A DNA stretch of 32,616 nt from Alphaproteobacteria bacterium UBA2964 (GCA_905182615.1 CAJJCG010000117.1:1-32616), one strand, 5' to 3'; shown: positions 1 through 32,616, counted from the stretch's first letter. The notes: generated by a model from the sequence alone, not told the origin. Made by a program: numbers and translations.

Positions 1-621
1 AGAGACCTTGAGGCCAATCTCGGCATCGGGCCCCCAAAGCACCTGGCCGTCAAACACGACTGTATAGAGCCATTGCGGGTCATCACCTTTGCCGTTCGCG
101 ACCGAGTCCGGAAAGACGTGACAGCCGCGCACCGCTTCGACTTCACCAATCTTGTCGCGGGCGTAGCGCGGCAGCCGTGTGTGACTCGGCGGATTGATGT
201 TGAGAGTTCGTACCCTGTCGCCGGCTTTGAAAACAGGTTCGCCCTGCGGATCACGATCAAAACTGGACCGGGTAAGACCGGCAGCATCCTCCGCCTTGAA
301 GATGCGGTTAGGTCGATCATTCTCTTCGATTGCTTTACCGGAGGCGAGTTCGTCTTTCGTAACAAGCCCATGTTGCAGAGCCCGGGCTTCCAGCCCCAGC
401 AGCCAGCGCTGGTAATAGCTGGCATTGGTATAAACCGCCGGGTGCAAGGCTTCCTGTGCCGCGCGGCCTTCATCGATGGTCCAGAGACGCAGCGGCCCCA
501 TCGCCCGGTTCATGGCATAGACGCGACTTTCCCATTTGGTGTGAAAGACAGGCTCATTTGCTTCCTCTTCCACCGGACCGAACCCGTGCATACCACCCAT
601 GTCGTGGATCGTGTTGGACAT
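1..621 (-). CDS. nthB: Nitrile hydratase beta subunit (3' end cut by window edge)
   Basis: The protein is the beta subunit of the cytoplasmic nitrile hydratase heterodimer, which hydrates nitriles to amides. I translated it by hand: it opens MSNTIHDMGGMHGFGPV, the family signature start (IHDxGGMHGFGxV), and is open for 207 codons to the window edge. Further family marks are YYQRWL near residue 90, FKAGDRVR near 145, PSHTRLPRYARDK near 158 and VLWGPDA near 195. Beta subunits are usually about 220-230 residues, so only the last 10-20 residues should be missing. Its ATG overlaps the alpha stop codon by one base (TGATG), so the two are probably translationally coupled. Metal-delivery activator genes often follow beta and would lie outside the window. 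Family assignment is secure; the substrate is unknown. Confidence 0.93.
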   Translation of the reverse strand, partial: MSNTIHDMGGMHGFGPVEEEANEPVFHTKWESRVYAMNRAMGPLRLWTIDEGRAAQEALHPAVYTNASYYQRWLLGLEARALQHGLVTKDELASGKAIEENDRPNRIFKAEDAAGLTRSSFDRDPQGEPVFKAGDRVRTLNINPPSHTRLPRYARDKIGEVEAVRGCHVFPDSVANGKGDDPQWLYTVVFDGQVLWGPDAEIGLKVS

Positions 622-1298
622 CAGATAGCCTCCGTCTTCTCGCCTGGGCGTTCCGCAAGACCAGTGCCGATCATGGAGTTACGAGTGACCAATGCCGCGA
701 GTTGCTCCTCGCTCCAGCCTTCAGTCCCTTCAGGTCGTTCCGGCAGAACGATATAGCGTGTCTCGGCAGTTGAATCCCATACCCGGACTTCTGTCTTATC
801 CGACAGGGTGACGCCAAATTCAGACAGGACCGCGCGTGGCTCCAGCACGGCGCGCGAGCGATAGGGCGCGGATTTGTACCAGGTTGGCGGCAGACCCAGC
901 ACTTCCCACGGATAGCAAGAGCATAAAGTGCAGACGACCATATTATGCCGTTCCGCCGTATTCTCGACTGCAATCAAATGGCTACCGACGGCGCTAACAT
1001 TGCCCATGGTGTTGACCGCCGTGGATGCGTCTTCCAGCAACGCCGCTCGAAACTCCGGATCGGCCCAGGCTCGGGCGACGACACGCTGCCCGTTCTGCGG
1101 CCCGATGCGGGTCTCGTAGGCTTCGACGATGGCATCGAGCGCAGCGGAGTCCACATAGCCTTTCTCCGCCAGCACGGTCTCTAGTGAGCGAACCCGAAGC
1201 TGCGTGTCGGAAAGTTCGGACATTTCCCCATGTTCATGAGAATGGCCGTGAGCGTGCTCATCCGAATGGTCGTGTCCGCGATCTTCGTCGGTGGCCAT
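621..1298 (-). CDS. nthA: Nitrile hydratase alpha subunit, cobalt type
   Basis: This is the catalytic metal-binding subunit (225 residues). The metal-claw motif VCTLCSCYPW lies at 122-131, with ligands Cys123, Cys126, Ser127 and Cys128. Thr in the C-T-L-C-S-C claw is the form of cobalt enzymes; iron enzymes usually carry C-S-L-C-S-C. The following LGLPPxWYKSxxYRxR block (134-149) is also characteristic. The N-terminus is unusual: seven histidines between residues 9 and 23 alternate with acidic residues and glycine, resembling metal-storage tails of nickel and cobalt chaperones. A role in cobalt handling is inference. The gene follows the two dioxygenases by 67 bases on the same strand and is probably the penultimate known gene of the operon that starts with a UbiD decarboxylase. 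Thiocyanate hydrolase gamma is a related alternative but less likely, because a full-length beta follows. Confidence 0.94.
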   Translation of the reverse strand: MATDEDRGHDHSDEHAHGHSHEHGEMSELSDTQLRVRSLETVLAEKGYVDSAALDAIVEAYETRIGPQNGQRVVARAWADPEFRAALLEDASTAVNTMGNVSAVGSHLIAVENTAERHNMVVCTLCSCYPWEVLGLPPTWYKSAPYRSRAVLEPRAVLSEFGVTLSDKTEVRVWDSTAETRYIVLPERPEGTEGWSEEQLAALVTRNSMIGTGLAERPGEKTEAI

Positions 1299-1365
1299 AT
1301 CATCTCTCCCTGATCTTCATTCTGTATGGGCAGTTTAAAACGATAGCACCCCTGTCGTCACTGGC

Positions 1366-2214
1366 TTAGTGAGGTCGATCCCCCAACACCATAGTCCGGT
1401 GCATGTGGCGAATGCCCGGTGACTTAATGTCGCCGCGCCCGATATGGATCAAGCAGGGATTGTCCCACATCAGTAGATCGCCCTGGCGCCATGTATGACG
1501 ATAGCGAAATTTCAGCTCGATCTGATGTTCGAATAATTCGTCGAGTAAAGGCTGCGCCTCGTAATCTTCCATCCCCTCGACGCCAACGACAAAGCGAGGT
1601 GAAATATAGAGCGACTTGCGTCCGGTTTCAGGATGCTGTCTGACCATTGGATGTACCGCGTCCGGGACGGGGACGCCATAGATTTCATCGGCCTTATCGG
1701 CGAACTGAGCATCGACTTGGGCGCGTCTGTTACGCCGCCGGTCAAAGACATGAGTGCAGCGTAGATCAGCGATCCGGGCCTTCATGTCATCGGACAGCGT
1801 TTCATAAGCGGTATAGATGTTGGACCATTCGGTATCTCCACCCTCCTCCGCCACTTCCAGCGCATGCAGGAAAGTCGCGCGACACGGGATTTCACCGAAC
1901 GACAGATCGGTATGCCAGAAGTCCCCGGCACTGAGCACGCCAACCGGTTTGCCCTCTACCATGCGATTGGAGAGCACACTAACCTCAGGATAACCGGGCA
2001 GCGTAAATGGCCGTTCGGGACGTGTTTCGATGGCTCCAAAACGTTTACTGAATTCAATATGCGGTTCGGGCTCCAACGCCTGATCGCGAAACACCAACAG
2101 CTGATGTTCGAGAAAGGCAGCGTGAATTTCTGCAAATTCCACATCGTCTATATCGGCGACATCAACACCAGTGATTTCAGCCCCGAGTGCATCCGACAGA
2201 CGTTTTATCTGCAT
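1366..2214 (-). CDS. TauD/TfdA-family Fe(II)/2-oxoglutarate dioxygenase (second of tandem pair)
   Basis: This is a 282-residue non-haem iron dioxygenase that would couple 2-oxoglutarate decarboxylation to oxidation of an unknown substrate. The iron triad is visible: His101 and Asp103 in FWHTDLSF and the distal His257 in WDNPCLIHIGRGD. The 2-oxoglutarate-binding Arg is probably Arg273 in MHRT. I chose the ATG at 2214 because MQIKRLSDALGAEITGVDV is the normal family start. A longer frame reaches back into the upstream gene and adds 47 unrelated residues. The gene begins 14 bases after the stop of its paralogue. Family members act on taurine, sulfate esters, chlorophenoxy acids and carboxylates; no sulfonate transporter genes are here, so taurine itself is unlikely. 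Confidence 0.9.
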   Translation of the reverse strand: MQIKRLSDALGAEITGVDVADIDDVEFAEIHAAFLEHQLLVFRDQALEPEPHIEFSKRFGAIETRPERPFTLPGYPEVSVLSNRMVEGKPVGVLSAGDFWHTDLSFGEIPCRATFLHALEVAEEGGDTEWSNIYTAYETLSDDMKARIADLRCTHVFDRRRNRRAQVDAQFADKADEIYGVPVPDAVHPMVRQHPETGRKSLYISPRFVVGVEGMEDYEAQPLLDELFEHQIELKFRYRHTWRQGDLLMWDNPCLIHIGRGDIKSPGIRHMHRTMVLGDRPH

Positions 2215-2228
2215 GCTTCCGTCACCAT

Positions 2229-3080
2229 CTAAAACGGCACGTCGCCGATCAACGAGGTACGGTGCATGTGCCGGATTTGCCCCGCCGGGATACCGCCATA
2301 GGCGTGATGCGTTGTGCAGCGATTGTCCCACATTATCATATCGCCAAGCTGCCATTTGTGGCGGTAGATCAGCTCGTCATTCAGCTGGTGCTCAAAGATC
2401 GCATCGAGAATGGGCCGCGATTCCTCATCCGGCATGTTTTCAATACCAACGGTAAAGCGGTGCGCCACATAGAGCGCCTTGCGACCGGTTTCGGGATGAG
2501 TCCGGATGATCGGATGAATGCCATCCGGTGGTGCGCGATCGGCGTAGCGCATCTTGGCATCGCCCTTGTGCATTTCCGGCACTTTCACTCGTGGATTGCG
2601 CATCCGGTTAAACGTATGGATGCCATTGCGGCCTTCGATCTGTTGGCGCAGATCATCCGGTAAGGTTTCTAGCGCCGCGTATTGATTACAAAACCCGGTA
2701 TCGCCGCCCTCTGCCGGCAACTCGCGCGCCAGCAGGAACGATGCCAAATTGGGCTGCGCCTGACAGGACAAATCGGAATGCCAGTAATCACCCGCCGAGA
2801 CTGCGCCGATATAGCGGCCATCGACTCTCTTGTTGGAAATCAGGATGACTTTGTCGGTTTCGGGATGCAGATGATCCTTCGCAAGATGAACCTCGACCTC
2901 ACCGTAATGTTCGCTAAATTTGATCTGCTGCTGCGGCGTCAAATCCTGATCGCAAAACACCAGAATTTGATGTTCGAGAAACGCCTCATGGATCACGTCA
3001 TAAGTCGCGGCATCGATATCGCTGACATCAATGCCGGTCACTTCCGCGCCAAGCGCGAATGAGAGTCGGGTCACTTCCAT
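2229..3080 (-). CDS. TauD/TfdA-family Fe(II)/2-oxoglutarate dioxygenase (first of tandem pair)
   Basis: This 283-residue paralogue of the downstream dioxygenase has nearly the same length and motif positions: His101 and Asp103 in YWHSDLSC, distal His258 in WDNRCTTHHAYGG, and the 2-oxoglutarate Arg274 in MHRT. All residues needed for activity are present, so it should be functional. The two proteins clearly share an origin but differ in the substrate-lid region around 65-95 and in the insert near 160-185, which suggests different substrates or a sequential pair of oxidations. It follows the dehydrogenase gene by 80 bases and lies in the same minus-strand operon. Substrate unknown. Confidence 0.91.
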   Translation of the reverse strand: MEVTRLSFALGAEVTGIDVSDIDAATYDVIHEAFLEHQILVFCDQDLTPQQQIKFSEHYGEVEVHLAKDHLHPETDKVILISNKRVDGRYIGAVSAGDYWHSDLSCQAQPNLASFLLARELPAEGGDTGFCNQYAALETLPDDLRQQIEGRNGIHTFNRMRNPRVKVPEMHKGDAKMRYADRAPPDGIHPIIRTHPETGRKALYVAHRFTVGIENMPDEESRPILDAIFEHQLNDELIYRHKWQLGDMIMWDNRCTTHHAYGGIPAGQIRHMHRTSLIGDVPF

Positions 3081-3160
3081 GGTCGGAAGTTTGACGCCGG
3101 ACAGGCCTTAGCGTCAATAGCGGCTCCGGCGAAAAACATCCCTGCATCGAACCGCTAGGC

Positions 3161-3919
3161 TCAGTGCATCGCCGAACCACCATCGACAACCAGGCTTTGG
3201 CCAGTAATAAAGTCGCTATCGGCTGAGGCCAGGAACAAACACGCCCCGACAAGGTCTTCTGGCGTTTCAATCCGCTTAAGAGCGCGCGTCTTCATGGTGC
3301 CTTCCATCGAAGCGCCAATCGCCGTGTCCCGTTTGAGGACATTCTCACTCGCCGTGGCGCCCGGTGCGATGGCGTTGACGCAGATATTGTCACCACCAAT
3401 CTCTCGCGCCAGCGAGCGGGTGATGCCGACCACTGCCGCTTTGGAGGCATCGTAATGCAGGAAGTGGGTCGAGCCCTTGAAGGCGCGGCCGGAGGAGATG
3501 TTGATGATCTTGCCGTAGCTGTTCTTGCGCATCTCGGGCACGGCTTCCTTGCACATGATCCAGACGCCCTTGATGTTGACCGCGCTCACCCGGTCCCAGT
3601 CATCGACGGTAATCTCATCAAAACTAGAGCGCTCGACCATGGTGAAGATCGCCGCATTATTGACCAAGATATCGAGCCGCCCAAACGCCTCGACGGTCTT
3701 TTGCACCGCCGCGCGCGATGAGGCCTCATCAGAGACATCACAGGGCGCATCAATGGCATCGCCACCTGCCTGCTTGATGATATCAACGACCGTCTGGCCG
3801 GAATCGAGATCCGAGATAGCGACCTTCGCGCCTTCGGCTGCCAGGCCTTTTGCGAATTCCGCCCCTATTCCTTGTGCGGCACCTGTAACGAGTGCGACGC
3901 GTCCTTCAAGCCGTCCCAT
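3161..3919 (-). CDS. Short-chain dehydrogenase/reductase (SDR)
   Basis: This classical SDR of 252 residues is an NAD(P)-dependent alcohol or ketone oxidoreductase. It shows the cofactor loop TGAAQGIG (12-19), NNAA (87-90), catalytic Ser142 or Ser143, and YDASK with Tyr156 and Lys160. It ends with the usual ITGQSLVVDGG segment. Asp37 and Asp39 after the second strand favour NAD over NADP, by the general rule for the family. A clear ribosome-binding site (GGGAG) precedes the ATG. The start lies inside the end of the upstream UbiD gene, so the two reading frames overlap by 55 bases. Its place after a decarboxylase and before dioxygenases suggests a step in the same pathway; the substrate cannot be told. 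Confidence 0.93.
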   Translation of the reverse strand: MGRLEGRVALVTGAAQGIGAEFAKGLAAEGAKVAISDLDSGQTVVDIIKQAGGDAIDAPCDVSDEASSRAAVQKTVEAFGRLDILVNNAAIFTMVERSSFDEITVDDWDRVSAVNIKGVWIMCKEAVPEMRKNSYGKIINISSGRAFKGSTHFLHYDASKAAVVGITRSLAREIGGDNICVNAIAPGATASENVLKRDTAIGASMEGTMKTRALKRIETPEDLVGACLFLASADSDFITGQSLVVDGGSAMH

Positions 3920-5607
3920 GTGAGATCTCCCTTATCCTTCTTGTCACCGGCACCCGGCGTTCCCTCACCCAGTGTACGCACCTCGGTGTTCATCTTCAAA
4001 TCACCACGGCGTTTTTGGGCAATGATTTCACCGGTCTGCCAATAATCGCCTTTGACGGCGCGCTGGGCCATGGTCTCGAGATCATCGTTCCACTCACCCA
4101 TATCGTAGCCATACCATGGACGTTGTGGTTTCAGTTTGGGGAGGCCTAGCTCGTACCAAATCTCGGCAGCGCCCTCCATATATTCGCGTTTTGGTAAGGA
4201 CACCGGCGGATAGGTTTCTTTGAGCGTAGCATCAATCAAAACAGCGGAGTCATTGGAGTCCTCAAGACTGCGCGGACCATGGCCCTCATCCTTGTTCTTG
4301 AGGATCTCAACATCACGATGCGGTTTACAGCGATAGGACATCGCCCAGAACACCGCGTTAGTATCATCAGGATCAATATCCTCATTGACCGCGATGACCC
4401 ATTTACCCTCGGCCCGCCTTAGCGACGCAATACCGTATAGCGCGCGCCAGACTTCGGTACGGGGCATATCGGCATCCACGACGGCGATGATCAGCTTGTG
4501 CAATGACGTCAGCGGCTCATGGGTTGAGACATGCTTGATGCCCTTGATACCGAGATGATCGCGCAGATGTTCGAGCTGGGCCGCTTCATAAGCCGGGCGC
4601 TTGATCGCCGAGCTTTCCGACGGCGTGACCTGACTAACCCAGGAGACCATCACCGCATCCTTGCGGCGGGTCACGGCGGTCACATCCATGAAGCCGTTAT
4701 ATTCCTGCAAATTCACATGGCCGTGGCTCTCGCCAAACGGCGCTTCGGGCTCCAGTAAATCTGTTGAGATATATCCCTCGATCACGATCTCGGCTTCGGC
4801 AGGCACCAAAATATCAACCGTCTTGGCCATCACGACGTTGAGCGGCTTGCCGCACAGACCGCCAGAGACCTGGAACTCGTCATATTTCTCCGGCACTTTT
4901 TGTACGGCGGTGAAAGAGACAATCGGCGGTGCGCCAATGACAATGGCACAAGGCATCGGCTTGCCGAGCTTCTTCCATTCTTCCCAATGCATATAACCGC
5001 CAGTGCGCAGCTCAATCGACGGGTTAAACCCGACTCGATTGGGCGCTTTCACCATGGCGCGGTAATTGCCCATATTCTGGATGCCGTTGGTCGGGTCCTT
5101 GGTGATGAAATGCGAAGCCGCGAAGTACGGTGCGTTGTCCCAACCCGGCGAAGAGATCGGCACCGGGATTTGATCGACGCCGAACCCGTTCAACAGATCC
5201 TCGCCCTCATAAACGAGGTCATGGCAAGGTGCGTCATCGAACGGCACCTCAACCGGATCAATTGGATTATTAAGCGCCTTGATCCAGGTTTCCTTGATCT
5301 GATCCAGCTCACAGCCCATGCCGAGCTTGTAAACCGCCTGGTTAGCGGCAAGACCACCGACCAGAACCGGGATATCATACTCCCGACCCTTGGCATCCGT
5401 AACGTTGTTGAACAGCCAGGCCTTACGATCTTCTTCCTCGACGCCGCCGCGATACTGCCAGCGCACCAGCGGGTGCATCTCGGTATCCTTGTTGATCTCG
5501 CGATCAACCTCAAACAACAGCCCCGCCTCGCGTAGCGCAACGATATGTTCGTGGAGATCAACATATCCCCGGTCAGCAGCGGTTTGGTCGCGGACGGATT
5601 TAGCCAT
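3865..5607 (-). CDS. UbiD-family prenyl-FMN decarboxylase, paralogue 1
   Basis: UbiD enzymes use prenylated FMN to decarboxylate (or carboxylate) unsaturated and aromatic acids. This 580-residue protein has the catalytic set in the right order: Arg183 in MGNYRAMV, then Glu288 and Glu293 in LEPEAPFGES, and the LIDATLK block near 457-463. The ATG at 5607 is chosen because AGGGAG lies just upstream; an upstream extension of 29 residues has no ribosome-binding site and runs into the promoter. UbiD proteins are usually about 450-500 residues; the excess here is a C-terminal tail of roughly 100 residues shared with paralogue 2, rich in Trp and Lys/Pro (KPQRPWYGYDMGEW). It leads the operon with SDR, dioxygenases and nitrile hydratase. 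No UbiX prenyltransferase gene is in the window. Substrate unknown. Confidence 0.93.
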   Translation of the reverse strand: MAKSVRDQTAADRGYVDLHEHIVALREAGLLFEVDREINKDTEMHPLVRWQYRGGVEEEDRKAWLFNNVTDAKGREYDIPVLVGGLAANQAVYKLGMGCELDQIKETWIKALNNPIDPVEVPFDDAPCHDLVYEGEDLLNGFGVDQIPVPISSPGWDNAPYFAASHFITKDPTNGIQNMGNYRAMVKAPNRVGFNPSIELRTGGYMHWEEWKKLGKPMPCAIVIGAPPIVSFTAVQKVPEKYDEFQVSGGLCGKPLNVVMAKTVDILVPAEAEIVIEGYISTDLLEPEAPFGESHGHVNLQEYNGFMDVTAVTRRKDAVMVSWVSQVTPSESSAIKRPAYEAAQLEHLRDHLGIKGIKHVSTHEPLTSLHKLIIAVVDADMPRTEVWRALYGIASLRRAEGKWVIAVNEDIDPDDTNAVFWAMSYRCKPHRDVEILKNKDEGHGPRSLEDSNDSAVLIDATLKETYPPVSLPKREYMEGAAEIWYELGLPKLKPQRPWYGYDMGEWNDDLETMAQRAVKGDYWQTGEIIAQKRRGDLKMNTEVRTLGEGTPGAGDKKDKGDLTWDGLKDASHSLQVPHKE

Positions 5608-5665
5608 TTCAATACTCCCTATAGAGCGATAAGCGCCGATTTTCCGCGCTTTCTTATATGGGCTC

Positions 5666-5694
5666 ACAGTATTTTTGCCCCCCAACGGAGTCAA
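5666..5694 (-). promoter_or_regulatory. Predicted promoter of the UbiD-1 operon
   Basis: On the minus strand, TTGACT (5689-5694) is followed after 17 bases by TACTGT (5666-5671). The -35 is strong and the -10 is weak. The -35 abuts a perfect palindrome at 5694-5707, so a bound regulator would block polymerase. This is inference from sequence only. Confidence 0.5.
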
Positions 5695-5707
5695 TACGGT
5701 ACCGTAT
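5694..5707. promoter_or_regulatory. Palindromic operator, probable TetR site 1
   Basis: ATACGGTACCGTAT is a perfect 14-base palindrome at the -35 region of the UbiD-1 operon. A near-identical element lies upstream of UbiD-2 at 9468-9483; both fit ATACGNTANCGTAT. The TetR gene at 7206-7739 is the nearest candidate binding protein. Confidence 0.65.
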
Positions 5708-5812
5708 GGTTTGCGACTAAATGTTATCGTTCATCACATGAGGATTTACCTTTAAACATTTGTTATTATTGTTATTTATGATTTTTCGTTCACCTAGAAT
5801 TCCAATACAAAA

Positions 5813-6582
5813 ATGTCATCAGTGAAACTCCAGGAAATGGAATTCTTGATTGTGCTTCATAAATTTTTTACGCCCCTCTTTATCTTGCTTCTAACAACCG
5901 GTGGGCTCCACGCTGCGCCGATGTTTAATATTATGGTTCTGTTTGATGGGTCGGGGTCTATTAACCCTTCGGATTACGAAGACCAACGAAGCGCCAAACA
6001 ACACCTTTTAAACAGTCTGACAATCAGCCCGACGGACAATCAGCTTGGTATTGTTCAATTTGGTACAAACGTCATTCTGGAGAGTGGACTAAGCGGCAAC
6101 GGCGCCAATTTAGCGACTGCGTTGAGCAAAATGTTCCAGTCAGGTGGCCAGACTAACCATGCTGATGCGTTCACTACTGCCCATGACGAGTTAACGCTTA
6201 ATGCCCGCTCTGGAGGGGGCAGAGTGTCGTTATCCTGCTGACCGATGGTACACCAAATGAACCGTCTGGGAGCAATCCAGTCATCGCTACAATTAACGCG
6301 GAAAATGCTCTAAAAAGCGACGATGCTCTGATTTATGGAATAGGAGTCGGAGGCCAAGTCGACGTCTCCGATATCGAATTCTATACAAGCGGACCGACAA
6401 CCAATTTCTCATTTCATGTCGATAATTTCAATGATGCGACGACCGCGATTAACAGTAGCGTCAGCGACTTAAATGCAATGTCTCCGCCGCCAGCCATCCC
6501 TGCGCTTGGCGCGATGGTAATTTTCGCGATAGCTATGCTGACACTGATACGACGGCGCGCTGCTAATACCCTGCCGGTCTGA
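5813..6582 (+). pseudogene. von Willebrand A-domain protein with PEP-CTERM-like tail, frameshifted
   Basis: The first frame (5813-6241) gives a signal peptide with a likely cut after LHA (residue 34) and a vWA fold start with the metal motif DGSGS (45-49) and Thr114 in GGQTN. It then hits a stop. The -1 frame continues without a break from about 6220 to 6582: VVILLTDGTPN supplies the next conserved vWA strand and Asp. The protein ends with PPPAIPALG, a hydrophobic helix and RRR, which resembles an exosortase/PEP-CTERM sorting tail. Adding one G to the five-G run at 6215-6219 would restore a 256-residue protein. The ATG at 5837 is an alternative start, with AGGA close before it. The gene is AT-rich, on the opposite strand to its neighbours and functionally unrelated. 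It is either a true frameshift mutant or a sequencing error. Confidence 0.8.
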
Positions 6583-6593
6583 ATTTTAGCCGC

Positions 6594-7133
6594 TTATTCT
6601 TCGGCGCCCCAGAATTCGCCTTGACGCGGGATCACTTCAACCTGACCATTTTCCTTGGAGCCACTGGTAAGCGGTTCGCCATAGACATTATAGCGTCGGT
6701 GCTCTGCCGTCGGCGGGATCTTGGCGCCAACGCGCAACAGGATTAACGGTTCATCACTCACCGCCTCAAACCGGTAGTAGCTGCCTGACGGCAACATCAC
6801 CCCTTCATAGGGACCGCAGACTTTCTCCTCGCCGCGCGGCCCGTAGAAACAGGCCTTGCCCTTCAGTACCAGGTGAAAGTGATCCTGATCTGTATGGTTA
6901 TGCAGCCCGTTTTCGCCGCCAGAGGCGTAGACCTTGAGATTGGCCCACATATTGCCACTATCCGCGACGATCTGATTGCTGCGCCCTTGTGCGAGCAACT
7001 CGGCCCGCAATTTGAAAAACGCCGCCGGTGGCGCCTTTGCGATATTCTCTTCGCGGATTTTGCGCATTTCTTCGGTTTCAGTGGCAATTTTCCCCTTATC
7101 AACCCCGTCTAATGGCATATGATTCTCCGTCAT
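6594..7133 (-). CDS. Cupin-domain protein
   Basis: This is a small single-cupin protein of 179 residues. The first cupin motif is at 72-98 (GGENGLHNHTDQDHFHLVLKG), with metal-ligand candidates His78, His80 and His85. The second motif (GVMLPSGSYYRFEA, 111-124) has Tyr where the usual metal-binding His stands, so the metal site, if any, is atypical. Such cupins can be dioxygenases, isomerases or simply small-molecule binding proteins. It lies 72 bases after the TetR gene on the same strand, at the end of the UbiD-2 unit, so a role in the same pathway is likely but its reaction is unknown. Confidence 0.85.
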   Translation of the reverse strand: MTENHMPLDGVDKGKIATETEEMRKIREENIAKAPPAAFFKLRAELLAQGRSNQIVADSGNMWANLKVYASGGENGLHNHTDQDHFHLVLKGKACFYGPRGEEKVCGPYEGVMLPSGSYYRFEAVSDEPLILLRVGAKIPPTAEHRRYNVYGEPLTSGSKENGQVEVIPRQGEFWGAEE

Positions 7134-7205
7134 AACTTAAATGTATGGGGTCGCGCTAAACACTTCCCATGATTGTGGGATTATACCGTCTCAGCAGAGC
7201 CAACG

Positions 7206-7739
7206 CTAGCGGATCAGCATTTCGTGCTTACGCCGCGCCATCGCCAGGCGGTCGGTTTCGTTTCGGCTACCGGAATGGAGAAACTCGGCGCTGATCACCG
7301 ACATATAAACCTCAGCGCGAATTTCCGCAGTCTCTTCCTCATGGCCCAGCGCCTTAAACTGATCAACAAGGAACTGCCGGCGGATAGCGTCTGCGCTAAC
7401 GATTTTCTCTTCTACTTCCGGGTTGCGCTGCGCCCATAGACGTAAGGCCGCCGCCTGTCCGCGCGTGCCGCGCGTAATACCACGCTCAATCACCCTCCAC
7501 AGGCGTTCACTGGGGTCTTCGGAGGTCGCTGAAAAGCTAGGACGATCTTCTTCCCGCATTCCCAGCCAACGCTGAATCATCGCATCGACCAGCCCCTGGC
7601 GGTTTTTGAAATGCCAGTAGAAACTGCCTTTAGTGACGCTGAGTTTACGCGCGAGCTGTTCGATCCGAATGCCTTCAACGCCTGCCTCACCCAGAATATC
7701 CCAGGCGGCATCGATCCAGTCATCGCGGCTTATGCTCAC
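7206..7739 (-). CDS. TetR-family transcriptional regulator
   Basis: This 177-residue protein has an N-terminal TetR DNA-binding domain: the segment around residues 20-45 (EGIRIEQLARKLSVTKGSFYWHF) is the family helix-turn-helix, and the rest would be an all-helical ligand domain. The start codon is GTG at 7739, with AGAAGG upstream. It sits 14 bases after the UbiD-2 stop, so it is in the same transcript and probably autoregulated. Two matching palindromes at the promoters of UbiD-1 (5694-5707) and UbiD-2 (9468-9483) are the likely binding sites, which would make it a local repressor of both decarboxylase operons. The inducer is unknown, perhaps the pathway substrate. Confidence 0.92.
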   Translation of the reverse strand: MSISRDDWIDAAWDILGEAGVEGIRIEQLARKLSVTKGSFYWHFKNRQGLVDAMIQRWLGMREEDRPSFSATSEDPSERLWRVIERGITRGTRGQAAALRLWAQRNPEVEEKIVSADAIRRQFLVDQFKALGHEEETAEIRAEVYMSVISAEFLHSGSRNETDRLAMARRKHEMLIR

Positions 7740-7753
7740 GGCGCCAGACCTTC

Positions 7754-9415
7754 TTAATCTTCTTCGAACGGATTACCCGGCACCTCACGGATGGAGGTGT
7801 TCGGCGGCACATCATTGCGCCGCAGTTGGGCACTGCGCCGACCGTTCTCGAGATAGTGACCTTCGGCCGCGCGTTTCGCCATGTCGTCCCACTGGTCGTT
7901 CCAGTCACCGAGCGAATAGCCATGCCATGGGCTTTCAGGCTTCAATGGCGGCAAATCGAGGCTCTCCCACAACACTTTGGCGTCTTCCATATATTCTTTC
8001 TTGGGCAGCGCGATCGGCGGCATATCGGATTTGAGCGTCGCATCGATCAACATCGTCGCGTCCTCGCGACCCATGCGGGTATCGCTCTTGGGGCCGTGCC
8101 CCCTGTCACGATGCGGCAGGATCTGAACATCCAGCGCCGGGTTGGCGCGATAGGCCAGCGCCCAGAATACGGCGTCGCCCTGATCCGGATCGATGTCCTC
8201 ATTCACCGCGATGATATATTTGCCGACCGCCGAATTCAGCACCGAGGCGCCATACAGCGCGCGCCAAATTTCTGTTGTTGGCACGCCACGTTCAAACACG
8301 ATGAACAACACGCGGCGGATATTGGTCAGCGGTTCATGCATCGAAACCCGCTTGATCCCCTTGATGCCGAGATTATCGGTTAGATGGTTGAACCAGACCG
8401 GCTCCCAGGCGACGCGCTTGATGACGCTGGATTCAGATGGCGTAACTTGTGAAATAATGCTGGCAATCACCGCCTTCTTGCGATGGGTGATCGCGGTAAT
8501 TTCCATGATGTTGTTGTAATCTTCGAGCGCGATATGGCCGTGGCTTTCACCAAACGGCGCTTCGGGCTCTAAATATTCCGGATCTATATAGCCCTCGACC
8601 ACAATCTCTGCTTCAGCGGGCACCATCAGATCAACCGTCTTTGCCTTGACCATATTGATCGGGTTACCAACCAGACCGCCAGCCACGCCAATCTCATCGA
8701 CCCCAAGCTGTAGCTTTTGCGGCGCGCAGTAACAAACACTCGGCGGACCACCCAGAATGATCGCCATCGGCATCTTCTCACCACGTTCTTTATACTGAAG
8801 CCAATGCTGATGTCCTTCGGCACCACCGGAACGCACGGACATACGTACTGCCATCCGTGTCGAGCTTTTCAGCCCGGCGCGATAGGTACCCATATTCTGC
8901 ACACCGGTTTCAGGATTGCGGCTGATACAGCCAGTCGCCGTGAAATAAGGAGCGCTATCGAAACCCGGTGTCGAGATCGGGATTGGCAGGGTGTCGAGCC
9001 CCTTGCCCTCGCCTTCCAGATCAGAATCGATAACCACCTCCTGGCACGGCGCGTCAGTAATCTCGCGCGGCGCAATCGGGTTGGCGATGGCATGGCTCCA
9101 GACCTTACCGATATCTTCGACCGGCGCCCCGATGCCGATACTGTAGATCGCGCGGTTCGCGGAAAGTGCGCCAACGGCCACTGGCAGGCCATAGCTCTGG
9201 CCCCGCGAGCAGGTGACGTCATTAAACACGAACGCCTTGCGGTCGGTCTCAGGAATGCCGCCGCGAAACTGCCAGCGCACTAGCGGGTGCATTTCGGTAT
9301 CTTTATTGACCGGCTTATCGATGGTCCGCAGCAAATCTGCTTCATCTAGCGCCTTCAGATGATCCTGAAAATCCGGATACCCCTTGCCGTCAAACGATTT
9401 TGGATCGTTCGCCAT
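7754..9415 (-). CDS. UbiD-family prenyl-FMN decarboxylase, paralogue 2
   Basis: This second UbiD decarboxylase (553 residues) is strongly similar to paralogue 1 over its whole length. Catalytic residues are Arg179 in MGTYRAGL and Glu285 and Glu290 in LEPEAPFGES, with the LIDATLK block later. It shares the long C-terminal tail (KPESPWHGYSLGDW). The start has GGGAGAG upstream. The two differ in the region around residues 185-240, which in known UbiD structures contributes to the substrate side of the pocket, so the substrates probably differ. Alternatively the two form one hetero-oligomer. The gene heads a unit with TetR and cupin and has its own operator. Related family members act on pyrrole-, furan- and hydroxybenzoate-carboxylates; the substrate here is not readable. 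Confidence 0.93.
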   Translation of the reverse strand: MANDPKSFDGKGYPDFQDHLKALDEADLLRTIDKPVNKDTEMHPLVRWQFRGGIPETDRKAFVFNDVTCSRGQSYGLPVAVGALSANRAIYSIGIGAPVEDIGKVWSHAIANPIAPREITDAPCQEVVIDSDLEGEGKGLDTLPIPISTPGFDSAPYFTATGCISRNPETGVQNMGTYRAGLKSSTRMAVRMSVRSGGAEGHQHWLQYKERGEKMPMAIILGGPPSVCYCAPQKLQLGVDEIGVAGGLVGNPINMVKAKTVDLMVPAEAEIVVEGYIDPEYLEPEAPFGESHGHIALEDYNNIMEITAITHRKKAVIASIISQVTPSESSVIKRVAWEPVWFNHLTDNLGIKGIKRVSMHEPLTNIRRVLFIVFERGVPTTEIWRALYGASVLNSAVGKYIIAVNEDIDPDQGDAVFWALAYRANPALDVQILPHRDRGHGPKSDTRMGREDATMLIDATLKSDMPPIALPKKEYMEDAKVLWESLDLPPLKPESPWHGYSLGDWNDQWDDMAKRAAEGHYLENGRRSAQLRRNDVPPNTSIREVPGNPFEED

Positions 9416-9467
9416 AGTTACTCTCCCTGAACGGTTCTTGGGGAGTGCTGGCCACCGCCGAGCATCC

Positions 9468-9483
9468 CATACGTTAGCGTATG
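9468..9483. promoter_or_regulatory. Palindromic operator, probable TetR site 2
   Basis: CATACGTTAGCGTATG has two perfect 6-base arms and fits ATACGNTANCGTAT with the site at 5694-5707. On the minus strand a -35-like TTGACC (9483-9488) lies directly upstream, so the operator falls in the promoter spacer of UbiD-2. Confidence 0.62.
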
Positions 9484-9552
9484 GTCAAAATCTATAGGGC
9501 GGTAGAGTGGTTTGCAATGCGAGGCGATAAAGAAGAATTTGATCGGATCGTA

Positions 9553-11088
9553 CTAATCTCGCACACCGAGACCCGCGACCTCTTTACCCGCAATACGCCC
9601 GGTGACAAAACATTCTGCGATATTTCCGCCTGCGAGATACAAATGGCCAAATGAGCTGCCCATCTCCCCTGCGGCATAGAGCCGTGGGATCGCCTCGCCA
9701 TTGACGTCGATGATACGCTGCTTGGCATCATGCACAGGTCCACCCTGGGTGTTTGAGAGAACTGGCCAGACCTGACCACCATAGAACGGCGGGCGCTGGA
9801 TCTTCATCATCGTGCCAGCCGGACGGCCAAACTCGTTATCATCCTTGGTCACGCACATCTCATTCCAGCGCGCCATGGTCTCTTCGACCTTGTCGCCATC
9901 GAGACCATACATCTCCGCCAGCTCACCGACGGTGTCAGCCTTCTTGATGATACCTTCCTCGATTTCCTTGCTGTTGTCCTTGCTCCAGACATAAGTCATG
10001 TCCTGCTCGTTATAAGCAGGGTTACCCATTGGGAAACGGCGGCGACCAAGCTCATCATAAATCAGCAATGAGGGGATACGCGGGAAGCTCTGGGTGACCG
10101 GATCGAAATGCTCCATATCGCGCCAGCCGGTATCCTGCACATAAGGCGGGAACTCGTTCATGTAGCGCTCGCCGGATTGATCAACAATGATCCATGGCGC
10201 CTGCACGACAGCACGCTGTTCCTGACCTGGGATCCAGTCCGGGAAGCGTTTCACGCGAATACCATACGGATATTCTTCCTTGTCAGGATGCAGGAAGCCG
10301 TATGAGCCGTGGAAATGCCACATGTGCCACAGATCAGCGCCCAGTGACTGCGCCATACGGATACCATCGCCGGTATTGCCGCCATTGGCCGCCGTCGTCA
10401 CCGGCGTGATTTGCCAGTACTGCTTTTGCATTTCCGGATTGGCTTCAAACCCGCCACTGGCGAGGATCACGCCTTGCTTTGTGCGGATACGGCGATCACC
10501 ATTTGGCGTCTCGACAACAATGCCAATGACCTCACGGTCAGCATTGGAAATCAGCTTCTTGGCGGGCGTGCTGCACCGTACTTCAATGCCACGCTCTTCG
10601 ACGTTCTTCTGCAGGACGTAGAACACCAGCGGACCACCGGGGCGGCCCTTTACTTGCGGATAAACCGTCGCCGCATCGATATTGGGAACGGCTGTAATCT
10701 GGGTATAATAAAACGCGTCTTCACCGGGAAACGGGTAATTACCACCACGCTCGCGGATCATAAATTCCGCACCGGTCAATTCGGTCAGCTTGCGGGCATA
10801 GGCTTCGTTATCCTGCATTCCGTCGGCCAGCGCGCGCAGCACCGGATCAGGCGTCCGTCCTGCGTTGGTGTGCTTTAGATAGGTAAAGGCACCGTCGGGA
10901 TTTTTAGTCGAACAGATCGCGCCATGTGAGCAGATCGAAATGCCGCCCGGGTCAGGCATTTTCTCAACCACCAGCACCTTAGCGCCTGCATCATGTGCCT
11001 CAATTGCGGACACCCCACCGGCAAAACCAAACCCGACAACAACGACATCATACTCTTCGTCGAACTGCTCATTATCAGCGGTACTCAT
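9553..11088 (-). CDS. FAD-binding dehydrogenase, fumarate reductase/ketosteroid dehydrogenase type
   Basis: This flavoprotein of 511 residues has an N-terminal Rossmann site GFGFAGG (19-25) with the partner acid in VVEKMPDPGG, and a C-terminal FAD segment LYAAGEMGS...GGNIAECFVTGRIAG typical of the succinate dehydrogenase/fumarate reductase flavoprotein superfamily. Members reduce or form C=C bonds next to a carbonyl (fumarate, urocanate, 3-ketosteroids). There is no signal peptide, so it is probably cytoplasmic, and no partner haem or iron-sulfur subunit is adjacent. A GGGAG ribosome-binding site precedes the ATG. It lies between the TctA transporter and the UbiD-2 gene, suggesting an enoate or ring-desaturation step in the same route. 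The exact reaction is unknown. Confidence 0.88.
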   Translation of the reverse strand: MSTADNEQFDEEYDVVVVGFGFAGGVSAIEAHDAGAKVLVVEKMPDPGGISICSHGAICSTKNPDGAFTYLKHTNAGRTPDPVLRALADGMQDNEAYARKLTELTGAEFMIRERGGNYPFPGEDAFYYTQITAVPNIDAATVYPQVKGRPGGPLVFYVLQKNVEERGIEVRCSTPAKKLISNADREVIGIVVETPNGDRRIRTKQGVILASGGFEANPEMQKQYWQITPVTTAANGGNTGDGIRMAQSLGADLWHMWHFHGSYGFLHPDKEEYPYGIRVKRFPDWIPGQEQRAVVQAPWIIVDQSGERYMNEFPPYVQDTGWRDMEHFDPVTQSFPRIPSLLIYDELGRRRFPMGNPAYNEQDMTYVWSKDNSKEIEEGIIKKADTVGELAEMYGLDGDKVEETMARWNEMCVTKDDNEFGRPAGTMMKIQRPPFYGGQVWPVLSNTQGGPVHDAKQRIIDVNGEAIPRLYAAGEMGSSFGHLYLAGGNIAECFVTGRIAGKEVAGLGVRD

Positions 11089-11200
11089 CGATCAAATACT
11101 CCCGTACAAATCCTGTTTGGCGCATCATAAGGCATGATTTCTCTGCCGCAACCGGCGCCGCCCAGTATTTCCGAAGCACTCCTTTATGAGCGATTTTTAG

Positions 11201-11238
11201 CGCAAAAAAAACGCCGGTCTCGTTAAAGACCAGCGTTT
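11201..11238 (-). terminator. Rho-independent terminator after tctA
   Basis: Arms at 11209-11220 and 11227-11238 pair over 11 of 12 positions around a 6-base loop. On the minus strand the stem is followed by eight T residues. It ends the tctA transcript before the FAD dehydrogenase gene, which therefore needs its own promoter within 11089-11200. Confidence 0.85.
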
Positions 11239-11259
11239 CTTTGTTTCTATGAACTAATC

Positions 11260-13386
11260 CTAAAAGAGGTTCGCCCAGTTGATCGTCCGCAGGACAGGGA
11301 ACATGTCCCCGACCACTGACTGTGGCCATGGAATGATCAGAATATGATGGAACAATCCATAACAGAAAGCCCACAATGAGCAGGAGATCAGCAGCGTCGT
11401 GGCCCAAGTCGCCTTGCCCCAGACCCTCATATAACCGACGAGGAACAAGAACATCGCGACCATGAGGCCGACAGTAGCGGCCGCCACAAAGAAGAACCCA
11501 CACCACCCGAAATAGGCAAATGCCCGGCGGGTGATGATACTCTTATCGAGATCACCGAAATCCACCACGATATCGAAATGGACGTCAGATTCTGCTTCTT
11601 CCCTGACGATATCGTTGCCATTGGTATCCTTGGTGGTCACCATCTTTGCACCGGCCTGATAGAACAGCTTGGCAAAGAGGAAGAACGCCAGAATGATCAA
11701 AGCTAGATAACCCATCACCTGCGGAATAAGGCGTGCGCCAAACTCCCAGGTCGAAGCAATCGACAGCTCGACGATGAACATCAAAGCGATGCCTGCACCG
11801 AACAGGAAGTCGAGATCTAAACCACGCTTGTTATACGAGAAAGTTGCTACCTGCGACGTCGTGATGCCGTTAGCTATATCTTTCCGCTTTTTACGAGCTT
11901 GGCTGAGATACGGGCTGGCAATGCCGTACAGGGTGATGATGAACATGATCACAACAATCGGGAACTCAGTGATATCATATGTCCACTGCGCCCCATAACG
12001 CTCGACCGAGATGAACATATAGCGTTCAACCAGACCACCGAGCACGAAACCCAGAACCAAAGGAGGACGCGGCCAACGCAGACGCTTCATGATGAATCCA
12101 AGCAGACCAAAACCGAGCAATGCCCAGATATCGCCCCACTGGCGCGAGCCCTGGAAAGCACCGACGAACACGACCGCCAAAACGATCGGGACCAAAATGC
12201 CGGGTCGGATCAACGCCAGCTTTGCGAGCTGGTTGGCGAAGGTGAAACAGATACCAGCACCAAGTATGTTGGCGACAGCAACCGACCACACCATCGTGTA
12301 GGTAACATCGAGGTTCTTGGTTACCATGTCAGGTCCGGGGACCAGACCATGGATCAAGAAGGCACCGAGGATAAGCGCCATTGAAGCGGAACCTGGAACA
12401 CCGAAAGCAATGGTTGGCACCAAGGCGCCGCCCTCTTTCGCATTGTTCGAGCTTTCCGACGCAATAACGCCACGAACATCACCCTTACCAAAGGAGATGT
12501 CTGCACCCTTCTCGGTACGGGCCGCATGACCGTAAGCTATCCAATCGACAACCGAGGCGCCGATGCCGGGAACTGCCCCGAGACCTGCACCGATGGTCGC
12601 ACAACGACAAACCAGCCACATGTTATTGAACACATCGCGGACACCGACGAGTTGGCTATCGGTAATATCAGTGCTGTCATTCTCATTCTTGATCGATTTT
12701 TGCTGGATAGCGAGATCGGCAAGTTCAGGAATAGCAAACAGTCCGAGAGCAAGTGGGACAACCGGCAGACCATCCCAAAGATAAAGGGAGTCAAAGGTCC
12801 AACGAAGTGTACCTGTTTGCGGATCATCACCAGCTGTCGAGATCAGAATACCGATACAAGCACCGGCGAGACCTTTCAGCAGTGAACCACCACTAAGCAC
12901 GGAGGCTAGTGAAAGACCGAAGATACAGAAGGATAATAACTCTGGAGAGCCAATATGCAGCATGACCGGTCGCAGGATCGGGATACTGACACCGAGGAGC
13001 AATGCGCCCCACAGGCCACCGATCACTGAGGCGGTAAAGGCTGCACCGTATGCTCGACCGGCTTCGCCCTTACGAGACATTGGATAACCATCCAAGATCG
13101 TCGCGGCGGAACCAACCGTACCCGGCACACCAAACATGACCGCCGGAATTGTATCCGAGGTCACCGTAACCGCCTGTAGGCCCATAAGGAAGGCGAGCGC
13201 GGTATAGGCGTTCATATCAAATGTAAATGGTAACAGCAGGGAGAGCCCGACCAAACCGCCCAGACCGGGGATAACACCCACGATCAGACCGATGATTACG
13301 CCGAGGAATAGGAAACCTAACCTTTCGAACGTAAACAATATGTCCAGAGCCTGTCCGGCTTCATGTAATAGGGAAATATCATCCAT
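11260..13386 (-). CDS. Tripartite tricarboxylate transporter, TctA fused to a TctB-like domain
   Basis: The inner-membrane permease imports carboxylates using a periplasmic TctC-type binding protein. Residues 1 to about 500 are a complete TctA with the signature GVIPGLGG (37-44), its repeat-half counterpart GAVPGIGASVVDW, and GVPGSASMALILGAFLIHGLVPGP. TctA alone is about 500 residues; this protein has 708. The extra 200 residues hold about four hydrophobic helices separated by a charged cytoplasmic loop (YQAGAKMVTTKDTNGNDI), the layout of the small subunit TctB. No separate tctB is seen, which supports a fusion. The likely partner TctC is 17 kb away at 30932-32215. Substrate is unknown, but an aromatic or heterocyclic carboxylate would fit the context. 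Confidence 0.92.
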   Translation of the reverse strand: MDDISLLHEAGQALDILFTFERLGFLFLGVIIGLIVGVIPGLGGLVGLSLLLPFTFDMNAYTALAFLMGLQAVTVTSDTIPAVMFGVPGTVGSAATILDGYPMSRKGEAGRAYGAAFTASVIGGLWGALLLGVSIPILRPVMLHIGSPELLSFCIFGLSLASVLSGGSLLKGLAGACIGILISTAGDDPQTGTLRWTFDSLYLWDGLPVVPLALGLFAIPELADLAIQQKSIKNENDSTDITDSQLVGVRDVFNNMWLVCRCATIGAGLGAVPGIGASVVDWIAYGHAARTEKGADISFGKGDVRGVIASESSNNAKEGGALVPTIAFGVPGSASMALILGAFLIHGLVPGPDMVTKNLDVTYTMVWSVAVANILGAGICFTFANQLAKLALIRPGILVPIVLAVVFVGAFQGSRQWGDIWALLGFGLLGFIMKRLRWPRPPLVLGFVLGGLVERYMFISVERYGAQWTYDITEFPIVVIMFIITLYGIASPYLSQARKKRKDIANGITTSQVATFSYNKRGLDLDFLFGAGIALMFIVELSIASTWEFGARLIPQVMGYLALIILAFFLFAKLFYQAGAKMVTTKDTNGNDIVREEAESDVHFDIVVDFGDLDKSIITRRAFAYFGWCGFFFVAAATVGLMVAMFLFLVGYMRVWGKATWATTLLISCSLWAFCYGLFHHILIIPWPQSVVGDMFPVLRTINWANLF

Positions 13387-13868
13387 TATTCTTGCCTATA
13401 AAAATCCGCACCAAATCTTTAACAGTAACGTCGCAAACCAATTTTAGACGCTCGATATTCCAACTCTTCGACAGAATCGTCACCCGACGCACAAAACGGC
13501 CTCACGAACCGAGCAGCCCAACGACTGTTCCATTCGCAACAGAAATCGAGGGATTATTATAGTCTCCCCGCTCCCGTTTCTTTTCACCTGCGTGCCCTAA
13601 CTAATCACACGCCCTGTTGCTGAGCTTCATTAAGCGGCCCAGTTGAAAGGGATTGGATATCAAAGATTGCTGCCGGTCAAGACCGAACGGGGCGCTAATT
13701 TGTAAAATAAATTGATTGATCTCGTGCAAAGAACAAGGCAGTGCTTTCGAAGGCGCCAAGCGAATAACAAGGACCGGGTTTGGCACCACCCGGTGACAGC
13801 AATGCCTGTCCTAAGCTAGGATATGATCAAACAAATTTAACAAAACTGGCTAAAAACAGGAGGCACAC
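13387..13868. other. 482-base intergenic region between divergent tctA and SDR genes
   Basis: This region must hold the promoters of the minus-strand tctA and of the plus-strand operon. I see no convincing gene in it. The only marked structure is a pair of abutting hairpins at 13773-13810 before the SDR gene. No copy of either operator motif found elsewhere in the window was recognised here. Confidence 0.6.
13773..13810 (+). promoter_or_regulatory. Two abutting inverted repeats in the leader of the central operon
   Basis: ACCGGGT (13773-13779) pairs perfectly with ACCCGGT (13788-13794). Directly adjoining, GACAG (13795-13799) pairs with CTGTC (13806-13810). No T-run follows, so it is not a standard terminator. 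It could be an operator or a structured leader; it does not match any riboswitch I know. Confidence 0.35.
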
Positions 13869-14612
13869 ATGGCAGATCAGGTTGTTTTAGTGACAGGAAC
13901 TGGCGGCGGTATTGGCGCAGCCTGCGCCCGGGGCTTGCTAGAAGACGGCAACAAAGTAACTGCTCTTGACGTCAAACCGATCCATGAAAGCGTTCTTAAC
14001 GCAGCGCCCGAAGACAATTATATTGCGCTGAACGTTGATGTGTCGTCGCTCGATGCCTGCCGCAACGCGGTTAAACAAACAATCGACAAATTTGGACGGC
14101 TTGATGCGGTGTGTCACTTCGCCGCCATCCATTCGACGCTGAACTGGGAAGATGTTTCCAGTGAAGAGTTCAACCGCGTCCTGCAAGTTAATGTGGTTGG
14201 CTCGTTTCACATCGCGAAATCCGCAGGCGAATGGATGAAGGAAAATGGTGGCGGCGCGATCGTGATGACCTCCTCCGGCTCAGTACAGGCCAGTGGCGTC
14301 GGTGGCGGTAGTGGCCGAGGCGGCCCGGCTTACGTCACATCAAAGGCAGCGATTTATGGGCTCAATCGATCCCTCGCCCGCTCGCTTGGTCCTTATGGTA
14401 TTCGCGTAAACACAGTCAGTCCCGGCGCAACGGACACGCCGATGATCGCCGAGTATACAAATACCTCACGCGATAGTGCGGCCAACCGGTCAATGCTTGG
14501 CCGGATTGGAGAGCCGGAAGACATTGCCGACGTCGCGCGGTTTCTGATTTCTGACAAGGCCCGCTATGTCACTGGCGAGGTCATAAGTTGCAGCGGTGGC
14601 GGCAGCGTTTAA
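13869..14612 (+). CDS. Short-chain dehydrogenase/reductase, first gene of central operon
   Basis: This 247-residue SDR has the cofactor loop TGTGGGIG (10-16 region), catalytic Ser135 or Ser136, and YVTSK with Tyr155 and Lys159. The common NNAG motif is replaced by HFAA (83-86), an uncommon but known variation. A glycine- and serine-rich insert (143-152, GVGGGSGRGG) precedes the catalytic Tyr. Asp34 at the end of the second strand suggests NAD use. A strong AGGAGG site precedes the ATG. The gene heads the plus-strand run with isochorismatase hydrolases and enamidase; oxidation or reduction of an aldehyde product such as 2-formylglutarate is a possible role, but E. barkeri uses an unrelated reductase for that step. 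Confidence 0.92.
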   Translation: MADQVVLVTGTGGGIGAACARGLLEDGNKVTALDVKPIHESVLNAAPEDNYIALNVDVSSLDACRNAVKQTIDKFGRLDAVCHFAAIHSTLNWEDVSSEEFNRVLQVNVVGSFHIAKSAGEWMKENGGGAIVMTSSGSVQASGVGGGSGRGGPAYVTSKAAIYGLNRSLARSLGPYGIRVNTVSPGATDTPMIAEYTNTSRDSAANRSMLGRIGEPEDIADVARFLISDKARYVTGEVISCSGGGSV

Positions 14613-14692
14613 AAAGACTCAAACTCGTCGCCAAACCACGCTATAGTCTAATTTGAATTTCAGGGAAGCTGTCCGACAGCGAGGAGATAAAG

Positions 14693-15394
14693 ATGCATAA
14701 CGCGTTTATCAAACCAGAACATATTAAGACAATGATCCGGCGCGGCGGCAAGGAACACTCCGTCGAGTCTTTAAATGGTCCTGCAACGGCGCTGGTCGTT
14801 GTCGACATGCAAATCTATTTCATGGGTGAAGGACAGCCATCGGAATGCCCGATTGCCCGCGACATTGTCCCGAACGTCAATCGCTTGGCGGAAGCGACAC
14901 GTCGTGCCGGCGGCAAGGTCATCTGGATCCAAACTCACTCGGGGCCAGACTCAAAGGATTTCTGGTCGGCTTATTATGATCGCATGACACCAGAAAATGG
15001 CGCGAAACGCGTCACCGGGATGGAACCTGGCGGCAGCGGCTTTGACATTTGGCCTGATCTGGATGTCCGTGATGAAGACGAGATCGTCCCCAAGACACGC
15101 TATTCCGCATTCCTGCCCGCACCGTCCAAACTCGAAGCGGTTTTAAAAGAGAACAACATCGACACCATGCTGGTTACCGGCGTCTCGACATGTACCTGCT
15201 GTGAGTCCACAGCGCGTGACGGTATGATGCTGAATTATCGAACGATGATGATTTCCGATGGCTGCGCCGCCCCGGATGATGATCTGCACAACAATTCGAT
15301 CAACCAGTTCTATTTGCAGTTCGGCGATGTGCAATCTACTGACGAAGTTATTGCGCTGCTCGACCGTAATATCGCGGCAGCTGCTGCCGAGTAA
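14693..15394 (+). CDS. Isochorismatase-family cysteine hydrolase 1
   Basis: This 233-residue amidohydrolase belongs to the family that includes nicotinamidase, maleamate amidohydrolase and ureidoacrylate hydrolase. The triad is visible: Asp38 in VVVDMQ, Lys134 in PKTRYSAF and nucleophile Cys169. The nucleophile segment reads GVSTCTCCEST, with three cysteines (167, 169, 170) where most relatives have GVATNVCVEST; the extra thiols beside the active site are unusual. AGGAGA lies upstream of the ATG. It is adjacent to a paralogue and to the enamidase, so it should cleave an amide or carbamoyl group in the same route, for example an amide produced by nitrile hydratase. That link is inference. Confidence 0.92.
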   Translation: MHNAFIKPEHIKTMIRRGGKEHSVESLNGPATALVVVDMQIYFMGEGQPSECPIARDIVPNVNRLAEATRRAGGKVIWIQTHSGPDSKDFWSAYYDRMTPENGAKRVTGMEPGGSGFDIWPDLDVRDEDEIVPKTRYSAFLPAPSKLEAVLKENNIDTMLVTGVSTCTCCESTARDGMMLNYRTMMISDGCAAPDDDLHNNSINQFYLQFGDVQSTDEVIALLDRNIAAAAAE

Positions 15395-15452
15395 CCGCGT
15401 ATAATTCCTGAAATGATGCTTGCGATTTTGTAAGCTGTGAATTCGATTGCGT

Positions 15453-15472
15453 GCCTGACTTAAATGTCAGGC
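15453..15472 (+). other. Hairpin between the two isochorismatase genes
   Basis: GCCTGAC and GTCAGGC form a perfect 7-base-pair stem with a 6-base loop in the 123-base gap. No T-run follows, so it may be a processing site or weak attenuator rather than a terminator. Confidence 0.4.
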
Positions 15473-15517
15473 CGCAAGATTGGTCGTTATGAAACAGCCA
15501 TTATATAGAGGTTCAAA

Positions 15518-16237
15518 ATGTCTAATACCGTCTCCTGTCTGCTGCCGGAAAATATCGCGAAAGTTACCAAGCGCGATGGAGGGCCGCACAGCCTGACAGA
15601 GTTCGACCCCAAATCGACCGCTCTGATCGTGATCGATATGCAGAATTTCTATATCGCAAAAGATCAGCTGTCTTATTGCGAATATGCCGAACCCATCGTG
15701 CCCAACGTCAACAAGCTGGCGATGGCTATGCGGCAGTTCGGCGGCAAGGTCATCTGGGTTCGCAACATCACTAACCCGGAAGCCTTCAAAGGTTGGAGCG
15801 CGCATTACGAGCGCATGACACCGGAACGCATTGCCACCCGCAAAAAGGAACTCGCCAAAGATGGTGCCGGTTTCAAACTGTGGGAGGGGCTCGATGTCCG
15901 TAAGGACGACCCCAAGGTCAACAAGATTCGCTATTCGGCTTTTATCCCCGGCGCGTCAAATATCGAGAAAGTCTTCGGCGAACACGGCATCGATACGCTG
16001 ATCTTCTGTGGCGTTGCGACTAATGTCTGTGTCGAATCCAGCGCTCGCGATGCCATGATGATGAACTATCACACACTCACCGTCGAAGATGCCTGTGCCG
16101 CCGGCACCATCGCCGGGCACGAAGCAACGATCAACGCACTCTATCTTAACTTTGGCGATGTCCAGACGACCGACCAGGTCCTCGAAGCACTCAGCGCCAA
16201 TGCTAGCAAGAATACAAAGGCCGCCGCGGCTGAGTAA
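15518..16237 (+). CDS. Isochorismatase-family cysteine hydrolase 2
   Basis: This 239-residue paralogue of the preceding hydrolase has Asp40 in IVIDMQNF, Lys136 in NKIRYSAF and nucleophile Cys171 in the canonical GVATNVCVESSARDA. Both proteins share the long N-terminal lead and the middle segment WSAxYxRMTPE (93-103), marking them as one subfamily. The standard active site here contrasts with the cysteine-rich one of copy 1. A weak promoter-like TTGGTC with a downstream ATATAG lies in the gap before it, so it may be partly independently expressed. It probably hydrolyses an amide of the pathway; maleamate- or nicotinamide-type substrates are candidates from the family, not from direct evidence. 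Confidence 0.93.
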   Translation: MSNTVSCLLPENIAKVTKRDGGPHSLTEFDPKSTALIVIDMQNFYIAKDQLSYCEYAEPIVPNVNKLAMAMRQFGGKVIWVRNITNPEAFKGWSAHYERMTPERIATRKKELAKDGAGFKLWEGLDVRKDDPKVNKIRYSAFIPGASNIEKVFGEHGIDTLIFCGVATNVCVESSARDAMMMNYHTLTVEDACAAGTIAGHEATINALYLNFGDVQTTDQVLEALSANASKNTKAAAAE

Positions 16238-16272
16238 ATCATTCAGCCAGTATAATTTAGCCCGGCCCCGCC

Positions 16273-16301
16273 TTTACGAAATGGCTGTGCGCCAGTATAG
16301 G
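16273..16301 (+). promoter_or_regulatory. Predicted promoter of the enamidase gene
   Basis: TTTACG (16273-16278), a 17-base spacer and TATAGG (16296-16301) form a moderate sigma-70-like promoter within the 99-base gap before the enamidase. A MarR-type half site overlaps the -10 region, the same layout as at hnr and marR. Confidence 0.45.
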
Positions 16302-16313
16302 TAAACATACAAA
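16298..16313. promoter_or_regulatory. Possible MarR operator D (half site conserved)
   Basis: The right half, ACATACAAA, matches the operators at 25663-25678 and 25833-25848; the left half is degenerate. Over the 16-base window 11 positions match the hnr operator. It overlaps the -10 of the predicted enamidase promoter. Confidence 0.4.
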
Positions 16314-16336
16314 TATCGTGGTCTGAGGAGCGTATA

Positions 16337-17497
16337 ATGGCGGATAAACTAGTTATCAAAAATGTCGGGACGATGCTGTCTGGCGCGCTGGAAGAACCCA
16401 TTCTTGGTGCCGATACCGTCATCATCGAAGGCGATAAAATCACCGCTATCGGCAAAGAAGCCGATCTCGATACCGAGAACGCCGCGACCACAGTTGATGC
16501 CAACCGAACCGTCTTGGCGCCCGGTCTGATTGACAGCCATGTTCACCCTGTCGCCGGTGACTGGACACCACGTCAGAGCCAAATGAACTGGATCGACAGC
16601 TCAATGCATGGCGGCGTGACCACCATGATCTCCGCCGGCGAAGCACATTTCCCCGGCCGTCCCCGTGACCCTAAAGGCGTTGTCGCGCTCGCCATCGCCG
16701 TACAGCGCTCCTTCACCAACTATCCCGGTCAGGTCAAAATGCATGCCGGGGCGCCTATCCTTGAAACGGGTATGGTCGAAGAAGATTTCAAATTCATGGC
16801 TGAAGCCGGTGTCACCCTGCTCGGCGAGATCGGGCTCGGCGGCGTGAAAGCCGGTGCCGAAGCCAAGATTATGGTCGACTGGGCCCGCAAATATGGCATC
16901 CAGAGCACCATCCACACTGGTGGACCGTCGATCCCCGGCTCCGGACTGATCGACAAAGATGTCGTGCTCGAAGCTGGCGCCGATATCATCGGCCATATTA
17001 ATGGCGGGCACACTGCCCTGCCGCTCGATCAGATCCGTTGCCTCTGTGAAGATTGCGGCGCCGGTATTGAAATCGTCCATAATGGCAACGAAAAAGCCGC
17101 GCTCTACGCGATGCGCACGGCCTTTGAGCTTGGCGAGGAAAGCCGGGTTATTCTCGGCACCGACGGTCCCGCAGGCTCTGGCGTTCAGCCGCTCGGCATC
17201 ATTCGAATGGTTGCGATGATGTCCTCGCTCGGCGATGTTGCCCCGGAAACCGTGTTCTGTTTCGCCACTGGCAATACCGCACGCGTCCGCGAACTCGATT
17301 GTGGATTGATCGAAGTTGGCCGCGCCGCCGATCTCGTCTTCATGGATGCGCCGCAGCATTCCGCAGGCAAGACCATGCTCGAAGCTGTCAGCATGGGGGA
17401 TATCCCCGGTATCGGGATGGTCATCATCGATGGCAAAATCGCCAGCGGCCGCAGCCGCAACACCCCACCCGCCGTCAACATACCAGAGGTCGTCTGA
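16337..17497 (+). CDS. ena: Enamidase (1,4,5,6-tetrahydro-6-oxonicotinate hydrolase type)
   Basis: This metal-dependent amidohydrolase of 386 residues closely resembles, from memory, the enamidase of Eubacterium barkeri, which opens 1,4,5,6-tetrahydro-6-oxonicotinate to 2-formylglutarate and ammonia. Shared blocks include HGGVTTMISAG (91-101), HFPGRP (104-109), HTGGPSIPGS (193-202), HINGG (220-224) and SRNTPPA near the end; length also agrees. Metal-ligand candidates are His68, His70, Glu164, His193, His220 and Asp276. TGAGGAGC before the ATG is a good ribosome-binding site. The gene follows the hydrolases and precedes the molybdenum hydroxylase by three bases. Together with hnr it supplies two consecutive steps of reductive nicotinate breakdown. 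A related cyclic enamide is an alternative substrate. Confidence 0.88.
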   Translation: MADKLVIKNVGTMLSGALEEPILGADTVIIEGDKITAIGKEADLDTENAATTVDANRTVLAPGLIDSHVHPVAGDWTPRQSQMNWIDSSMHGGVTTMISAGEAHFPGRPRDPKGVVALAIAVQRSFTNYPGQVKMHAGAPILETGMVEEDFKFMAEAGVTLLGEIGLGGVKAGAEAKIMVDWARKYGIQSTIHTGGPSIPGSGLIDKDVVLEAGADIIGHINGGHTALPLDQIRCLCEDCGAGIEIVHNGNEKAALYAMRTAFELGEESRVILGTDGPAGSGVQPLGIIRMVAMMSSLGDVAPETVFCFATGNTARVRELDCGLIEVGRAADLVFMDAPQHSAGKTMLEAVSMGDIPGIGMVIIDGKIASGRSRNTPPAVNIPEVV

Positions 17498-17500
17498 ACC

Positions 17501-19843
17501 ATGCCTGATACATTAGATATGCCGCTTAATTTCGGGATCGGTCAGCCGGTAACGAGATCCGAAGACCCCCGTCATCTCACCGGTGGTGGCGAGTATACCG
17601 ACGACAGTAATGTAGATGGTCAGGCCTATGCCCGCTACGTGCGCAGCCAAATGGCCCATGGGATTTTAAAATCTGTCGACATCTCCGCTGCCTCGGCGAT
17701 GCCCGGCGTGCTGGCGATTTATACCGGCGCAGATCTGCGAGCTGACGGTATTGGCAATATCCCAAGCGGCCTGCCGCTGAAAAGTCGAGATGGTAGTCCT
17801 TATATTGTACCGCCGCGCACCGGGCTTGCTGTAGACCGGGTGCGTCATGTTGGTGAACCGATCGCAATCGTGATTGCTGAAACGGCTGTTCAGGCACAAG
17901 ACGCTGCCGAAGCGGTGATCGCTGATATTGATATGCTGCCCGTCGTAACGGATTCGGAGGAAGCCGTAAAAGACGGCGCTCCACTTCTACATGACGAAGC
18001 GCCCGGTAATGTGTGTCTCGACTTCTTTGTCGGTGATGACGACGCGATTGAAAAAGCATTTGCCGGCGCCGCGCATGTCACAAAAATGCGGATCGATAAT
18101 ACACGGATCGTCGTCAACGCGATGGAGCCTCGCTCGGTAATTGGTGAATACGACCCCAGCAGCGAGCGGTTCACAGTTCACATGCCCACCCAGGGTGTGA
18201 TGGGCGTCCGTGGCGCCTTATCAAAAGCGATCTTCAAGGTTAAGCCCGAAAAAATCCGCGTCCTGTCCAATGATGTCGGTGGTTCCTTTGGCATGAAAGG
18301 TGCTGCCTTTGTAGAGCCTATCTCGGTTCTCTACGCCGCGCGCAAACTGAGCCGTCCTGTAAAATGGACGGCAGATCGTTCCGAGAGCTTTCTGTCAGAT
18401 CATCAAGGACGTGACAGCATCATCTATGCCGAGCTGGCCCTCAATGCCAGCGGCGACTTCCTCGGTCTCAAAGTAACCGGTGTTGGCAATTGCGGTGCCT
18501 ATCTGACCGCGATGGGCCCCGCCCCGATGACCAATGTCATTTGCCGCAACATTATCAGTGTCTACAAAACACCGGCCTTTTCCTATGCGACCAAAGCCGT
18601 GTTCACCAACACGGTGCCGACTGGCCCCTATCGTGGCGCTGGGCGTCCAGAATCCAAATACATCATGGAGCAGCTGGTCGATAAGGCCGCCCGTGAAATG
18701 GGGGTCGACCGCGTCGAACTACGCCGCCGCAATCTTATCCCACCCGATGCGTTTCCCTATAAAGCGCCGAATGGCCAGACCTATGATAGTGGCGAATTCG
18801 AAGAGATCATGGATGAAACGCTTAAGCGTGCAGACTGGAATGGTTTCGAAGCTCGCAAGACTGCTTCTGCCGCCAACGGTAAGCTCCGTGGTGCCAGCAT
18901 CACCAACTATCTCGAAAATACCGGCGCGGCAGGCGAGCTGGCCGATATCCGCTTCCGCGAAGACGGCTCAGTCGCTCTAGTCACCGGTGCCAAGGATATG
19001 GGCACCAGCCACCGCACACCGTTTGCGCAAATCCTGCACGAACGATTGGGTGTGCCGTATGAAGCCATTGAGGTCATTCAGAATGACTCCGATGAGATGA
19101 GCCCCGGCGCCTCCGGCTCTGGTGGTTCCAAAACGCTACTCGGTGCCGGTAATGCGATCGCCGATTGCGCGGCGATCATTGCCGAAAAAGGCAAAGCCGC
19201 CGCGGGACATATTTTAGAAGCCGCGGCCGAAGACATTGAGTTCGCTAATGGCAACTTCACCGTCGCGGGGACCGACAAGACGATCAATATCATGGACCTC
19301 GCGAAACGCTTGCGCGATTCTGGTGGTTTACCGGAAGGCATCCCCGACAGCCTCGACGATAAAGCAGTTCACGATTCAAGCCCGTCGAGCTTCCCTAATG
19401 GCTGTCACGTCTGTGAAGTTGAAGTCGAACCTGAAACCGGGGTCATTGAGATCGTTAAATATCTCGTGGTCGATGATTTTGGTGTCGTGATCAACCCGCT
19501 GGTCGTCGAAGGCCAGGTTCACGGCGGTATCATGCAGGGCGTCGGCCAAATTCTGGTCGAGCGCACGATCTATGATCATGATGGCCAGCTCGTGACCGGC
19601 TCCTATATGGATTACTGCATGCCACGGGCTGATGATATTTGCGATATCGAGTTCTCAACCCGCAATATTCCCTGCGTGACCAACCCGCTTGGCGTTAAAG
19701 GCTGTGGTGAAGCTGGTAATGGCGGTTCAATGCCAGCGGTGATGAATGCCATCCTGCATGCGCTGGAAGACAAGGGCATTACCGAGCTTGATGCACCAGC
19801 AACACCCCACCGAGTATGGGAAGCGTTACAGAACGCAGGTTAA
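17501..19843 (+). CDS. Xanthine dehydrogenase-family molybdenum hydroxylase, large (Mo-binding) subunit
   Basis: The subunit binds molybdopterin cofactor and hydroxylates a carbon next to a ring nitrogen or an aldehyde. It has 780 residues, the usual length for a separate large subunit. Visible marks are the N-terminal aldehyde-oxidase hammerhead region (about 20-140), GGSFGMKG near residue 262, PTGPYRGAGRPES near 373 and the catalytic Glu737 in GVKGCGEAGNGGSMPAV. It starts three bases after the enamidase stop. Normally an FAD subunit and a [2Fe-2S] subunit are encoded alongside; neither is present in the window, so its electron acceptor is unclear. Given the neighbours, hydroxylation of a nicotinate-like ring before reduction by Hnr is a good guess, but aldehyde or carbon monoxide-dehydrogenase-like enzymes are possible by family alone. 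Confidence 0.9.
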   Translation: MPDTLDMPLNFGIGQPVTRSEDPRHLTGGGEYTDDSNVDGQAYARYVRSQMAHGILKSVDISAASAMPGVLAIYTGADLRADGIGNIPSGLPLKSRDGSPYIVPPRTGLAVDRVRHVGEPIAIVIAETAVQAQDAAEAVIADIDMLPVVTDSEEAVKDGAPLLHDEAPGNVCLDFFVGDDDAIEKAFAGAAHVTKMRIDNTRIVVNAMEPRSVIGEYDPSSERFTVHMPTQGVMGVRGALSKAIFKVKPEKIRVLSNDVGGSFGMKGAAFVEPISVLYAARKLSRPVKWTADRSESFLSDHQGRDSIIYAELALNASGDFLGLKVTGVGNCGAYLTAMGPAPMTNVICRNIISVYKTPAFSYATKAVFTNTVPTGPYRGAGRPESKYIMEQLVDKAAREMGVDRVELRRRNLIPPDAFPYKAPNGQTYDSGEFEEIMDETLKRADWNGFEARKTASAANGKLRGASITNYLENTGAAGELADIRFREDGSVALVTGAKDMGTSHRTPFAQILHERLGVPYEAIEVIQNDSDEMSPGASGSGGSKTLLGAGNAIADCAAIIAEKGKAAAGHILEAAAEDIEFANGNFTVAGTDKTINIMDLAKRLRDSGGLPEGIPDSLDDKAVHDSSPSSFPNGCHVCEVEVEPETGVIEIVKYLVVDDFGVVINPLVVEGQVHGGIMQGVGQILVERTIYDHDGQLVTGSYMDYCMPRADDICDIEFSTRNIPCVTNPLGVKGCGEAGNGGSMPAVMNAILHALEDKGITELDAPATPHRVWEALQNAG

Positions 19844-20100
19844 ACCGATTTTTGGTCCAAAATTTTTAGGCTGACCGAGGGTACAGCAAACATACTCAAA
19901 CAGTCGCGGACCTCTTTCGTCAGCTGGTCGGTCGGCAGATTAGATATATTGCGAACTGTGGTAAGACACAAAGTCTCTTCACCGTCCTGAAACGATTTCA
20001 TCGAAACCTAGACTGGCATTGCCGCACCATCGCTGCGCAGATGAACCCGTTGTAAAATACCGGCCCAGTTTTTCTCAAGCGTTTTCGCTATTGAGACCCC
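19840..20100 (-). pseudogene. Remnant of a PAS-domain protein
   Basis: Read on the minus strand, one frame gives a typical PAS-domain ending: VHLRSDGAAMPV, a TAG stop (20008-20010), then VSMKSFQDGEETLCLTTVRNIS. In intact PAS domains this block reads roughly DGxxxPVEVS...VRDIS, with Glu where the stop stands. The open frame continues to a TAA at 19840-19842 that overlaps the end of the molybdenum hydroxylase gene. No output domain or start is left. It accounts for most of the 332-base gap between genes and looks like a decayed sensor or regulator. Confidence 0.5.
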
Positions 20101-20175
20101 TCCCCCTTCTCTCCCCAAACATCCAGTGCCATAATCCACCCCAACAGCAATTCATGTTTGCCCGGGAGGCACTAA

Positions 20176-20901
20176 ATGTTCTTCGAACCTAAGAATGACG
20201 ATCACGGTTTACCCTATAATCCTTTCAAGGCCTGCGTTGTGCCGCGGCCAATCGGCTGGATCACAACGCTGAGCTATAACGGCGTGGTCAATCTGGCGCC
20301 GTTCTCAATCTCCAATCAGCTCGCCTATGACCCACCGTTTGTATTCTTTTCCGGGTCAGGTGCCATTGATGGCATGGAAGCCGAACCGCGCCGCAAAGAC
20401 TCGGTGGTAAACGCCGAAGACACCGGCGAGTTTGTCTACAACATGGCGACCTATGATCTCCGCAATGAGGTCAATCTGTCGTCAAAGCATGTGCCGCCAG
20501 ATGTCGACGAAATGGAGATGTGTGGGCTGACACCTGCTCCATGCAATCTAGTCAAATGCCCGCGTATTGCCGAAAGCCCAGTCAATCTGGAATGTAAATT
20601 CCATTCAACGATTACCCTGCCATCAAACTCTGCCAAGGGTGTGCATCATGTGGTGATCGGTGAGGTTATAGGTATTCATATCAACGATTCAGCTATATCC
20701 GATGGCAAGGTCGATTGGGTCAAAATTCAGCCGCTCGCCCGCATGGGATATATGGATTACACCTCTGTAACCGAAGTGTTCACCATGCCCGGCCCGAAGG
20801 GGGAAGAATTCCGCCCCGGTCAGGTTGGCGAGCACAGCTCGTCCAAACATTGGGATACCGTCAAAAACGAATGGGAAACCTATAAGGGCAAAGACAAATA
20901 A
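20176..20901 (+). CDS. Flavin reductase-like (FMN-binding split-barrel) protein
   Basis: This 241-residue protein of the DIM6/NTAB flavin reductase-like family shows the N-terminal signature VVPRPIGWITT (21-31) followed by NLAPFSISNQLAYDPP (39-54), which bind FMN in relatives. Members bind FMN tightly or supply reduced flavin to monooxygenases; no partner monooxygenase gene is in the window. A strong ribosome-binding site (GGGAGG) precedes the ATG. It is 332 bases after the molybdenum hydroxylase gene, so it may be in a separate transcript. Oxidoreductase function in the pathway is possible but unproven. Confidence 0.9.
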   Translation: MFFEPKNDDHGLPYNPFKACVVPRPIGWITTLSYNGVVNLAPFSISNQLAYDPPFVFFSGSGAIDGMEAEPRRKDSVVNAEDTGEFVYNMATYDLRNEVNLSSKHVPPDVDEMEMCGLTPAPCNLVKCPRIAESPVNLECKFHSTITLPSNSAKGVHHVVIGEVIGIHINDSAISDGKVDWVKIQPLARMGYMDYTSVTEVFTMPGPKGEEFRPGQVGEHSSSKHWDTVKNEWETYKGKDK

Positions 20902-20905
20902 GCCT

Positions 20906-21553
20906 CTATACCGATCTGTCGCCTTCCAACGCGTAACGCCTTAGTAGACGGCGCTCGTTGAGATCAAAGTCAGTGCGCGCATGCAAAGTGCAGCGATTGT
21001 CCCAGACAAAAAGATCGCCTGGCTGCCAAGTATGGTCGTAGATGTATTCACCCTGCTCGATATGGTCGAACAGATATTCCAGCAGCTCGGTGCTCTCCGC
21101 CGTGTCCATATCAAGGGTGTAATCAGTCATCAGCCGGTTAATGAACAACGATTTGCGACCGGTTTCGGGATGGGTCCGGACAACTGGGTGCACGGCGCTT
21201 GGCGCTCCCTTAGTCCGCTCGGTTGATTTCATATAGCGATTGTTAGACTGGTAATCATAGACATTCAATACCACTCGCCCGACCAACTTTGCCTTAATGT
21301 CGTCCGGCAAATCCTCATACGGTTTGTAGCAATCACAAAACAAGGTCTGTCCACCAACAGACGGCAATTCAATTGCATAAAGGCTCGTCGCGGATACTGG
21401 CAAATCGAAATAGCACTGATCTGAATGGAACCACATCTCACCCCCCAGCAGGATCGCGTTCTCTTTGAAGTTTGACACGAACAGCATCCCGGGTTGCACG
21501 TCTGATTCAGATTCCGGCGCCGTCCGCTCCGCCTGAATTTCACCAACTTGAAT
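20906..21553 (-). pseudogene. TauD/TfdA dioxygenase fragment lacking its N-terminus
   Basis: The fragment is clearly TauD-like: WFHSDQCYF with the iron-binding His and Asp, HPVVRTHPETGRKSLFINR, and WDNRCTLHARTDF with the distal His; it ends RRYALEGD. The normal first 55-60 residues are missing. Its frame is open only back to a TAA at 21554-21556, and the homology seems to begin at VGEIQ just after that stop. A GTG at 21499 or ATG at 21487 could start a short protein, but the fold would lack its first strands. The upstream DNA instead encodes a lipoprotein in another frame. It is probably a dead gene made by a deletion. It is distinct from the two intact dioxygenases at 1366-3080. Confidence 0.75.
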
Positions 21554-21894
21554 TTAGCCACTATTTTTTTCATCGGCTTCGACGTCTTAGCGTGCTTGTT
21601 TGCAGCAGGTATAACCGCCGACATGGCTTTCGCCATTTCACCCTCGGGGACAGCTTCCATTGGTACCGGGGTAATCTGGCGACAGGCAAACCAGTAAGCT
21701 GGTCCACCATCTCGGAGATAGACGGCGTGGCGTAGATACTCACTGCAGCGCCGTTGTGCATAATCTGCGGCCAATTTCGCTGACAGGGCCTCGACAACTA
21801 CTTGATCAGGGTTCGAGATCAGCGCCGTCGCGACAAAACAGCCGCTCAACATCGAAACCAATAATCCGGCAGTTAACATTTTGAATAGTCGCAT
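21265..21894 (-). CDS. Small lipoprotein, C-terminus probably chimeric
   Basis: Residues 1-19 form a lipoprotein signal, with lipobox LSGC and the lipid-bearing Cys19, so the product should be anchored to a membrane. Residues 20 to about 120 look like a real but unrecognised small domain. After about residue 115 (KKIVAKFK) the frame runs through the TauD fragment in the wrong register, giving a Cys- and Arg-rich tail (residues 120-209) that does not look like a real protein. The reading suggests that the 3' end of a lipoprotein gene was lost when it was joined to the middle of a dioxygenase gene near 21540-21556. Function unknown. Confidence 0.55.
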   Translation of the reverse strand: MRLFKMLTAGLLVSMLSGCFVATALISNPDQVVVEALSAKLAADYAQRRCSEYLRHAVYLRDGGPAYWFACRQITPVPMEAVPEGEMAKAMSAVIPAANKHAKTSKPMKKIVAKFKLVKFRRSGRRRNLNQTCNPGCCSCQTSKRTRSCWGVRCGSIQISAISICQYPRRAFMQLNCRLLVDRPCFVIATNRMRICRTTLRQSWSGEWY

Positions 21895-21981
21895 AACACT
21901 GCTTCCCCGCAGTCCCGCAGAAGGTTTTCTGACTAGTCTTCAGCCTGTAGGTAGAAGCGTTGCATTAATTTTGGCTTAACC

Positions 21982-22018
21982 AAAAAAAGAAGGGCGGATC
22001 AATGTGACCCGCCCTTCC
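21982..22018 (-). terminator. Rho-independent terminator of the hnr operon
   Basis: GAAGGGCGG (21989-21997) and CCGCCCTTC (22009-22017) form a perfect 9-base-pair stem; on the minus strand it is followed by seven T residues. It lies 20 bases after the last DUF1185 gene. Confidence 0.9.
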
Positions 22019-22037
22019 TAACATCTATGCAGTGGCG

Positions 22038-22622
22038 TTACCGAAGCCCGTCCTCGCCGACCGCTTCATCGGTGGTTAAACCACCAACACGCGGGAATGG
22101 TCGACCGGAATCCGTAACTGAAACCGCCACCAAAATCTCGTTGGCACGCGGGGCATCCGCCATGCCGACTTCCATGCCGTCAAAATGACTGCGCACATAG
22201 GCGGCATCTTTATGACCGAGCGGCACATCGATACGCGTTCCCTGCCCGCCGAGCTTTTTAACCGACGGCACAAGTGCTGCGCCTTTTTCTACTTCTTTTC
22301 GAAGCGGCGCACCGAGTTTTGGATGCAAAATAGCAGCGGCATGTTCCCACTCGCCGTTCTCACCGACGATCGCAGCCTTGCCATAGCTTTCTGCCTGTTC
22401 GGCCGTGATACCAAGAGCATCAACACACATCTTGCCAAGATAGCCACCGAGTTCCGCGCCAATATCCATAAGCTCGGACAGATCTTCTTCATAACGTCCC
22501 GCAAACGGGTTTTCGATCACCGCTAATGCGGACGCCTTGCGCGTCGCCGGATCGACCGGCCTCCCGATGTCGCTATGGGTTGTTTCAACAATTACCTGAG
22601 TTTTTCTGATCTTGGCCTTCAT
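22038..22622 (-). CDS. DUF1185 (amino acid synthesis family) protein, copy 2
   Basis: This 194-residue protein has no established biochemical function. It shares with copy 1 the blocks NPFAGRY (38-44), YGKAAIVGENGEWEHAA (80-96) and AYVRSHFD (141-148), plus DAPRANEI near 157. As I recall, structures of the family have a chorismate mutase/YjgF-like fold, a fold that also appears in enzymes acting on cyclic amides and imines; a catalytic role is therefore plausible but inferred. The start overlaps the stop of copy 1 by four bases (ATGA), indicating translational coupling, and a terminator follows 20 bases downstream. The family name 'amino acid synthesis' is not supported by anything seen here. 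Confidence 0.88.
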   Translation of the reverse strand: MKAKIRKTQVIVETTHSDIGRPVDPATRKASALAVIENPFAGRYEEDLSELMDIGAELGGYLGKMCVDALGITAEQAESYGKAAIVGENGEWEHAAAILHPKLGAPLRKEVEKGAALVPSVKKLGGQGTRIDVPLGHKDAAYVRSHFDGMEVGMADAPRANEILVAVSVTDSGRPFPRVGGLTTDEAVGEDGLR

Positions 22623-23254
22623 TTAAGTCCATCCTCTCCCTGAATATCAGAAGCTTTTAATCCACCGGCGCGGTCATAGATCCGTGCGCCGGTTGCCATC
22701 GACTGAATCCAAACAATCTCGTCCGCGCGCGGCGCATCCGGAATTGAACATTCAATGCAGTCAAAATGGCTACGAACATAGGCTGCATTTACATGCGCCA
22801 ACGGCACATCAACCGGACGCCCTGGTCCCGCTACTTTCTTGCTCGATGGCACGATGGCTTTTGACGGCTTGATAAGCTGCCGCATACCGTATCCGCCAGG
22901 CTCGTGCCACAGCGCGGCGTGCTCCAACTCTCCATTTTCACCAACAATGGCTGACTTGCCATAAGCGACAATCTTATCCGCGCCACCGAGCGCATCGATT
23001 AATCTTTGTGCCATTGCTGTCCCGAGTGGCTTAAGAGCTTCCATCAACGGCATCAGATTTTCGACATAACGTCCAGCATAGGGATTAGCTGCAACAGCTG
23101 CGATATAGCCCTTCAGCTGCGGCGGGTTTGCAGCTGGCCCGAACTCATGCAGCACTTCCTCAATATGAATGACGAATTTGCGAACCTTTACCAGCTCACC
23201 AAAATCGCCCTGCGGTGCCGTCTGTATGTCTGCAATGTTTCTTGAACCGTCCAT
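22619..23254 (-). CDS. DUF1185 (amino acid synthesis family) protein, copy 1
   Basis: This 211-residue paralogue of the downstream gene shows the shared blocks NPYAGRY (57-63), YGKSAIVGENGELEHAA (98-114) and AYVRSHFD (158-165). It has a longer N-terminus (about 20 extra residues) and an RKFVIHIEEVLHEFG helix. Conserved Glu106, Glu109, Glu111, His112 and the RSHFD segment are candidates for an active site. The pair of divergent copies suggests a hetero-oligomer or two related steps. It follows the UPF0280 gene by 11 bases and has AGAGGA upstream. Co-transcription with hnr points to a job in ring reduction or in the fate of its product; the reaction is unknown. Confidence 0.88.
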   Translation of the reverse strand: MDGSRNIADIQTAPQGDFGELVKVRKFVIHIEEVLHEFGPAANPPQLKGYIAAVAANPYAGRYVENLMPLMEALKPLGTAMAQRLIDALGGADKIVAYGKSAIVGENGELEHAALWHEPGGYGMRQLIKPSKAIVPSSKKVAGPGRPVDVPLAHVNAAYVRSHFDCIECSIPDAPRADEIVWIQSMATGARIYDRAGGLKASDIQGEDGLK

Positions 23255-23265
23255 GGCTTTTTCCT

Positions 23266-24129
23266 CTATGCCGCCTTTGCGATTAGTCCGACAGGCGCCG
23301 TTCCAACCACTCTAAATGTATTTTGTAATACCAGCACTGCGGCTGAGATGTGTCCAGCCTGTTCCGCCACAATCGCGGCTTTCTCACCCGCGTTCAGTGC
23401 TGCATCGATCGTTTGTTGATCCAGCGCTCCGACATCAACAGTGACCAGCCTGTTACCAAGATCACTATCAGGATCCTGCTCAGATGCGGAGATACGTTCT
23501 ATAGCGAGATGATCAGTGTTCACAGCATTGGCGATCAACGTCGCTGCGACATCAGCAGACGCCGTATTGTTCGCCAAAACCGACACGGAGTCCGCAATAC
23601 CAAGCGAAAAACTGCGCCCTTTCCAGCCGCTGGTCGCAATCCCACGTACCGGCATGTCATGCGTTAGGACACATTCACCGTCGATAGTGGGAAGGTGATA
23701 ATCTGCGATTAATCCCGCAGTCAGGCTTTGGCCTTCGGTCAAATGGAACGCGATATCACCGCCATTATTGACAAAAGCCTTTTCAAGTTGCCTGCCGCAA
23801 ACCAATGCCCCTAGCACCTCGTCCGCCACGCCACCGGCGACAGCCGCCATAGGTGTTACAAATTCCGCGCTAAACCGCGAGCAGGCATCCTGCATGCGGC
23901 TTGCAACGGTTCCATCTGGGTGCCAGCTCACATCATAGGACTGACGCAAACTTTCAAGATCACTGACCAGCATTGGCAGAATTTCTGGAAAACAGGACAT
24001 CGCCTGTTCATAGGACTTCTTAACTTCATCCGGATCACCGAAGGCTTCAATGATCAGGTCAATCGGGCCGTGGTTCAGATGCAACCGTCGGCCATCCGGC
24101 AATAACGCCATCTGTGCCAGCGCAAACAT
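23266..24129 (-). CDS. UPF0280 family protein (ApbE-like)
   Basis: This 287-residue protein belongs to a family related to ApbE, the flavin transferase. It shows the ApbE-like blocks PMAAVAGGVADEV (93-105), VNNGGDIA (120-127), RGIATSG (162-168) and LGIADSVSVLA (176-186). It lacks a lipoprotein signal, so it should be cytoplasmic, unlike classical ApbE. The start codon directly follows the hnr stop (TGAATG), and the protein probably works with Hnr. Attaching or handling the flavin of the reductase is an attractive guess from the ApbE relation, but no flavin transferase activity is established for this family as far as I know. Confidence 0.88.
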   Translation of the reverse strand: MFALAQMALLPDGRRLHLNHGPIDLIIEAFGDPDEVKKSYEQAMSCFPEILPMLVSDLESLRQSYDVSWHPDGTVASRMQDACSRFSAEFVTPMAAVAGGVADEVLGALVCGRQLEKAFVNNGGDIAFHLTEGQSLTAGLIADYHLPTIDGECVLTHDMPVRGIATSGWKGRSFSLGIADSVSVLANNTASADVAATLIANAVNTDHLAIERISASEQDPDSDLGNRLVTVDVGALDQQTIDAALNAGEKAAIVAEQAGHISAAVLVLQNTFRVVGTAPVGLIAKAA

Positions 24130-25623
24130 TCAGCTGTCCTGAGCCTCTTCAGTCTGTTTCCCGACATCGAGCGGCCAGGGGTGATCTTCATGCCAAGGCA
24201 CCGAACGAATTTTTTCATTTTCGAGAACATCGTCCAGCGACCGAATCCGGTCCACATAACCGCCAAGCTTTTCATACTCATCAGCGCGGATCGTAAACTC
24301 AATCGGTGCGACCAGTGCCGGGGTCGGCACATAACCAAATGAATTATCAGGCATCTCGTTGACATCCACCAGCAAGGTAATGCCGCCGCCCGGCCATACG
24401 AAAACCGGCGCCCCACCACACGTAACCTGCGTATGTGATTTCTTCACGGAACGCGTCAGTAAAACTGGATTAACTGTCACACCGGCCCGCAGACTGCCAC
24501 CTGCCCCGGCCATAAACATAACGGAGCACAAAGCTGGCTCACAGTTTTCACCAATTCTGTCGACGACGATTTGGATAGGTTCAGGCATATCTTTCTGAAT
24601 TGGCTTCAAATCTTCATCAAGCTCAAAATAGGCTGAATCCTGCCCAGTCGTAGAAACCATCAACAGACGCTGGCCTGCCCAGGCGACATCGGGATCAATC
24701 TTTTCGATAATATCGAGCGGATCGATAATATCGGTACCACCCCAGCCTGCACCGTGATCCGCGACTTGGAAATAGCGACCCGGTGTTGACCGGCGGCCGC
24801 GTACCTTGATGCCCGCTGGCGGCATATCAATAAACTTACCTGCCTGATGTTCGCTCAGGACTGCGGTGATGTGATCATCAACAACAACGACCTCATCAAC
24901 ATGGCTATGCCATTGCGGTGCAAAAATGCCGACAGTGGCAGAACCACAACCAACCCGCATGCGCTCTTCCTGATTGCCATTGATGATTGGTGCTTTACCC
25001 GCCTGAACAACGATTTCGGCTCCGCCATCGATAGTCATCTCAACGGCCTCCTTGTTACACAGCCGCATCATTGTGTTACAGGTGGTATTGCCCTCTTTCT
25101 TACTGCCACCAGTCAAATGGCGAACGCCGCCAATCGCCAGCATCTGCGAGCCATATTCGGCCGTCGTAACATGACCGACCTGCTCACCATTCACCCGAAT
25201 GGCGGCTGGTTCGGGCCCGATATAGGCATCGGTATCAATCTTCACCTTAACGCCGCAATAGCTGAAGACGCCTTCACTGACGACGGTGATCATATCTACC
25301 CCATCCTGATCGCACCCAACGATGAAGGGCGCGGGCTTATAATCAGGGTATGTCGTTGTCGAGCCAATACCGGTCAAAAACGTCGGGGCCTGGCTGACCA
25401 AAGAACCATCCCAGCTCTCCGATGCCTGGGCAAACGGGATCATTTCGCCTTTTTCATCCATGACCTTCTGCGCCACAACGACAGGATCCATCCGGATCAA
25501 CTTGCCATCAAAATTGCCATATCGGTCGCAAGCCCCTGTTTTTCCTTCGCGAATTCGGCAAAGGACCGGGCACGCATCGCATCTGATCAGACCGTCATCT
25601 TTACTTTTAGTTTCATCCGCCAT
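24130..25623 (-). CDS. hnr: 6-hydroxynicotinate reductase
   Basis: Hnr reduces 6-hydroxynicotinate to 1,4,5,6-tetrahydro-6-oxonicotinate with reduced ferredoxin in E. barkeri. This 497-residue protein matches the proteobacterial sequences annotated with that name. The N-terminus carries an iron-sulfur motif: Cys15, Cys18, Cys22 and Cys32 in CDACPVLC...GACDRYGN. Other conserved cysteines lie at 123 (FSYCGVK), 226 (VGCGSAT), 361 and 366 (NCEPALC) and 402 (VTCGGAP). Glycine-rich runs LTGGSKKEG (170-178) and WPGGGIT (410-416) follow. The ATG at 25623 is preceded by GGGGAGAG; a longer frame to 25677 would cross the operator and promoter. It heads a four-gene operon and diverges from korAB, a likely ferredoxin-reducing partner. 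The substrate could be another hydroxylated N-heterocycle. Confidence 0.85.
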   Translation of the reverse strand: MADETKSKDDGLIRCDACPVLCRIREGKTGACDRYGNFDGKLIRMDPVVVAQKVMDEKGEMIPFAQASESWDGSLVSQAPTFLTGIGSTTTYPDYKPAPFIVGCDQDGVDMITVVSEGVFSYCGVKVKIDTDAYIGPEPAAIRVNGEQVGHVTTAEYGSQMLAIGGVRHLTGGSKKEGNTTCNTMMRLCNKEAVEMTIDGGAEIVVQAGKAPIINGNQEERMRVGCGSATVGIFAPQWHSHVDEVVVVDDHITAVLSEHQAGKFIDMPPAGIKVRGRRSTPGRYFQVADHGAGWGGTDIIDPLDIIEKIDPDVAWAGQRLLMVSTTGQDSAYFELDEDLKPIQKDMPEPIQIVVDRIGENCEPALCSVMFMAGAGGSLRAGVTVNPVLLTRSVKKSHTQVTCGGAPVFVWPGGGITLLVDVNEMPDNSFGYVPTPALVAPIEFTIRADEYEKLGGYVDRIRSLDDVLENEKIRSVPWHEDHPWPLDVGKQTEEAQDS

Positions 25624-25662
25624 GGCGCTCTCCCCAGCTAGTCCGCTGCATCTAAATAATTG

Positions 25663-25678
25663 TTTGTGTACATACAAA
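25663..25678. promoter_or_regulatory. MarR-type operator A at the hnr promoter
   Basis: TTTGTGTACATACAAA is an imperfect palindrome with 5-base arms TTTGT and ACAAA. It overlaps the predicted -10 of hnr and recurs at 25833, 30807 and, weakly, 16298. The MarR protein encoded at 30323-30769 is the likely binder. Confidence 0.7.
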
Positions 25679-25705
25679 TATCCGCGAGAGGCTGATTTCT
25701 GTCAA
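25677..25705 (-). promoter_or_regulatory. Predicted hnr promoter
   Basis: On the minus strand TTGACA (25700-25705), 17 bases, then GATATT (25677-25682). The consensus -35 and correct spacing make this convincing; the operator sits on the -10 and start region, consistent with repression. Confidence 0.65.
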
Positions 25706-25787
25706 GGCGGATCAAATGGCGAATAAACACCTCACATTCCTTCACTATTTATTGCCTTTTACAGAATTAAAATAACGCGGGATCCTC

Positions 25788-25815
25788 TTGACAATTACGC
25801 GGCTTATCCGATACT
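25788..25815 (+). promoter_or_regulatory. Predicted korA promoter
   Basis: TTGACA (25788-25793), 16 bases, then GATACT (25810-25815). The -10 resembles those of hnr (GATATT) and marR (GATTAT). Operator B begins 17 bases further downstream, where a bound protein would act near or just after the transcription start. Confidence 0.55.
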
Positions 25816-25832
25816 GGCTACCACTACAATTG

Positions 25833-25848
25833 TTCGTGTACATACAAT
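25833..25848. promoter_or_regulatory. MarR-type operator B at the korA promoter
   Basis: TTCGTGTACATACAAT differs from operator A at only two of 16 positions. It lies between the predicted korA promoter and the korA start codon. Confidence 0.7.
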
Positions 25849-25934
25849 TATTTATTGAGCGTTTTTGTCTTACGAAAGACATATAACTGAACCGAAAATC
25901 TGGCGTTTTTTTGCCAATCAACCTAATCGGAACC

Positions 25935-27800
25935 ATGGCTACACAACTCAAAGAAACCGACGAGAACGGCCGCGAAATTCTGGACTCTGTAGTTATTCGC
26001 TTTGCGGGTGATTCGGGAGATGGAATGCAGCTGACGGGAACACAATTCACCCAGTCAACGGCCCTAATGGGCAATGATCTTTCGACTTTCCCTGATTTCC
26101 CCGCTGAAATTCGCGCCCCGGTCGGAACGACCTATGGCGTCTCAGCCTTCCAGATTAACTTTGCATCACATGCGATTAAGACGCCGGGCGACGCCCCGGA
26201 TGTTCTGGTTGCAATGAACCCTGCTGCCCTCAAGGTCCATTTGAAAGATCTTGTCCCTGGCGGCACGCTGATCCTTAATCTCGGTGCGTTTACTGGGCGC
26301 AATATCGAGAAGGCGGGTTACAAAGAAAGTCCGCTGGAAAACGACACCCTTGATAGTTATCGGGTCATTGAGATCGATATCTCAAAGATGACCTTGGCCG
26401 CTGTTGATCACATCGACGTGACGCAGAAAGAAGCCTTGCGGGCCAAAAATCTGTGGACGCTCGGTCTGATGTGCTGGATGTATGATCGTGATCGTCAGCC
26501 AACCATTGATTGGCTAAATCAGCGCTTTGGTAAATTGCCACTTATCGCGGAAGCTAATATCGCGGCACTCAATGCTGGACACGCTTTTGGCGAAACCGCT
26601 GAACTGCCAAGCGAAATCAGTACTTACGTTGTTCCTAAAGCCAAAGTTGAGCCCGGTATCTACCGCGCTGTCACCGGTGTCGAAACAACTTGCTGGGGTC
26701 TTCTTACCGGTGCCCAAAAAGCAGGCCTGAATATCTTCTTTGGCTCCTACCCGATTACACCAGCCTCACCGCTACTGCATTCTCTGAGCAATCTGAAGGC
26801 CCATGGCGTTGTTACCTTCCAGGCAGAAGATGAAATCTCCGCTGTATGTTCAGCGCTTGGCGCGTCCTTTGCCGGCTCGCTCGGTATTACGTCTAGCTCC
26901 GGCCCGGGTGTTGCCCTTAAATCGGAAGCTCTTGGCCTTGCGGTCGTAACCGAATTACCGCTGATCATTGTAAACTTCCAGCGCGCCGGACCGTCGACTG
27001 GTTTGCCGACCAAAACCGAGCAATCAGATTTGTATCAAGCAGTGTTTGGCCGTAACGGTGACACACCGATGCCGGTTATCGCCGCCTCTACCGCATCAGA
27101 TTGTTATGACTGCGCGATTGAAGCGGTTCGTCTGGCGACCAAATACATGACGCCGGTTATGTATCTCAATGAAGGGTTCCTCGCCAATGCGGCGGAGCCT
27201 TGGAAACTGCCTGACACAGATGATGTTGAGCCGTTCCCTGTCAAGTTTGCTAGCGAGACCGAAGGCTTTCACCCTTATCTCCGGGATGAGAAGACATTGG
27301 CCCGCAACTGGGCCATTCCTGGCACAGAAGGCTTGGAACATCGAATTGGCGGTATCGAGAAAGACTACGATTCAGGCAACATCTCTTATGACTCGGACAA
27401 CCATCACAAGATGACGAAGGTTCGTGCTCAGAAGATCCTCGGCATCGCCGATGATATTCCCGAGCAGGAAGTCGTGTCCGGTAATAATTCGGGCAAAATG
27501 GTGGTCGTCGGTTGGGGTTCAACATTCGGCGCTATCGAACAGGCAACGCGTCGCTGTCAGGAAGACGGTCTGGATGTTTCTCACATTCACATCCGATACA
27601 TCTGGCCGCTGGCGCGTAACCTTGGCGAGCTGTTGAAGGGATTTGATAAAATCCTGGTTCCAGAAATGAATAATGGGCAGCTCGTAACGCTGCTTCGCTC
27701 AGAATATCTAGTACCGGCGGAATCACTCGCCCAGATTACTGGCCAACCTTTCAAGGTAGGCGATCTGGAACGAGAAATTCGCAGCCGAATGGAGGACTAA
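25935..27800 (+). CDS. korA: 2-oxoacid:ferredoxin oxidoreductase, alpha subunit (gamma-alpha fusion)
   Basis: With KorB it oxidatively decarboxylates a 2-oxoacid, probably 2-oxoglutarate, to the acyl-CoA and passes low-potential electrons to ferredoxin. The 621-residue protein has an N-terminal gamma domain (about 17-215, opening VIRFAGDSGDGMQLTG) fused to the alpha domain, whose signature YPITPAS is at 272-278. The ATG at 25935 has CGGA upstream; a TTG 24 bases earlier is unlikely. The stop is three bases before korB. This two-subunit type is known from aerobes with relatively oxygen-tolerant enzymes. The operator shared with hnr suggests that its duty here is to power ring reduction. Substrate preference is inferred from family. 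Confidence 0.92.
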   Translation: MATQLKETDENGREILDSVVIRFAGDSGDGMQLTGTQFTQSTALMGNDLSTFPDFPAEIRAPVGTTYGVSAFQINFASHAIKTPGDAPDVLVAMNPAALKVHLKDLVPGGTLILNLGAFTGRNIEKAGYKESPLENDTLDSYRVIEIDISKMTLAAVDHIDVTQKEALRAKNLWTLGLMCWMYDRDRQPTIDWLNQRFGKLPLIAEANIAALNAGHAFGETAELPSEISTYVVPKAKVEPGIYRAVTGVETTCWGLLTGAQKAGLNIFFGSYPITPASPLLHSLSNLKAHGVVTFQAEDEISAVCSALGASFAGSLGITSSSGPGVALKSEALGLAVVTELPLIIVNFQRAGPSTGLPTKTEQSDLYQAVFGRNGDTPMPVIAASTASDCYDCAIEAVRLATKYMTPVMYLNEGFLANAAEPWKLPDTDDVEPFPVKFASETEGFHPYLRDEKTLARNWAIPGTEGLEHRIGGIEKDYDSGNISYDSDNHHKMTKVRAQKILGIADDIPEQEVVSGNNSGKMVVVGWGSTFGAIEQATRRCQEDGLDVSHIHIRYIWPLARNLGELLKGFDKILVPEMNNGQLVTLLRSEYLVPAESLAQITGQPFKVGDLEREIRSRMED

Positions 27801-27803
27801 TCG

Positions 27804-28829
27804 ATGAACGTTCAAAGCCCCCCAGAAGCTCTTAAGCCCAACGATTACGCTTCCGATCAGGAAGTACGCTGGTGCCCCGGCTGTGGTGACTATGCAATCG
27901 TTAAGGCAGTGCAGAAGGCCCTGGCAAATATGGGGGCCGATCCCAAGAACACGGTCTTTGTGTCCGGTATCGGTTGCGCAGCCCGCTTCCCCTACTACAT
28001 GGCAACATACGGTTTCCACACGATCCATGGTCGTGCACCGGCCGTTGCCACAGGCGTAAAGCTGGCAAACCCCGGACTCGACGTCTGGGTCATCGGTGGT
28101 GACGGCGACATGCTCAGCATCGGCGGTAATCACACGCTGCATGTTCTACGACGCAACATCGATGTTCAGGTCCTCCTATTCAACAATGAGATCTATGGCC
28201 TGACCAAAGGTCAGTACTCTCCGACATCGAAAGTCGGCACGCGCTCACCCTCGACGCCAGCTGGTTCTGTCGACTCACCAGTTTCGGCCTGTGTCTTTGC
28301 ACTTGGCTGTAATGCACGGTTCGTCGCCCGTTCGGTTGATACAAATTTGAAGGTTCTTCCTGGCCTAATGCAGGAAGCCAAAGAGAATACTGGCGCTTCA
28401 TTCGTCGAAATTTTACAGAACTGCATTGTTTATAACGATGGCGTCTATTCATCGTTCACCGACAAGGCAAATATCGCAGACGGCCAGGTCGTTTGCGAAC
28501 ATGGCAAGCCATTACTGTACGGCAAAGACAAAGAAAAAGGCCTGCGCATGACGCCAGGCAAGATGGAACTGGAAGTTGTGACTATCGGTGAAAATGGTGT
28601 CACCGAAGCCGACATTCTGCTCCATGATGAAACCAACCGCCCGCTGGCTTTAATGCTCGCCAGCATGCAGCCACCAAATTTCCCGGTTGCAATGGGCGTT
28701 ATCTTCCGTGACCCCGGCCTTTCTTACGATGCTGCGGTTTATGAACAGATTGCCGAAGTAACCGAGAAATCACCGGCAATTCCGATCAATGAGCTGATGC
28801 ATAAGGGAAAGACCTGGACCGTCGTCTGA
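27804..28829 (+). CDS. korB: 2-oxoacid:ferredoxin oxidoreductase, beta subunit
   Basis: This catalytic subunit of 341 residues binds thiamine diphosphate and a [4Fe-4S] cluster. Cluster cysteines include Cys24 and Cys27 in RWCPGCGDY and Cys58 in GIGCAARF; the fourth is probably in the QNCIVYN block near residue 210. The thiamine diphosphate motif runs from GGDGDMLSIGGNH (98-110) to NNEIYGLTKGQ (127-137). No ferredoxin domain is attached, so an external ferredoxin is needed; none is encoded in the window. A strong terminator follows 17 bases after the stop, so korA-korB is a two-gene transcript. Confidence 0.94.
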   Translation: MNVQSPPEALKPNDYASDQEVRWCPGCGDYAIVKAVQKALANMGADPKNTVFVSGIGCAARFPYYMATYGFHTIHGRAPAVATGVKLANPGLDVWVIGGDGDMLSIGGNHTLHVLRRNIDVQVLLFNNEIYGLTKGQYSPTSKVGTRSPSTPAGSVDSPVSACVFALGCNARFVARSVDTNLKVLPGLMQEAKENTGASFVEILQNCIVYNDGVYSSFTDKANIADGQVVCEHGKPLLYGKDKEKGLRMTPGKMELEVVTIGENGVTEADILLHDETNRPLALMLASMQPPNFPVAMGVIFRDPGLSYDAAVYEQIAEVTEKSPAIPINELMHKGKTWTVV

Positions 28830-28846
28830 TTCTTTCGTTTCATATT

Positions 28847-28887
28847 ACAAAAAGCCCCGGCAAATCCGTATTTCCGGGGCTTTTTGT
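28847..28887 (+). terminator. Rho-independent terminator after korB
   Basis: Perfect 14-base arms (28847-28860 and 28874-28887) enclose a 13-base loop. The GC-rich core GCCCCGG is flanked by A5 and T5 runs, so it could act on both strands, but only the plus strand has a gene ending here. Confidence 0.93.
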
Positions 28888-28981
28888 TGTGGAAAACTAT
28901 AACCGCAGGGGTTTCCTCAGCACACGGTTCGGCTATCATAACCAGCAGTTTTGGGCTTAATAATAAAATTCGGATTTGAGA

Positions 28982-30307
28982 ATGAGTGAGTTCAGTGACC
29001 GCAGTGTCGCCATCGTCGGTTCCGGTCCCGGCGGTATGTATGTCGCACAGGCATTGTTGGAGAAGGCACCTGGGTGCCGCATCGATATCATCGACCGATT
29101 GCCGTCCCCTTTCGGACTGATCAGAGGTGGCGTCGCCCCCGATCACCAGAAAACCAAACGGGTCGACCAGAAATACGCCCAAAGCATCACTGAGAACGAC
29201 AATGTACGATATGTCGGCAATATTTCGCTGGGTCGCGATGTCAGCCTCGACGAGCTTACCGCTATTTATGATGCCGTGGTCCTTGCCTATGGCGCGCCTT
29301 ACGACAATAAGCTCGGTATTCCCGGCGAAGATAAAAAGGGCGTCTTTGGCTCCAACGCTTTTGTCGGCTGGTATAACTGTCATCCGGACTTTAAAGACCT
29401 TGGGCCCAATCTTAACATTGGTACTGCCGCCGTCATCGGCATCGGCAATGTTGCGATCGACGTCGCGCGCGTTCTCGCTCGGACACCAGCTGAGATGTCG
29501 ACCACAGACATTGCGGATTATGCGATGGAGGACATTGATGCGGCATCGCTCAAAGACGTTTACATGTTTGCCCGCCGTGGTCCTCTAGAAGCGGCCTGCA
29601 CCAATAACGAGCTCAAGGAAATGGGTGTGCTCGAAGCCGCAACGACCGTCGTCGATGCTGCTTTATTACCGGATGAGATGCCGGAAGATATGGACGACCG
29701 GGAAAAGAAAGTGCGGACCCGCATTGTCGATACACTGAAAGTACTTTCCACGGCCAAAGCCGACGAGAAACGCCGCACGGTGCATATCGAGTTTTACGCA
29801 TCACCGATCGAGATTCTTGGCGGTGATACTGTTGAAGGCATTCGCATGGAACGGACCAAGGTCGAAGGTGGCCGCTGCATTGGCACCGGTGAAACTTTTG
29901 ACATTCCGTGCGAAATGGTCGTCACCTGTATTGGTTCACGTGCCGAAGCCATCGAAGGAATCCCCTTTAATGCGCATAGCGGCATCGTCGAGCAAGAGGA
30001 AGGTCGCGTGGCGCCAGGCGTTTATGCCGCCGGTTGGGTGAAGCGTGGTGCCACCGGCACCATCGGCACCAATCGGCTGGACTCCTATGGCGTAACAGAC
30101 CTTCTTGTCGCCGACTTCAATGGTGAGACAAAGCCCGGTCCCGGTGCTCTCGATACGCTCACCAAAGAACGTAATCTTCAGGCAATCTCGTTCGATGATT
30201 GGTTGGTGATCAAAGAGCTGGAAGAAAAAGCAGCCCCCGAACAAGCGCCCCGCAAAAAGTTCAGTACTGTCGAAGGCATGATCGAAGGGCTGAACGCCAC
30301 GCGTTAA
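28982..30307 (+). CDS. Ferredoxin-NADP reductase, adrenodoxin reductase/FprA type
   Basis: This FAD enzyme of 441 residues moves electrons between NADPH and ferredoxin. It has the FAD site GSGPGG (13-18), the family block PSPFGLIRGGVAPDHQ (41-56), the NADP site GIGNVAIDVAR (153-163) and the C-terminal AGWVKRGATGTIGTN segment. I chose the ATG at 28982; a TTG two codons earlier is less likely. It follows the korB terminator by about 95 bases, so it has its own promoter. Beside korAB and hnr, it could top up reduced ferredoxin from NADPH or drain excess electrons from KorAB to NADP. No copy of the MarR operator was found before it. Confidence 0.92.
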   Translation: MSEFSDRSVAIVGSGPGGMYVAQALLEKAPGCRIDIIDRLPSPFGLIRGGVAPDHQKTKRVDQKYAQSITENDNVRYVGNISLGRDVSLDELTAIYDAVVLAYGAPYDNKLGIPGEDKKGVFGSNAFVGWYNCHPDFKDLGPNLNIGTAAVIGIGNVAIDVARVLARTPAEMSTTDIADYAMEDIDAASLKDVYMFARRGPLEAACTNNELKEMGVLEAATTVVDAALLPDEMPEDMDDREKKVRTRIVDTLKVLSTAKADEKRRTVHIEFYASPIEILGGDTVEGIRMERTKVEGGRCIGTGETFDIPCEMVVTCIGSRAEAIEGIPFNAHSGIVEQEEGRVAPGVYAAGWVKRGATGTIGTNRLDSYGVTDLLVADFNGETKPGPGALDTLTKERNLQAISFDDWLVIKELEEKAAPEQAPRKKFSTVEGMIEGLNATR

Positions 30308-30322
30308 GACAGTACGCCGGCC

Positions 30323-30769
30323 CTACTCGCTATGACCGTTAAGTTGCGCCAGCTTTGCCAGCAAATCCAAAAATGTTTTCTGTTCTGCCGCGCTGAGCGG
30401 CTGAAGCGTCTGCGCTGTAATACCGCTACCATTGCTGACCAGGGCTTCAACCAAGCTCGATCCTTTTTCACTCAAACTCAAAATTAGTCGCCGACGATCA
30501 TTGGGATCAGGGCGCCGCTCGATCAAGCCACGTGATGCAAGCCGTTTAATCACTCCCTGCATAGTCGCCGCATCCATAGCCGTTAACCGGCCAAGATGGT
30601 TTTGCGATACTTCTTTGAGATCTCGAAGCTTGACCAGTACTGCAAATTGCAACGGTGTCAGCTGCGCGTCGCCGATATTTTCCTGAAAAATAGCCGAATG
30701 ACGCTGATGCGCCCGGCGCAATAAATGCCCCGCCTGACGTTCCAGAATATAGCTATCTTTCGCTGTCAT
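30323..30769 (-). CDS. MarR-family transcriptional regulator
   Basis: This 148-residue winged-helix regulator has the recognition region VSQNHLGRLTAMDAATMQGVI (about 53-73) and the wing DPNDRRRLILSLSEKG (88-103 region), the typical MarR pattern DxRxxxxxLTxxG. I chose the ATG at 30769 (MTAKDSYILERQ), preceded by GGGG; the longer frame to 30874 would cross the gene's own promoter. An operator-like sequence overlaps its -10, so it is probably autoregulated. Identical motifs at hnr and korA suggest it represses those units until an inducer, perhaps a ring acid, is bound. It is convergent with the preceding reductase gene, with 15 bases between stops. Confidence 0.93.
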   Translation of the reverse strand: MTAKDSYILERQAGHLLRRAHQRHSAIFQENIGDAQLTPLQFAVLVKLRDLKEVSQNHLGRLTAMDAATMQGVIKRLASRGLIERRPDPNDRRRLILSLSEKGSSLVEALVSNGSGITAQTLQPLSAAEQKTFLDLLAKLAQLNGHSE

Positions 30770-30806
30770 ACCCCGTGGAACCCTGATGAGATTGTTGAAA
30801 TACTTG

Positions 30807-30822
30807 TTTGTGTACGAATAAT
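30807..30822. promoter_or_regulatory. MarR-type operator C at the marR promoter
   Basis: TTTGTGTAC is identical to the left part of operator A; the right half (GAATAAT) is degenerate. It overlaps the predicted -10 of marR in the same way that operator A overlaps that of hnr. Confidence 0.6.
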
Positions 30823-30846
30823 CTAGGGCTGGGTGATTTGTGTCAA
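30818..30846 (-). promoter_or_regulatory. Predicted marR promoter
   Basis: On the minus strand TTGACA (30841-30846), 17 bases, then GATTAT (30818-30823). The layout is the same as at hnr: consensus -35, 17-base spacer, G-A-T-type -10 and operator on the -10. Confidence 0.6.
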
Positions 30847-30877
30847 GAAACCGACAGAACTGCTCGGCTGGCAAACG

Positions 30878-30908
30878 AAAACCCGCTCCCCCGTATCGGG
30901 GAAGCGGG
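30878..30908 (-). terminator. Rho-independent terminator after the TctC-type gene
   Basis: Arms at 30882-30893 and 30897-30908 pair over 11 of 12 positions with a 3-base loop; a TTTTCGTTT tract follows on the minus strand. It separates the tctC-type gene from the marR promoter just downstream. Confidence 0.85.
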
Positions 30909-30931
30909 CTAATCTCAACGAGTAGATTACG

Positions 30932-32215
30932 TTATTGGCAGGTAATCGCTTTCGCCATCCCGTGATGTCCAGGATAGGTCACATTACATTTCATACCGGC
31001 TTTAAGGTTTTTGGTTTTCGCCTTCTTGCCAGCAATCTTTACCTTGGTGCGCTTACCGGAAAGCTTGGCCCGGTGGGCTTCGCCACCAGCGGTGAAATAG
31101 ACATAACGGCCCTTTTTCTTACTCAGGGTCACGTCGACCTTTTTCCAATTAATCCTACGTTTGGATTCACCGACTTTTGCAGGTTTGCGATATCCCGCGG
31201 TAAGCGTCGCGATGTCTTTCGGTGTCTTGTATAGCTCGTTGACCAGCTTTTCGATGGTCTCGCCAGTAATCGGATCGATTTCAAGACGCCGTTTCTTGGC
31301 ATCAGCCAGGAACGCCGGATCTTTCATCACCATATTGAAAGCATTCCGCAATGCGGCAACGCGTGCTTTCGGCATTGCCGGCGGGCCAACAAATGGACGA
31401 CCCATCTCCTGCGTACCAAATACAAGATTGAGCATGGAGCGATCACGGGGGTTGGTGATGTAATCCATCATTACCGGCACCTTGCCTTCAAGCTCGGCAT
31501 GGCTTTGGTTTGAGAACTGCAGGATCAAGTTCAATTTCTTGTCACGGATAAAATCCGGACGCGCCGTCTTCATGCTGCCCCAGCCATAACCGCAGAGACC
31601 ATCAAGCTCGCCACGTTCCATTGCCAGAAAGACTTCTGCCGGGTCATAACCACGAATGATCTTGAATTTAGTACCAGCCATTGAGTTCAACATGCGCGGC
31701 ATCACCGAGCCAGTTGCCGTCGAAGAACTGGTGCCGACAATGGCGGTCATCTTCTGGGCATCCTCAAAGGTTTTTACCTTGGATGTATGCCACGTGTAGC
31801 AAACACTCTTTTGCTTCGCCATACTACCGATCCAGGTCAGCTTACGACCATCAAACCGGGTGCCCTTTGGATAAACATGTGGCTCCAGGCCCATGCGTTC
31901 ATGGATCAGACCAAACATTGATCCGTCGCGCGCTCCGACATTAGCCATCCAGTTGGCAAGAACACGGCCTGAACCACCAGTACGGCTACCAACAATAATC
32001 GTCGGCTTACCGGGGATGTATTTCGGCATGTAATCTTTGAGGATCAAAGCATATGCCGTGTACGAACCGCCCGGAGATAAACCACTCCAGATGGTCAACG
32101 TCTTATTTTTATAAAAGTCAGCGACTTCATCAGCATTCACTGCCGCCGCTGCTGTCATCGCACCCAGAAGGCCTGCAACCACAGCGACCACATTTCTCGC
32201 GCGTGATATTTTCAT
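30932..32215 (-). CDS. TctC-type periplasmic binding protein with extra C-terminal domain
   Basis: This is the periplasmic substrate receptor of a tripartite tricarboxylate transporter. Residues 1-28 form a signal peptide with a likely cut near VNA-DE. The receptor domain (about 30-345) includes WSGLSPGGSYTAYA (43-56) and GGSGRVLANWMA, matching the family ligand loops. TctC proteins are about 300-330 residues; this one has 427. The extra 75-80 residues (about 348-427) are Lys-rich with two cysteines (near 406 and 426), and look like a small beta domain unknown to me. It is the only receptor seen and so the probable partner of the TctA-TctB fusion at 11260-13386. Ligand unknown; a ring or open-chain carboxylate would fit. 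Confidence 0.88.
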   Translation of the reverse strand: MKISRARNVVAVVAGLLGAMTAAAAVNADEVADFYKNKTLTIWSGLSPGGSYTAYALILKDYMPKYIPGKPTIIVGSRTGGSGRVLANWMANVGARDGSMFGLIHERMGLEPHVYPKGTRFDGRKLTWIGSMAKQKSVCYTWHTSKVKTFEDAQKMTAIVGTSSSTATGSVMPRMLNSMAGTKFKIIRGYDPAEVFLAMERGELDGLCGYGWGSMKTARPDFIRDKKLNLILQFSNQSHAELEGKVPVMMDYITNPRDRSMLNLVFGTQEMGRPFVGPPAMPKARVAALRNAFNMVMKDPAFLADAKKRRLEIDPITGETIEKLVNELYKTPKDIATLTAGYRKPAKVGESKRRINWKKVDVTLSKKKGRYVYFTAGGEAHRAKLSGKRTKVKIAGKKAKTKNLKAGMKCNVTYPGHHGMAKAITCQ

Positions 32216-32505
32216 GGAGTTCCCCTGTTACCTAATGTGACCAAAACAGATACTTATGGATGTTCTACAGGAACACCCAATTGTCCCGAATGTTCGAAAG
32301 TATAGAACCAATTCCCTCTCAAACCAAAGGGGACAAACCTAACTTAAAATTTTCTCAAAGCAAGCACTCCGCCGCAGTAGATTGACCCAACCCGGCTTGC
32401 TTTGCCGCGATTGTGCCCCGCAACGCCCTGCTAATCGCGATATACGGCGCATCGTCATTGATATCGACCATCGCTCCACCGGGCCCGAAAAAGTATCAAA
32501 CTATA
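32216..32505. other. 290-base gap before the tctC-type gene
   Basis: It should hold the minus-strand promoter of the binding-protein gene. I recognise no gene, repeat or operator copy in it. Confidence 0.4.
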
Positions 32506-32616
32506 TTAACGCCCCAACACACCTGCATCTCGCAGTGTTTCAATCTCGTCCGCCGACATATCCAAAATATCACTGAGCACAAGATCTGAGTGCTGTCCCA
32601 ATGTCGGCGGTGCGCC
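32506..32616 (-). CDS. CaiB/BaiF-family CoA-transferase, C-terminal fragment at window edge
   Basis: The last 36 residues are in frame to the window edge and were translated by hand: GAPPTLGQHSDLVLSD followed by ILDMSADEIETLRDAGVLGR and a TAA. The PPxLGQHxDxVL block and the DEIxxLRxAGVL ending are the usual C-terminus of class III CoA-transferases. Such enzymes activate carboxylic acids with CoA, for example dicarboxylates like glutarate. The rest of the gene lies to the right of the window. Its role in the route here is possible but cannot be tested from this fragment. Confidence 0.8.
   Translation of the reverse strand, partial: GAPPTLGQHSDLVLSDILDMSADEIETLRDAGVLGR

Follow-up and report, generated by a model that had tools for sequence, protein, structure and literature searches.

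We propose that the locus described here belongs to a regulon that responds to 6-hydroxynicotinate and serves to break down the nicotinate ring reductively, in which 6-hydroxynicotinate reductase (Hnr) would be fed with electrons by KorAB and flavinylated by UPF0280; we put the probability of this reading, which is drawn from sequence comparisons, at roughly two in three. In the proposed mechanism, an NdhF-NdhSL enzyme encoded elsewhere in the genome would hydroxylate nicotinate to 6-hydroxynicotinate, which would free a BpsR-like MarR repressor from the operators of hnr, korA and marR. KorAB would convert 2-oxoglutarate to succinyl-CoA with the reduction of ferredoxin, possibly assisted by FprA with NADPH, and the reduced ferredoxin would feed Hnr, which would reduce the ring to tetrahydro-6-oxonicotinate for subsequent opening by the enamidase. 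UPF0280 would attach the covalent flavin to Hnr, and KorAB would be an older resident enzyme, drawn into the regulon several times in the Alphaproteobacteria. The pathway itself is known; the predicted novelty lies in the electron-supply link through korAB and in UPF0280 as a maturation partner. The more demanding claim, that resident KorAB was repeatedly put under a 6-hydroxynicotinate-sensing repressor to power ring reduction and that UPF0280 is an ApbE-like transferase solely for Hnr, we regard as an even bet.

Gene content of the locus and its host

The window, i.e. the whole stretch of 32,616 nucleotides that was analysed, is contig 117 of a metagenome-assembled genome (2.45 Mb, 72.7% complete), the nearest named relatives of which are uncultured Alphaproteobacteria and 'Rhodospirillaceae' metagenome-assembled genomes. 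Class membership and the presence of SucA in this genome suggest that the host is probably oxygen-respiring. The gene order is ena, xdhL and a flavin reductase gene on the plus strand, two AA_synth genes, UPF0280 and hnr on the minus strand, korA, korB and fprA on the plus strand and marR on the minus strand (Table 1). The sequence-only reading had assigned four gene types to positions 16337-30307 (ena, Hnr, KorAB and an FprA-type reductase), all of which are present by homology matches. Its description of them as a single locus holds in that the four types occur together, with the qualification that ena and hnr are about 6.6 kb apart, separated by other genes (the XdhL-type gene, the flavin reductase gene, a shortened TauD gene, the two AA_synth genes and UPF0280); UPF0280, MarR and the marR operator had escaped it.

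Table 1. Features of the locus, with positions counted from the first nucleotide of the window.
Feature	Position	Strand	Basis or remark
ena, predicted enamidase (binuclear-metal amidohydrolase, would open the reduced ring)	16337..17497	+	Pfam Amidohydro_1; 2vun
XdhL/CoxL-type molybdopterin subunit	17501..19843	+	Pfam MoCoBD_1/2
AA_synth (PF06684) protein 1	22038..22622	-	recurrent in hnr clusters
AA_synth (PF06684) protein 2	22619..23254	-	recurrent in hnr clusters
UPF0280 family, distant ApbE relative	23266..24129	-	NF003322 above cut-off
hnr, predicted 6-hydroxynicotinate reductase	24130..25623	-	annotated homologues
hnr operator, palindrome TTGTTTGTGTACATACAA	25660..25677	-	directly downstream of hnr -10
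hnr promoter-like TTGACA-17-GATATT	25677..25705	-	kept in relatives
korA promoter-like TTGACA-16-GATACT	25788..25815	+	kept in relatives
korA operator, palindrome TTGTTCGTGTACATACAA	25830..25847	+	kept in relatives
korA, 2-oxoacid:ferredoxin oxidoreductase alpha (fused gamma-alpha)	25935..27800	+	TIGR03710, 6n2n
korB, 2-oxoacid:ferredoxin oxidoreductase beta	27804..28829	+	TPP_enzyme_C; TIGR02177
fprA, adrenodoxin-reductase-type NADPH-ferredoxin reductase	28976..30307	+	1cjc E 2.7e-81; 1lqt FprA E 1.4e-78
marR, BpsR-like regulator	30323..30769	-	6pcp E 1.2e-27
marR operator-like site TTATTCGTACACAAACAA, weaker copy	30804..30821	-	25.8 bits; after TTGACA box

The predicted enamidase matches the Eubacterium barkeri enamidase (2vun) with E 3e-108 over residues 4-382. 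Hnr is 61.6% identical to records annotated as 6-hydroxynicotinate reductase and comprises 497 aa from its ATG, in an ORF that is open up to 25677. For hnr and korA the listed TTG starts are placed too far upstream; with the ATG codons at 25623 (minus strand) and 25935 (plus strand), the hnr operator falls outside the coding sequence. The predicted structure of Hnr had a pLDDT of 31, too low for use. KorA scores 619 bits against TIGR03710 (cut-off 482.75) and has the 2-oxoacid oxidoreductase 6n2n as its nearest structure (E 5.8e-68), and KorB reaches 242.6 bits with TIGR02177, just below the cut-off of 261.9. By family, KorAB is a candidate 2-oxoglutarate:ferredoxin oxidoreductase, its use of 2-oxoglutarate being predicted from sequence class alone. 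A dedicated ferredoxin gene was not found in the cluster; small ferredoxins are encoded elsewhere.

Hnr and enamidase act consecutively in the reductive nicotinate pathway of E. barkeri, reportedly described by Alhapel et al. in 2006; the likeness to the present system lies in this pair of enzymes and in the ferredoxin-dependent reduction of 6-hydroxynicotinate, which is predicted for the window. E. barkeri is a strict anaerobe, whereas the host of the window is probably aerobic. The E. barkeri Hnr is reported to carry a covalently bound flavin, a further likeness to the Hnr predicted here. It reportedly has three clusters, whereas the eight invariant cysteines of the alphaproteobacterial Hnr proteins, including CxxCxxxCx9C at positions 33-50 of the long ORF, would be enough for two [4Fe-4S] clusters. 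We know of no co-regulation of KorAB and Hnr in the E. barkeri system. Reductive nicotinate breakdown has already been reported in aerobes, in Azorhizobium caulinodans and Bradyrhizobiaceae, where hnr is clustered with ndh genes, an ABC transporter and a pair of conserved genes with no assigned function (PMC3511419). The description of those clusters does not mention a ferredoxin-reducing module, whereas the window contains korAB-fprA; it also encodes an enamidase and, in place of the ABC transporter, one of the TctA/TctB type, and its ndh genes lie elsewhere. In other hnr clusters, HyuA/HyuB pairs resembling hydantoinase or acetophenone carboxylase adjoin hnr (L041:11676-15464, L230:12068-15903, L231:4759-8558), and could perhaps open the lactam in an ATP-dependent reaction where enamidase is not used.

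Several further genes were observed around the cluster. The TauD-family gene (20906-21499) encodes 197 aa compared with 274-282 aa in relatives, is apparently truncated and adjoins a lipoprotein-like ORF. A nitrile hydratase alpha subunit is encoded at the edge of the window (621-1298), and since the beta subunit adjoins the alpha subunit in a relative (L099:2684-4005), a complete nitrile hydratase appears to border the cluster. XdhL/CoxL-type molybdopterin enzymes, counted in genomes G000, G300, G378, G210 and G104, are very numerous: the window genome, at 72.7% completeness, has 28 matches and G300, a relative of 4.1 Mb, has 39.

Operators, regulator and ring substrate

The operator motifs that the sequence-only reading had reported as shared between hnr and korA are two 18-bp palindromes, both kept in 12 relatives while the intervening sequence diverges. 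The operator pattern has four matches in the window compared with 0.11 expected, and none of 100 shuffles reproduced this. A weight matrix trained on operator sites that accompany ndh-hnr clusters outside the window's family gave 24-26 bits for the window sites and 9.4 for the next best non-overlapping site; since the training sites were chosen by a pattern derived from the window, these scores are partly circular, whereas the comparison of korA upstream regions given below is not. A sigma-70-like promoter immediately precedes each of the two operators, an arrangement in keeping with repression. Genome-wide, about one further operator site per genome was found in the window's family. In other families the operator stands after marR and before ndh, and a search around the marR starts found none there. 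Within the window's genus the operator also occurs in a divergon of UbiD and cupin genes, and in a sister genus it stands, by inspection, in front of etfBA (L139:1946, L140:9407, L141:9652, L142:9200; L143:9469), which indicates a regulon wider than hnr and korA.

The structures nearest to the window MarR are a Pseudomonas aeruginosa regulator (2nnn) and Bordetella BpsR. BpsR is freed from DNA by 6-hydroxynicotinic acid, which it contacts through Tyr15, His23, Arg26 and His32 (PMC6837509; 6pcp/6pco). The window MarR shares the sequence family and all four contact residues, as Y42, H50, R53 and H59 (long-ORF numbering); in the MarRs of other hnr clusters the two His positions are variable, and the Tyr and the Arg are present in all or nearly all cases. 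The targets of BpsR in Bordetella include virulence and nicotinic acid metabolism, whereas the window MarR adjoins hnr and korAB. The retention of the four residues is the best evidence for the substrate and makes 6-hydroxynicotinate the likely ring; we consider it probable that this is the compound reduced by Hnr, and the analysis thereby offers a predicted inducer for the regulator.

The same electron logic could serve another hydroxylated N-heterocycle, supplied by UbiD, TauD, nitrile hydratase, XdhL or isochorismatase-type enzymes. The window has no ndhFSL genes beside hnr; its XdhL subunit is unusual, it also encodes UbiD decarboxylases and the nitrile hydratase alpha subunit, and the presence of the same operator in the UbiD/cupin divergon elsewhere is in keeping with such a ring. 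We nevertheless find this reading doubtful, as the MarR retains the complete set of BpsR contacts, Hnr is 59-71% identical to the Hnr of canonical ndh-hnr clusters, and each family genome has one candidate ndhF-ndhSL pair, on another contig, that is 54-58% identical to the pair in an hnr operon. In the window genome this pair is 57% identical to that of the hnr operon of family f68 and has no operator adjoining it. XdhL itself is an unlikely nicotinate dehydrogenase: 2Fe-2S or FAD small subunits were found adjoining it neither in the window nor in relatives, and the ndhFSL genes elsewhere are the better candidate.

Linkage of KorAB to Hnr

In a class sample of 385 genomes, taken from a set that consists partly of draft metagenome-assembled genomes, Hnr was found in 68 and KorA in 91. 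The co-occurrence of hnr and korAB, which had been suggested as a check on the sequence-only reading, is above expectation: 32 of the 385 genomes have both, where about 16 would be anticipated, and the odds ratio is 3.9 (p 3e-6, ignoring relatedness). KorA is single-copy, and 59 of its 91 carriers are without Hnr. The regulatory evidence is more specific: scanning of the 600 bp in front of korA with the weight matrix detected the operator in 9/30 KorA genomes with Hnr versus 0/52 without (p 5e-5), a count that is the same at cut-offs of 15 and 18 bits and becomes 10/30 at 12 bits. With the window's family left out, the comparison is 5/26 versus 0/52 (p 0.003). The families with a korA operator are f1, f2, f42, f83, f88 and f148, in five of which korA and hnr are far apart. 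In genome G370 the korA site is the sole close operator match in 5.6 Mb. Family f68 shows the link in another form, as genome G281 carries korA-korB-fprA-ndhF-ndhSL-hnr-UPF0280-hyuA-hyuB consecutively on one strand, and this linkage of korAB-fprA to ndh-hnr recurs in G187, a genome from that genus. A link of korAB to hnr, by operator or operon, is thus found in seven families in total.

Were korAB a housekeeping neighbour that stands beside hnr by chance, with the shared motif reflecting a promiscuous MarR, a single-copy KorA widespread in the class would be expected, as is found. The korA operators in five further families with korA far from hnr, their absence from all 52 genomes without Hnr, the same-operon linkage in f68 and the very small number of operator sites per genome in the window's family make this explanation highly improbable.

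On the KorA tree the linked copies are scattered, with seven changes, at least four of which are forced by well supported branches, in families that also have unlinked copies. Such scatter suggests that a gene already resident in these genomes was recruited more than once. An independent-pairs test on the same tree, of low power with only five supported pairs, gave the same direction in 0-3 and the opposite direction never. KorAB as an hnr-specific paralogue is ruled out, as KorA is single-copy and, on the tree, its linked and unlinked copies share families. The earlier claim of a dedicated oxidoreductase is accordingly upheld in one respect, the recurrent placing of hnr and korAB under one operator type, and is qualified in the other, since the many KorA carriers without Hnr speak against specificity by descent.

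An operator at korA was not detectable in 21 of the 30 Hnr+KorA+ genomes tested, and 36 of the 68 Hnr+ genomes are without a close KorA; KorAB is therefore not generally required for Hnr, and another electron donor is needed in those 36. On a Sulfitobacter plasmid, a plant-type ferredoxin-NADP reductase gene heads the hnr gene row with the operator in front, and this equivalent position suggests that ferredoxin is what both arrangements require. A strict alternation of this reductase with KorAB was rejected, since it is nearby in only 3 of 60 loci, all of them KorA-, which is not significant. KorAB, or ferredoxin-NADP reductase in other lineages, would provide a concrete candidate donor of low-potential electrons for ring reduction in aerobes with the Azorhizobium-type nicotinate pathway.

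Induction of KorAB-FprA together with hnr could instead serve carbon flow or NADPH, with FprA passing electrons to NADP+ and Hnr drawing on the general ferredoxin pool. FprA may work in either direction, as adrenodoxin-type reductases can run both ways, and in 23 of 36 sampled korA loci, mostly without hnr, fprA is no more than about 6 kb away from korAB. The nicotinate pathway also ends in central metabolites (PMC3511419). This explanation is unlikely, however, as the window genome encodes SucA and would need no induction of KorAB for 2-oxoglutarate oxidation, and as Sulfitobacter has its ferredoxin-NADP reductase in the corresponding place. The presence of SucA also rules out KorAB as the sole 2-oxoglutarate dehydrogenase of the window genome. 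In Mycobacterium tuberculosis, KorAB is an aerotolerant 2-oxoglutarate:ferredoxin oxidoreductase (PMC2773412), and the likeness lies in an anaerobe-type KorAB in an aerobe; there it serves a TCA cycle without measurable KG dehydrogenase activity, whereas in the window genome SucA is present and korAB appears to be wired to ring reduction. Genome G001 (98% complete; L105, G001:C93) has KorAB with an operator and no SucA match, and the TCA step may there fall to KorAB as well.

UPF0280 as a candidate flavin transferase

UPF0280 and Hnr occur in an identical set of 68 of the 385 class genomes, and in a phylum-wide sample hnr was immediately upstream of UPF0280 in 30 of 30 fetched loci. UPF0280 has no Pfam family match, including ApbE (PF02424), and was not mentioned in the literature searched. 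Its profile matches the DUF375 protein 2o34 (E 6e-12), and its alignment with ApbE by hhalign (probability 87.7%, E 3.4e-6) spans the NGGD, ATSG and AD..AT motifs. A Foldseek search with the structural model (mean pLDDT 68) retrieved 2o34 first, then FmnB (E 4.6e-4), Ftp (4.7e-3) and ApbE. UPF0280 thus has these motifs and fold matches in common with the FMN transferases ApbE, Ftp and FmnB and with 2o34; it differs from the ApbE family in being separate, without a Pfam ApbE match, and in being confined, among the sampled genomes, to those that have Hnr. Given the distant likeness to ApbE, UPF0280 probably acts as the flavin transferase in Hnr maturation, a predicted function for an uncharacterised family that co-occurs perfectly with Hnr in the sampled class. 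If true, this would explain how Hnr could acquire a covalent flavin in the window's family, in the five genomes of which a canonical ApbE was not found. The pair of PF06684 'AA_synth' proteins (22038-23254) repeatedly adjoins UPF0280, in many hnr clusters.
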